Shown in pieces: positions 1 through 64,000 of a stretch of DNA of 64,000 nucleotides. Origin of the DNA: Effrenium voratum (Eukaryota > Sar > Dinophyceae > Suessiales > Symbiodiniaceae); NCBI GenBank assembly GCA_963377175.1, contig CAUJNA010000839.1, forward strand, positions 2,501 through 66,500. Direction: 5' to 3'. The position numbers and the translations under genes were made by a program. Each line of letters begins with the position of its first letter. The first letter of the stretch is position 1. The notes below the pieces were generated by a model. That model worked only from the letters and a program-made list of their open reading frames with translations. It searched no databases and had not been told where the DNA came from.

Positions 1-399
1 TGCGTCGGCTGTGTTTCGCTGGGGTTTTACCAGGGAGAACGGCTTGCCCTTTTTGGGGGGAAGGGATGGGATACTAGCACACAAAAAAGGGAAACTGGCA
101 AACGCGCAAGCAAAAGAAACCAACATCCCTGTCAAGGCTGGGATTCTGCTCGTGGCAAAAGGCCATAAATTGTGGCACTCGGGCAGCCAGGCCCTGCAAC
201 ATCGCAAAACAAACCGGGGATCCTCAACAAGAATATATACGTTCCTTTTGCTTCCCTTGAATGGATCCTCAAATCCAGGGGGCTTTCTTGCGGAGTACCC
301 TGCATCCTTTTGCTTTCCTCTGATCCAATACAAACTTTCCCCTTGGAGACGCATAGGGGAAGGCCCAACTACCACGATGAGCAACCAGGGACTTTCTTG

Positions 400-475
400 G
401 CAAATGGCATACAACTCATCTAAACCAGCGCCTTCCATTTTTAACCACGCTCACCCAAAAAGGACACCTATGTTG
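400..475. repeat. Family 3 element, partial
   Basis: CATCTAAACCAGCGCC, TTTTTAACCACGCTCACC and AAAAAGGACACCTATG match the copy at 35278-35368. The rest of 1-850 shows nothing I can support as a gene. Confidence 0.6.
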
Positions 476-897
476 GTGACCTTGTGGCAACTGGTCACCG
501 AACCTTCCGCTTCCCTCAAAGATGGACGATTCGCGTTTCGGAGTCTCAACAGGATCGGTTTCCTCTGGTCAAAGCGGATCGCTTGAGTACTAGCGACACA
601 AATATGTGTCCTTGAGCCCCGGGGAAACAGAGAAAAAAAGGAAGGAACAAAACATAACTCTTTCCAGAAACTCATATACATCTGGGTAGCTTGCTATACT
701 TCGCACTTCAGCCTCATAACGAATTAGCCTTCCTCCCACCAACGCACCTGTGGGATGTGAAAGGGTACCTGAAAGATCAGTTGCCTCTAACATCCCCCTG
801 CGAGGTGTCGGAGAGAAGATAGCCCTCGACTTCAAATCAGGCCAAAAGAACGGAAACTGCCCGTGCTTTGGCCCTCCGGGCCCTCCGGGCCCTCCGC

Positions 898-987
898 CCG
901 CCTGCACCGCGGCAGGTACAGGGAGCCCAACAAGCCCAGCAGCGAGCCCAAGAGTCCGAAGAGCTGCGCCCAGGGATGCGTCACGTC
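898..987 (-). CDS. Transmembrane exon near the window edge
   Basis: GCCAG|GAC acceptor and CGG|GCGGAG donor, 30 codons: D-V-T-H-P-W-A-Q-L-F, then G-L-L-G-S-L-L-G-L-L-G-S-L-Y-L-P. A hydrophobic helix with GxxxG-like spacing and a basic exit (R-C-R-R). Probably the same membrane protein as 1863-1938, continuing outside the window. Family not recognised. Confidence 0.55.
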
Positions 988-1118
988 CTGGCAGAAAACG
1001 CCGCTTCGCCCGCCAAAAAACCACCTGGGAGGAATCCACCTGGACCAAAGGGTTCAAGTAGCGCCCATGAAAAGAATGGCCAAGGGGACCTACTTTGGAT
1101 GAAAGTCCTGAAATGGCC

Positions 1119-1226
1119 ATGGGTCAAAAGCCCGTACCCCCAGTAAACATCCCAATCCCCACTAAAATAGATTGAAATGGGTGGTGCACCTACCCCAAAA
1201 TGGTACCATTGGTTTTGACCCACAGC
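1119..1226. mobile_element. MITE-like element, family 4 (TGGGTCAAAA ends)
   Basis: Ends TGGGTCAAAAGCCCGTACC and GGTACCATTGGTTTTGACCCA are inverted. The internal CCCAGTAAACATCC and GGGTGGTGCACCTACC recur at 20730-20845 and 37595-37725. Confidence 0.7.
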
Positions 1227-1862
1227 CAAATGTGAATAATGGTGTTGGCATATTCTCGCCCCCGTTGGTTCCATGGCGGCAACTGGGGAAACTCATACTT
1301 TGCTTGAAAAGAAGGTGATGTGCAAGCAGCCTGAAAAGGGAAATATAGGTACCTACACGGTTTACTTCTTATCAAAAAGAATGGGCAACAGCGTCTGAAC
1401 ACGGCGGTGATGTAGGGCACTCCCTGGCTATCCTCCCGTAGTTGGCTGAACACCCAACATTCTAGGGGCCGACTCCCCGTTCTTTTCAAAAACCGATCGG
1501 ATCGCTGTTTCCCCTAGGGGGTTTGGTGGCCAGGGATCCTTCAGCCATCCTTCTTCTCGAACACCAATGGCTCAATCCTGGACGGAATGGACCTGGAAGA
1601 GTTCTCTCTCTCTCTCTCTCTCTCTGCCGTTGCGTCCGAAGGGAAGGCCAAGAAGGTGCCCACAGATATTCAGGGGCCACCCGAAACATACCGGACATAC
1701 CCTTTTCCCAAAAGTGGACTAGAAAGGCCATGGTGTGCCTACTAGCTCCACCCACCACGAGTAGGACCTGTGGAGCCATCCTTCCCCTCGAGCGATTTAA
1801 TTTTTCCGCGGCAAGGCCCAGCCCGGCAGCCCGGGCGTGGTCGCGCGGTCCTCGATCCCCGC

Positions 1863-1938
1863 GCTCAAGGGCAGCAGCTCCAGGTAGCACAAGACCACCG
1901 CCAGCCCAGACCCCAGCGCCCCGAAGAGGCAGTGCGCC
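1863..1938 (-). CDS. Transmembrane exon
   Basis: GTCCCAG|G acceptor, AGC|GCGGGG donor, 25 codons: H-C-L-F-G-A-L-G-S-G-L-A-V-V-L-C-Y-L-E-L then L-P-L-S. One predicted membrane helix. It ends in phase 0 like the start of the exon at 987. Confidence 0.55.
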
Positions 1939-2109
1939 CTGGGACCGCTCGACCGCTCGAGCTCGACGGGCGGGCGGAAGGCTCTCTCCGAGGGCGCGGC
2001 GCGGCGTTGGGGGGGGGGGGGGCGCCCTTGGTTTGACGCGTCCGAAAAAGAGAGCCTCGCAGGAAGGTCCTAAGACCATTTTTCCTGTTGAAAGGACCTC
2101 TGCTAGGTT

Positions 2110-4800
2110 GAGTTTTAATTGGTGAGCGAATAAAATGTTCGGACCTTGGGTGTTAAGGTGATCATAAATTTAGGTGCTGGTGGATTGCTAAGGGAGTGAC
2201 GTCTTGAAGGGGGCGTCAGGGACTGGCCCCCCAATAGGCCCGCCGTTTCCTCCGTTTCCTGAGGGGGGCGCCACCAGCCATTCTGCAGCACCAGGGACAT
2301 CACCTGGCTGAAACCCTGGCCCCACCAAAAGAAAACTGCAACGACCCCTCTGCCAAAAAAAGTTGTCGCTTTCAAGCGCCTTTCGCGGGGGCGTGTTGCA
2401 ACCAGGAAGTTGAAGTCCGAAGATCTGCGGCTTGCAAGACTCGGTGGCGAGCATTCTGCTCCGCTAAAAGTTTGACTCTTAGCGGTTTAATGGAAAACCC
2501 AGTAGCTGGCAAAAAGCTGAAGTCCCAACATCCCTTGGCAAAATGCACCTCTTATAAACCAGTGAACCAAAACCTTGAAGTATCCGGGTTGGAGAACTGA
2601 GCGGCCATCGAGGCAAGTTCAAACACACCAAAGAAAAGAAATCGTGCCAATGGAGCCTTCCTCAAAGCGTGCCTTTGAGTCACCTCGCCCCCGCTGCTTT
2701 GCCAGTTGGATTCCCTCGGTATACAAAGCGGCAGCCGAAAACCCGACTTGCCACAACTCTTGGGCAAGAAAATGCAACTCGCCCACCGAGTTTTGGCAAA
2801 AGAAAAAAATAAGCTCAGGTGATATCCCCAACAGCACGCGGTGCGTTTTTTAGTGCTCGCATCACCCCGTAGCCCTCGCAGAACCTCGTGGAACCCTGGT
2901 AAAACCTTAGTGGAACCCTGGTGGGCCGCCCCAGACCACCCTAGAGCTAGGGCTGAGACCCCGAAGCTTCCAGCTGTTGGGGAAAAAACTCTGAAAGAAG
3001 CCTTCATGGTGACATCGCAACCTGCCTGGAACGTCACGTCGCTATATCAAGCACATTCCCAGGCACGGTTTGCGGAGCTATGGATGCTTATGCAACACCG
3101 GTTTTGCGCTTGTAGCGCAGTCTATGCCCTGTGCTTTACAACCCTTGGTATGGGCTTGCCCCCCCCTCCCCAAAAAAAATAATTTAAAAAAAAAAACGTG
3201 GTTTTGACGCCCCGTACAAACGAACAGACTCAACACACCAAAAATCAACCACCGACTGTCCTCAGATCCCCTGCTCCAAGCTTAACTTGTGGCTTGAACT
3301 CGGCGACCCCGACCTTCCAGGTGGCTGGGAGCCGCCCAGATGCGGGGCACGTAACCTCTCTCCCGCAAACAAACCAACCCAAAAAAAAAAAGGAAGCCCC
3401 AGACCCCCCCCCCCCGTACCCTCCCTCCAACAACCCCTGGAAGCCCCAAAACCCGCCCTTTCCCCCCGCCGCAGGGGGGGGCGCCTTCGACAGCCCAGAA
3501 GTCTGCCAGGTGTGGGACAGGAAGATGTCGAAGCTCTCCACAGGCCTCCGCTCCAAACAAATGCCCGCGGGAAACCGCCGTCCTTCTTTCGAGGGTATTT
3601 TTGAGAGCGGGTGTTTAAATTAAAGGAAAGCCCAAAAGGACCACCACATTTGTGTTGTTTCTCTTTTTTCATTTTTCCCATTTTTTTCGAGTGGGGAGTT
3701 CTTTTATCTTATGTTCTTATTATGCTATTCTAGTTGTTTCTATCCATTTTCTTTTGTAGTTATTTGTTTTTATTTGGGGGGGTCGCCTTTTCGTTTGACA
3801 CGGGGGCCTGAAATGTTGGTCTAGGGGTTGAAGTCGGAAAATGGAATGGTAGTATCCCTTTAACCGAGCTGAACCGGAGTGACTTTGACGGTAAAATCAT
3901 GGGGCCCGTTTGACAGGAGCAACCAAACCCGAGCTGACGGTTAGTTCTAAGATAGCTAAGGTTTGTATCACAGTTCTCTTAAGGTACTACAACCCCCTCA
4001 AATGGCCAAGTGGTTGGTGTCCACACTCAACGCTAGACCACAAGGGGGTTCCCAAAGAAAAGACGAAGCCACACTTCTGCAGAACGTGAGCATAGAGGAA
4101 TCTCCTTCTGTCACCCGGACATGTTCATTTGAAGGGGGGTAAACTCAAAACCAAGGGGCGGTTCTCTTCGCAATTCGGCCCCCAAGCAAAGAGATACTTG
4201 GGTGTTCGGCCAAAATAGCGAGCTGTTGGCAACCTGGGTTATAGCCCACTTATGGGGTCCCCTAAGTGCAGTTAACGCTGGTGGGTTGGCGAACCACGTA
4301 CTAACTTGGCCAACCATCCAAGTAGCGACTGTTGAATTGTTCGGAGGCGAAACGAGTACTAACCATTTGCTTCAATGATCACTTGATTCTGTTCTTAAAG
4401 GTACCCGACTCCATTCTAATTTCTTCGGCCCTAGCCGGCTTGCCTCTGAAAAACAAATCCGTTGCCCAAACCCAGACCAGGCGAGGGAAAGGCTCTGGAG
4501 CCAGAGCCCCCGGCTAGACCTGCCACGTCCCTAACCAGAGCTCCGATCGCTAGCTCCTGAACCTCTCCCTCATATCGCTAAATTTTCGGATAGCCTTTAA
4601 AGCGCGCGCCCTCCCAACCGCCAGCTGGCTACCCTCCGCTTGGTTGCCGTTGACCCCTCCGCAAAAAGTGTTCAACCTCCTGGGATTTACTCTTGAGGGT
4701 GATCCTTTCTCCCAAAACCCAGAAACCTTCTTCCAAAAAGCCCAAAGTCTCAGGATCCAACAGCCCAGCAAGAAAAAGCTCAATCCAACCCCCCCCCCTC
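2110..4800. other. No supportable gene
   Basis: Apart from the family 5 repeat at 2454-2549 and the family 7 repeat near 4530-4630, I see only homopolymer runs and short chance frames. Confidence 0.5.
2454..2549. repeat. Dispersed repeat family 5
   Basis: CCGCTAAAAGTTTGACTCTTAG, GGAAAACCCAGTAGCTGGCA, GGCAAAATGCACC. Confidence 0.75.
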
Positions 4801-4907
4801 CCACCCCCTTCCCACCCCCCAGCCCCCCAGCTCCCCAGCGCCTGGACTCCCCCCAGAGCTCCGCCCGCCGCTCCAGCGCCAGATCCACCGGCGAGCGGCG
4901 CCACAAC

Positions 4908-4958
4908 CTCCCGGCACCGGAGCGCAGCGTCCTCCGCAGCGAGATGCCCCGCAGGATC
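4908..4958 (-). CDS. Possible exon, basic (I-L-R-G-I-S-L-R-R-T-L-R)
   Basis: GCCCAG|G acceptor and GGGAG|GTTGTG donor, 51 bases. The frame stays open further (W-R-R-S-P-V-D-L-A-L-E-R-R-A), so a longer exon is possible. All three frames of this GC-rich stretch are open, which lowers confidence. Confidence 0.35.
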
Positions 4959-5033
4959 CTGGGCTCCAAGCCCCGCGAAACATCCGAAAGCCCAAAGCCC
5001 CGGCGCCACAGCTCGAAGCCTGAATACGCCATA

Positions 5034-5166
5034 TGAGTCATGATCAAAACCCGGCATCAAAATGGTCACCATGTAAGAAGAATTCCCAAGGCGGATATCC
5101 GCAGCTCTTTCTGTTTGGGATTGTTTCTTACCAACCTTCATCTACCCGGGTTTTGACTGTGGCTCA
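5034..5166. mobile_element. Introner-family element (TGAGYCA...CCGGGT ends)
   Basis: Inverted ends TGAGTCATGATCAAAACCCGG and CCGGGTTTTGACTGTGGCTCA, flanked by ATA/TAT. Same family as dynamin intron 6. Confidence 0.75.
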
Positions 5167-5170
5167 TATG

Positions 5171-5306
5171 AATGTTGACTCCGGACTAAACAACCCCTGT
5201 TTATTCATATGGGGGTGTCCCTGGTTTTAGTGGGGTCAGACCACTTTTGGAGGGGCCTCCACCCCCATATTAACAAACAGGCGTTGATCAATCCGGGGTC
5301 AACATT
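5171..5306. mobile_element. MITE, family 1
   Basis: A 136 bp inverted-repeat copy (AATGTTGACTCCGGACTAAA ... ATCAATCCGGGGTCAACATT). It lies five bases beyond another inverted-repeat element ending at 5166. Confidence 0.8.
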
Positions 5307-5814
5307 ACGCCACCTGAACCTGCATGGTATGAACCAGCTGCTGGTGAGATCATTTTTGGGCTTAATTGTGGGAACCCTGCCTCCAAAGGGGCCCGCCCCG
5401 GCGCTCGCTTGCGGCCAAAATTTTGGCCGACCGGAGAGTTCCCCGAGGCTTCGGCATGGGAACAACCCTAAGAAATGGCGATGCTGGGCAGCACGCATCT
5501 CAGATCCTCTAAAAGTTGCTTTGTCTTTTCTTTCACTTTCCCCTGTCTCCCAAGAATTTCGCATGGGCCCTTTTTATCGGCCGTCTGTTCAGAAATATGC
5601 AGCACGAAAAAGCTCCCCCTCGCAGGGTGGGATCAGCACAGCCTCGAGAGGGCCGCCTCAGGATGCCCTGCCAAGTAACATTACCCCAAAACATTTTCCC
5701 ATGTTCACGAGGTAGGGGAAGTGGCACCCGATTTTTTCAGGACTCCCTATACAATGTGTCCCCTTTTCATGTTGCGTTATCCAAAATGGTAACGCACCAG
5801 TACTGTAGGCCAAC

Positions 5815-6130
5815 GTCACGCATGATGCGCGAGTACAGTGCGGATGTACGGCACGTACAGTACGCGTACTGCAGCGCACGGACAATGCCCGGACGATGCG
5901 CGTACAGTGCGCGCACGGCACGTGTAAACTGCGCGCCCACACCGCACGTGCAAACCGCACGCACACTGTGTGCAGAAAAAGTGTGGGCCACAACTGGCTG
6001 AGTTGTTTTCAAATTATGCTGTGTATTTTCTGTAGGTCGCGAACGCACAGTGTGCCTGTTCGCACACCTGTGCACGCGCGACCGCTCGCCCGCACGCACC
6101 CGCACGTACAGTCGTATGTACACCCGTGCT
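5815..6130. other. CG/CA-rich alternating purine-pyrimidine tract
   Basis: Degenerate GCACG/GTACG words (CGTACAGTGCGCGCACGGCA type) at 5815-5975 and again at 6040-6130. No gene is seen across 5.3-6.7 kb. Confidence 0.6.
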
Positions 6131-7349
6131 CTTAACCGTGCATCTAAACCGCTCCGCGTTTTGAGGCCACGTCATAGCAGGACTCTTGAACATCGGATTC
6201 CGCCTGACTTGTGCAGCAGAGTGCCTTGACATTGGCGCAAAAAGTAGTTCTGTGTATGGCCCACCAGGGAAAAAACACAAAACAAAGAAAATCACACATT
6301 TCAGCACAACAAACAACAGACGATCTGATTCTACACATTGTCTTCGGGATGGATGAGCTCCATCTTGTTAACACCATTTGAAGCGGCAGCGGGATTTAGA
6401 GCATGCCAAAAACAAGTGGCTGGCTTCCAGAAATGAGCAAAAGGAGCAGGGCATGGCCACTTCATCACCGTTGCAACAGCCTTTGTGTTGAAATTCCCCC
6501 AGCATCCCTTCCTCTCACAAACATAGCATGGGGTACCTGCAAGTTCAAGTTCCTCTTGAAAGACATGGCTGAAACATGTCTTGGGGCGGAGCGTTCCTCG
6601 CCAAGTTCGGAGTTCCATGGGTTCCCATACATCACCACATCCCAAAGAAGAAGAATGCGGATCCCCCCCCCCCCGGGGATTAAGGACTCAGGACCAGGTC
6701 GACCGATCGACCGATGCGTGCGTTGTTTTTCGAGTCGCTCGAGGTCGACCTGCAGGTCGCGCACCTTCCCCAACTTCCTCAGCGGGCCCGTGTCAACTTG
6801 TTTGCTTGGGTGGATGATGGGTAACCACTAGTTTCAACCAAGCCAAAAAGGACGCCTATGCCATATGCCCGTGCCATGGACATTTGTGCCATCCTTGCAA
6901 CCCGGAGAGCCCAAGATAAGCAAACATTGCAACATAGACCCGTGTCCGCCAGAATCCCCCAACCTCCAGTCCCACCGGCTAGGCCTCTTTGGACACTTTT
7001 AGGTGAGAGACATGTGGACCCCTGCCCAGGTTCGCAGAACGCTGTAGATTCGAAGGTTCCACATGTTCAACCAACGTCGGGTAAGTAGCTTATAAGCCAT
7101 GGTTGTAAGGGGGACTAACCCGACCTACACCGCGTAGAACCATGGTTATAATCTACTTACAATGCTGGCTGAACATCCAAGCACACCTTTTTGCCCAGCG
7201 CGGTGCCTTGTTGTCTTCCTTCTTAGCTGGCTGGTTTGGGCACTCTCCCTGTAGCCAGACGGGGGGGGATGTTGACCCCGCAAAGATCCACTTGCAAAGC
7301 CGCAGTTTTGCGGAAAACGGCGAAGTTGAGCCGCACTTGGCAGCAAGCA

Positions 7350-7407
7350 CGAGGGGCGAGGACTCGGACGGCCGCCCGCAGATCGCGTCAGATTTCGTTG
7401 GCTCCAC
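7350..7407 (-). CDS. Possible exon (V-E-P-T-K-S-D-A-I-C-G-R)
   Basis: A GGCGCAG|GTG acceptor opens a frame with V-E-P-T-K-S-D-A-I-C-G-R-P-S-E-S-S. The donor is not clear. The segment is flanked by inverted copies of a short repeat (about 7095-7165 and 7455-7490). Confidence 0.3.
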
Positions 7408-7688
7408 CTGCGCCACGGTCAAAGTTACCTGCTCCCCCAACTTGGATGTTCGTCCGGTAAGCAGGTTGTAACCATGGTTGAACAAGTAATTTCCGGCCCC
7501 TCCAAGAAAAGTCCAAGAACTGCGGCACCACTTGGAAACGATGGGAAGCCATTGTTCGTTGGTATTTACAGGGGAATCATCCCTCCAGGGCCTCAAGATT
7601 TCGTCCATCTACAGTATGAACCCAGTTGGCCTGGCTCTTCACATCCAGGGGAAATCAGAGGGGAAAAAAAGCCAAGGCCACAACCTCT

Positions 7689-7804
7689 CGGTTGCTTTCT
7701 GCTCCCCTGCTAAAAGCTTAACTTTTAGTGGTTTAGTTCGGAAAACCCATTAGTTGGCAAAAAGTTCTCAAGTCCTAGCAGCCGCTGGCAAAATGCACCA
7801 AAGA
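7689..7804. repeat. Dispersed repeat family 5
   Basis: CGGTTGCTTTCTGCTCCCCTGCTAAAAG, a short palindrome CTAAAAGYTTAACTTTTAG, then GGAAAACCCATTAGTTGGCA and GGCAAAATGCACCAAAG. Copies: 2454-2549, 12232-12345, 19398-19495, 27116-27236; partial at 22920-22980. Confidence 0.8.
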
Positions 7805-8312
7805 CCTCCCCTTCGCCCACTGCCTGCCATTCGCCAACCCCCGCCTGGTTCAGCTCCGAGAGCTCCACTTGGTTCAGCTCCGAATCGGGCGCGTCGTCCT
7901 ACCGAGAACCGAGGCAGACAAGGGAAACATCGTGAGGCGCAGGAAACTTCCCGACAGAACCAAGAAATGGCCCCGAAAAGAAGACAAACTGGTGGAAAAC
8001 TAAAGGCCAGCCCCGAAAAATGCAGCCGGATTTCCGGTGAGATTTAATTTGGCCGGCCCGCAACACCAACTTTGTTGGGCGTCATCGTAGGAAACCCGAA
8101 CCAAAAAAAGGGACTTCGGTGCCACTCCTGGACCTCCGATATGACTATTGAAAATCAGTGGAATGAGAAACTATGGGACATGTTCCACGTCCTCCAGATT
8201 TGAGAGCTTGGAATAAGGGTACCATTTTTTCTGGACGTCTATTTCAGCAGGGGAACCCTCCCAGCCAAAAAAGGGTGAGAAAGGGCACTACTGGGGGTCC
8301 TAGTGTTGCAGC

Positions 8313-8470
<158 letters not shown>

Positions 8471-8701
8471 CGCTGCGCAACTTCTTCTGAGTGGGTCGGG
8501 CCGGTAAGTAGGTCATAACATAGATTGCTTGCCAGTTACGAATCTGGCTCGGAACAAAATGCCAACTGGAATGCCCAAAATTGGAGGCTGAACTGATGTC
8601 ATCACATCGGATCAAACATTGTGTGCTTTTGTTTTTTCCATTGATTGCGTGTTGAGCCAAAAGCTATAAAAGAGGAAGCCTCCAAGAAACGCGCACACAC
8701 G

Positions 8702-9097
8702 AACAAACAAACAAACAAACAAACAAACAAACAAACAAACCAACCAACCAACCAACCAACCAACCAACCAACCAACCAACCAACCAACCAACCAACCAAC
8801 CAACCAACCAACCAACCAACCAACCAACCAACCAACCAACCAACCAACCAACCACACAACCAACCAACCAACCAACCAACCAACCAACCAACCAACCAAC
8901 CAACCAACCAACCAACCAACCAACCAACCAACCAACCCACCAACCCACCCACCCACCCAACCACCCACCCACCCACCCACCCACCCACCCACCAACCCAC
9001 CAACCCACCAACCCACCAACCCACCAACCCACCAACCCACCAACCCACCAACCAAACAACCAACCAACCAGCAAACCAACCAACCAACAAACAAACA
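8702..9097. repeat. (AAAC)n-(AACC)n-(ACCC)n compound microsatellite
   Basis: Starts as AAAC, becomes AACC for about 200 bp, then mixed AACCCACC. Poly-Gly-Trp-Leu-Val and poly-Asn-Gln-Pro-Thr frames are artefacts. Between 8.05 and 9.2 kb I see no gene. Confidence 0.95.
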
Positions 9098-9354
9098 AAC
9101 ATGGTGCCTTTTGGCGGTGATCGCACTTTGGTGGTGCGTTCAGTCCAGAAGCACAAGGGAGATGAGCTCGCCGTAGAATAGGCAGCTGGTATGTGAGGGT
9201 ACTTCTGGGTTGATGTTTAGAAAACGATACTCACCACCCAGGCAACCGCGGTTCGGTTCCGCGAAAATGGTTTCGGTTCTGAGTGGCACCCAAGCGTGTC
9301 AAAGTGGGACTCGGCCAACATGCCGGTTTTCCTGTGTGTTTCCCTTAACCACCT

Positions 9355-9483
9355 CAAACATAGGTGTCCTTGTTGGAAAATAGATGGGTTTCCCTGGTAA
9401 ATGAGTTTCACCGCCTGGTTAAACCAGGTATCGCCAAACTTAATGTTCAACCAAACCAACCAAAAAGGACGGACTCCTATGAC
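9355..9483. mobile_element. MITE, family 3
   Basis: Begins ACATAGGTGTCCTTGTTGG and ends AAAAAGGACGGACTCCTATGAC. It shares the internal TAGATGGGTTTCCCTGGTA with 60466-60584. Confidence 0.65.
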
Positions 9484-9537
9484 CTCAAAAAGCTGCTTCT
9501 CTTCCTCGCACCCCCCCCCCCAAAAAAAAAAATCAAA

Positions 9538-9774
9538 GACGCGCACGCACACCCACCCACCCACGCACGCACGCGCGCACGCACGCACGCACACACTCAC
9601 GCCCGCACGCCCGCACACACTCACGCAGGCACGCAGGCACGCAGGCAGGCACGCACGCAGGCACGCACGCAGGCTCGCACGCACGCAGGCACGCAGGCAC
9701 GCAGGCACGCAGGCACGCAGGCACGCAGGCACGCAGGCACGCAGGCACGCACACACCCACACACACACACACAC
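9538..9774. repeat. (GCAC)n/(GCAGGCAC)n repeat
   Basis: An array of GCAC and GCAGGCAC units, alternating purine-pyrimidine over long runs. Confidence 0.9.
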
Positions 9775-10392
9775 CATACAAAGAGGACATTCCCTTGTAT
9801 CACAGAAAACGGGGATACGCCCCGAGTGATCCCACAACCCTGCAACACACAGCCCGCCACACGGAAAGTCCCCGCCGCTCCGTGTAGGCGGCTTGCACCA
9901 CCTCCCTGATCTCGCTCGCCTGGGACGCAGAAACACATCGCCGCTTTTGGAGGTGCCGAAAAGCCTCCATTCGCGTTTTCGTCCCCCGGAAAAAATGACA
10001 AAATATGTCCAGTAGTGAAAACGATTCCCTTTAAAACCAACAGGGGAAAATACAGAAATGGTCTCAACCAAATGGAAGAAAGGGAAATGGAGGAAACCCA
10101 AATCGACTCAGATGGTGCCAGGATGAGCCCAAAACTCGGGTAACCCCGGTACAAAGGCAACGAAGGCACCCACGTCTGGTTATACCCGGCTTCCGCGCGA
10201 CTGCGCAAGGACAACATCCACTACCAGTTGCACCCCAAAATTCACAGGAGTTCGTCCATCCCAACTAGTGCGAAATGCACTTTGTCCCCGGAGAGAAAGT
10301 CAGCCTAGACGCCTGATGCTTGCTTGGTTCCTGCGACTCGAGGAATGAAGGTCGAGGTGCATCTGCGTGGGTGTTCCCCAAGCTTGGAGCTG

Positions 10393-10475
10393 TCCAATCA
10401 ACCAACGAACCAACCAACCAAACAAACCAAACCAACCAAACCAACCAAACCAACCAAACCAACTAAACCAAACCG
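10393..10475. repeat. (AACCAAACC)n repeat
   Basis: CCAACCAAA-type units; related in composition to the array at 8.7-9.1 kb. Confidence 0.9.
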
Positions 10476-10597
10476 AGCCAGCGCAAAAAGCAGAGGAACA
10501 AAACAAAAAAAGAAAAAAACGGCCGGGCTCACCTTTTCCATGGCTCAAATGCGGCCTTTTGCTTGGGGCACATTCTGCCCAAGGCCTTCCCAGAAGG

Positions 10598-10712
10598 GCC
10601 ATAACTTAGGTGTTGGTAAAACAAGGATGTAAGGGGACTAACACCCGCAGTTACACCAGTCATAACCCTGGTTATAACCTACTTACCTGACGTTACTGAC
10701 CATCCAAGCAGG
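10598..10712. repeat. Dispersed repeat family 6 (GGTTATAACCTACTTAC)
   Basis: GGATGTAAGGGGACTAAC, CATAACCCTGGTTATAACCTACTTAC and GACCATCCAAGCA match 7095-7175. Shorter relatives end CCATCCAAG near 4318 and CATCCAATC near 21960. Confidence 0.65.
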
Positions 10713-11617
10713 GGACCCGCTACTTTTTAAGAGTGCCCCCGCATTTTCGGGGGAAAACCACCCCATCTTGTTCGCAAGCGCGCCTGCTCCTCCTGGCAGC
10801 AAACGCTTTGGTGCTGCCCCATGGCGGGCTGATGCGCCAACTGGATATGGGTGTGGGTCAACAATGTGGTAACCAGCCTTTGTAAATTAAAACGAAGACA
10901 AGAACCTGCGGTCCAATTCCTGATGGTTTCATTTTGATCCATACCGTACATACCCATATTATGTTGCAGCGGGAACCCAGGCTGGCGGACATTCTTCGGG
11001 CGTTCCACAAAGTTCGTAGCCGAATGAGGAACCTCCTGAGCCATGAGCCGCCAGCCTTGACAGAGCCAGCTCCTAAGGCCGGGCCACCCGACGAAGAGAG
11101 CCACCAGTGTTGCTCGGACAGCCGCGGGGTTGCTGGCTCCAGTGTGCCAGGACTCTCTTGGGCGAAACATCCGGAAGGAACCCACATGACCCGGAAAAAC
11201 CGGGGCAGGATGTGGCTCCCGCTCTCCAAGACGAGAAGAGAAAGTCCTTTGCTCGTTAATAGTTGGTACATGGTCACCGCCTGCCCGTTTGCAATCCATC
11301 CCCAAAAAACCAGCCAGAAGAGGAACATCGCTCTTGAAGTTGGCAAAGGCCCATGGAAACAACACCACATTTGTTTTGCTCTAATTCCCAAAAAAAAAGA
11401 GCTGAATTTCCGAAATGGATCCCCCAGGACCCAAAAAGAGTCGCACGGCGTTCGCTTTCGCCCAAAAAAATCCCGGCGCCCGGCTCGGCGAGGCTCGTCG
11501 GATCGATGCTGAGGTCTCGGCTCGTTGGGTAAAGGCCACCTCCAGCGCTGGGAGAACCGCCGGGAAGCCGTGGCCGTCTTGGGGGTTGAGAGACCCCGCA
11601 GGCACACACCCAAGATT

Positions 11618-11638
11618 GAATATATATATATATATATA

Positions 11639-11702
<64 letters not shown>

Positions 11703-11846
11703 ATAAACGATATCATTATTGTTCTTATTATTATTAGTATGATTATTCTTCTTATTATTATTATTATTATTATTTTTAAAAAAGACGCAACAAGAGACGC
11801 CAAAGGAGAGAGAGAGAGAGAGAAAAGGAAGAAAAAAAGGGAGAAA

Positions 11847-11881
<35 letters not shown>

Positions 11882-11890
11882 AAGAGAGAC
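11618..11890. repeat. (AT)n, (TTA)n and (GA)n compound repeat
   Basis: (AT)n at 11620-11640, (TTA)n to 11703 and again at 11745-11775, then (GA)n at 11805-11890. Confidence 0.95.
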
Positions 11891-12231
11891 AACCGGCAGA
11901 GTGAGACAAGGGAGGGGAGGAAAGGGAGAAGAAAAATGTGCGGTGAGGAGTGGACAGACCGGGGAAAGAAGCTAAAAAGGCGGAAAGAAGCACGAGCAGA
12001 CGGAGAAAGGAACAAGTTTGAAAAGAGAAATCAAAAGCAAAACCAAGCCACCGGTCCAAAATAATCCCAGGGGTTGCCCCGCTGGCACGGACTCTCCCCA
12101 GCTGTTGACCACCAGTTGAGGGGTTCAATCACCCCGGGCCCCAAACAACCCCAAATCCCAACTGGGCTCCCAAACCACTGGGGTGTTCTTGTTCTGCTTT
12201 GCTTTGTTTCTTGTACTTGTTGCTTCTTTTC

Positions 12232-12345
12232 TCGGTTGCTTTCTGCTCCCCCGCTGAAAGTTTAACTTTTAGTGGTTTAACGGAAAACCCATTCGGTGGC
12301 AAAAGTTCTCAAGTCCTAACAGCCCTTGGCAAAATGCACCAAAGA
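12232..12345. repeat. Dispersed repeat family 5
   Basis: Same order of blocks as 7689-7804 (GCTGAAAGTTTAACTTTTAG, GGCAAAATGCACCAAAG), high identity. Confidence 0.8.
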
Positions 12346-12504
12346 AACAACAACTAGGACCAAAAATTGCGTAACCCCTCCTGTTTAATTTTGAGCCACA
12401 CCCACATCCAAAGTTTTCTATCCAAGCAAAATGCACCAAAGTTTTCTCGGTTGTTCTTTCCCCCCCGAACTTGGAGAAACACGTCTCCGGCCGCGGCGCT
12501 TCTC

Positions 12505-12567
12505 CTCCGGCCCGCCGCAGAGATAATTGAAGAAGCCCTCCGGAGGGTGCGCCTGGCCGAGGAAGGT
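12505..12567 (-). CDS. Exon of an unidentified gene (T-F-L-G-Q-A-H-P-P-E-G-F-F)
   Basis: TTGCAG|ACC acceptor and GAG|GAGAAG (GA) donor, 21 codons, phase 0. It lies downstream of the exons at 14.55 and 13.03 kb, with compatible phases. Confidence 0.5.
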
Positions 12568-12980
12568 CTGCAAGGCGGTCCCAGGATACTCGAATGGATT
12601 CTTTGGATGCAGGGCCCCTTCCAAAGAGTATGCTTGGAAAAATGTGAACACGACTTTGCTCCTTTGCTCCACTTGAAGACTTTTGCAACACCAGCTCATG
12701 TTCTCAGCCCCAAGCTGAAGGCCACATGTTCTTCTTGGAGGTTGTGGCTTGAGAAGAGTGCCTTTGCAAGGGTCTCACTGCATCCGCCCAAAAATGGAAA
12801 TGAGCAGGTGGGGGTGGGGGGGGTGGGGTGCCAATTCGGTTGTTTTGGGCCAAAGAGAACCCACAAGCCGAAACCCATTTTGTATAAATCACTTCCCTCC
12901 TTGAGACACTTCCAGGGGGAAGTGGGTGGGGGGGGGGGGAGGTGGGACCCACCCCGGCTCCATGGGCGTTCGCCATTCGC

Positions 12981-13034
12981 CTCCCCCGGGCGAGACTGGA
13001 ACTGCACCACCAGCAGGTCGGCCAACTCGAAGAG
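12981..13034 (-). CDS. Exon of an unidentified gene (L-F-E-L-A-D-L-L-V-V-Q-F)
   Basis: CCACAG|CTC acceptor, GAG|GCGAAT donor, 18 codons, phase 0 at both ends. The peptide continues Q-S-R-P-G-E. Confidence 0.5.
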
Positions 13035-14217
13035 CTGTGGATCCACGGGGTATCCTGCCGGGCCGGAGGACGGACCAATGGGTCTAGGTCCTCCAAGGGA
13101 TAGAATAAGGGTACACTATTTTTCCTCAGTTGTCTATTTTAGTAGGGGAACCTCAAAAAAAAAGGAAGAAAAAAAGTGCGAAAGGGCACAAAAAGGGGAC
13201 CAAGGGTCGTTCAATGAGGGGCTTTCGAGGGGAAGCGGGTGGGGCTGCAGTTGTTGCCCCACGTACAGTGCAAACAACGCACATGTTAACCCAATAAGGG
13301 TGATCTGAATGGGGTACAGGATAGATGGGCTCCACTATGGTTTTAGCTTCTTTCTGGTCATTTGGCCGAATCCATTTGTCCAAAAGGAGACCAGTTTGGA
13401 CCCTCGAGGTTGCCCCCACCGTGTTGCTTCGCACGATTCCCTCCCTCCATCGCACCTACAGCCCCTGACACCCAGCAGTAACGATCACACACGCCAGCGC
13501 CTTTATGTTTTGCACAATCGATGGCTCAACTAGGGAGAAGGCGCACAAAACTCCTGGCCCGCCGAATCCATTCAAAGTTCCACTCCCGGCTCCTGCGCTC
13601 TGCTCACAAAGAGGGTGCTAGGGGAGGCCGAGAAGCAACGAACGCGCTCTACAAACATAGAACAGCGCCGTCGAACCAAAGGAGAACGCCCCAAAAACCC
13701 GCGGCGATCCAGCCCGATCCGGCGAGAAATGCTGCGATGTGCTACTGTTCTAGACGCTGACATTGGCGAAGCTTTACGATGCTTTCCTCTGCCCTCAGAT
13801 GTGAGCAGTCTATTCTTTGAAATCTGTGCCTTTTCGCCCGGATGCCCCGTTCACCTAGCACTCAAATTCGAAAAATGGCTTGCATAGAGCTCCGCCCCTC
13901 CAACCGCGAGCGAAGCCAACTCGATCCTGGGATGGACTCCGAAGCCGCGCGGCTTAACGGCAAACCATCCTTACCCCTGCCAACAATCACCATCTGAGAC
14001 GTCAACCGATTTTTCTTCCGACGGCGTGTTCACCCGGCCGTCCCCCAGAAACCAGGCAATGCCAAAGCGGCCTCGCCACGATTTGCGGCCCTTCATAGAT
14101 ATTTGCCTTAGAACATCCATCCTTCTTTTTGAAACAAACGACTTCGCGCGCCCGAACCCAACGCTTTCAGGTGGGGAAAAGCTTCGGATGGAATCTACAG
14201 TCGTATAGGGTTTGTGT

Positions 14218-14257
14218 TTTAATATTATTATTATTATTATTATTACTATTATTATTA

Positions 14258-14314
<57 letters not shown>

Positions 14315-14385
14315 TACTATTATTATCAGTTATTATCAATATTACTGTTATTATCATTATCATTATTATCATTGTTATCATTATT
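14218..14385. repeat. (ATT)n microsatellite
   Basis: About 165 bp of ATT/ATC trinucleotide. Confidence 0.95.
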
Positions 14386-14517
14386 TTTGGGGGTTTGGGT
14401 CTAGGGTGGGAAAAAAACGCTGACATGCCAAGAACAAAGAACAAGTCCGACTTCGTCCCCCCTGCCCGACCACCCGGCCGCCCGGCCCGACCAAACCGCA
14501 CCTTTCTTCGCATTGGC

Positions 14518-14593
14518 CTGGAGCAGCGTCGAGAAGTGGCGCCAGAGCTCCAGATCTTGGCAACTGAAGGCGCTGGGGATCGGGACCTCGCAC
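14518..14593 (-). CDS. Exon of an unidentified gene (C-E-V-P-I-P-S-A-F)
   Basis: CTTCAG|G acceptor and CAG|GCCAAT donor. Twenty-five codons: C-E-V-P-I-P-S-A-F-S-C-Q-D-L-E-L-W-R-H-F, then S-T-L-L-Q. It ends in phase 0, matching the exon at 13034. It may continue the gene starting at 17122. Confidence 0.55.
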
Positions 14594-17051
14594 CTGAAGC
14601 GGAATGAAAAAAAAATGTCTCTTTCGAGGGTGCACTCCCCTTTTGGGGTTGCTTTGAAAGGGACGCCAAAAAGAGAACCACCATTGTATACAGCTATATA
14701 TATATATGTATAGATGCAGGGAAAGACTAACCCATATGAATATTTAACGCCCCTGTAAATCAAACAGAAACCCCCAATTCGTCGACCCCTGACTCCAGCT
14801 CGTTTTCTTTTCTGGGATCCTCTGACTCCAAAGCTTTGCCTCCCGATGTCTGACCTGAGATTAATCAACCCGAGTTGGCAGTAATGGCCAGAACAGAAAA
14901 GTCAAACCCAATAAAATGAGTCTGGGGACTTGACCCGGAATTCATCAACAAATGACACAGTCTGGGCGTCAACCCTGGCTTTGCACCTTTGCACCTCAGC
15001 CTTTCTTTCTCTTTTTTTCAGGGGTCTCTTCTCAACCTCTGACTCCAACTTTTTCTCTGGCGTTCTTCCCTGCCTCCATTCCCTGCTTCCGAAAGAAATT
15101 CCCCAAGGTTCAAACCGCCATGAAGTCAAAGGAATTTGCTCTAGCCACAATGATTTGCCTCAGGAATTTCATCCAAATTGGGTCAACCATTCTTCTCATG
15201 GGGGTTGAACCCTAGGGTCGCTCCCCACCTTCCGGACAGCCTTGGGTTAGTTTCTCAAGCCATCCGTCTTCTCCAAACCCAGAGCTTGTTTGGCTGGTGC
15301 AGAAAAAGGATCCCTGAAAAGAATGGGGAAGCTACCCCCAGACCTAGTCACTTCACGATCCGGCCAGAGAAAATGAAAACCATGTTCCGACTTCACTAAA
15401 TTCATGAAGAAATCTAGCTAGAAGTTGAAACTGTGCGAATTCCGGCAGGGCCTGGAATTCGCTGTGGAAAGCTCCAGTCACTTGCAAACTGATCTTCACA
15501 CTCCTTGGTATGGGCTTGCAAAACAAAAGTTCTTTGCAGCCCCCAAACCTAAAAATTGAACAGAACCAAAAACCTTCCAAAAAAAAGAACTTGCCAAGAA
15601 CCGGAAAGTGATGCCTGCCCTGGTCGAAATTTGGTCACTTGCTCCAGTCTCCAAGCCGGAAGCTGATAAGCGGATCCGGATCCTGGTAAATCCGGTGGTT
15701 TTAGGGTACCGTGAAATGCCGATTCTGAGAACAAGAGGTATCCCGTCAGCCCGTCAGATGGCTTTTCCTTGGTGTCGCTCGTGGATTAACCGGAATTCTT
15801 TCCAGAAGTGTAGGACCCCTCCTATTCATCGACCAAGCGTTTTGCAGTCTGGGGGGTTCATCTGGACAACCCGAATTTGCGCCAGAGGCAGAGTTTGTTC
15901 CTTTCAGGGTTGAAGTTCTGAAGGGGCAACCCATCGGACATGAAGGCCAAACACAAGCGTTTACTTGTCTGACCCCTTTTCACTTTTCAGGGGCATAAAA
16001 GGGAGGCAAACATCAAAAAAAGTAAAGCTCCTTACATCAAGAGTCTTCTTGAGGGTCGGTTTCCCAATGAAACCCTCTACAAGGAGAAAAAAAAGAAAAA
16101 AATGGAAAACCAAACCGGGGCCCAACCCTACAAAAACGCCAGGCTCAATGTGACTCGGTGGGGGGGGGGGGAGGGTTGGACCCCTGGAGAACTTCGACTG
16201 GTTCCGGAGCCGAAGGAGCCCGCCGAAGGAGCCATCAGCCTTGGCCAAGAAACCCGGCGGTGTCCCTTGTTGGGCTCCCTTGAAACCCAGCTGAAAAGGG
16301 AACCCTCGGGGGGAAAAAAAAGAAGCGAACACAAAAAATGCTGAAAAAAATGAGAAGAAAAAAAAACACAAAAAAGGCTGAAAGGATACCCTCGGAGAAA
16401 AAGACAGGAACACAGACTCAAATGGTCGTGCCTGAAAGGGTTCCCTCCAACTTGGCCTCCTGCCATCCAAAGGGGCCACGCCCGAGAAAGTGGAGAGGCT
16501 CGCGGCAAAATGATGCCGGAAAGCTCTGGGTGCCATTTGGGTCTGAACCAAAAGAACCGACCTTCCGGGTGTTGGGAACGAACCGGAAGGGGAGTCGGGA
16601 GTCCCGAATCAAGGACACTCTTTTTCGGGGATGGTCTTTTTCGGGGTCGTTCCATGTCTCATTCCCTTCCCTGAGCACCAGCAAGAAAAAGGGGGGGAAG
16701 TTTGGGACCCCTCCCCCCCTCCCCCCCCTTTTCCCCCCCCCGCCCCGGCTTTCTTGAATGCCTGCCAGCCCCGCAACTTCCTGGACTCCGGTGCCTGCCA
16801 AGTCTTCCTTGTCAGGCCAAAGTAGGCCTGACAAACCATGGGCTTCACCGGTGTCACTGAGGCAAAGGACAATCACCTTGGCCGAGGAAGGCACCTGCCT
16901 TCCTAAAAATGCGAAACGCTGGCACTTGCTGCTTTGTTGTAAGACTAGGGGGCCCGAAAATATCTAGGGGGGGTTCCTAGTGGCTTCCTCTTAGAACCAA
17001 CCAAGCACAAAGAAGAAGAAACAAACTCAAGTAAGTCGCTGCGCCCGACCC

Positions 17052-17122
17052 CGACTATACTCCGCCACCGCTGCGGCCGAAGCGGCCAGGGACACTGCGA
17101 GGAGCGAGAGGATTAACGCCAT
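17052..17122 (-). CDS. First exon of a secretory or membrane protein gene: signal peptide
   Basis: From the ATG at 17122 the frame reads M-A-L-I-L-S-L-L-A-V-S-L-A-A-S-A-A-A-V-A, a textbook signal peptide (hydrophobic core, small residues before a likely cleavage at A-V-A or A-A-A), then E-Y-S-R-G-R. A GC donor (CGG|GCGCAG) ends the exon. An AG preceded by ACACATT, 40 or so bases upstream, is a candidate spliced-leader acceptor. An out-of-frame six-codon upstream reading frame (M-A-R-S-W-R-stop) overlaps the start. Confidence 0.6.
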
Positions 17123-17920
17123 GAGCGCGCCATGCTGCCCGCCCGAGGGCGGGGCCTAATGTGTAGAGGGGAATTACATGGGAAACCACCCCGGAACATG
17201 TTCCAAACCCATGTTTCCATTTACCAGGGTTCCATTTTGGGTACATGTTTTTGACCCACAGCCACAAATCCAAACCACCAATGAGGGGGAAGCTGAATAA
17301 AGCTGGCATTTGTCTAGTTTGGGAGAAAACAAATACTGGCGGCCTAGGGTCTCGACCGCTCTAAACACGAGCTCTGCGGGTCGCGGGTGGCTGACCGCCC
17401 CTGCAGCTAACGTAAGGGGCGTCCTTTGTTCCGTTCGCTGAAGCCCCCCCAGAAAGCATTCAAACATATCCAGAAATGATAGATTCCCTTTACAACCAGC
17501 AGGGGAAAATAAACCACATTCTTAAGGCAATGGAAGATTCTGTTGAGGTTCGGCACCCTTTCTGGGGCTGGCTAAGAAAAACACCACCAAATCGTGTGGG
17601 CATCCTATTCAAACACACGCCCATGCACTCAGGAAACCTTATATAGGCCCCTCTAAACTGTGAGACAGGGATCCAAAATCCGCTAATCCCGGTTTCGCAG
17701 CGGGCCTTCAGGGAAAGACCCGCAAGCCTCCTAGTTGCCCTAAGCGATTCACCTGGTGAACATGTTGAACCCATGCCGGGGAAGCGTTCGCAAGGCACAA
17801 GCCCTTGTATTGTGAAGAACCTGTGCCGGAGCCAATGGGAAAGCCGGAGTTTCCAACATCTTTTCCACTCCTGAAGATGTCGCCGCTCTTGCCTGCATGT
17901 CTGCTCACTTTGGCATGCTC

Positions 17921-18118
17921 TCATGGCGCTACATCACGGATTTTGCCACAATATCGCAGTTCAAGTCCTTCAGGCGGACGCATCCGAAAGGACGCCTTTC
18001 CTCCAGCCCCTTTCTCCACCTTCGCTGGGGCATCTTCACCCCGCCCGCCCCGTGTCACCGGAGTTCCAGATCTGCGGGAGAACGCAAAATTCGGGAGTCT
18101 TGGCACCCGGCTTCCCAC
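17921..18118 (-). CDS. Possible terminal exon of the channel gene
   Basis: After CCCGCAG| the frame is open to a TGA at 17921 and contains F-R-M-R-P-P-E-G-L-E-L-R-Y-C-G-K-I. It lies in the right order, 0.8 kb before the next start exon. Assignment to the channel is conjecture. Confidence 0.3.
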   Translation of the reverse strand: MGSRVPRLPNFAFSRRSGTPVTRGGRGEDAPAKVEKGAGGKASFRMRPPEGLELRYCGKIRDVAP

Positions 18119-18486
18119 GAAAATCCAGGACCGTTTCGCAGGGACGCAGGAAGCTTGCCCCTAAAAGCAACAATTCGTTGCTAGCCTCTGACAGTAACAA
18201 GTATCTAGGTTGCAACAAGCAAGGTCTCCTGCACCTCGGCCGAGGGGGCCGAGGCTGGCCTGTGGACCGCGGTAGCACCGAAAGTCACGGTGAGAATGCG
18301 AGAATGATTGGCGCGAGCCGCGTTCTCTCAGGGCAATCATGACAGCAAATGAGGTCCAGAACTGGCTCTCTCTTGCTGAACCTTCCCTGGCAGGTTGCCA
18401 ACTGTGTCCTTCCCTTTCAGCCAGGTCACTGGAGCTAAATTGTCAGTCCGTGTGCGCATGTGTCTGCATGCATGTGTGTCTCTGCG

Positions 18487-18800
18487 TGCATGGAAGGATG
18501 GATGAAAGAAGATGGGAGAGGATGGAAGAGGATGGAAGAGGATGAAGAGGATGGAAGAGGATGGAAGAGGATGGAAGGGGATGGAAGGGAAGGATAGAAG
18601 GGTGGACGGAAGCAAGGATGGATGGATGCATGGATGCATGGATGCATGGATCCATGGATGCATGGATGTGCATGGATGCATGGTTGTGCATGGAGGCATG
18701 GATGGATGGATTTATGAATGGAATAATGGATAGATGGACGGATGCATGGATGCATGGATGCATGGATGCATGGATGCATGGATGTGTGGCTGCACATGTG
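18487..18800. repeat. GGATGGAAGA / GGATGCAT minisatellite
   Basis: Two successive repeat types: GGATGGAAGA-like units to about 18600, then GGATGCAT-like octamers to about 18790. Confidence 0.9.
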
Positions 18801-19397
18801 CAAGTATGCCTACACACAGCTGATGTATGTGCATGCATCCATGTCCATAACTGCATTATATAATGTGTACACGCCCTTGATGCATTGTTATGTGCATTCG
18901 TGCATGCCGATACCAGAATGCATCCATGCATGCATGTCATTTCTGTGTGGCTATACTGCCTGCATGTGCACATTAAACAGACATGTGCGACGTAAATACG
19001 CGTCGTGCAACACATGATGCCACCAGGAAAAACGCCCCAAGAAACGGTGTAAAAGGAGCCTCTTCTCATGGGATGCCTGGAAGGCGCTCCGATCGCTTGC
19101 AGCCTTCAGGATTAGACGAAGGCATCCCAAAATTTGTGATTCTCGGGGTTGATTCCCCCTTCTTTTCAACCATCGTTCTTTTCAAGAACCGGATCTGTTT
19201 CCCCTGAGTTTGTGATGGTTTCCTGATAAGAAGGATCTCTGGAAAGAATGGGGAAGGTACCCCTACAGTGATCGAGCCCATTCGGGCCGCCGAAAAATCT
19301 GACTGCCGACGTCCATCAGCCGAGCGGAACTCATTCCTATACGAGGAATCTGTGTCCAGGCCAGGAGAGGTGGGACCTCCAAAACACATTGACTCAG

Positions 19398-19495
19398 TCG
19401 GTTGCTTTCTGCTCCCCTGCTAAAAGTTTAACTGTTGGAGGTTTAATGGAAAAAACTAATTGGCAAAAAAGAAAAAAGAAATAACATCCCTTAAG
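19398..19495. repeat. Dispersed repeat family 5
   Basis: CGGTTGCTTTCTGCTCCCC and CTGCTAAAAGTTTAACTG match the family; the 3' part is diverged. Confidence 0.7.
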
Positions 19496-20729
19496 GGGCT
19501 GGTAAGGAAGCCCACACGCAGAATGCGCAAAAGCCAAGGCCATTTAGGGCCATGACACTAAGTCACTAAGCACCGGCAATTCGTCGGTGGAGTGAGAACT
19601 GGGTGCCAAAACGATTCAGCGGTTCTCTCAAAACGGGGGTCGATTCTGTCGACACCTTCTCGACAAAGTTGGAGCACACCTCCAAGAGAAAGCCGTGACA
19701 CCGTTGCAGACTTTGCCCATAAGGTAGTCTACAAAGGACTGCCCTGTCTCAGAATGGCGGTCTCCAAATGGTCTGAGTCTAGCTTTCTTTGCGGTTCCCT
19801 TTAAGAACCAACCAGAAGGGCTTGGTTTTTGAGACACCCCCCACCATTCGCGGGCTACGGAAAATGGGCAAAAATGTTGGCGTCACGTTGCCAAAAACTC
19901 GAACGATTTGTGGCTACAATTTTAGCCACACAGGCGCCTTGGCAACTCATTGTTGGCCCGCATGGCACCAAAAAGCCGCCCACAAGCCGGACAGGCGCGA
20001 AGAAGTACTCGGCACGGCGGTTTCGGTCCAACTCGGCTCGGCGCTCCCTTCGAACCGATTGGGCCCCCAAGCACCCAGCCTGCATTTGCACCCCACAACC
20101 GCCGGGTTCCCGCAAAAAACCATTCGACCTGGGCCGACTTGCGGCGTTGCGCCGACTTCGCTTGAGACGAGGGCACTCGTTCAGGGCGTGGGCACCACGG
20201 CCTTCGGCTTCTTGGACTTTCTTTTCCGCGATCGTCTCCGGCAACAGCAGCGGACCTGACCCCCGGAGAACAAGGGGGGAGCCCGGCGAGTGCCGGAGAA
20301 AAAAAGTGGCGGCGTGGTAAACGGGCTGCGTGGGTGCTTCAATGCGTTTCCTCGCGTGGTTCAAAATGGGTGCTGAAACGTACGTGAAGCAAGCGTTGAA
20401 ACGTGTTTTTGTTTTTATCAACAGTGTCCGCCAATGTGTGCGGATTTGTTTGGTCAGTTTCGGCCCACCCAAAAAACCACCTGCTTTACAAGGGGATCCT
20501 CTAAACCATCTGGTACAGGTCATGTGCTGACTGACCCAAATTGTCCTATTCAGGGACCCCGCTCAAACCTGTTCAAACAAGAGAGGGTTGCCATTGTCAT
20601 TCTTCGGCCAGCTTCCGGCCGCGGGTTTGACCCGCGGCCATGTGCAAAGCTGCTGGTTTAATGCACCAGGGCTTCGATTTTCAAACCCAAACGACCAGTC
20701 CAAACCACCAATTATTAGCCCTTGATTGT

Positions 20730-20845
20730 GGCTCAAACCCCGTACCCCCAGTGAACATCCCACTCCCCCACTAAATTAGGTTCTAAAATAGGTGGGTGAA
20801 TTCACCTGCCCCAAAACGGGATCCCATTCAATCTGACCCATGGCC
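20730..20845. mobile_element. MITE-like element, family 4
   Basis: Shares CCGTACCCCCAGTGAACATCC and ATAGGTGGGTGAATTCACCT with the other copies; its right end reads TCTGACCCATGG. Confidence 0.65.
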
Positions 20846-20873
20846 ACACGTCTCCCGACGTCCCAACCCTCGC

Positions 20874-20964
20874 CTTGAGCGTCTGGGCCCCGTCGCCCAC
20901 TGCCTTGGCCACAGCGCTGGCCCCGGCCGCGGCCGCCGCGAAGGACGGGGAGGCGGAGGGGCGG
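20874..20964 (-). CDS. Possible C-terminal channel exon, Ala-rich
   Basis: A CTCAG| acceptor and an AAG|GCGAGG donor frame R-P-S-A-S-P-S-F-A-A-A-A-A-G-A-S, then A-V-A-K-A-V-G-D-G-A. Low complexity but consistent with this gene's strand and splice pattern. Confidence 0.4.
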
Positions 20965-22301
20965 CTGAGCAAACTCGCCTCGCAGGCGAGGCGAGGCCCG
21001 CTGCTTTAGAATATCTCGAAACACGTGCAGGCTTTGCCAAGGCATGTCCTTCTTCAGACAGAGAAGCACGCTGTGCTTTTTGAATGAGACAAGCTGTGCT
21101 TGGGAGCACATTTCAGTGAAATTCAGCTGCAACCAAGAGTGACAAGCTGTGCTAAATTCATCGGTTCAGTTACCACAATGAAATCAAAGGGGGGAATTGT
21201 ATATCCATCTCTAGCAAAACGAAACGAAGGCACTTCAAAGGACCTTATGTACCCTTCAAGCATCTCATCCAAATCGGGTCAATCATTATTTTATTTTTGT
21301 TAATTGGGGGCCAAGGGTTCGGGGGTTGCATCGGCATTTCCCGTGCTTGAAGGCCCACATGTAGCCACAAGGGAAATGTAGGGAGCGCTGGCCTGTGCAG
21401 GTTATAGCCCCTTTTTTTTGCGGTTCCCTACAAACGGGGGAGGGGGGGTGTTTTGTGGAGGGTGACCTGCCTTGAGTGATTGCAAGGGAAACCAAAGGGA
21501 AACCATCCAGTTTGAAATCCCCCGAATCATCCCCAAAAAGAGACAAAAACGAATGGCTCCTTGTTCTTGAAAAATATTTCCGGGGTTGCCATGTTCTTTG
21601 AAAGCCAAGCGAATGTCCCGATTTCAGCCAGCGAACTTCCCCGCGTTCGGGGGGCAGAAAAATGTGTGGGCCCCGTTTTTTTTGGGCCAACCTTCCCCAC
21701 CAAATCTCTACGAACTTATCGCAGGTCCCAAGCATGTACTCCTAGGTGCCCCTGCCTTAAAAATCAAAAAAAAACTCAGATCCATGGGTACGCACAAGCT
21801 AGAAAGCCAGATTTCCTAGTGGGAGATCAAGGGTACCTGTGCAGCACGTGGTTTGGCACCTAGATCCTGGGTTACTTTCCCCGTTCACTGGAGTTCAGCC
21901 GTTCAGTTGAGTTCACAACCTAGGCGGCTAGCCACTTACTAACTTGGCCGAACATCCAATCAGGGAACAACAAATGCTTCGGAGTTCCTTTTGATCTCCA
22001 TTTAAAAAACCACAAATAAGGTCAAAACAAAACAGGGTCCCTTTGTGTCGGTGTTGTTTGAGTTCTTCCTGGCCCCCGAATGACCTTGGGTAACTTCATC
22101 CCATGTAAAGGACCCTTTGAGCAACCCCATGTTTTTGCTGTTTTTTTCTCCTTCTCGGCCGCAGGAACCCGAAAAAGCGGCGATGGGTTTGGGCAAACCC
22201 CCCCGCCTGCCCCACGATACCGAAGAACCAGACATCCGACTTGTCCTGCTCCTCGTTCAGCGCATCCACGTAGCCTCATCATTTTGATCACTCCCTCGCT
22301 G

Positions 22302-22586
22302 ATGTTGACCCCAGATTAACAGGGATCCTTGCATTATACACCTGAACATTGCCTTGTAAATGGTTGCGTCCCTTTATTTTGGCGGAAAAAGCCATGTTTC
22401 AAATGGGCAAAATGTATCTTTTAAGGCCCTGATTAATAAACCCCTTTTATTACTTTTGGGGGTGGAGGCCCCTCCAAAAGTGATGAATCCCACTAAACCA
22501 GGGACACCGGGACCCATATCAATAAACAGGTTTTGTTTGTTGTTGTTTTTTTGTTTTTTTTCTTTTATTTTTTCGGGGTCAACATT
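22302..22586. mobile_element. MITE, family 1, interrupted by another repeat
   Basis: Left end ATGTTGACCCCAGATTAACA and right end TTCGGGGTCAACATT belong to family 1. Bases 22320-22432 match a different repeat also present at about 43188-43308 (shared GCATTATACACCTGAACATT). This is a nested insertion. Confidence 0.75.
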
Positions 22587-22779
22587 ATTGCCAAAGGTGC
22601 ATCCCAGAACTCCAGTCATATTCGCCAGAGGTGATCGATTCCTTTTAAACCCAACAAGAAAAAATAAAACATGTTCTTGAACAAACGGAAGCTCTTGAAG
22701 CCCAAAAAAGCTTCCCGGGCCTCGCGAAACACGGAGAAAGCCCACGCAAAAAACCGCCCAGGTTGAACCCTCGGCGCTC

Positions 22780-22820
22780 CGAGCCCTCATATTCGAGCTG
22801 CCCTGCGCGTAGAAGTGGGC
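22780..22820 (-). CDS. Possible channel exon after the cNBD
   Basis: A GGACAG|GCC acceptor in phase 0, as exon 18 requires. The peptide A-H-F-Y-A-Q-G-S-S-N-M-R resembles the 'A-x-x-Y-A' helix that follows the cNBD in related proteins. The donor is ambiguous. Confidence 0.35.
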
Positions 22821-23058
22821 CTGTCCACCGCAAAGCATCAGCTCGCTGGCTGCGGTGGTTTCTTTCCCCCAGTTCTACCAGAGCCAGGGGTCCAACTCAA
22901 CCAGGGCTGTCCTCAGGTCTTCCGCTAACAGTTCAACTTTTAGTGCATTCCATGGAATCTCCACTAAATAGAAGGCTAAAAGGCTAAGGGGATGGCTGGG
23001 AGCCACCAAGAAACCACCGCGATTTTCTTGGGATATCCGAAGCCACGTCCCAAACCAG

Positions 23059-23143
23059 GACTCCGATCGGTGGCTCCCTGAACCGCTCCCTCCGATCGGC
23101 AAATTTGAGCTCCGGGTCACGGCTCCCTTCCAACCACTACCTT
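23059..23143. repeat. Dispersed repeat family 7 (ACCAGRRCTCCRATCG)
   Basis: ACCAGGACTCCGATCGGTGGCTCC, GGCAAATTTG and CGGCTCCCTTCCAACC recur at 29553-29665, 4530-4630, 28779-28868 and in part at 38690-38755. Confidence 0.65.
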
Positions 23144-24166
23144 CTGTAGGCCCCGTGGGCCAACTGGAACTTGGGCGAGCCACTGGAGTGTTGTTTTGCG
23201 TGGGCTCCCTGGTTGCGGCTGTTGTTTGCTTTCTCGTTCGGGCTGCTTTTTGGTGGAGCCACCGCCGCCTCTGCTCGGGTTGTTGCCCAAAAACCTAAAA
23301 ACCTGGACTCTTGGACTCTTGGGCTCTTGGGCTGGCCCGGGTACCTAGGCTAGGGAATCATAGAACCGGACGAGCGGGGTCCCATTTTGAGAAAACCCCT
23401 TTGAGCGGAGAGCAAAAGAGGGGGGGTCTTTCTTGAGGGCTTGCTTTTGGTTGTAACGACCACCGAAAGGAAACCCATTTACACGTTTTGGTGGATCCGA
23501 ATTCTAAACGACGAGCCACCCGTCTTGGTGCTTCCTTTACTTCAGATTCGGGTCAAGTCATGCGAGCATCAGCCAGTTGGCACATGTTGTTGGCCTCTCG
23601 CGCCCAGCCATTTCTGAAGAGGTCGGACGGCGAACAAGACTTGCTGGTGCTCAGTAGGGAATGACCTTCCGGTTGCTGGGAATGAACCGGTGTTGGCGAT
23701 CTCCGAAGAAAGGAAACCCGGTCGGGGAATTGGAGATACATTTTCTTCGGATGCCCAGCGCACCAGCCAGAAAGTGCGGAACTCCCAAACCCAATCGGGG
23801 AATCGGAGATGTCCGCCGACATTGCTCGGCGTGTCGGATACCTAAGAGAGGATAGAGGATAACCCCCCCCCCTAACCCCCCCCCCGCCCGACGTCTATTA
23901 CGTAGGTTTTTGGGGGGGGGGGGTCCCCCACGTACCGCGCGGCAATTTGATGACGTTCCACTAAACGTAGTCTTCGGGGAGCCGGTGTCGCAAAACAGGG
24001 GTCCCAGGCTCGATTCCCCCTGCCGGCTTTTTTGCTGGCTTGGGCTTCCTGCATCCTTTTGCCGAAAATCTGGCAAAACTCTGTGTTTTTGGACATCCTC
24101 TTTGCGAAAACGCTAGAAAAACCGTGTATTTTGCGGGAAATACTGGGGAGCCAAGGGGAAGTGCAA

Positions 24167-24356
24167 GGATACATACATACATGCATACAGACATACATAC
24201 AGACAGACAGACAGACCTACATACATACATACATTACATGCATACATACATACATACTTACATTACATTACATTACATTACATTACATTACATTACATTA
24301 CATTACATTACATTACATTACATTACATTACATTACATTACATTACATTACATACA

Positions 24357-24387
<31 letters not shown>

Positions 24388-24513
24388 CATACATACATAC
24401 ATACATACATACATACATACATACATACATACATACATACATACATACATACATACATACATACATACATACATACATACATACATACATACATACATAC
24501 ATACATACATACA

Positions 24514-24544
<31 letters not shown>

Positions 24545-24683
24545 CATACATACATACATACATACATACATACATACATACATACATACATACATACATA
24601 CATACATACATACATACATACATACATACATACATACATACATACATACATACATACATACATACATACATACATTACATACA

Positions 24684-24714
<31 letters not shown>

Positions 24715-24988
24715 CATACATACATACATACATACATACATACATACATACATACATACATACATACATACATACATACATACATACATACATACATACA
24801 TACATACATACATACATACATACATACATACATACATACATACATACATACATACATACATACATACATACATACATACATACATACATACATACATACA
24901 TACATACATACATACATACATACATACATACATACATACATACATACATACATACATACATACATACATACATACATACATACATACA

Positions 24989-25019
<31 letters not shown>

Positions 25020-25581
25020 CATACATACATACATACATACATACATACATACATACATACATACATACATACATACATACATACATACATACATACATAC
25101 ATACATACATACATACATACATACATACATACATACATACATACATACATACATACATACATACATACACATACATACATACATACATACATACATACAT
25201 ACATACATACATACATACATACATACATACATACATACATACATACATACATACATACATACATACATACATACATACATACATACATACATACATACAT
25301 ACATACATACATACATACATACATACATACATACATACATACATACATACATACATACATACATACATACATACATACATACATACATACATACATACAT
25401 ACATACATACATACATACATACATACATACATACATACATACATACATACATACATACCTACCATACCTACCTACCTTACATACATACATAAATACATAC
25501 ATACATACATGCATACATACTTACATACATACATACATTACATACATACATATATACATGCCTACATACATACATACATAC
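24167..25581. repeat. (ACAT)n microsatellite, 1.4 kb, with a (CATTA)n block
   Basis: Almost pure ACAT tetranucleotide with a (CATTA)n stretch at 24256-24351 and occasional ATTAC interruptions (24513, 24672, 24987). It lies downstream of the last cNBD exon. The long T-Y-I-H and M-Y-V-C frames here are artefacts. Confidence 0.95.
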
Positions 25582-25853
25582 GAGAGAGGGAGACTGGGGA
25601 GAGAGTGGCTTCGGGGGATGGGGAGAACGGGGAGCGGAGGGAGGGAGAAAGGACGACAGAACACACCAGGGAGACAAGGGAGAGAGGAAGAAGGAGAAAA
25701 GGGAGAGGACAATGTCGGCGGACTGAGCCGGAGGCTCTAAAGTTTTTTTGGTTGGTGTGTGGTTTTTTTTGTTTTCTCCGAGGTCATTCCATGAAACCTC
25801 CCCTGCCTATCTCACCAAGAACATGCGACACGCGCCCATCGCCCTCCCGCGGC

Positions 25854-25957
25854 CTGGCTCTGCATCTGCGGCACTGCGGCGACGCACTCCCGGAAGCCTT
25901 TGGCGTCCAGGACCGCCAGGCGCGAGAAGTCTCCGGAGACCAGGTCCCCCGTGTAGC
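25854..25957 (-). CDS. Channel exon 18: later cNBD segment
   Basis: GGAG|GC acceptor, CAG|GCCGCG donor. It encodes G-D-L-V-S-G-D-F-S-R-L-A-V-L-D-A-K-G-F-R then V-A-A-V-P-Q-M. The 'C/S-x-L-x-x-L-x-x-x-x-F' element matches the phosphate-cassette exit in cNBDs. The canonical Arg contacting cyclic phosphate is not evident, so nucleotide binding is uncertain. Confidence 0.75.
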
Positions 25958-28900
25958 CTCCAGCCGCGTAGGAGCCCGGGAGCCCAGAACCCCGGAGTAA
26001 AGATACCCGGCTTCAAGTTAAGATGGAACCTATTGGAGCCAATTATTGGAGGGGGCTCCATTTCCCGAAATGAGATTTACAAAATGGTGATCAGGGCGGA
26101 GAAATTCTGTGGAAAATGATGGGCGAGGGGAGAAACAGGAGGAAATAAGTCAAGGCGCAGGCAGGCGCCATGTCCATTCTGCGGAAAGGAGAACGATGAC
26201 ACAAGGGGGCAAGTGACTGGACAATTCATCCATGCTAACATTTCCACATGACAGCTTGTCGTGTTCTAAACCATTTTGGGAGGGCAACCAAACACTCGCT
26301 TCAAAAGGTCGGCTACACGTGGTTGAATGTTCGGCCCGGCTATGGTGAGAATCACTGAGGTCAGAACCTTTTTACAACAGGTTGCCTCCAATTAGCGGAC
26401 TGAACGACAAAGCAACTGAGCATTGACTAATTTGGAAGAACGGCAAAGAAGGCGATCAAAGCACATGGGGTGAACACTGGGGGGCTTCTTTGGGGATCCT
26501 GGTGCAACTTTGTGCCACTTGTGTGCAGGTGGTCTTGATGAATGCCCATAAGTTTTGCATAATCTGCCAAATTCGACCAACGTTGGCCCCAAACAGCATG
26601 TGCATACTAACAAGCAGTGCTTATACTTGTAGGAAGCACAACACACATGAATCAAGTCAAGTGTTTTCCTGGCAAAAGCAAGTCTGACATTGGCAAGTAC
26701 TATTCCCGGCACAAGTTGCACAAGTTGAGGGAAAGTGCTACCCAGCAAACGGCAGCAATGCCCAAAGGCGTAGAAATCAACGGGCATGTGAATTTTCGGG
26801 TCGCACGAACTGGTCATATGGCATCCCCTGCTCGTTCTTGGGTGACGTTGGAAGGGGAGCAAAAATTATCAAATTCTAGCAGTTGAGTGGTTGGATTTCA
26901 ACCACTAAGCCACAATAAGCAAAAATGTGTCCAATGTTTCCCAACAACCAAGCGTTGGTTTCGTTGCCCCAAAAACCCGCCAGTGTTCGAAAAATGCCTC
27001 GCAGCGTTTGGGCTCCGAAGCCGAACCGAAGCCGAGCTCCAAGGAGCTCCAAGGTGTCCAGAGGCACATCTCCGCAATCCAGAAGGTTTTGTCCACCTGC
27101 GGCCCGTTGAGAAAACTCGGTGGCCTTCTGCTCCCCTGCTAAAAGTTTGTTCAAACTTTTAGTGGATTTTAATTGGAAAACCCATGAAAGTTGGCAAAAA
27201 GTGAAAGTCCCAACATCCAAGCAACATGCACCAAAGAAAAGTCAGAATGGGTGTGGCACCTCGAAAAATTGGGTGGTGTGGAGCCCGGCGGTGTGGAGGT
27301 CTTCCGAAAGTGGGTTCCATTTTTACCCCCAACAAGAACCACGGAGTTCAGATCCCCAACGCTTTTGGGCAGGGTTTCAAATCCCCAAACTCTTTTGGGC
27401 ACTCGTGGCCTTGGCAGGCTTCTGAGCTCAATGGCTTCAAGGGAACCCCCGGGACTCCAAACGACTTTTTGAGAAGCCCTCGATGTTCCTCAAAATCGAG
27501 GACCCTTCCCGCCATGGTTTCCGACTTTTGGAAGGACACCCAAAGCAAGCATCCCTTTGGGAAACCGATCGAGGCGGATTGCAACGAATGCTTGGAAGAG
27601 CTTTTGCAAGGACCAGCTCTTTGCTCGTGTATTTGTTGCTCCCCACGTGGAGGACCTACATCTTGGCGGGTTTTCCCCCCAGATCGGTGAGCTCAAACTC
27701 ATGAAATGGGCAAAAGACTCAGAATAGGCTGCTCAAAAACGTGCAGCTGTCCCTTTGGTTTCCCGTTCAAAGCCGACCCAACAAGGGCACCCTCCAAAGA
27801 ACACACGCCCAAACATCGGGAGCCGGAGCCCTTCGTCCTCGGACAACCTGGGCCCCCAGCTGGGCTGGAGGACCTTTGGAGCCGCATGTACTGGAAGTGC
27901 CCGCTCTGCGGCAGGAAGCTGCGGTTGGCCGCCTCCCCCGCGGAGAAGACCATCTCCCCCTCGCCTCAGGTCTCGGGGAGGGAAGTCTAGCACACCCCTG
28001 CGGGGTTGGCATCGACAACCCCCTTTGCACTCCGGAAGGATTCCGCAAGCATAGCGAAAACACATAGACTCAGGATTGAAAAAAAAAAAAAAAAAAAAAA
28101 AAACTTCAACACCCCTCCGAAGACACTCGTTCCGTCCCGTTGCTTCCGCTTTCTGGCACGGTCCGAGACCCCTCGGACCTCGGAGGCCAGGGCCAATGCC
28201 CGGCCGCGATTTTTGCAACGAGCCGCCGAGGTCCAGAATCGAGATGGCGTGGACCGACAGGTGGTGCAGGACATAGTTCTCCTGTGAGTCGATTCTCCCT
28301 CGGAAGCTATTCAACAAAAGGCTTTCTAACATCGTCCAACGATGAAAGCTAGGTTTATGATGATCAAAAACAAACAAACGAAAATAAATAAAAAAGGATG
28401 CCCGTAGATACTTTTAGAAGTCAGGCAGTCCTTCCAGTTTTGATGATTACTACCCTTATGTTATGTTACGAAACGATGCCACATGCTGCTTGCGCGTGGT
28501 TGCACCACCAATTCGCACCACCGACTCTGACCAACCTCTTGCAGGAAGTCCCCACGGGTGCGTTTCCACCACTGGGGTCGGTGGATTCCAAGGGGTCCCT
28601 CCCCCCTTAGCGCAATGCATTTCAGAAACCCTTTGCTTCGTTTGGCGTAGCGGTGGACCAGGTGGGGCCTATGGTGGAAACCGCCCCGTTTTTGTGTTTT
28701 TTTTTTTGGGGGGGGGGGGGCGAAGGAACCTACTGCGGGAAAGATGATGCCCCTGGCGAGATCGGAAGCTTGTCTACCATGTCCCTAACCAGAACTCCAA
28801 TCGCTCCCACAAGACATATCGGCAAATGTGGATACCCCAAGCTCGGCGCTCCCGAGCCCGGCTCACAACCAAGAACGGACTTCGAGCGGTTGCTCGCGAA

Positions 28901-31900
28901 CGTGTAAAGCTTACCCGCCGGTGCGAGAAGTGCGGAATGTGGGAATGACCCCGAATTAGAAACCATCCAACTGGCGGATAAGGTTCATTCCCCCATACCC
29001 AGGTCCTCCAGCAGAGAGGTTAAAACAAGGGAAACCTTTTTTTTCTCTAGTCTATTGTAGTAGGGGGGTTTCCTCCCCCCAAAAAAAAGGGGCTGAAAGA
29101 GAGAGAGGGCACGACTCGCCCGAAAGACCTAGCGGGTTCTCGCCATAGAAAACGGTCCCGGCGTTTTCTCCTGCAGGCTGATCTCCCCCGTTTCAAGGAC
29201 CAAGCGGTTCCTCGGAGGCCGCCGGCTTCCCCCAAAAAAAGAAATGGGAAGAGCGTCCGCCGGAAAGATGGGGGAAGACAGGAGATCTCTTCAAAAGATG
29301 AGTCCTCTTTTTGGAGTCTTGCAAAAGATGGGGAAGACAGGAGATCTCTTGCAAGATGGACCACTTTGACGCGTTTTTTTTTGGGAGGCTGAAAGGTGAT
29401 CATAGAGATGACACATGAGATGGAAGAAGGCGAAAGCTTGCAAGACTCAAAGGGCCCTCGACCAAAGTGAATCCGCCATGCAACAAAAACACACGCCACG
29501 CCGGCTTGACAAGGCAACGAACTTTCGCCGGTCAACTAAACTACCATGATGTCAAACCAGAGCTCCAAGCGGTAGCTCCGACATCGACAGGTTCTTTCTT
29601 GTTATTGGCAAATTTGGTTCCCCCTAGCTCCGGAACGGCTCCCTTCCAACCTCTAGCTGGTAGAATATGCAACCTCACAGCTTCCGGATGAAGCAAACCC
29701 TGCATTCCGCTGCAGGAAATTCAAAAGTGATGGGGTGCTGCTTTTTTCCCAGGCACACAGCCTATCTCTTGCTCAAGGAATCCTTCCCTCAAAAAAATGA
29801 AGGATCATCAAAAATAGAGCTCCAAAAGAAGGCCGAACAAAACTGGGACCAAGCAAAAAAAAAGGACCCCCCAAGAAAGAAAAACCAAAAAACGACCCCC
29901 CCCCCCCTCGCGAGCCCGAGCATAAGCAAGCCGCAGGAACGGCAGCTTGCCGAGGCTGCGCTTGTGCTTGGTGAACCTCGGCACGGCAAGCCTAAGCCTG
30001 GGGTTTATGTACCGGCGCCTAAATCACAGGGGGTTACATAACAAAAAGCACCACTAGCTTTACTTAACCCTAGGCGCCCCTTGGACCCTAAATACCAAGG
30101 CCTTTGAGCCCCAAAGACGCCGGTCTCGGGAGCCTAGATGAAGAAATTTCGGTCCCAAGGCCATGCTTTTCATGGGGGGCAAGGAAACCCAGGGCTACGC
30201 TTCGGATTCAATCCCAGGGCGTCATCATCTGAGACTCAGAAATGTTGACCCCTGCAAAAAGGAAGCTCGACTGCAAAGGAGACCCCGCTGAATAAGAAGT
30301 GGGAGTTCATGGGATGCCCATTTTAAAACACGCCTGCTTGACTGGGAAACTCCCTCAACACGAAGAAAAAAAATACCACCACGCACATCGAAAGAAAAGG
30401 CACGGCTTTGTTGGTCAGACCTCCCCCCCTCCCTTGTGCTTCCATGCGAATTCCCGCACTTGCGTTTAGAGCCTGGGCGGGGGATTTGACCCGAAAGTCT
30501 GGAAACCAAAAAATGGCTCGCCTTAAACAGGTGCGTGTCGCTTGACTTGTTGCTCCCCGGTGCGCGCGCCATGAGGCCACCAAGCCCAAGTCGAAGCTGG
30601 CAACAAAATCACAAACCGATGCCCCCCCCTGACGCCCCCTGGCGCGTTGGGTTTTTGGGCGGCTTTAAAGGGCAACGAAAATGATGCTAAGCAGCTTTGG
30701 GGTCCTTTGTCTTTAAAATTCAAAATGCCAAAGTGCGAAACAAGTGCCACATGCCCCCGCGACTGCTACCACCGCCCCGGGTAATTATGATGGACACCGG
30801 GTCTACTTTGCCACTGCTGCTGGCTGGTTCTCAGCCGATTTCGGGAATGACCCCAAACTGAACCATCCCCTTCTTGTGTCCTGTCAGGGCCTTTTGCGCC
30901 CAAAATTCCTACGTGTCCATGTTACGCGCCCAAAAAAAAACGTCGCCAGCGCACTGACCGCGTTTCGCCGTGCCGCAGGAGCTCCCCAATCAGCGGCACC
31001 GACAGCTTCTCCAGGATCGCGGGCCGGTCCGCGGCACGCGACACCGCAGCCTCCTGCGCAGAGCTCCGGGGCTCCGGCGCTTCGCGCGGCGTTGGTTTCC
31101 GAAGATGAGCCGAGAATTGAACATGATATAAAACAAGGGGGATTGAGCGCAGATCCACCCCGCAAAAAAAAAGTGGAGTAAAAAGTAGCGGGAATGAGGC
31201 CACCGGGCCCTCCAATGAACCCGGACCGGCTCCGCAGCCCTTCAAAACAACCCATTTTGGAAGAAAAGAAAGCTGCAACCCCTGCGCTTTCACCCAAATC
31301 CCGAAACAAGACCTTCAGACCGCCACCGCCACCGGAAAAACAAAAAAAGCAGCCCAGGCCGCCGCGGCCGCTTTCGCCCCCTGTCGCCTGGTTGGCGTAG
31401 CGCAGGTACCGCGTCACGCGCTTGCCCAACGGCGTGGGGATCTGATTCTGCCACAGGAACTGCCGGAGCTGCCGGAACTGAGTCTTCTCCTGGCGCGAGT
31501 CCGGTCCAGAATTGCCTGCCGCACCTCGCTTCCGATCCAGCGCACTGGCTAACACAAGTAACCGAACTGTTTGGCTTACCACTAAAGAGGTCCAAACGCA
31601 AAAAAGCGTTAAAGTCCAATTGTTCTCAGGGAGTGAGATCGAAGGAAACCTTGAGTCCAAATCTCAAAACAAAGTCTCCGGCAATGGGCCACAGTGAAGA
31701 ACTCGAATTTGTGCTGAGTACCAGGCAACTCTGCCCCTTCCACATTTCGTCTTGCTCATAGGTCTCTGTTTGGAACCAGGGGAGGTCTGTCTCGGCCCAT
31801 TTTCGGGGGCACCACAGATTTTTTATGCCTTCGCGTTCTGCTCCATGCGCAGTCAACTCAATGTAGTTCTTCTTTGTTTTGAGGAGACCCCGAGTTTAGA

Positions 31901-34900
31901 ACAAGGGGGATGAGGAGAACCCGGCCATCCGAATGGTCCGAATGGGCCAAGTGCCAGAGCATGTTGCCCCAATGCGGTCAGACCTGAGGAACGCGAACTC
32001 ACCGATCCCCTATGGGTTGATTCCCCATTCTGTTCAACCATCGAACGGCGGCCGCACCCATTTATTCTCCCTGACTACCCTCCAGTTACCCGGGTTTTGA
32101 TTGTGACTTAGCTGTTTTTTATGGTTCGCAAACATGGATCTTGGAAAGACTGGCCCTAGCACTGCAAGTACCACCAGCTGGCATAAGGAAGAAACCTCGC
32201 AATTTCAGCCACCCAGCTTACCCACTGCTGGGTAGAGACCGACCAACAAATCAACCAGGGGTTCAAAGCAAACGGGAGTGCCAAGAGATAACATCGGTTG
32301 CATCCTCACCGCCAGGGCCATAGATCCAAGGAGGATGTCTTGGGACCTTGTCATCTTTGACAGAGGGAAACCCACCAAATGGTGGCACTTCCTTCTGCCT
32401 TTCCGTTTAACCAAACTGAAAAGGATGCCTTCAAAGCCACACACACACACACGCGCGCGCGCGTCCTAGTATCACCTGGGGGGCTAGCCCAAAACCAAAG
32501 TGTTCCAAGCAACCATAACTTCCGCGTTTTCTGGAAGGGCCGGCATTCTCCTTGCTTCCGCCCACCTTCTGACAGGCAGGCATGCAGAACATGCCTCACC
32601 CTGATTTTTTTTTGCCAGTGAAACAAATGCCCGTAAAAAAAGGGCAGACACAGGTCAAGCAACAGTGGGCAACCAGAAAGGGCAACTAACTAAAGGGCGA
32701 CCAAGGGCGACGGAGGCAAAGGCAACCAATAGGCGACTCAAAAAACCACCTAACCAGACCACCAACTAAGGGGTACCTGAAAAAAGAGAGAAAAAAGAAG
32801 AAGAAAAACGAAAGAAACCAGTAACGATGAAAAAACAACACTCCCCCCCCCCCAAAAAAAAAAACTCCTCAAACACCCCCCCCCCGAAAGAAAAAAGGAA
32901 CACACACGACACACGACACACACGCACACAACTCCTCCTGTTGGCTCACGTGGAGGCTTCTCACCAGGGAGGTCAAAGCACTCACCACCATGGCGAAGCA
33001 GAGCACCGAGACGAAGCCCGCGCCCACGGTGTAGACCTACGGACCCGGGGTCGATGTCCGGTGAGGCGCCGACCCGGTTTTGAGATCTGAGGGCAGACAA
33101 GTAACCCAAGCTTTTCACTTTACTGCTTGGGTGGCCTTGGCCAGGAACCCAAGCATAAGTGATATGGCAAGATTTGGGTGGCCCGGCTTCTTTTACCTTT
33201 GTTTTCTTCGGACCTGGGTGCCCCAGGTTTGTGGGTTTTTTTTAGGGGAACCCAAGCAGGAAGACGAAGACATGTTAGGGGGGTCCTCCAAATAAAAAGA
33301 CACGCCCACCTGCTTGCAAACGGTACAGTGTGTGGGCGCTTTCCCCCAGATCCCCTGCCAAACTCCCTCAAACCTAAGGCGATGGCTGGGAACTGCCCTT
33401 GGTATGATAGCAAAAGACTCTCTGCTTTGGGAAGCCTCCTACTAAAAATGAAAAAAAGTGAAGAATTGCTTTGGGTATAGATTAGAATACATGTGCCTTA
33501 GAGTGGAATGTATGGGAATATATGGATTTCCCGTTGGGAGTAACAATCAAAGATGCTAAAAGCTATATTTAGGTGTGTCCTTTAAGGGACCCTATTAGGC
33601 ACGGCTTTTTCTTTTTTCACATAAATTGCAGCCATTTCGAGGTTCGAGCCTGTCTGATTGACAGAACCAGTCCCATTTTTACCACGACCGTTTGATGGCA
33701 GGACCAAGCTCATCCATGATGAAGGTCTCCGACTTGGGGATTCCCCTGTTCCGATTTGGGAACGGTATATAACACAAGGGCCGAACTGATTTCTGGTAGT
33801 TTACCCCGATCGTGAATTTCAAGTATCCCACCACCCCTTCAAATTATTTAGGCCCCTGGGGCCTTTTTCTCCCGTTTTAAACCGGGAACCATGTAGAAAC
33901 CAATTGAAACAGCTGGGGTTTAGGTAGTATTCCATGCCAAAGTGTGTCTCCTTTACGGATCTTGCTACCTGCCTCCTTTTGTCCCCACCATGGCCGACCT
34001 TCGGATAATCACGCTTCAGTGACACACAAAGTAGGACATCCCCTTTCGAGAGGTGTTGGAGGTATAAAGGTTATATACTGCTTATATATTCGGGGTATAT
34101 ACTGCCAAAGCTTATAGTGGTGGTACATCTGCGCGTCCATACATTCAAAACCCATACCCGGAAATGCCCTTGACCCATGAGTACTTTTGCTTATCACAGA
34201 TTTTGCCAAGCGCAACCCCCCACACCCCCCCCCCGCCCCCGCCCCCCTCCAGAGCATCCTGCTTACCTCTAAAAGGGCTCCACTGCTCAGAGGGGAGAAC
34301 ACATATACCCCTTATGTCGCGGCTATGCAGGGGCTTCTCGACTGAAACCATCTTGCGGGTGTTTTGGGGTGAGTGGAACTCATCTTGGGTAGGTGTCAAG
34401 ATCCGGGTAGTCGGGGTAGTGAGAGCCATCTTAGACATATCTTCTGCCAAACTTACCTCCTCAAAAAGGACTGAACATGATACAGGCAGATGGGTAGGTG
34501 TCAAAGTATGGAAACCCTAAAGTTGGGGTGGTATTCTTGTGGTTTCCCTGTAATGTTGACCCCGGATTAATAAACCCCTGTTTATTAATACGGGGGTGTT
34601 CCCTCAAAAGGTGATAAATCCTCACTAAAATCAGAAACGGACACCCCCTATATTGACAAACAGGGGCTAATTAATCCGGGGTCAACATTAACCACCAAGC
34701 AAAGAGGAGTGCCCTCAAAAAAAAAAGTCCGAGGAGCGCTCTCGACCTCGGACACCGCTTCCACCTCAGTGCTGCCCACACCCAGCTGCGCCAGGGACCA
34801 GGTCATGCTGGACGTATACCTGGGCCACACATCGAAAGGCGTGCAAAGGCGTGCCTAGGGCGTATGGGGTAGCGTGCGTGTTGTTATGATGCAGGGGCCT

Positions 34901-37900
34901 TTTTTTACGTACCATACGGGCTTTGGGATGCTTTTGGGGCCAAGTTTGAATAGGATTAGAGGAATAAGCTAGTAACTGCAATTCCCCCTATACCCTTTTC
35001 CAGGCAATGGCTGGGTTCACGACCATCCCAACCCCAAGTAAGCATGTCTTCTGACAATGGCATATTTGTGGATCTGACCCAAAACTTTAATAGGAGCTAA
35101 CAGGGGCTGCTTGCCTAATTCCAATTGCCCAACCCCCGTGGCCGCCTATGAACGATCTCCGGTGGGCTTCGATGCAAAAAAGGCAGCGGAGGGTCATACC
35201 CCCGGCGGCTAAGTGGGGCAAAGGTCAACCGTTGGAAAGAAGAAAAAAACAACTGAAAACCGAACATGCATAGGTGGCCAATAAAAAAGATGGCCCTGGT
35301 AAATGGAACAAAACCCATCTAAACCAGTGCCATCTATTTTTAACCAGGCTCACTTAAAAAGGACACGTCTGCCCCAAAGAGCCGAGAACAGGTATGAGGT
35401 TTGAATCAGCTTCCGTCCAATTGGTCGTTTGGTGGTGGAGGGGTTCCCGGAGTTCCAACCCAAACCACCGATAGAATAACGCAAAACCTAAGCCCGCGTC
35501 CGAGTGCAAGAGAAGCCGCTTACCTGCGAAGGTCATGGGCAAGTACAATGATCGGATCACACAGCAGTCTTCTAGATTTGTGGCATATTCAGAGCTCATC
35601 CTTCTTTTATGTCCCCCCACATTGTGCACTACTGTGGATGGACGAATTCCTGCACCACTTTAAAACTATGGGAAACCGTTGTCCGTTGGCATTTACAGGG
35701 GAATCATCATTCCAGGGTTTCTTTGGTGGTGCAGGATTTCGTCCATCCACAGTATTCCGCATTTGTGCATATATATATATATATATATATGAATATACAC
35801 ATCTGTATATATATATATATATAATATCTAGTTATCTATTTGTGTATTTATTTATTTTACGGGTGTGTCTCAGCCTAAGAATGAGTTGTTGTGCTAATAA
35901 TTTCCCCTTGTTGAATAACCTCGACCTGCTGAAAGGATCTGGACATGAAAGGCGCCAGCCTTTTCGAGCCTTGGCTAAAAGGGAGCCAAGAAGGGAACAC
36001 CAAAAAGGTTTAAAGGAAGGCTTTGGGAAACTGAGACAAGGGCACGCCCAGAAAGACAGACCCATATGAGCAGTGAAAAAAAACCCTGTTACCCGTAAAG
36101 GAAATTACTTCAGCTTTCGCAATCGCTTGCGGAAAGCTTCCGCCAACCGAAAGGTCGCTTACGTTTGCTATTTTTCGAAGATGGAGCTTACGCATAGCTT
36201 ACGACAAGTTGCTCGTGCCTGATCCTCGATGAGCAACAGGCGCTAGCATGACAAAGCAACATCTTGCAGATGGAAAGGCTGCTGCGCAGGCCCAGCAAGA
36301 CAATGGAGGGCCAAAAGCTGAAAACAAACTTTCGGGGCACGAAAAGTTGTTTTCTGCAGAAAGCGCGCGGAACCTCTGCGAGCAAGAGGCGCCGGCAGGA
36401 CAGAGCAACAACTTGCCTGGAAAGGCGCACAGGCTTTGCTGCACAGGCTCAGCAGTGACGTGGAGGGGAAAACTTTTGGGGACCCGAAAAGTTGTTTTCT
36501 GCGAGGATCCACTACGAGCAAGAGGCGCCAGCATGACAGAGCAACAGCTTGCACGGAAAGGTGCAAAGGCTTTACCGCGCAAGCTCAGCATTGACGTGGG
36601 CACACTAGGGATTGAACCCGGGCCTGCCGCATGCGGAGCGGGTGTGATACCACTACACCATGTGATCCTGATGTTGCTGCCCGAAGCCGGTGTTAAAGCT
36701 TTCACGGCCAGAGAGGGGCAACAGCTCAAGAAAACTTTGCAGACAGCGCACGGGCGCTGCGAGCAAGAGGTGCCAGCACGGCAGAACAACAGCTTGCAGC
36801 ATGGAATGCTGCGGGTCCTCTGAAAGGCGCAAAGGCTTTGCTGCACAGGCGCAGCAGTGACATAGAGGGGGAAAACTTTTGGGGGCCCGAAAAGTTGTTT
36901 TCTAAGTTTTTGTTCCAGCCCGCGCCGCGAGCTTTTTTTGGCTTCGGGGCCCTGAAAAGTGCCTGCAGGTGGCAAAAGGTGCCTCGCAACAAAAAAAACT
37001 TTTCTGGGCTCGAAAAGTTGTTTGTGCTTTCCAAGCCCAAGGCCCAAAGGTGAAAAGGCAAATCCGCAGCAAAACAAGCGGGGCTCAACATGTTGTTTTC
37101 CAAGCCCGCGCAACGAACAAGGTGAGGTGCCAAAACAAAACTTTCGGGGCTCGAAAAGTTGTTTTCCAAACGCGAGCTTTTTTGTTCAAGCTGGCCAACG
37201 CGTGTGCGTGGAACATTGCAAAAGGTTTGCACAAGTAACCCAACAGTCAAACAGCAGTTGTCTGAGCCAGAAAAAGTTGTTCACTGAAAGAATCCCTTTC
37301 CTTGTTGCTCGGAAGAACCAATTCCAGCAATCTGATCCCATTTTCACGCCTAAAAGCATTACGCGGACCAAAAGCAACTTCTACCAAACAGTCTGAACGA
37401 AAAACGGATCTGACAAACAGAGCTTACGCAAAGCTTACGACGAGTGACTCATGCATGCAGCTTACGCAGGACCTTCCGATCGCTTACGAATCACGCAAAA
37501 ACGCTTACGACTGCAAGAGTAATTTCCAGTTTCATCTAAATTGATCTACGGAGGTTTTTTTCGCCGCTCATATGGCCATGGGCTTTTCAAAAGCCCGGTT
37601 AGCCCCCAGTGAACATCCGATTCAATCCAACCACTAAAATAGGTTCTCAAATGGGTGGTGCACCTACTCAAGTGGGTGGTGAATTTACCTACCCCCAACA
37701 TGGTACTACTGGTTTTGACCCACAGCCAGAGGAGTGCTGTCACATTCTACACAACAATGCCCACCCGCACGTCTCAAGCCCATAGCCAGGTGCTGGCGGA
37801 GCATGGACTTGTCCCCCATGTTGAAGTGCTGAATCCAGGTCTCGTCCTCGGGAGCACAGGACGTGATACCGAGGACGGCGACGCGACATCCGCTCGACCG

Positions 37901-40900
37901 CACGAAGCGGTCTCCAGGGGAATGAAAACCATCACGTTTGTTGGCACAAACCACGGGAAGCATCAATCCAGGGTTTATTAGGTGGTGCGTGATTTCGTCC
38001 ATCCACGTACGTTCTCCTGGGCCTAACCTTCCCACCACTACCAGGGCGGCACCTTTGCACACCTGGAAGATCAATTTCCTCTTGAAGGGACCGGTCCCTG
38101 TCAGGTGCCATGTTCGGAGGAAGGTTTCTCAACAACCCGCCAACCGGAAATCAGGAATCCCAAACCTTCATGGGCCACGTTTTCCTTCAGGCGAGCTGTC
38201 CAGATTCTCACCAAGAATCTATACCCAGGGTTGCTCATCTTTGGTGATTGAAAGCTAGCATTTTTCCCGGCAGGTCAGCTTTCCTGGTCTCTCATTGGTT
38301 GCTCAACCGCCCATACCATAGACCCCAAGACAGGCACTAGCACCAGCACTAACATGACTTGTTCTACTGGGACCTTCTGGTAGATTCCCTGGCGGGCGGA
38401 ACCTCAACAAGCAAACAATTCCTCCTGCTTGTTCAATGATTCACCAGTCGAAAACGTGAGAAGGATAGGAGGTGGTCATCATTGTCGTCCTAGGCCAAAT
38501 GCTTCGAATCAGCGCCGAGCGCGAAAGCTCCTGTTTGCTCTGCGCACGTGACCTCCAAAACGCTTTACCGCAAAGAGAAAACATGCGTGCCGAAAAATCC
38601 CTTTGAGATCCGACACCCAAGATTTGGGGTTTCTTCGGTTGACCAATCCGATGTGGGGTCTGCACAAAACCCTTACACGGAAGCAGGCAAAAACTTGGGT
38701 TCCCTGGCTCCGAGTCTGGCTCCCTTCCAAGCGCTATCTAGCTACCCCTCCACTTGCTTGCTGTCGACCCCTCTGCACAAAGAGCTTCACTTTTTCTGTG
38801 GAGTCAATAGGTGAACCAACTTGATTTCAAGAATCCGAGTCCAAAGGTCCAACCCAGTTGGCAATCAAGTCCAACCCGGGACTTGAAATTTGACCTCCGC
38901 CGTTTCCGGTGTCTGGCGCCTCTGAGGCTCCCCCCCCCTTCCGGACACCGCTCGCCTGGCCGAGTGCGGTCACGCCGAACCAGCCGCAGGCGATGACGTG
39001 CTCCAAGAGCACCAGGCAGAGCAGCAGCAGACACAACGAGAACTCCAAGGCCGCCACCTCAAGAAAAACAGATGGGGCGTGTCTGGAGGACTCCTCCTTC
39101 TCGAGGTAGTTGTTCAAAAGGGGACAACAAGGAAAGCCACAAAAAATCGGGGGGGAGAGCTCCGGGGCTGCCACCTCGAGGTGGGGGGGGGGTGAATTTG
39201 GGAGTCAGGGAAATTATGTCGCAACCTGCTTTAGGAAAGAAACATGGCTGTGTGTGTGTGTGTTTGGTTGTATAGCCCGTTGAACGCTTGGGCCCCGGTA
39301 GTGGTTTAGGGCTTGTGCTTGAATCTGAAGCAAAGGGCTATGAATCCAAAGTAACGAAATGGCGGACGTCATTCAGGGGACTTCTGCCAGCCACTTTTGA
39401 GGTGGTTCCCTGTGAAGCGAGCAAAAAATGCGTGGCCGTCGTAGTATGTCCTCTGCGAATCCTGGGTCTGGGGGGTCTGGGGGTGTAAGCCACCTTAGAC
39501 ATTTGTCCCCCTTACAAAGTCGACGGCACCATGGGTTGTGTCATGTCCTGGCCGAAATCTTGATATGTTAAGGTGTGAAGGGGGGGCTGGGAGGAACAAA
39601 AACACAACTGGGAGAGAAAAGCCAGTGGTCCCTCCCACTTTGCGGGAGAAAAGCATTGGGGCAGTTTTCCAGAAAGCTGGGTCACCAACTCTGTGCAAAA
39701 ACTGGGGCACTGGGACCAACCACGTCACTGGTCTTCCCACAACTGCTTTCGGAAGGTTTGGGACGGGCCAAGGGATCGGATCCAATGCTACAAAGGGAGG
39801 CCCATGTTCCACTTTGGTCGAGTATACATATATATATATATATATGTATATATATATGTGTGTGTGTATTGATTCATTTATTTCTACATGTATATAAATA
39901 TATATAGTCTGTGTGTGTGTGTGTCTGTGTGCCTGTGTGTCCCTTTCGCCCCTTCCCGAGTCTGGTAGCAGAGGATCTCAATGCTGCTGTAGGAAACTCA
40001 CGTTTCCACTCTTTTTCAGGTCAGCAAGCCAAGCCTCTTCGCTCTTAGACCCTTCCTCCCACCAGCCTGGGAGTCCAACTTCTCCTGCAGGAAGCTGTAG
40101 AGCTTGCTCACCGGCCCCAGGCGCGCCGCCCGCAGCAGCCGCACGCACCGCAGAAACCGGGTGGCGCGCCCCTCCTGCGAGGGGTTTCCCCCCACCACCC
40201 TCCGGGGAAAATGGGGCGAGGGCAAGGCGGGGGGAAGGGGGGAAGGGGCTTGGGGGACAGAGGAGACTCTATGCAATGAGCTCGACCTGTGGATGGCTTA
40301 CAAAGGGCACGCAAGGACCATGTCTTGTCCTTTGATAACCGCAGCACAACCAGTACAAACCCTGACTCCCAACTCAGTGTGGACGAGCATGGGCTGCATT
40401 TCACAATTCATTCAGTCCGATTTCCTGCAGAACACTCCCAAGCACATATAACGTGGAACCTTAAAAAATACGATGTTTTGACGAACCCCTTCTGCTACTT
40501 TCTGTGCGGGAGTGGCTTGAAGAGCAGGCGCCTCGCCAAATTCAAGGATGGCATCCAGCAGCACCACCCCGAAGTCGAACAGGAACCACGTCCTGGCCCA
40601 AGGAGCTTCGAATTGGATGGAGGGCAAAAAAAAAGAAGCAGCACCTCTGCCATGCCATCGTGGGGGCCATCCGAATTTGAAACCCTTGCTCAAATGGTCA
40701 CAGGCACAAAGCATCCCAGCTGCGCAGCCCGTTGTCCGATCCCCCGCCAAAAGGAAAAAACCTGTGATGGGTTGAACGGCCCACGAAACCAACCAAGACC
40801 AAAAGAAGCTAAGGACCCAAACGTGCCTTCCAAGAAGTCATCCCATTTCCCACAGGTATTGACTAAGAACCAAAACCCAGACCTGTGGAAAAGCTGGAAA

Positions 40901-43900
40901 ATTTGAGAACCCCCCCTTCCCCCCTTCGCCCCCAAACCGCCCCAACCCCCCCTTCTCCCCACACACACACACACACACCTCCCAAACCCCTCCCAAACCC
41001 CCCCTTTCTCCTCAGATAGTTCCAGGCCACCTTCCAGCCGTTCCGCACCAGCACCCCCTTGCCCACGTAGGCCGTCCGAAAGTTCAGCACCAGATCCAAA
41101 ATCCAAAAGCCCACCGCCAGCTGGGACTCCGCCGAATAAGTCCTGAACTGCACATCCGGCGGGGGAGAGGGGGGTTGGAACCAGATGGCTACGTAGGTTC
41201 TTTGCAAAAGGAAAATAATCCAAACCAGGACCCATTCCCCCAATGTCGAACGGTTCCATGGGTAAAGGCTTCTTCGCACCTTTTTGTTCGTGGTTCCCCC
41301 ATATCCCATTTTTGATGGGGTAGGAATGAGTGAGATTGTGCCGTCTACTGTCACCCAAACCGCTCCCCTTCAAACCCAAGGCGCAAGTTCAAGAACTGCA
41401 AAGGGATCAGGACCACGTCGGTCAGCAAAAGCCTTCCAGCATGTCTGGGGTCGCAAAAAACACTTGGCAGATTGTTTTTTTTTGAACTACGACAAAACTT
41501 GAAAAAACATATGTTCCTTGACCATTATCCCCCACCGCCTTTACAGCCAACAGGAAAACCAACAGGGAAACGTATGGTTTGACCAGCAGCAACACAACGA
41601 GAATGATTCAACCAGGCAAGAAAAGAAACCTGGGATAATTCGTCGAAACGGTTGCTTCTAAGGCCTTGGAGGAAAAATAACAAGCCGAGAAAAGGGCAGA
41701 ACACCTAAAAAAACATCCGGAACAAGCATAACAAAAACTTAGAACCCAGAAATAAAGACAAAAGAAAAGCAAAACAACCAAAAAAACACCCCCAAACAAT
41801 GAGAAAAAGACCGCCACACGGTTTGCCAGCCCAAGGAACAGGATGGCCACCAGGTCCCAGCAGGTACGGAACTGCCCAGCGGGGTCCAGCACGCCGAACA
41901 CCTGGGAGCCCTCCTTGCGGAAAACATCGACACGGGCGATCGCGTCCCGAGGTGGTTTGCCATGTGCATCTTGGAGGTTTACAACATGCTGCGCAAGAAT
42001 GCGGGATGCCCAGGAAGAAAGCGGGCCACCATGCACGGCGGTTCCATGCTAGTTCGGGAGGGTAAAATGGTTTTGTAGGGTTCTTGGCTCCACAAAGTGC
42101 CCACGACGCACGCACCCGCCCCACCAAACCAAATCTCCACTAAATGAGCCTTGTGGAGAAAGAAAAAGGAGAAGAAAAAAAGCACTTGTAGGCTTGTTTA
42201 AGCATTTCTTTTAAGCAAGGTCCTGAAAACATACGAGCCACTGTCAATATTTGGGTGGTTCGATAGGAGACCCCTCAAATGGGTGGCTGTTTCTTTGGCT
42301 TCCCTTGAAACAGAGACACACACCCATTGCTTCACTGTTTCCAACCCGACAGCTGGATTTTGCTGAGAGAACATCTTACTACCTCTGTCAGTTAATTTGT
42401 ACCGAACGAACTGTCTACTGACTAGCGACCTAGGACTATTTTCTCGGCCATCACCGACCCCCATGGCTCCCCTTATGGCTTCGAATCAATATTGGATTAA
42501 AGGATACATCCTGGCACCATTTGCAGACTCCCATGGGTGCGGAACATGATGCGGAAAATATCGAGAAGTAACCAAGCCGAATCTCAACTTGCATCAGGGA
42601 TTTGTTTGAGAAAAGCCAGGAGGGGGCGATTTAAGCCCAGGTAGCCATGAATTCTGCAAAACGGGCTGTGGAAGCATCTTGATGTATGGAACGGGGGGGC
42701 GAATGACCGATTCAGGAAAACAGACTGTATGAGTGTTGCCGAGGGCAGTGAGCAATGAAGAAGTCTGGAGGGTAGGGTTCCCGGCTATCCGGAGATTCAC
42801 CTCTCTGGGCCTGCATACGGCAATTTGAAGGCCAAGAGTTTCATGTGCTTTTTCTCAGCCGTGGTGGCGCTGCAAAAAAACCAGCCCCCAAACGGGGTGG
42901 ATCCATGGCGTGCATACACCAAACGAATCTGCGAAGAACACAACCCTTGGGCACCTTCAAGTTTCGCGAGGCCGAGAGAAAAAACATGCGCAGAGGCAGG
43001 CGGCTGGGGGAAGAAAAAAAAAACATCCTCATCTTGGCCTCGCCTTTTTGCCTTTTGGGCTCGAATCGAACCGAGGGACTCCGGTGAAATGAACTTCGGC
43101 TGATCCGCGAGAAGGCGTGCGGATTTCTTTCGTTTTTTTCAGGGATGCAGCGCCACAAAGCCGAGAGATTGCACCATAGAAGACAGGGATCCGGATGCAT
43201 TATACACCTGAACATTGCCTTGGAAATGGTGTTTTCCCTTTATTCAGGTGGAAAAAGCGCAACATGTTTCAAATGGTTGCAAAATGTGTCTTTTAAGGAG
43301 CCCTGGAAAACATGCTGGTTTCACCGGGCTGGTGCATGAAAACCTCCAGTTTGAGCACGGCGCGCGGTCCGTAAAAACTGGCACCCACTTCCTGCGCGAT
43401 CCGTCCAACCAGAAACTTGCAGAGATTCGGATCTTCCGTGAAGCTCCTTCTACCGGTCGGTGTGATTTGACCCTGTGCCAATCAACCCACAAGAACCGAT
43501 GCCACCCAACACGCATTCCCGGGAGGATCAAGGCAGTGAGCAGGGCAAGGGAATCCGCCTGGACTCAGCTGCTAGTTTTGCTGTGTGGGCCTAGGCCCTA
43601 GGACATCCTCATGAAAATGGGAGCCCGTAAATAGTAAAACCACTAATTTTTTGGGGGGGCCATCTGAAAACGAGGCATCGCAAAAACACGGCTGGCGTCG
43701 CTTTGGCCTGTGATTGACGATCCAATTCCCATTTTTGCCTTCGTGTCTGGTCGTCAGACGACCCAAGTCCCTGCGCAGGCCCGGCTGGGAAGGCAGGCCT
43801 ACGGCCACTTCAGGGCCTCTAGAGAAGTTCCTTCACATGGGGCGGGGAGTCGGGAAACCAAATAAGAGCTGACTTTCACCATGGGAGATCAAAAAAGATC

Positions 43901-45465
43901 CTTCACTTGAGTCACAATCAAAACCCGGTATTAAAATGGTCTACCCAGAACCATGTGAAGAATTAAGAAGGCGGCCGCAACCATTTCTGGCTGGGACTGC
44001 CCCTTACTAACTTTTATCTACCCGGGTATTGATTTTGGCTCACATGCAGGTTTGAAATCCCAAAGTGCGGGTCCTCCTGCGCATACATCATCACAGAGCG
44101 CGTGGTGCCCGCCATGATAAGCATCTGTGTCTGCACACTGCCTGCGGCTCTCCGACCCACGAGCGAGTTGCTGAAGCCCTGGATTGCTGAAGCCCTGGTT
44201 GACCAATATAGGTGGTGCCTTTTTCGTGGTCGAACCCTGCCACGATCCCCACGCCCCGACAAATGCCGTTGGAGGCTGTCCACATACTTGTGTGCGCATT
44301 TGGCCACGCCTGTTTCAAGAAAGGTTGAGGCAAGTACACTTTCCCGAAATGCACCAAGAGAGATACTTGGACCGGCTGGGAAAATCTCCGCTCTTCCAAA
44401 TGGTTTTCGGTCCCGGATCCTGATCCGTAATCCTAACCACTATGGAAGGGAAGCATTGAGCCTGTTCAATTAAAGGAAGCCAACTGCAAATGCAACCGTT
44501 TCAAACCTTTTAGGGGCCCTTCCCGGCCTGTCCCCGCCGTTTGCTTGCATTGGGTCCAGCACTCGTGAGGCCGCAAGGCCCTCCGGATCGGGGGTTCCTC
44601 CTCCTCAGGACATCCGAGTATTACGCACTCGGGTTGTGGGAGGGTACCCCTGTTCGAGGTTCTCAAAAGGCAAACCCGCGCCATTTGGGGGGGGGGGGGT
44701 TTGTGAGACAACCCAACTCAAGCGACACTGCAGTCACGTCTAAATCAGAGCAAGCGAGAAGGTAGGCCCTGGATAGGTCAAAAACGCTGCTGCCACACCG
44801 GGAAAGCCCGCTTTCGGCTGGACCGGAATGCATGAGCAGGGTTCCTTACAGGATACATGCCGAAACCAAGTGATTCACAAGGCTCAGCTGGCTCAGTCCA
44901 AGGAACGACACGCAGCAGCGCCGGATCTGCAACCTCAGCAAGCACAAATATCTGCGCAGGGGTGGATGCCGAGCTGGAAAGCTGAGCAGGGAGCACACAG
45001 TGCGAATCAAGGGTGGCAACCTGGCATCTCCTGAGAGGAGAGTAAACCAAAAAAAGAAGTGGAAGCCGGCAAGCCCCGCGGCCCTTGGCCATTTTTGTTG
45101 GCTAGCACCTTGCTTGGGCTGCTATAAGAAAACTCAGATGCCCAGTGGCCATGGGGAACAAGGGCATTTTTGATTGGTTGACTTTAAAGGGGAACCCTTC
45201 CCCGTGGCCATGGGGAACAAGGGCATTTTTGGTTGGTTGACTTTAAAGGGGAACCCTTCCCCTAAAAAAGGAAAAAGGGGCACCACTGGGCAACTGGGAA
45301 AAGGAGAGCAAACGCTCTCCAGCCCCGGCGAGGCCGCCCCCCCCTTACACCTGGCTGCAGCCTTGCTGCCACGGAGGCCGGCGGCTTGCCGAGCTCCTGC
45401 GACCGCAGAATCTTTGAGACTCTCGCAACCTGTTCGGTTTGCGGCGAGGTGACACTCTTGGCCAT
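25854..45465 (-). CDS. Voltage-gated cation channel with C-linker and cNMP-binding-like domain (HCN/CNG/EAG superfamily), 18 or more exons
   Basis: Exons on the minus strand: 45465-45351, 44141-44060, 43446-43344, 43003-42955, 41969-41827 (S1), 41147-41011 (S2), 40592-40532 (S3), 40174-40067 (S4), 39057-38956 (S5), 37846-37787 (turret), 34819-34747 (pore), 33036-32938 (S6), 31489-31388, 31053-30953, 29976-29916 (C-linker), 28281-28224, 27964-27874, 25957-25854 (cNBD). Phases agree at every join except turret-pore and 27.87-25.96 kb, where a small exon is probably missed. Together they give about 550 aa. Membrane order, an S4 with five Arg at every third position, a pore helix T-W-S-L-A-Q-L and a cNBD core F-S-A-G-E-A-A place it in the superfamily. 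The pore lacks GYG, so ion selectivity is unknown. The gene probably continues to about 18 kb. Donors are mostly GC, some GT, two or three GA. Confidence 0.85.
26000..27800. other. Intron-like stretch of the channel gene
   Basis: It should contain at least one small cNBD exon that I could not identify. Open frames of 80-156 codons on both strands at 26.4-26.9 kb have no recognisable motif. Confidence 0.4.
27116..27236. repeat. Dispersed repeat family 5
   Basis: CTTCTGCTCCCCTGCTAAAAG with a slightly longer palindrome (AAAAGTTTGTTCAAACTTTT), then GGAAAACCCATGAAAGTTGGC and ATGCACCAAAG. Confidence 0.75.
27874..27964 (-). CDS. Channel exon 17: cNBD beta-roll core
   Basis: Encodes G-E-M-V-F-S-A-G-E-A-A-N-R-S-F-L-P, then S-G-H-F-Q-Y-M. 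This matches the cNBD motif 'D-x-V-F-x-x-G-E-x-A-x-x-M-x-F-x-x-x-G'. CAAAG|GTCC donor. Confidence 0.88.
28224..28281 (-). CDS. Channel exon 16: entry helix of the cNBD
   Basis: CACAG|GAG acceptor; encodes E-N-Y-V-L-H-H-L-S-V-H-A-I-S-I-L-D-L-G, at the position of the alpha-A helix and the first cNBD strand (usually '...L-x-x-x-D'). The GC donor is preceded by CG rather than AG. Confidence 0.8.
29916..29976 (-). CDS. Channel exon 15: end of C-linker
   Basis: CCGAG|G acceptor, CGG|GCTCGC donor. Twenty codons: F-T-K-H-K-R-S-L-G-K-L-P-F-L-R-L-A-Y-A-R, at the position of the 'H-P-F-F' turn before the cNBD. Both phases match. Confidence 0.75.
30953..31053 (-). CDS. Channel exon 14: C-linker, second part
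   Basis: CGCAG|GAG acceptor; encodes I-L-E-K-L-S-V-P-L-I-G-E-L-L, the 'E-x-L-S-x-x-L-x-x-E-L' helix typical of C-linkers. A GC donor after TCAGT gives the phase needed by exon 15. Confidence 0.88.
31388..31489 (-). CDS. Channel exon 13: C-linker, first part
   Basis: GCCAG|GAG acceptor, CAG|GCGACA donor, 34 codons. The frame reads R-Q-L-R-Q-F-L-W-Q-N-Q-I-P-T-P-L-G-K-R-V, then R-Y-L-R-Y. The pattern 'L-R-x-F-L...I-P...L-x-x-R-V-x-R-Y' marks the A'-B' helices of the C-linker. Confidence 0.92.
32040..32112. repeat. Introner-family element, partial
   Basis: Contains GCGGCCGCACCCATTTATT and ends TTACCCGGGTTTTGATTGTGACTT. Only one terminus is preserved. Confidence 0.55.
32938..33036 (-). CDS. Channel exon 12: S6 segment
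   Basis: CGTAG|G acceptor, CAG|GAGGAG (GA) donor, 33 codons: V-Y-T-V-G-A-G-F-V-S-V-L-C-F-A-M-V-V-S-A, then L-T-S-L-V-R-S-L. It is in phase with the pore exon and with the C-linker exon. Confidence 0.92.
34552..34689. mobile_element. MITE, family 1 (AATGTTGACCCCGGATTA ends)
   Basis: A 138 bp element whose first and last ~50 bp are inverted repeats: AATGTTGACCCCGGATTAAT at the left, its complement ATTAATCCGGGGTCAACATT at the right. It lies in the channel intron just after the pore exon. Further copies: 5171-5306 and 22302-22586. Confidence 0.85.
34747..34819 (-). CDS. Channel exon 11: pore helix and selectivity filter
   Basis: CCCAG|G acceptor, GAG|GTCGAG donor. It encodes Y-T-S-S-M-T-W-S-L-A-Q-L then G-V-G-S-T-E-V-E. 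The aromatic/Thr-rich pore helix is typical. The filter position holds G-V-G-S instead of GYG or GFG, so K+ selectivity is not predicted. Confidence 0.9.
35278..35368. repeat. Family 3 element, partial
   Basis: Shares CATCTAAACCAGYGCC, ATTTTTAACCA and CTCAC...AAAAAGGACAC with 400-475, and AAAAAGGACAC with 60466-60584. Confidence 0.6.
35632..35752. mobile_element. MITE, family 2 (CTGTGGATGGACGAA ends, TA flanks)
   Basis: A 121 bp element with inverted ends CTGTGGATGGACGAA...CACCAC and GTGGTGCAGGATTTCGTCCA, flanked by TA on both sides, which suggests a TA target duplication. Partial relatives: 7543-7617, 37930-38006, 10245-10262, 45552-45600. Confidence 0.8.
36216..37180. repeat. Degenerate tandem repeat, units of about 130-160 bp
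   Basis: Each unit carries GAGCAAGAGGCGCCAGCA, then CAACAGCTTGCA, GCAAAGGCTTTGCTGCACAG, and a palindrome-like block of AACTTTTCGGGGCCCGAAAAGTTGTTTTC type. Units begin near 36225, 36378, 36512 and 36757. Further copies of the AAAAGTTG block lie at 36885, 37010 and 37150. The tRNA-like element interrupts the array. Confidence 0.75.
36594..36672 (-). tRNA. tRNA-like sequence (pseudogene or SINE head)
   Basis: On the minus strand TGGTGTAGTGG fits the Pol III A box and GGTTCAATCC fits the B box, about 45 bases apart. An anticodon-like stem CCGC/GCGG encloses the loop TCCGCAT. The acceptor stem is imperfect and position 33 is C rather than T, so I think it is a tRNA-derived sequence rather than a working tRNA. 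It sits between units of a local tandem repeat. Confidence 0.45.
37595..37725. mobile_element. MITE-like element, family 4
   Basis: Shares CCCCCAGTGAACATCCGAT, the GTGGTGCACCTAC block (partly duplicated) and GGTACTACTGGTTTTGACCCA. It ends about 60 bp from the channel turret exon. Confidence 0.65.
37787..37846 (-). CDS. Channel exon 10: S5-pore turret
   Basis: CCCGAG|GAC acceptor, CTG|GCTATG donor, 20 codons including D-E-T-W-I-Q-H-F-N-M-G-D-K. A turret 'T-W-I' between S5 and the pore is common in this superfamily. Its phase 0 end does not match the next exon found, so a small exon is probably missing between 37.8 and 34.8 kb. Confidence 0.7.
38956..39057 (-). CDS. Channel exon 9: S5 segment
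   Basis: CTTGAG|G acceptor, CAG|GCGAGC donor, 34 codons. It contains S-L-C-L-L-L-L-C-L-V-L-L-E-H-V-I-A-C-G-W-F: a hydrophobic S5 ending in the H-x-x-A-C-x-W signature of CNG/EAG channels. Confidence 0.93.
40067..40174 (-). CDS. Channel exon 8: S4 voltage sensor and S4-S5 linker
   Basis: GCAG|GAG acceptor and CAG|GCTGGT donor, 36 codons. The sensor reads R-F-L-R-C-V-R-L-L-R-A-A-R, five Arg at three-residue spacing. The linker is L-Y-S-F-L-Q-E-K-L-D-S-Q. Confidence 0.95.
40532..40592 (-). CDS. Channel exon 7: S3 segment
   Basis: GGGCCAG|G acceptor and GAG|GCGCC donor. Sixty-one bases encode T-W-F-L-F-D-F-G-V-V-L-L-D-A-I-L-E-F-G-E, an S3 helix with the conserved 'W-F-x-x-D'. The phase join to exon 6 is exact. 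Confidence 0.93.
41011..41147 (-). CDS. Channel exon 6: S2 segment and S2-S3 loop
   Basis: Encodes V-G-F-W-I-L-D-L-V-L-N-F-R-T-A-Y-V, the S2 helix with the D-x-x-x-N-F-x-T motif typical of CNG/EAG channels. The loop ends in K-V-A-W-N-Y-L-R. The donor is GA (CTGAG|GAGAAAGG), and the AG|G codon completed in the next exon is Arg. Confidence 0.92.
41827..41969 (-). CDS. Channel exon 5: S1 segment
   Basis: CCAAG| acceptor (phase 1), CTG|GCAAAC donor. It encodes R-V-D-V-F-R-K-E-G-S-Q-V-F, then V-L-D-P-A-G-Q-F-R-T-C-W-D-L and V-A-I-L-F-L-G-L. The pattern 'P-x-x-x-F-R-x-x-W-D-L' running into a hydrophobic helix is how S1 begins in CNG/EAG-type channels. Confidence 0.85.
42955..43003 (-). CDS. Channel exon 4 (cytosolic, short)
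   Basis: Placed after a strong polypyrimidine tract and CCCCCAG. Sixteen codons (P-P-A-S-A-H-V-F-S-L-G-L-A-K-L-E) plus one base, then AAG|GTGCCC. Phase 0 in and phase 1 out match both neighbours. Confidence 0.55.
43188..43308. repeat. Dispersed repeat shared with 22320-22432
   Basis: Shared words are GCATTATACACCTGAACATT, CCCTTTATT and TCTTTTAAGG in the same order; about 75-80% identity by eye. Confidence 0.7.
43344..43446 (-). CDS. Channel exon 3 (cytosolic)
   Basis: A GAAG|G acceptor and a GAG|GTTTTC donor. It encodes S-F-T-E-D-P-N-L-C-K-F-L-V-G-R-I-A, then S-F-Y-G-P-R-A-V-L-K-L-E: 34 codons ending in phase 0. The peptide is clearly protein-like in this frame only. Confidence 0.6.
43908..44042. 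mobile_element. Introner-family element
   Basis: Ends TGAGTCACAATCAAAACCCGG and CCGGGTATTGATTTTGGCTCA. It lies between two probable channel exons, and its end gives a GTGAGCC that could serve as a 5' splice site. Confidence 0.75.
44060..44141 (-). CDS. Channel exon 2 (cytosolic)
   Basis: CCGCAG|GC acceptor in phase 1; encodes S-V-Q-T-Q-M-L-I-M-A-G-T-T-R-S-V-M-M-Y-A-Q. A GA donor at 44060 gives the phase needed by the next exon. The alternative GT donor at 44044 coincides with the end of an inverted-repeat element (43908-44042) but would be followed by a TGA. Confidence 0.5.
45145..45262. repeat. 59-bp unit duplicated in tandem
   Basis: GTGGCCATGGGGAACAAGGG...GGGGAACCCTTCCCC occurs at 45145-45203 and again at 45204-45262 with one base changed, indicating a recent duplication. 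Confidence 0.9.
45351..45465 (-). CDS. Channel exon 1: initiation exon, N-terminal cytosolic segment
   Basis: The ATG directly follows a CCCCAG acceptor, as expected where a trans-spliced leader joins. Thirty-eight codons (M-A-K-S-V-T-S-P-Q-T-E-Q-V, then helix A-R-V-S-K-I-L-R-S-Q-E-L) end in phase 1 at a CCAG|GTGTAAGG donor. The next exon candidate (44141) starts in the matching phase. That it belongs to the channel rests on order and phase, not on homology. Confidence 0.6.
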
Positions 45466-45928
45466 CTGGGGCACGCAGAGAATCATGAGTCCAAAGTCTG
45501 TTTCACATGTAGCCTGCCCTACAGTAACATCTCACCATATCGGAAGTTGTGGGAGTCGTCCATCCCAAGGGGACCATGGACTATTGGAGGTGCTGTTCCA
45601 CCAAAAGCAGTATGCTTGATCCCGGCAATTTTCCAACAAGACCAAACGCGACCGGACGAAGTACCAATCTAACAGCTTCGAAACACACAAAGAACGCATG
45701 GGCTCAAACACATCAATGCTTGTCTAAGATAAATTCATATTGCAGTTCGAGAAACATAAGTATAATTATAGAAAAGGTGTCTTGTTCTTAAGAAGATTGT
45801 ACAGAAGATTGACTTCATAGGTTACGTATATTCGTGCAATCCATATTCTCAATGCTGGTAGGGTCCGGCAGAGCTGGGGGGCAGAAGTTTCAAAACAGTG
45901 AACAACTATAGTTTGGAGAACGGCTTGC

Positions 45929-46320
45929 CTCTCTCTCTCTCTCTCTATAGATATATAGCTCTCTCTCTCCCCCTCTCTCTCTTTGTCTTGCGTGCAGTTT
46001 TCTGCTGCTTCCCTTTTCCTTGTCTCTTTTCTCCTTTGTCGCACGCTTGTCCAAAGCTTTCATCCAAGTGCGTGAAAGCAAAACAACTCTCTATTTTCTA
46101 ATCTCTTTATCTTCCTGTCTAGTCTATCTAGCTATCCAGCTCTTTCTTGTTTATCTATCTATCTATGTATCGATCTGCCTATCCATCTACTTATCTACCT
46201 CCGTATCTATCTCTCATATTTCTCTCTCTCTATCCCTACCTAGCTATCGGTTTACTTATCTATCTGTCTAGCTATCTATCTCATCTATCTATTTCTCTCT
46301 CTCTCTCTCTCTCCCTCTAC
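45929..46320. repeat. (CT)n and (TATC)n compound repeat
   Basis: CT runs at 45929-45980, degenerate TATC/CTAT from about 46110 to 46290, CT again to 46320. 46325-46760 continues as a degenerate repeat of TGCGCCACGAAATCTGCACTC and CTTGCGAAAGTGC. Confidence 0.85.
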
Positions 46321-47324
46321 CTCTCTCGCGAAAGTAGTGCGCTACAACGAGCTCTGCGATTGACCTTTCGAAAGCGCTGCGCCACGAAATCTGCACTCAG
46401 CTTTGGCTTTTCGAAAGTGCTTGCCTGTCGCCTGCCAAAAACTCTGCTGCAGCCTTGCGAAAGTGCTGTCCCTTTGTCTACCTATTTGCTTGTTGCTTTT
46501 GACTATCTCTCTACATCCATTTAGCTATCTATCTCCCTCTCTCTCTTGCAAAAAAACGTGCGCCCACCACGATCTCTGTGTTTGCCCTTTCGACATCGCT
46601 GCGCCTGCCACGAAATCTGCACTCGACCTTGCGAAAGTGTACTTGGCCTTGCGTTGTGGAAGCGCTGCGATGCCAAGAAGTCTGTAGAAAGCCCTGCGCC
46701 GCCACGCAATCTGCGAAAGTGCTGCGCCTGCCCCGCAATTCAATCCCTGCGAAACCTTCGGACGGCCGTGCCAATGGGCCCGTCTCCAGGACCGTTCCGA
46801 GACAGGCGTCGCCACCTCTGGCTCGCGCACTGTCCGAGGAGCCCAATTCACGCACAGGGCCAATGTTTTCTGCTTCTTGCTGTTCGCCAGCTCTCGTGCT
46901 TTCGTCATGTTGCTAGCTATTTCGCGCACGTCACACATCTTAGAGCTATCTATCTTTCAAGCTTGCTATTTGTCAAAGCTATCTATTTGTCACGCAAGCC
47001 GTAAAGTTATCTGTCATGGCTATGTGTCAAAGCAGCTAGCTCAATTGATTCCAGTACTACGGAAGTTTCTTGAAAACTCACCTTTGACTAACGTCGAAGC
47101 AGAATACACACATCATACCATCCTGTAAACGAGAATTATATTATAGCATAAACTAGCTTACGCAGTATACATTGTAATATAACTTCATAGTCTCTGCTTC
47201 TTACTGCCTGTTTGCCACGATCTGTCACACACAAATGAAGCTATCTGCCCGCAGACGGCCCAATGTGGAGCTCAAGATTCAAAAAAATCGCCGGGCATCG
47301 CCCTTTGCTCGCGAACCAAGTGAC

Positions 47325-47846
47325 CTATAGAACGTTGAAACTGTACGCCTCCGGCGGAATGGCCTCGAGCAGCTCCACTGAAACTTCAGTTGAGCCACTG
47401 TTAGCGGCAGCAAAGTCAGCCCAGCCCCAACCAAACCCTCCATTGAAGGTTTTGCTCTCTGTTTTCACCACACCCTCAAGGGTTGCCTTGAACCTGATCT
47501 GCCAGCCTTCAGGCGCATACAGGAACATTGACATGTTGCCATCTGAAGCGTTTGCATCCCCCCGCGGATACAGGCTCAGATACAAATCTGGCACGCCCAT
47601 CAATGTGAACTTCTCACTCTTGATTTCATCACCCTTTTTGAACGTCTGGCCTTCCACCTGCACAGCAAAGTTCCACATGAATGCGGGCGGCTTCTTCGCC
47701 GTCCCATCCGCTGCAGAAGCGCTGCTTGCAGGCTGCGTCTTTGCCTGTTCGGCCTTCGCATCGGCTCTGGCCCGGGCCTTTTCCACAACGGTCTGCTTGC
47801 CTTTTTGAACAGGCAAAGCTGCCGTCTTCAAACCCATCATCTGCTC
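47325..47846 (-). CDS. Last exon of the dynamin gene: Ala/Lys linker and MATH/TRAF-like domain
   Basis: It encodes 173 residues and stops at TAG (47327-47325). After an Ala/Lys/Gln-rich linker comes a beta-rich module starting F-M-W-N-F-A-V-Q-V. It contains I-K-S-E-K-F-T-L-M-G-V-P-D-L-Y-L-S-L-Y-P-R-G, then G-N-M-S-M-F-L, and ends with G-W-G-W-A-D-F and V-E-L-L-E-A. This order (W strand, S-x-x-F, lyPrG, the variable loop, S-x-x-L) is that of MATH/TRAF domains. The join to the stalk is in frame through the 115 bp GC-AG intron. The alternative is a separate short gene starting at an internal ATG, but that would leave the upstream exon without an end. Confidence 0.8.
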   Translation of the reverse strand, partial: EQMMGLKTAALPVQKGKQTVVEKARARADAKAEQAKTQPASSASAADGTAKKPPAFMWNFAVQVEGQTFKKGDEIKSEKFTLMGVPDLYLSLYPRGDANASDGNMSMFLYAPEGWQIRFKATLEGVVKTESKTFNGGFGWGWADFAAANSGSTEVSVELLEAIPPEAYSFNVL

Positions 47847-50800
47847 CTGCCGCACATGCCATGGAAGCCAAAGCTGGAACAAAAGCAATCACTGCATGTT
47901 TCTTCGACAAAGCTGTTCCGACAAAAGACGTGGAACATGCAGAACCACCATTTTCCCTTGCCTTGAAGTCCCGCAAGACGTTGATCTTCGCCTTGAGATC
48001 CTCCTGGCGATGCACGATGGTCCCGTCCCTTGGGAAGAGCTCATGCAGGTTGGTTCCGGCCAGCTGGTCTCGCCACGTCTCCTCCAGCTCCGCCAGCTGC
48101 TCCATGGTGAACTTCACCAACTTGGCCGACTCGACAAAGCCTTCGATCATGAAGCCGGTAAATCGACGCGCAAAGACGCACAAATCTCGAGAGCTGCCAG
48201 TTTCTGCGGCTCCTGGGCTTGCTCCAAGCGCACGAACTCCTCCAGCTCGCTCTCCTCTTCTCCGTTCTGCCCCTGCCCTCCCAAGAGAGCCTGGGCAAAA
48301 ATTTCTTGACTCCATCCGCAGCTTCCTGAAACCAAGACTTGCGAAACTGCGTCAGCTTCACCATGTACTGACCGTGTGTGGTGGAGGTCACTTGCTGAGC
48401 CTCCGACAACATCTCACAGACTTCTCGAGCTTTCGTCGTGAGTTGGTCAATGCACTCCTCAGCCTTTGCATCCAAAGAGTTGGCCAGGATGCCATTGATG
48501 TTGGCGTGCAACCCTATGACATGCGCCACCACCTGAGTCAAAAATCAAAACCGATCGGTACTAACATGGCTGTCCAAAACCAGAATCCAAAAAGCTGCTG
48601 CCCATTTATTACGCCTTACGAACCTTCATCTACCCGGGGCTTGATTGTGGCTCACCTTGCGAAGATGCTCACCAACGTCTCCAACCAGCCCATTCACGCT
48701 GTCTTTCAAAAGCCCTTCTTCGATGAAGGTTTGCTTGATCAGGTTGATAAAGACATGGGGGCCGACCAGGTTCTCCACCGTGTACCCAGTCACAAAGGTT
48801 TGTACTGTGTCATCTACCTCATCGATCATATCCTGTCCCAACCAATCAGGATTGCGCTCCAGCAGCTCTTTCCGAAAGCTCTGAACCATCGAAGCAACGA
48901 TCGGCGCAATTGTCAGTTCTCGGTCAGAGGTCTCTGCGCTCATGAACTCTGCACGGATTCTGCGCACCAAATCATTCCTGATTCGAGCAAGAATGCCATT
49001 GAACAACCGAAATTGATCAGCCTCCGTATCCGCTTGGGCTGGCAATTTGCGCAGCTCCTCCTGCAATTCGCCAGTCTTCTTGCGCACGGCATCCTTGATC
49101 TTTGGCAGACATTCGTCCACTCGCGCCTCTTGGATCTTTGCGACCCTTTCCATAAGATTCAAAGTGCCCCAATTCTTTTCGGGTAAGGTCTTCATGCGAT
49201 CTTTCTTTGTAAAGATCGCCTTCTCCTTGTTCCAGAGATCTTCCCGACTCATGCCATCATCGATGTTCTTTTGAGAACGATTGACAACACAGTGGAATCC
49301 CAGCTCAAGAATCTCTCAACATCAACACCTGCAGCCAAAGAGAGCTAAGGAAAATGTTTTGCGCTTTAACGTTCGCACCCCCCCCCCCCATTCTACCCGG
49401 TCCTACCACGCACAAGCAAAAACTGCGCCTTCTCAACGATGTCAGAGGCTTCGGCGTTGGCCGCGTCATCGCACTTTGTAACCACACCCAAGGTGCGGAT
49501 GCCTTGGGGATCATACTTCCGCGCCAGCTTCACAACCTGCAAGAAGGCCGGCTGAGATCACCGCTTCCGATCGAGTGGACTTGACCCAAAAAGTCCAAAC
49601 ATACTGGTTGCCACTAAAATGGTCCAGACCCCAAAAGATGGCTCAAGTCCATGAACTCGAGAAGTGAGTCAGGCTGTAGTTTAAGCTGCGGCGCTGCGTT
49701 TTGAGGCTAAGTCCGTGAACTCAGGGAGTGAGTTTCAGGCAGGTGACACACAAACCTCCTGAAGACAAACATCGCTGCAACGTCACACGTCCGCCAATGA
49801 GTATCTATCTGCCTGTGTCGGATTTGCTTAAGACCTTCAACACGCATCCTCCAAACGCCAGCGCGCGAATTCTGCCTGCCTCCGCATTTCCGAAGTCGGA
49901 CATGGCCGGTATCACGCAAAGGATCACCATCTCTTCTGGCTTGATGTACTCTTCCACCAAGTTCACTGTGACCTTTCAAATAATTGCAACACTCGACCAA
50001 ACTGGAAGTCGTGAAAGGAAGTCGGACCTCTATCTCGGACTGATCTGGAAAGAGTCACGACTTGCCAACAATCTGCAATGCAAACATTCACCTCAACATT
50101 GTTCTGCTCCGAAGCTTGACTTGTCCAGCCTCGTGGATGTTCTGCATCTGATCTGCGTTGTGGGTCACGCCAGGAAGGTCAATCAAACTAAGCTGAGGTC
50201 CCTCTCGGCGAACCACTCGGACATAGAGGGCCTGAAAGCACCGGAAAGGGCCAAAGAAATCGAACCTGGCAACGCAGGAATATGACGCCGTTGATGCGCA
50301 ACACGTACAGCCAAAACAACCCTAAACAACGAGACGCTCCAGAGAGTTCGACTGCCACCAGCTTCGGTCCGACTGATTTTCACCACACTGCCTCAAGGGG
50401 GTGGGATCGTACCTGTTGGTCGATCAGCATTCTCTCTGGAGTCGATGTCGGTGTCTCTCACACACCACTGACCCAAAAGTAAAGTACAACGAAATAAAGG
50501 TAAGCAAATGCGAACGCATGCAAACCAAAATGTTGTACAGCAAGGTATCCAAAGGGGAGTGGACGTTCTCCCGTCCGCTCGATCAATGCTGACTTCAGGG
50601 ACTGAGAGGTACTGGAGGCATGCAGTGAAAAAGGTGAGGGTGGGTGGGAATGAAAAAGATCTATTCACCAAAATGGCAAGCGGTGTGAATGCACACGATT
50701 CATGCAAGGGCACAGCACTTGAGATGCCAGTTCAAGTGCGGGTTCAAGCCCTTTCGCTTGCAGTTGCTACTTTTAACACAGGAGTTAACCGCAACAACGA

Positions 50801-53800
50801 GACGCTCCAGAGAGTTCGACGGTCCGACTGATTTTCACCACACTGCCTCAAGTGGGTGGGATCGTACCTGTTGGTCGATCAGCATTCTCTCTGGGGTCGA
50901 TGTCAGTGTCTCTCAGACACCACTGACTCAAAAGTATCTGCGTGGCCGGTCTCGGCTCTCACGAAACATGGAAGTCCAGTCAGTTTCAGGTGCAATGGCA
51001 CTGGTGGAACTTTTGGAGTTCCTTTACTCCGTCGAATCCGACGTTATGGGCGAACTCAATGTCGCCTATGACGCGGCACTTGCGTTTGTGCAACGCGTGC
51101 ATCGGTGGCTGCAAGATTTGCCAGCCGTGGGTGTGAGCCAAGGACATGTCTTGGCGGCTAAAAGGGCCGGCAATGCTGGCATGTGTGGCTACACGCGCTA
51201 TGTGCAATAGTAGTTGCTGACGGTTGTGCCAGGTCCAACGTGCTCCCAAGTAGGCAGTTCAAAGGTTGGTGTTTGCCTACTCCCCTGCGGATCGCGTGCT
51301 TGGCTGCTTCGTTATCACACAGCTGAAGGTATGTGTTGGTAAGCCAGGGCCGAAAGATGACCGGGGCTATAAGAGCAGCCCATGCTTCGAGGAAGTAGAT
51401 GGCGTTGGTGCTGCTGACCTGTTGAAGCAGGTTCGGTGGCAGTGCACCCGATACGACTCTGGCTCGACACGCGTGGGGTGTGAAGAGCACTGCTGCCCAG
51501 CCGTTGTCAAAAGACTAGTTGGGGGGCAGGGTCATGTGGCCATCCGTTCGCCCTGTTTGCAAAGGGCGTCGGTGTAAATGATGGTGAGGGCACGTGCCGT
51601 GTCGCTGAGGGCGATGCTCCGGGGGGAGCTATGTTGCAGGACGTTGAATAGGATCAGAATGGCGGCTCAAGCCGGTTTCTCGATCTGATCGGATGTGCTG
51701 TGAGCTTTGTGGTACAGGGCCGCTTTGTCGGGATCGACCGACTCGGCCAAACAGATGGCCGGAGACAAAATTGCACTTGCCCGCCGTGTGTCTGGCGGCG
51801 TCGCCATTGGGACAGGGTCTGCATCACGCGTCAGACTCGGTCCGGACAGGGCCTGAGTGTGGCGCGGGTGTCCGATGAAGACTCCCTGTATTTTACGTGA
51901 AGGTGCCGGGGCCACTGAAAGATGCGAAGGAGCTCTGTGAAATCTGTGTAGGCTGTATGGCACCATGGTCATCCACATAGTGGAGAGCAAGATGGTCAAC
52001 ACACGCGCGAGTGCGCTTAAGGCGTAGCGGAGGTTGTAGCCCCACGCGCTGGCTGCAGAGTCTGGCGTGAAAAGGAGCACGTATGCCACCTCTGGTTGTG
52101 GTTGACGGTAAGCGCCATCGTCCCACACGTGTAGCTGGTGTTGAGAGTCGGGGTATTGGCGTGCGCACTGGATGGTCGTGCGTGGAGCAGGTCTGGTTGC
52201 GGCCGCTCCGGCGCCAGTCTTCACCCCGTCGGATCTTGGGCTTCCCATCGGAGCCTGTCTGGTGCATGCTGAATGCAATGGCCACGATGGGGTTCGGGCA
52301 CGGTAGCGGAAGGAGCGTGTCGGTGTGTGGGAAGGTGCGCAAGGAGACCGTCTTGGTTTGCCAATGTACTGGTGCGACAAACGGTCCTGCCATCCGTCCC
52401 GGTTCGGCTTCTCCCGCAATCTCTGTGGCCATGAGTGTCCAATGGTCATCAACTTTATGTTGTTTGAGCATACGTGGTTGAAAGAGCGTAGTTCGCTCAG
52501 GTTGCAGGGGGGCAGAAATTTGTGGTCCTGGCATATGCGCCGGTCGCAGTGGGCCAAGTAGGTCAAAGCCGTTGGACATTTCGTCGTGTAGTGACTGGGT
52601 CTGCGGGTATTCCACCATTCGGAGGAGGTGTGTCATCAGTGGGACTTGTGTGATCATTTTCGGTTGTTTGTATGCCCGTTGGTCATGTAGTGGAAGTGTC
52701 AAGAGTTGTGTCTCGTCCGACATGGCGTCCCGAAGGTCCTCAATGTCCTGCAGAACGTGGTGCGGCATGGACTGCTGCATGTCGATGGCCCACTTGACTG
52801 TCGGGTCGCAGTCTTGGGATTGTTGGATGGAGAGGGCATGTTGCTGGACCCATTCGAGGTGGTCTCGCCAGTCGTTCTGCGGCATGTGTACAATGTCGCT
52901 GTGCCGCGGCGGTGCTTTTTTATAGTTGGGGGTTGCGCAGCCACAGGTCGACCACGGTGCCGAGGGCGCCTTTACGGACGTGTCGTATAGGTGGTTGTAT
53001 TCCAAAGGCTGGTTGTAGTAGTCCCAAGACGACGCGATCGGCTGATCGTGGGTCGTGGGTCTCTGCTGGATGGGGCGTAGGTCTCGGCCTCGAGAAGTTG
53101 CAGCGCGTTGGCTCTCGATGTAGGAGCCCCCGCAGCGATTGCCCGATGTAGGGACCCGTGTCGCGTTGTCCGGTATGGTTGTATGTCGTGTCGGGCCGGG
53201 GGTATGTAGTCCAATGCCGGTTGTTCGGTGCGGAGCATGCGGGTCAACGTTTACCGGACAGAGGAGTGGTGTGGTGGTGGGTTCCACTCGCCGTACTGAT
53301 GGTCTCGGAGGATCTCGTAGGTCTCCTGTCGCGATACAAATCGCCATTCATGTGCGGCGGTATCGTAGTGGACGCCGACTCCAGCATTCGGTCTTGAGTG
53401 GTGCACGAAGCGAAGCCAAGCAAGAAGGCCGCCGTGCGTCGTGGAGTGGTTGCAGGAGGGTGGTGGCCGCGTTGTCGAAGGTGCCGGTTGCATATGTTGT
53501 CCCGGAGAGCGTGCGACCCTTACAGCTGGAGCTCGTGCGTGCATACCCGGTTGCCCGGGAGGATGTTGCCCGCGCTAACGGCCTCGGGCAAGGTGGTGAG
53601 GTAGGCCTGGAGGGCATGGTACAAGCACGTCAGGCGCAACCTCGATCATCTCCATGAGCTGGTAATGCTGCAAGACGTCGATGAAGCACGAGGGTGCAGT
53701 CATGGCGGAAGGTCCCGGGCGGTCAGGTCTTGGAAAAATGAAAAAGATCTATTCACCAAGATGGCAAGCGGTGTGAATGCACACGACTCACGCAAGGGCA

Positions 53801-54638
53801 CAGCACTTGACATTCCAAATCAAGTGCGGGTTCAAGCCCTTTCGCTTGCAGTTGTTACTTTTAGCACACGAGTTAACCGCAACGAAATGCGTGTGCTTCT
53901 TGTTGAAAGACCCCTAAAACGGTTGTTGTCCTTCTGGACTAGCCCCAAAAAAACGGAACCATCAAACAAAGACACATCAAGAATCCACACACCATGGATC
54001 TACCGTTTCACGTCCGCAGGCCTGACTTGAGATGAACTCGTTGCCAGTTGCATGCTTGTCGGTAAGCCCCTTGATGTGGCTTTCGACATCAGATACGGAG
54101 CATTTACTTGCCTTGGGTGGACAACACGAGTTTCTTGCCACTAGGCCTTTCATGCACTCAACCGCCACAGCAAAAAAACACTATCCATTCAAGAGCTACA
54201 TGGATGCTTCAAAGAAGATGTCCAGAAGCACGTTTTGTTGAACCATGCCGACTACAACACCCACTAAACACAAAGCAGTGCCAGTGCAATCGAAGCAGCG
54301 TCTGCAAAACTGGGGTCCATGGATACTTCCGCAGAGGAATCTTTCAGGGTCGGGTCCGTCAGCAAGGTGAGGACACATGGCATTCTTGTACATGTGTTCT
54401 GCGCCCTTGGGAACTGAATGCCGGAGATATTTTCCAGCAAAGATGACTTGCCAGCAGACTGCTCTCCAACCACCACCACTCCGGGAAGCGGGATGGCGAC
54501 GGATTGGCACACATGGCGGACGCGTTCGAACAAGCCCAACTTCTTCGAAACGTCCGCCATGGCCTCCTTCAATGAATGCTCGGCAAGCTGGCCGCCACGC
54601 TCCATCTCGGCAAGGGTCGGAACCTGAACATCTGCCAT
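47325..54638 (-). CDS. Dynamin-family GTPase with C-terminal MATH/TRAF-like domain (10 or more exons)
   Basis: Large membrane-remodelling GTPase. Exons on the minus strand: 54638-54300, 54111-54022, 50231-50130, 49972-49880, 49536-49429, 49312-48656, 48532-48392, about 48290-47962 and 47846-47325. The first seven are multiples of three and join in phase 0. The predicted protein of about 790 aa has G1 GEQSAGKSS (58-66), a switch-I Thr-Arg (84-85), G3 DLPG (161-164), G4 TKCD (228-231) and an NRSQ motif (255-258). A long helical middle/stalk part follows, then a linker rich in Ala and Lys and a MATH-like beta domain to the stop TAG at 47325. Donors are GC for introns 1-5 and the last intron, GT for introns 6 and 7. 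A possible trans-splice acceptor (CTCAG) lies 36 bases before the ATG. I could not resolve the frame between about 48200 and 48165: an intron I missed, an indel or an assembly error. There is no PH or proline-rich domain. Family assignment is firm; cellular role is inferred only. Confidence 0.9.
47962..48290 (-). CDS. Dynamin exon 8 (possibly two exons): acidic loop and C-terminal stalk/GED-like helices
   Basis: The upstream half reads an acidic segment (E-E-E-S-E-L-E-E-F-V-R-L-E) in one frame. The downstream half reads G-F-V-E-S-A-K-L-V-K-F-T-M-E-Q-L-A-E-L-E-E in another, ending at D-F-K before GCAAGG. Both halves look coding, yet they differ by one base in frame between about 48200 and 48165. 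I cannot place a normal intron there. A small unrecognised intron, an indel or an assembly error would each explain it. The last intron (47961-47847) is GC-AG. Confidence 0.65.
48392..48532 (-). CDS. Dynamin exon 7: stalk helix
   Basis: Forty-seven codons in phase 0 (CAG|G acceptor, CAA|GT donor), predicted helical (V-I-G-L-H-A-N-I-N-G-I-L-A onwards). The donor choice matters. Reading straight on is open for about 30 more codons but then puts the downstream acidic segment out of frame. A 101 bp GT-AG intron (48391-48291), whose acceptor follows a T-rich tract, restores the frame. Confidence 0.7.
48533..48655 (-). other. Dynamin intron 6 = inverted-repeat element (introner)
   Basis: A 123 bp GT-AG intron. 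On the minus strand it opens GTGAGCCACAATCAAGCCC and closes GGTTTTGATTTTTGACTCAG. Apart from one G on each side, the termini are imperfect inverted repeats of consensus TGAGYCAMAATCAARMCC. The same termini and the internal word CCGGGTAGATGAAGGTT occur at 5034-5166; related copies are at about 32.1 kb, 43908-44042 and 57.65 kb. Confidence 0.8.
48656..49312 (-). CDS. Dynamin exon 6: end of G domain and start of stalk
   Basis: The longest exon, 219 codons. It starts with the last GTPase strand (G-F-H-C-V-V-N-R-S-Q) and continues into amphipathic helices rich in Glu, Lys and Leu, typical of the middle/stalk region, including a helix with R-N-D-L-V-R-R-I-R. The acceptor (GAGAG|ATT) is atypical because the next base is not G, so the exact start is less sure. 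It ends at CGCAAG before GTGAGCC, which is also the end of an inverted-repeat element forming intron 6. Confidence 0.9.
49429..49536 (-). CDS. Dynamin exon 5: TKCD (G4) motif
   Basis: Thirty-six codons in phase 0, with a GCAG|G acceptor and an AAG|GC donor. It encodes L-A-R-K-Y-D-P-Q-G-I-R-T-L-G-V followed by V-T-K-C-D, the guanine-specificity motif, in the context typical of dynamins (D-P-x-G-x-R-T-x-G-V-x-T-K). Confidence 0.95.
49880..49972 (-). CDS. Dynamin exon 4
   Basis: Thirty-one codons in phase 0, AAAG|G acceptor and GAG|GC donor. It encodes the segment Y-I-K-P-E-E-M-V-I-L-C-V-I-P-A, the hydrophobic strand that in dynamins precedes the D-x-x-N-x-E/D-A helix; D-F-G-N-A-E is seen at its end. 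Confidence 0.9.
50130..50231 (-). CDS. Dynamin exon 3: DLPG (G3) motif
   Basis: Thirty-four codons in phase 0 between a TTTCAG|G acceptor and a GAG|GC donor. The exon encodes the beta strand and G3 motif L-S-L-I-D-L-P-G-V, diagnostic of the dynamin superfamily. It lies only 95 bp from the edge of the retroelement in the preceding intron. Confidence 0.92.
50327..50479. repeat. Retroelement split repeat Y, outer copy (B2)
   Basis: Outer copy of repeat Y. The junction with host intron lies at AAACAAC/GAG, 95 bp from dynamin exon 3. Confidence 0.85.
50649..50795. repeat. Retroelement split repeat X, inner copy (A2)
   Basis: Second copy of the 53737-53883 repeat. It abuts repeat Y at 50795, the configuration expected from recombination of a circular intermediate. 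Confidence 0.85.
50795..50934. repeat. Retroelement split repeat Y, inner copy (B1)
   Basis: It begins CAACGAGACGCTCCAGAG and is nearly identical to 50327-50479 apart from a 13 bp gap. It borders the RNase H end of the coding region. Confidence 0.85.
50986..51490 (-). pseudogene. RNase H-like region of the retroelement, frameshifted
   Basis: One frame (51490-51158) has I-Y-F-L-E-A-W-A-A and L-Q-L-C-D-N-E-A-A-K-H-A, the Glu and Asp strands of a retroelement RNase H. The next part, W-T-W-H-N-R-Q-Q-L onward with A-G-P-F-S-R, is in the frame 51249-50986. The last motif normally has the form A-D-x-x-S-R; here the Asp is Gly, another sign of decay. Confidence 0.75.
51893..53347 (-). pseudogene. 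Reverse transcriptase region of the retroelement, frameshifted
   Basis: A 484-codon open frame with RT-type motifs: G-F-D-L-L-G-P-L near residue 265, G-K-P-K-I-R-R-G-E-D-W-R-R-S further on, and the catalytic Y-V-D-D box at 51979-51968. The segment with D-G-A-Y-R-Q (catalytic motif A, about 52.12 kb) lies in a different frame, so at least two frameshifts interrupt the domain. The frame upstream of 53.35 kb is also broken. The DWRRS and DGAYRQ contexts match what I recall of RTs common in dinoflagellate genomes. Confidence 0.8.
53737..53883. repeat. Retroelement split repeat X, outer copy (A1)
   Basis: It begins AATGAAAAAGATCTATTCAC and ends GTTAACCGCAAC on the plus strand. It is about 93% identical by eye to 50649-50795. 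The right boundary with host intron is at AAC/GAAATG. Confidence 0.85.
54022..54111 (-). CDS. Dynamin exon 2
   Basis: Thirty codons in phase 0, following an AAG|G acceptor and ending in CAG before a GC donor (GCCTGC). The sequence around residues 114-143 matches the helix found after switch I in dynamins (charged, ending in E-F-I-S-S-Q). Introns flank it at 188 bp upstream and 3.79 kb downstream; the latter is long because of the retroelement at 50.33-53.88 kb. Confidence 0.85.
54300..54638 (-). CDS. Dynamin exon 1: start, P-loop and switch I
   Basis: This exon encodes 113 residues from the ATG at 54638. It contains the nucleotide-binding P-loop GEQSAGKSS preceded by a hydrophobic strand (VVVVG), then the F-P-R-x-x-N-T-C-T-R stretch, which corresponds to the dynamin G2 region where a Thr coordinates magnesium. 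It ends at GAC before a GC donor. An AG preceded by pyrimidines sits at 54675, just upstream of the ATG, where dinoflagellate mRNAs receive the spliced leader; that use is inferred. Confidence 0.92.
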
Positions 54639-54958
54639 GACATCAAAACGCGAACATGTTCCTCGATGTCCAAACTGAGCGGCAAGGACCGTTTCGCCTG
54701 CTCAACAAATTGAACAGTATCAAACAAGACAGGGGTCGCCGGATTTCCCCTTCAACAGATGCAGTTCACTACAAACTTGCCACTTTTGGAGGTCCAAAAT
54801 AGCTGAGAATGGAGGGACCCCTCTTCGATCTCAACCTTAATGCTCACAATTTCAGCCAAAGGCACGTGCACTGTGGACAGTCAGATCTTGAACTTGACCC
54901 AAACGGCTGCTGGCACCGGGGGAGCTTTGGACAAGCTTGCAGGACCGCACATGCCGCC

Positions 54959-56811
54959 CTAGAATTCAAGTTGCCCCCGTTCCTTGCCAAGGACCCAATT
55001 TGGATGATGGACTTCCTTGGGTAAACAATGGTGGTCGTATTCTCGGCGAATGCGGGAGTCCTGAGGAACATCTTCCTCCTCCGTCTCATCCTCGTCGTCC
55101 TTGGGCAGGAAGGGTTTTGTCTCATTAGCACGCCACCGAAGAATCTTCCCCCCTCCGATTTCCTTTTTAAAAACAGGACAAAAGTCGGTGGCTCAGCCCA
55201 GAATTCATGCGGCTTTATCCACCCCAGCTAAGGCTATGTCCTTTGCGGCAGTTCTGTGGGGAACAAACAACAAGCGCGACCACCAGCCACCAGCCCCGGT
55301 GTCTCATCACTTCTTCCGCTAGCCTGGTGGTAATTCCGCATCTCCTCGGCGATGCTCATCCCCACCTCCCTGCTGTCCACGCCCTTGAAGAAGGACTCCT
55401 GGGGCGGACTCTCTCACACAAAGTTGGGTGAGGGGTGAGCGGGGGGGGCCTGTCAGCTGGCCTTGAAGAGACCCAACGGCAACTGGCGGATCCCCACTTT
55501 TTTGAGGCAAACCCACATTTTGTCGCCCCAACCCTTCAGAATCTGAATTCACCACAGAGCTTGCAGCACCTACAGGGGCAGCTGCGGGCTCTGGGCTGCG
55601 ACACCATAGGGAGGCGCTCCTTGGCGTCACTGGAGGCTTGGGGCGCAAGCATCAGAGGCTCATCGCTGGAGGTGTCCTGCCGGGGGCAGGCACCCTGGGA
55701 CCCCTGCGGTGTGCAATGGGTGTCACATTTACCCCTACAAGAAGGGGCGAAACCCAACCAATCCCAAACCAATTCATGGTTGCCTTGGTTCAATATGGGA
55801 AAAACACAAGGCTCTTGACTTGAAACTGGCTGACAAATTGTGAAACCAACCAAACTCAAACAGTCTCCTTTGGCTTTCGCATAGCCCGCCTGGTTTGAAG
55901 CGACCTGCGATCCCCAACGCTGATTGACACAGCCTGCTTGACCACAACCGACCCTCATCAGCGCGCCGCAAGAGAAGGCCAAAAGTGAAGAAGCACTGCT
56001 TGCGCGCGCTTCAAAGACCCATGTCCAGACTCAGCCCCCAATGCAACCAAGACCAGCCGCCAGCCTTAAAGGCCAGCTCCCGCCAGCCCCGCGCCCACCT
56101 TCCATCACCCCAGCCCCCGACCCAAGCTCAACCCCCACCCTCCCCCGATTCCAGGGGCGTTTTTAATCCAACGCGTCCATGACTGAGAACATCTACTACT
56201 CCACATGCCCATGAAGGCAAACACCTCGTCTGGAAAATATACCCTTCTCGTTTAGTCAGAGGGTTAGCATCCCCTGGCAAGTGCGCGGGCTCTGTTTCCA
56301 AGACATGGAACGCACGTGCTTCTCACTGTCAAAGCCACACCCCAAGTGGTAGGTTAAAGGGAAGCAACCTGAGCCCGCGACTTTCACAACCTCCACAAAA
56401 CTGCAAAACATTCAATTGGCGTCCTCCTGTGCTTTTGCTTAAACAATTCGTTGGCCACCAAAAAAAAACTCTTTTACCCCCCCCCCTTTTTGGCGTCCTT
56501 CCTGTGTTGTTAAAACAAAAAAATCCCTGTGTTACCCCTCTCCCTTTGGTGTCCTTCTGCGTTTTTCTTGATTTATTTTGGCCACCGAGCACCCAGGCGT
56601 CCTTGCTCTGAATCTTCGTGGGCAAGCTCGGGGCCCGCGACGGCGCAAGGCGGGCAGCCGTGGGACGGGAGGAGCTCCGAGGACGAGTCGGGGCGCTCGA
56701 GCGACGCAGCCTGCGCTGCGACGGCTGCGGCCGCGTCGGCGGCGTCGGGCGGGTGTCCCTATATTTCCCTAAGCCAAGCCCCCCTCAAAAATTGACATAC
56801 CCTTTTGGCGT

Positions 56812-56861
<50 letters not shown>

Positions 56862-57017
56862 TTCTTTCTTTCTTTCTTGAGCTTCCCAACGCGGCACTCA
56901 ACTCTCTCCCTCTCTCTCTCTTGCTCTGCAGCACCGCCCCTGTCGGGCAGCCTCCCCTAAGCTTGTTTTTTTGTTGGGTCATTTGCGGGGGTGATTCATA
57001 CGGAGGCAACCCGTTGC

Positions 57018-57065
<48 letters not shown>

Positions 57066-58721
57066 CCTGATCCCTTTGAGGGCAACCCCCCCATTTCATC
57101 TGCAAGGCGTTTTAATCCGAGGCCGACACCAGCCGGCAAAGCAGAAGGAAATCGGGAACGAACCGTTTCGGACGGTCATTTGGTGGAGAAAACTGAATCC
57201 TCACGTTTTCCCGCGGGCCATTTCGAGGTTCTACTTAGGCTCTCGGTCATGGCCCCTCGGTTCCCCAAGAACTCTCACGCCCCTCCCCGATTTCCGAGCT
57301 TGGGATCCCGAAAAAAAAATGGAGGACCTTCCTCCCTTTCTTGGCCAGCTACACTGGGCTTGTTGCGCGTTTGTACCGAGCTAGCCGATTTGAGTTGTCT
57401 TTTATTTGTGGAAAAAGAAATTGTCTTTACCCCTAAGGAACCCAAAGAAGATCCATTTTACCCGCACGCTAGGGTACTCGGTATGAAACTAGTCAGAAAA
57501 CATGAATTTCTATGTACCCTGGGCCGCAACCAGGCTCCTATGTCATTACTCCCTCCAAAAACCTCCTTTAGGGGACCCACCAAAATTGCAAAACGGTGTT
57601 CCGGTTGGTTTCCCAATAAGGGGCAACTCACGAAAAGATACCGCCAATTGAATCACAATCAAAACCTGGTGGTTAGAGTCTACCCGAATCCAGGGAAGGA
57701 ATTCATGAGGCAGCCGCGCCGATTTCTGGCTGGGACAGCCTCTAACCTTCTTCGTTTCGCAAGGACCGCCTCAAAAAAGCACACAAGTTGTAGTTGCCCT
57801 TTTCCAGGAGTCACTGGACAAATCCAACAGTTGATCAACTTGTTAACGTGTCGCATAGGCAGGGGTCTAGTCAACTTGGTCTCGCGACCATCTCAAATAA
57901 GAGAAGTGGAAAACCCCTCATACCCCCATACCCCCATACCCCCCACTTAACCAGACAAAGAGAAAAAAAGAAGAAAAAGAAACTCGTCCTCTCCCCTTTT
58001 GTCTCCCGGGTGGCATCCACAAACCGCCGGCATCGGCGTCGACGTCTCGGCGCTCCACCGCGCCGCCTTCGCCTCGCCAGCTCCGCTTCGTAGGCCTCCC
58101 CCAGGCGCCGGTGGAGCTCCCAGAAGCTCTGGCGAGCGAACGAGCGACGCAGCCACCGGCTGGGTGGGGGTCGCTGCGCAGGATCTTGGGCCGGCAGACA
58201 TGGGTGAGCGGGGGTGGGAGGCGGGATGGGGGGGGGGCTGGAAGGGGAATTTTCGGGCTCCTTCCACTTGTCAGGTACCGTTTTTGAAAGGGTCTTCGGT
58301 TTTTCTTCGGGCTCGTTTGGGCTTTCGTCGGGTACTTTTGTTTAAGAGGGTATTTTGTCGGGCGCGTTTGCGCTCCTTCCATTCGTCGGGTGCTTTTTGT
58401 TTAAGGTGGGTGGCTACGTAAAATGGGCAAATGGGGAGAAGGCTTGTAGGGGATGTGGGAATGGACCGCTTTGGGGAGTCCTGAACATAGGAAAAAACCA
58501 TATGGATGGTTTGGAAGGGTTACTCCGACATCCCTGCTGAGCACCAGCAAGAAATAGGAAGATGGGGGGTGGGTCTGTCCTTTTTTGGAGTTGGGAAACC
58601 AAGAATAAAATTATTAACTATGTTTTGTTGTTTGTTTTTCTTGGTGTGTATTTTGTTTTGAGGGGGGAGCTAAATACATAAATATACAATATCTATATCT
58701 ATATATATATATACAGATGTT

Positions 58722-58756
<35 letters not shown>

Positions 58757-59520
58757 TGGTGTGTGTTCAAAAGAATTTGTTGCTTTGTTCTCGGTTGGTT
58801 GCTGTTTGGGTGCTTGTCGCACCTATTCTGCTAGCAGTGTTTGCCCGGGCTTCATTTGTTTGATTCGCTAAGTGCTTGATGTCGCTTGCTTGTTGCCTTT
58901 GGCCTGTTCAAGCTTCAAGGGCATCCTTTTGCGTGCCGTGTCTCTGCTTGCTTTGAGCTTTGTCTTTCGTTTTTTCTCCTCAGGGGTTCAAATTGAACTG
59001 GCCTCGGAGCAGCTCTAGTGAAAGGTCCGTTCCTGATGGTTTGAAACTATAAAATCAACAAGGGAAGAAACGAAGAAAAAAAGACTGAGCAAAGGGAAGG
59101 ATACATCCATCCACCTTAAGGCAATCCTTTGATTCAGCTGGTATGTGTTTTTTTCCCTTTAACTGGCACACATGTGTGCGTTTCATTTGGACCCTGATGG
59201 AAATCATGGTTTTCAAGTGGTTCTTTCTGCCCCTGTGTTTGGCCTTTTTGGGTTTCTGCGCGTTAGGTAACAGGTGATGGGCAACTTTAGCGGCTCAGGA
59301 TTGGTGAATTGGGCCTTGTTATGCTTCTTGAGCCTCGAAATCTATAGACACATTGCCGTCACCAGCCACCGGACACAGGCCATCACAATAATAAGTCCAT
59401 CATCGCTGAGGTTCCTCTACCCCAACTCTCCTTTTCCCACACCTCTCCCTCCAGCTTCTGCGGGTCCAGCGTTTTGGGCTCCCCCGAGGGCAGCGGCGGT
59501 GCCGGCGCATGCGTCGACAT
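54959..59520 (-). CDS. Unidentified protein gene upstream of the dynamin gene (5 or more exons)
   Basis: First exon 59520-59443 starts at an ATG: M-S-T-H-A-P-A-P-P-L-P-S-G-E then P-K-T-L-D-P-Q-K-L-E-G-E, 26 codons, GT donor. Further exons: 58128-58073 (S-F-W-E-L-H-R-R-L-G-E-A-Y-E-A, GC donor); a Ser/Ala-rich exon near 56.75-56.6 kb; 55676-55605 (D-T-S-S-D-E-P-L-M-L-A, GT donor); 55398-55324 (E-S-F-F-K-G-V-D-S-R-E-V-G, GC donor); and 55099-54959, an acidic stretch D-D-E-D-E-T-E-E-E-D-V-P-Q running to a TAG. No enzymatic motif is visible and I do not recognise the family. An alternative GA donor after D-V-P-Q would extend the gene past 54959. Exon order and strand agree, but joins between 58.1 and 55.7 kb are not resolved. 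It ends about 320 bp before the dynamin ATG, so the two genes are tandem and head-to-tail. Confidence 0.55.
55324..55398 (-). CDS. Internal exon (25 codons) of the unidentified gene
   Basis: CCCCCAG|GAG acceptor, CAG|GCTAGC donor, phase 0 at both ends. The peptide is amphipathic (S-I-A-E-E-M-R-N-Y-H-Q). It is one of the clearest exons outside the two main genes. Confidence 0.65.
56813..57062. repeat. (CTTT)n and (GA)n repeats
   Basis: CTTT array at 56821-56877, CT-rich to about 56925, GA array at 57019-57062. Confidence 0.9.
57646..57750. repeat. Introner-family element, partial
   Basis: Begins TGAATCACAATCAAAACCTGG and shares ATTTCTGGCTGGGACAGCC with the internal part of the copy at 43908-44042. 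The far end is not recognisable. Confidence 0.55.
58682..58757. repeat. (TA)n(GT)n microsatellite
   Basis: TATATC/TA then GT dinucleotides. Similar TA/GT arrays lie at 39829-39930 and 35766-35823; (GA)n at 60262-60292; (CT)n at 1603-1625; poly(A) at 28079-28104. Confidence 0.9.
59443..59520 (-). CDS. First exon of the unidentified gene upstream of dynamin
   Basis: Twenty-six codons from the ATG at 59520 to a GAG|GTGTGG donor. The product is Pro-rich and hydrophilic with no signal peptide. Confidence 0.6.
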
Positions 59521-59599
59521 GAGGCAAGATCCGCAGGGCACTCTCGGCCGAACGGCCGTTTAGTGGCAAGCGCCGGTGAGCCGTTACAAACGAGTCGTT

Positions 59600-59740
59600 T
59601 GTTTGGTTGTTTTGAGCAAAAACCCCCAAAAAGTCCCCAAACACAATCCGTGCCATGTCCGGCCACGCGCTGTAGGCCGAGATCTCTCGCCTGGTGCATG
59701 ACTTGCCTAGCGTCTTTCAAATCGGTGCCTGCAGCGGGCG
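59600..59740 (-). CDS. Possible exon near 59.7 kb
   Basis: After CTGCAG| the frame reads T-D-L-K-D-A-R-Q-V-M-H-Q up to a CAG|GC donor. An overlapping frame reads I-S-A-Y-S-A-W-P-D-M-A-R-I-V-F-G-D. Only one can be real; I cannot choose. Confidence 0.3.
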
Positions 59741-60260
59741 AGCGATGCGCGTCCCAGCGCATGCCTCCCATGGGCTACTGTCCAGCTCAGTCAACAGCAC
59801 TTGAGGGACGTCGGTCTCAAGTCCTTTCTGAGGTTTCGAAGGGAAACCAGGAAGAAACCACCCGTGCGAGGTTTGCACCGAACCCACTTCCCTTGCCTAC
59901 ACTCGTGAAGCTCCAGGAAGCTCCAGCGCGCACCTTGTCTAGCGACTGGCCGACTAGCCATCAGTCCTGCACTATTTGCAGTTGGTGAAACGCCTCCGGT
60001 TCTCGCAGTCACGCACCAAATGAGAGGCCTGCGCCAGCTGCAGTTTTGCCCCAGGAGCAAGCAGCGAACAAGAACTTAAGCACTGATGTGGTCGGGCGTT
60101 TTGAGGGCAACAAAAGATTTCATACGGAAAATAGCTGCAAAGGCATGGAAGAACATCGCGCTGTAGGCAGCCCTAAGCCAACCCTAAACCAGCCCCTGCC
60201 TTGATTTTGTCTCAAGGCGTCCGTTTCAACGTGAGCCAAAAACTTCGACGCATACCGCCC

Positions 60261-60294
<34 letters not shown>

Positions 60295-60465
60295 TAGAAA
60301 AACAAAGAAGAAAAAAAGAATGAAAAGAAAAAAACGACTCTCCGATCCGAGCCTCAAGCATCGCTGGGTGGCAGCGCCTAGCGATCGATCGCAGTGGCCT
60401 CCCCTTCTGGAGGCCAACATGGACACGTCTCCAAATGGAAATCGGAACCTCGAAAAATGCCAACG

Positions 60466-60584
60466 GTCATAGGTGTCCTTTTAGGGGAAATAGATGGGCT
60501 TCCCTGGTAGATGAAACCACCAGGTAAGCCAGGAATCGCCCGGCCTATTTTTCTAGCAAAAAAAACAAAAAGGACACCTATGAC
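60466..60584. mobile_element. MITE, family 3 (GGTCATAGGTGTCCTTTT ends)
   Basis: Inverted ends GGTCATAGGTGTCCTTTT and AAAAGGACACCTATGACACC, about 119 bp. Relatives at 9355-9480, 35278-35368 and 400-475 share GGTGTCC, AAATAGATGG and TCTAAACCAG segments. Confidence 0.75.
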
Positions 60585-61461
60585 ACCGATTCTTGGGCTT
60601 CCCTTCCAAAAACAGCCCCAAGATGGGTAACAGGTAACCTCAAAAAGGGAACCACAGCCACATGGTTCCGTAAACAGAGGGCTTCTCCAAGTTTTCCAGT
60701 TCCGTGGACCGTTCCCGCCCCCATGGCATGGCTTTTTGAGGCGAGCGGGGCGGTCGGCGGTGCCTGTCAGGTACCTTGTTGATGACCTCCTCCAAAAAAC
60801 TGTGCAAGAAGATTGATGTGAAAGTACAATATAGTTTGGAATAGTTAAACCATTCATTGATGTGAAAGTAAAAACTTTGCAAAGAAGAGTAGTTCGACCA
60901 AAGCTTTGGAGATATTATGTTTCCTTGAAACCTGCCCAGCTTCCCTTAGACAATCCTTCTGGCTTCCAAAAAGAAAATCCACCCATCAAAAAGGTGTGCC
61001 CTCTTGAGGTCCCATGAGTCAAACCCAGGCGCCTTGCTCCCCACAATGGGCGATTCCTTTCGATGTCCCAAAAGCCGACCCCAAAACAGAGGATTGCTGG
61101 ATCCTCATCTATAGTTGATATTCACTGGTGGCTGCATTGAAGCTGCACTTCCTGAGGTCCGAAAACAAAATCAAGCTGAGGGATCCCTGAGAACAAGGTT
61201 GCCCGAAACGACACACTCACTGGGTGTCGCTTAGGACGGGGCCCTTTTGGATTGCCTTGATGGGAGGCCCAGGAAAAACCGCTTACTCACTTGCCCAAAG
61301 GACCCAGAAATAAAAGGTTAACCTTTTGGGGTCATGACTAAAAATGGGTACCAAAACTGGAAAACCCAAAGGTTAAAAGGTCGGCTTTGGGCAACTGAGC
61401 TTATCTTTCGAGGCTTCACCAAAAAAAACCACCCGCAACGGCATGGGGCGAGCGGGCGAGC

Positions 61462-61521
61462 CTTGTGGCCGTCGCTCTTGGAGCTGATGGCCACCGCGTT
61501 GTAGGCCTTGTTGCTGAAGTC
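61462..61521 (-). CDS. Exon of an unidentified gene (20 codons)
   Basis: GCAG|GAC acceptor and AAG|GC donor in phase 0. It encodes D-F-S-N-K-A-Y-N-A-V-A-I-S-S-K-S-D-G-H-K. The other two frames contain no comparable peptide. It probably belongs with the exons at 63.3 and 62.45 kb. Confidence 0.5.
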
Positions 61522-62404
61522 CTGCGCAAGGAAGGCAAGTTGGCAAGCAAAGGGGGTCATGCCAAATCCGGATTTGGACCTCAGAACAACGGGTTTCTTG
61601 GTGGTTTTCCTTAAACCCTGCCCCAAAAAGCGTACACTCAAAACAAAACCAACAAAAAATTAATTGGCCACGGAGCCTTCTTGTGGGTTGACCAGCTTGG
61701 GTTCCATAACTTTAAGAGGATGTTGCCACTTCAAGAGGATTTAACCATGTCTAAGTTTCTTTCGCGCCTTGTCTGGCTGATGCCGGTTTTTTTCTTCCGA
61801 ACGCAGAGGGCATTCAAAAAAAAATGGGGCGGAAGTGAGAAACATTGCCTTGCATCTGCTCACCTCTCACACGGACAATCTTTCCACCCGTTGTACGGTA
61901 GCAACAAACTGTCCTTCTGAAAGCCCGCCACACCCACCAAAAAAAAAAAAAAAGATCCAACAACGGCGAAGCGATACCAAACAAAACCCAGGGCTGAGCT
62001 TTTGGCGCCCGCCCCTCATGAGGTTTAGGTCGGGATCCACGGACCCAACAAAAAAAAGGCCCCACCCTCCCCACAAATAATCGGCCTCCCTGGATTCTGG
62101 ATTGGCTTGGAGGTGGTCGGTGGGTTTCCCAGAATACGTTTGAACAGAAGCAGTTCAAATCCAAATCCAAACCGCCAATTACAACCACCAAGTTGGTTTC
62201 CTGATAGGACGGCCGGTCCAGTTCCACGATATGGAGCTTGGAATTACAGATTTCAGTGCTACTCGGCGCAACAGACGCAGTAGCGCAGTTTAGCTTGCAA
62301 AGCAAACGGCCTGAAAACCAAAGCCGCAACCACTTATCCTAAGGATGTTAAAACGAAGATTTGTTGAAAATTGACTCGCTCAACGGCACCTCTTCGCCGG
62401 AAAC

Positions 62405-62489
62405 CTGGCCAAACACCCGCGTGTTGAACGCCCAAGAAACGGGTCCTGTAACCGCTGGGTGAAGTCCGGTCTCGAGGCATCGGCATCCC
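62405..62489 (-). CDS. Possible exon (D-A-D-A-S-R-P-D-F-T-Q-R)
   Basis: A TTTCCAG|G acceptor and a CCAG|GTTTCC donor frame a peptide containing D-P-F-L-G-R-S-T-R. The phase join to neighbours is not established, and the family is not recognised. Confidence 0.35.
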
Positions 62490-63246
62490 CTGGAAAGCGC
62501 ACCAGAGGGAAAAAGCTGCAAGCCGAACGGTCATAAATGAGTACCCAAAATAGAACCCTGGTAAATGGAACCAAGGACTAAATCTGCGGTTATTTGGTGG
62601 TTTGACGTTGGCCCATACCCATGTGAGAAGTGTCCTTTTGGCTTCCCTTTCCACCACAACAAGGGTCAACTACCCAAACAGGGGGAACCCCTAAAATGGA
62701 GGCTTCGCTTGGGCTTCCCGTAAGGGTACCCTCAATAAACACACAACCTGAAGCGCACCAAGCTTCGAAATCTGGAAGCCACAGTGGCGATCGTGTTCCT
62801 TTAAGACCAGGCACACAAGACCGCGCCCAACAGGGCCTCGGGTTGACACATGCCCGTGACCATCCTAGGATTCCCACAACTAAGGCCTTACTAAGCCCTT
62901 TTTAAGTGGTGGCGATTTCTTCGCGCCGCCCTGGTTCCCTAGGTCAGGGGCAATGTGATAAAATACCCCTGACCCGCAGAAGAGTCATGGAAAGGCCTCC
63001 TTCTGCTGTCTCTCTTTTTGTATGGAACCTCCTCTTGGTTGATTCTCATGGGAACGCAGGAAAGCAACAGGAACCCAGCCATTTAAGATCCTTACCGTAA
63101 GGGCGAGGTGGGGGGTTCCCAATTCCAGTTGTCTAGTCTTCCCCTTACAAAGGAAATGGAACCATAAATGGAAGGGGGTCACCCCCCTCCCCCGATTCCA
63201 TATTTAAAGGGGTGGGGATCATTTGGGGGGTCCCATGGGCCAGCTT

Positions 63247-63312
63247 TCGCGACATCGCCTAGCGCTGCATCCGAGAGCTTCTCGTTGATGTGCAGCTTCA
63301 TGAGATCCTGCG
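63247..63312 (-). CDS. Exon of an unidentified gene (D-L-M-K-L-H-I-N-E-K-L)
   Basis: An ACGCAG|GAT acceptor and an AAA|GC donor, 22 codons, in phase 0. A preceding exon at about 63664-63585 encodes L-N-E-R-M-N-D-M-S-A-E-F-A-S-M-L-A. It would join in phase through a GA donor (CTG|GACCTG) to give a continuous helix; otherwise it runs to a TGA at 63584 and ends a gene entering from outside the window. Confidence 0.5.
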
Positions 63313-63584
63313 TGCGCATTTGTCGGGGGCCCGCTGGGTTTGGGGCAGCTGACATGGCTCCTTGGGGGTCTCTGTCCAGGACAAACAGGGTTTGGAATAC
63401 ACGAGATGGAAGCTCAGGAAAACACAACATCAAAGCCCCAAGAGAATCAATCGAGCCCAAAGCTGGTGGAGCAAGTTCCCCTAACGGGCAAAAACACTTC
63501 CTGCTTTCAGAGCTCCGTTTGACTCCATCCTTAAACTCAAAAAGACGCTACGCTTATTGTTCGGGACGCCCGCACGGGAACTCA

Positions 63585-63664
63585 GCGACCCAGCAGGTCC
63601 AGCGTCTCGGCCAGCATGCTGGCGAACTCCGCCGACATGTCGTTCATGCGCTCGTTGAGCTGCC
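63585..63664 (-). CDS. Helical exon at the window edge (L-N-E-R-M-N-D-M-S-A)
   Basis: A GGCAG|CTC acceptor is followed by an amphipathic helix. It either ends at a TGA (63584) as the terminus of a gene from beyond the window or splices by a GA donor into the exon at 63312. Two gene models therefore remain open. Confidence 0.45.
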
Positions 63665-64000
63665 TCGGAGCGTGGGGCCAAGCATTAGCTGCCTCCAAAG
63701 TTAGATTGCTGGTGCAGGGAGTGAGAAATGGAATGACCCCGCAAAACAAAAATGGCAAAACATGCTTTAGGTGTTCCTCTCTTTTTTTTTAGAATCCCCA
63801 AACGATTCATTCCCGACAAGCTGGGTCATTCCCTATTGAGCACCAGCAAGTTGAGATTGGATGAGAGGCGCAGCGCGTCCCATGTGACGACATTTCCCCT
63901 TTGGGTAAGCACCGGAAGGGGTTCCCCACTTGTAGGACGACCCCGCGCCAGCGTCGAGAAACGACAAAAGGAACCATCTGGGACCCGGAAAATCCAAGTA

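What the first reader, a model, noticed from the sequence alone, without database searches (positions are those of the whole stretch)
48533..48655. An intron that is one inverted-repeat element (introner)
Intron 6 of the dynamin gene is bounded within one base by the terminal inverted repeats of a dispersed family with at least four other copies here (5.03, 32.1, 43.9, 57.6 kb). The TIR supplies GTGAG at one end and CTCAG at the other. This is what is expected if a DNA-transposon-like element creates new introns by inserting into exons.
Basis: partly seen in the sequence, partly recalled or inferred. Interest (0 to 1): 0.85.

Follow-up and report, generated by a model that had tools for sequence, protein, structure and literature searches.

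The report
Dinoflagellate intron made by transposon insertion
One intron of a dynamin-like gene in a dinoflagellate is a small inverted-repeat mobile element that landed in an AGGT site and, by duplicating that site, gained both splice signals; this way of making introns is already known in dinoflagellates, so this is a clear new example, not a new phenomenon.

Summary
The predicted intron 6 (48533-48655, minus strand, 123 bp) of a dinoflagellate dynamin-like gene is, to within one base at each end, a copy of a dispersed inverted-repeat family. The family has two other full and two truncated copies in the window, and a sixth on a chimeric public contig. The 21-base repeat tip occurs 7 times here and never in 100 shuffles. 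Ten of ten examined copy ends are flanked by ANNT. At intron 6 the flank is AGGT on both sides, so the target duplication supplies donor and acceptor (AG|GT), and precise removal restores the frame. Six ORFs of relatives that appear to keep the preceding intron unspliced run straight through this site, which points to gain by insertion. Two limits: no transcript was available, and the gene copy carries three frame disruptions, so it may be a pseudogene or contain assembly errors. Enrichment at introns genome-wide could not be tested (the genome search did not complete); of five copies here, only this one lies in a recognised gene. Published introners in Symbiodinium microadriaticum already show inverted repeats and 4-bp target duplications. 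This is a new member of a known kind.

The parts
48533..48655 (-). Predicted intron 6 of the dynamin-like gene: GTGAGCC...GACTCAG, 123 bp, 46% GC
48535..48653 (-). Element proper (GAG...CTC), 119 bp, with imperfect inverted repeats of about 20 bp at its ends
48654..48657 (-). Target copy AGGT at the donor side (AG exon, GT intron)
48531..48534 (-). Target copy AGGT at the acceptor side (AG intron, GT exon)
48656..49328 (-). Exon 6 of the dynamin-like gene, start set by the relatives' VLM; an 11-base shortfall against relatives lies near its start
47962..48532 (-). Exon 7; continuous with exon 6 in relatives; two out-of-frame indels (near 48300 and near 48165)
54297..54638 (-). Exon 1 (GTPase start), ends approximate
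54019..54111 (-). Exon 2, ends approximate
50130..50234 (-). Exon 3; donor AG|GC; start approximate
49880..49972 (-). Exon 4; donor AG|GC
49429..49536 (-). Exon 5; donor AG|GC
47349..47849 (-). Exon 8, MATH-like C-terminal domain (below the Pfam cut-off), ends approximate
5035..5165 (.). Full family copy, flanks ATAT/ATAT
43909..44041 (.). Full family copy, flanks ACTT/ACAT
57650..57746 (.). Truncated family copy, flank AATT at the surviving end
32057..32109 (.). Truncated family copy, flank AGCT at the surviving end

Best explanation
A short non-autonomous DNA transposon (MITE-like, about 120-133 bp, inverted-repeat tip GAGYCACAATCAAAACCCGG) inserted into the coding sequence AAGGTGGTG of a dinoflagellate dynamin-like gene. 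Insertion duplicated the target AGGT (4 bp; a 2-bp GG duplication with tip TGAG gives the identical product). The upstream copy supplies the donor GT and the downstream copy the acceptor AG, so the spliceosome can remove the whole element and restore the original codons. Shown by sequence: family, repeats, target duplication, exact frame restoration, uninterrupted frames in relatives. Inferred: the empty target sequence, that the element moved by a transposase acting in trans, and that it is spliced in the cell.
For: Seven repeat tips in the window against 0 in 100 shuffles. Intron and element ends coincide to one base on both sides. Ten of ten ends of 6 copies are flanked by letters of the form ANNT. 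The flanks of the 4 full copies are identical in two (AGGT, written ACCT on the + strand; and ATAT), differ by one letter in one (ACTT/ACAT) and by two in one (L002, ACTT/AGCT). AGGT is 7 of 156 ANNT sites on the sense strand of the joined exons, this site included, so landing in a spliceable site by chance is about 0.045. Six ORFs (P0017, P0018, P0020, P0026, P0027, P0031) begin with residues unlike the protein that end in Q just before the exon-6 start, read here as unspliced intron 5, and then run through the intron-6 site without interruption; P0016, P0028, P0032, P0034, P0035, P0038 and P0039 also run through it. Introns 3, 4 and 5 of the gene have AG|GC donors and no match to the element; intron 6 is AG|GT.
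Against: No transcript of this gene: the nearest protein compared is 86% identical over 291 columns. The gene copy has three frame disruptions against relatives, so the element could sit in a dead gene. Only 1 of 5 window copies is in a recognised gene. The flanks of two of four full copies do not match perfectly. P0001 and P0004, in the same weakly supported cluster (94/76), are gene models with introns whose positions I could not see, so the intron may be shared with them.
Confidence: 0.77

Rival explanations
1. A MITE inserted into an already dying or dead dynamin copy; its splice-like ends are a by-product of landing in AGGT and it is not spliced.
For: Three out-of-frame disruptions against relatives; 4 of 5 window copies lie where no gene was recognised; AGGT is 7 of 156 ANNT sites, so chance is low but not excluded.
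Against: The junction is frame-exact and the exon sequence on both sides aligns without a gap to P0016 at 86% identity; the window's end branch (0.094) is below the median of 0.23; the out-of-frame changes may be assembly errors.
Confidence: 0.2
2. An older intron that a transposon later filled or replaced (insertion into an existing intron, with loss of the old sequence).
For: Dinoflagellate genes can be intron-rich (title and passages seen) and the window holds many short repeat families.
Against: No intron sequence is left outside the element: the element plus two duplicated target letters on each side is the whole intron, and relatives' ORFs run through the site.
Confidence: 0.03

Closest known systems
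Introners of Symbiodinium microadriaticum (Gozashti et al. 2022, PMC9860276; section 7 and passages read)
   Same: Dinoflagellate, inverted repeats, 4-bp target duplication, splice site co-opted from the duplication
   Different: There the element carries its own 3' splice site and takes the 5' site from the duplication; here both sites can be read from the AGGT duplication.
Introners of Polarella glacialis and other dinoflagellates (Roy et al. 2023, Curr Biol; not read, known here from a passage in PMC11453091)
   Same: Many introner families, recent intron creation in dinoflagellates
   Different: Sequence identity with any of those families could not be tested
Introner elements of Amoebophrya (Farhat et al. 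2021, PMC7789003; passages seen)
   Same: Introns with inverted repeats of 8-20 nt and direct repeats of 3-5 nt at the boundaries
   Different: Those were defined among introns with non-canonical splice sites; here GT-AG
Introners of Aureococcus and Micromonas (Huff et al. 2016; recalled, paper not held)
   Same: MITE-like origin, target duplication supplies splice signal
   Different: Target length and repeats differ (recalled)

Membership tests
Introner (intron-creating repeated element) | Intron sequence is a copy of a dispersed repeat family | tested here: met
   7 tips against 0 in 100 shuffles; 5 copies in window, 1 on L002
Introner (intron-creating repeated element) | Element boundaries coincide with splice sites and removal restores the coding sequence | tested here: met
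Introner (intron-creating repeated element) | Intron absent from relatives at the same position | tested here: met
   6 ORFs that appear to hold intron 5 unspliced run through the intron-6 site; three of them come from contigs of the same length, 391420, perhaps one contig. Exon positions of P0001 and P0004 could not be seen.
Introner (intron-creating repeated element) | Many copies of the family are introns in the genome | not tested
   The genome search did not answer in 10 of 10 tries; in the window 1 of 5 copies
Introner (intron-creating repeated element) | Splicing shown by RNA | not testable with these tools
   no transcript of this gene
MITE / non-autonomous TIR DNA transposon | Terminal inverted repeats, no coding capacity, short | tested here: met
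   119-133 bp copies, tips about 20 bp
MITE / non-autonomous TIR DNA transposon | Target-site duplication | tested here: met
   2 of 4 full copies perfect, 1 with one mismatch, 1 with two
MITE / non-autonomous TIR DNA transposon | Autonomous partner with transposase | not tested

The most novel reading that the evidence does not exclude
One transposase with target rule ANNT drives at least two inverted-repeat families of different sequence in this genome (GAGYCACAATC..., and GGCCATGGGTCAAAA... with flanks AAAT/AAAT at 1115-1227 and ATCT/ATCT on L002). Because AGGT is one of the sixteen ANNT targets, any such insertion at AGGT in a sense exon becomes a complete AG|GT...AG|GT intron whatever the element contains: intron creation is set by the target rule alone, in either orientation of the element.
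Probability: 0.3. Interest if true: 0.5.

Novelty: new member of a known kind. Interest (0 to 1): 0.36.

Why it matters
It is a clear single-locus picture of how a transposon makes an intron: element, duplicated AGGT, exact frame restoration and uninterrupted relatives can all be read from sequence. The A..T target rule, if it holds genome-wide, would explain without any special adaptation why some insertions are spliceable, and it gives a direct test: the share of AGGT-flanked copies should be far higher in exons than elsewhere.

Tried and rejected
Genome-wide family count: the same genome search was sent ten times and never answered. Viral contigs were scanned once for the tip and once for an inner consensus; neither scan found anything. 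The one genome-contig scan gave 2 loci: L001 showed no match to the window at E 1e-3; L002 (8000 of 8519 bases held) looks chimeric, bacterial to about 6.6 kb by eye and dinoflagellate-like after it, with two window families.

RNA hairpin of the intron: the two ends pair, but 199 of 200 shuffles fold at least as well, so no claim is made about a structure aiding splicing.

A general scan for inverted repeats with 4-bp flanking duplications gave 65 candidates, 45 after a low-complexity filter, most of them in one tandem repeat at 18.6-18.9 kb, against 2-11 in six random sequences. It was used only to pick up the 1115-1227 copy. It did not list the intron-6 copy, probably because one repeat arm has extra bases.

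Single-exon models P0010 and P0019 (spans of exactly 711 and 631 codons, coordinates) were set aside as evidence for gain, because they lack other introns too and may be retrocopies.

Pfam scans covered 20 of 669 stop-to-stop ORFs of at least 60 aa, two of them frames of the dynamin gene itself and two in its intron 2; 649 were not scanned. Apart from the MATH-like match in the dynamin gene, only one ORF (13974-14693) had weak hits, all below their cut-offs. Four scanned ORFs lie within about 3 kb of the 43.9-kb copy and one near the 32.1-kb copy; none was closer than about 2.8 kb to the 5.03-kb copy or about 4 kb to the 57.6-kb copy. A codon-usage ranking of all 669 ORFs, trained on the dynamin exons, put dynamin frames in the first five places.

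My first exon 5/6 join kept the frame open by a boundary that relatives do not share; it was replaced.

Full report
What is there. On the minus strand lies a dynamin-like gene. The assembled exons match Pfam Dynamin_N (2.3e-30) and Dynamin_M (1.3e-27). The C-terminal exon resembles a MATH domain, below the curated cut-off; the Symbiodinium protein named DRP4C (P0022) also bears a MATH_2 label. The closest named homologues are dinoflagellate, among them Polarella glacialis, Effrenium voratum, Durusdinium trenchii and Symbiodinium. Gene models named Skav (I recall this as Fugacium kawagutii) are among the closest. Exon positions were taken from protein alignments.

Intron 6. The sense strand reads CGCAAG, then GTGAGCC...TTTGACTCAG, then GTGGTGG; the intron is 48655 to 48533, 123 bp. 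Unspliced, the frame meets a stop within the element. With the element removed, K-V-V is continuous and aligns without a gap with close relatives such as P0016.

The family. The tip TGAGYCACAATCAAAACCCGG with up to three mismatches occurs seven times in the window and in none of 100 shuffles. These are both ends of the copies at 5.03 and 43.9 kb, one end at intron 6 (the other end carries extra bases), and one end each of two truncated copies at 57.6 and 32.1 kb. A sixth copy, full length and 80% identical to the 43.9-kb copy over 143 positions, lies on L002 (JANSYO010000133.1). That contig is filed as a Cytophagales MAG but looks chimeric: its first part encodes bacterial proteins (a DnaJ-like and a TonB-receptor-like ORF among them, named by eye), and its last 1.3 kb carries two of the window's repeat families.

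Target rule. Taking the element as GAG...CTC, the four letters outside read ATAT/ATAT, ACTT/ACAT, ACCT/ACCT (AGGT on the sense strand) and, on L002, ACTT/AGCT for the four full copies, and AATT and AGCT for the single ends: A..T in 10 of 10 (for L002 the script was set one base short at the right end, and the AGCT there is). A 4-bp duplication of ANNT with tip GAG, and a 2-bp duplication of NN with tip TGAG and target ANNT, give the same product and cannot be told apart. A second family of different sequence behaves alike in two copies, AAAT/AAAT at 1115-1227 and ATCT/ATCT on L002; against this, a third copy at 37574-37727 reads ATAT/AGAG and a one-ended copy near 20845 reads ACAC.

How the intron arises. 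With AGGT duplicated, the left copy gives AG|GT at the donor and the right copy AG|GT at the acceptor. So the element needs no splice site of its own, and exact removal restores the original codons. AGGT makes up 7 of 156 ANNT sites in the joined exons, this site included, so a chance landing in a spliceable site has a probability near 0.045. This mildly favours selection for splicing. It rests on one insertion and on exon ends partly inferred.

Gain, not loss. Of 330 homologues found (120 listed), I compared 68 and read the ends of 25. Six ORFs, P0017, P0018, P0020, P0026, P0027 and P0031, begin with sequence unlike the protein that ends in Q just before the exon-6 start VLM. I read them as unspliced genomic frames that still contain intron 5, and they run straight through the intron-6 site. 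P0018, P0020 and P0031 come from contigs of one length (391420), possibly one contig; the other three contigs measure 4404, 257297 and 12275. P0016, P0028, P0032, P0034, P0035, P0038 and P0039 also run through (P0034 and P0035 again from contigs of length 391420). The gene tree of 36 rows puts the window copy near P0004, P0001 and P0019 (support 94/76, below the tool's mark) with an end branch of 0.094. P0001 and P0004 are spliced models whose exon ends I could not see, so the gain may predate the split from them. P0010 and P0019 are single-exon models and may be retrocopies; they are not counted.

Doubts. Against relatives the gene lacks 11 bases near the start of exon 6 and has out-of-frame indels near 48300 and 48165. 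It may be a pseudogene, or the assembly may be wrong there. No transcript was available. The other four window copies lie where I recognised no gene, but only 18 ORFs that are not dynamin exon frames were scanned against Pfam, few of them close to those copies (a codon-usage ranking of all 669 ORFs is). The claim that the family is enriched at introns is therefore untested. The intron RNA folds no better than shuffles.

What is known. Gozashti et al. 2022 (PMC9860276, section 7 read) report 548 introner families and describe S. microadriaticum introners with 4-bp duplications and inverted repeats, as well as families in which both splice sites are recruited from the duplication or nearby exon. 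[quoted passage not shown] glacialis, citing Roy et al. 2023, which I did not read. Farhat et al. 2021 (PMC7789003, passages) and PMC10666404 and PMC10522408 (passages) describe introner elements in other dinoflagellates. The mechanism is therefore established in this group; what is added is this locus and this family. Whether this exact family is in their tables I could not test.

Noticed in passing
window 1115-1227, 37574-37727, 20735-20845; L002 7275-7444: Second inverted-repeat family (GGCCATGGGTCAAAA) with 4-bp flanks AAAT/AAAT and ATCT/ATCT in two copies: the same A..T target form as the intron-6 family; other copies do not fit (ATAT/AGAG; ACAC).
   Followed up: partly
window 20721-20735: A 15-base piece identical to the intron-6 family tip abuts a copy of the second family, perhaps a nested or hybrid element.
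   Followed up: no
window 2451, 7686, 12230, 19398, 27116: Another dispersed family of about 55-125 bp matches with five copies, ends not resolved.
   Followed up: no
window 398, 9359, 35297, 60468: Short family with ends CATAGGTGTCC / GGACACCTATG; target duplication unclear.
   Followed up: no
window 50235-54018: Intron 2 of the dynamin-like gene is 3.8 kb and holds long ORFs (51896-53347, minus) without Pfam match and direct repeats (50649/53737; 50325/50793), perhaps a decayed retroelement.
   Followed up: partly
window 49300-49320, near 48300, near 48165: Frame disruptions in the dynamin-like gene against the relatives compared.
   Followed up: partly
L002 (JANSYO010000133.1) 6660-8000: A public bacterial MAG contig looks chimeric with dinoflagellate-like repeat DNA.
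   Followed up: partly
window 36597-36667: tRNA-like match by Rfam (34.2 bits, minus strand) that ARAGORN did not call.
   Followed up: no
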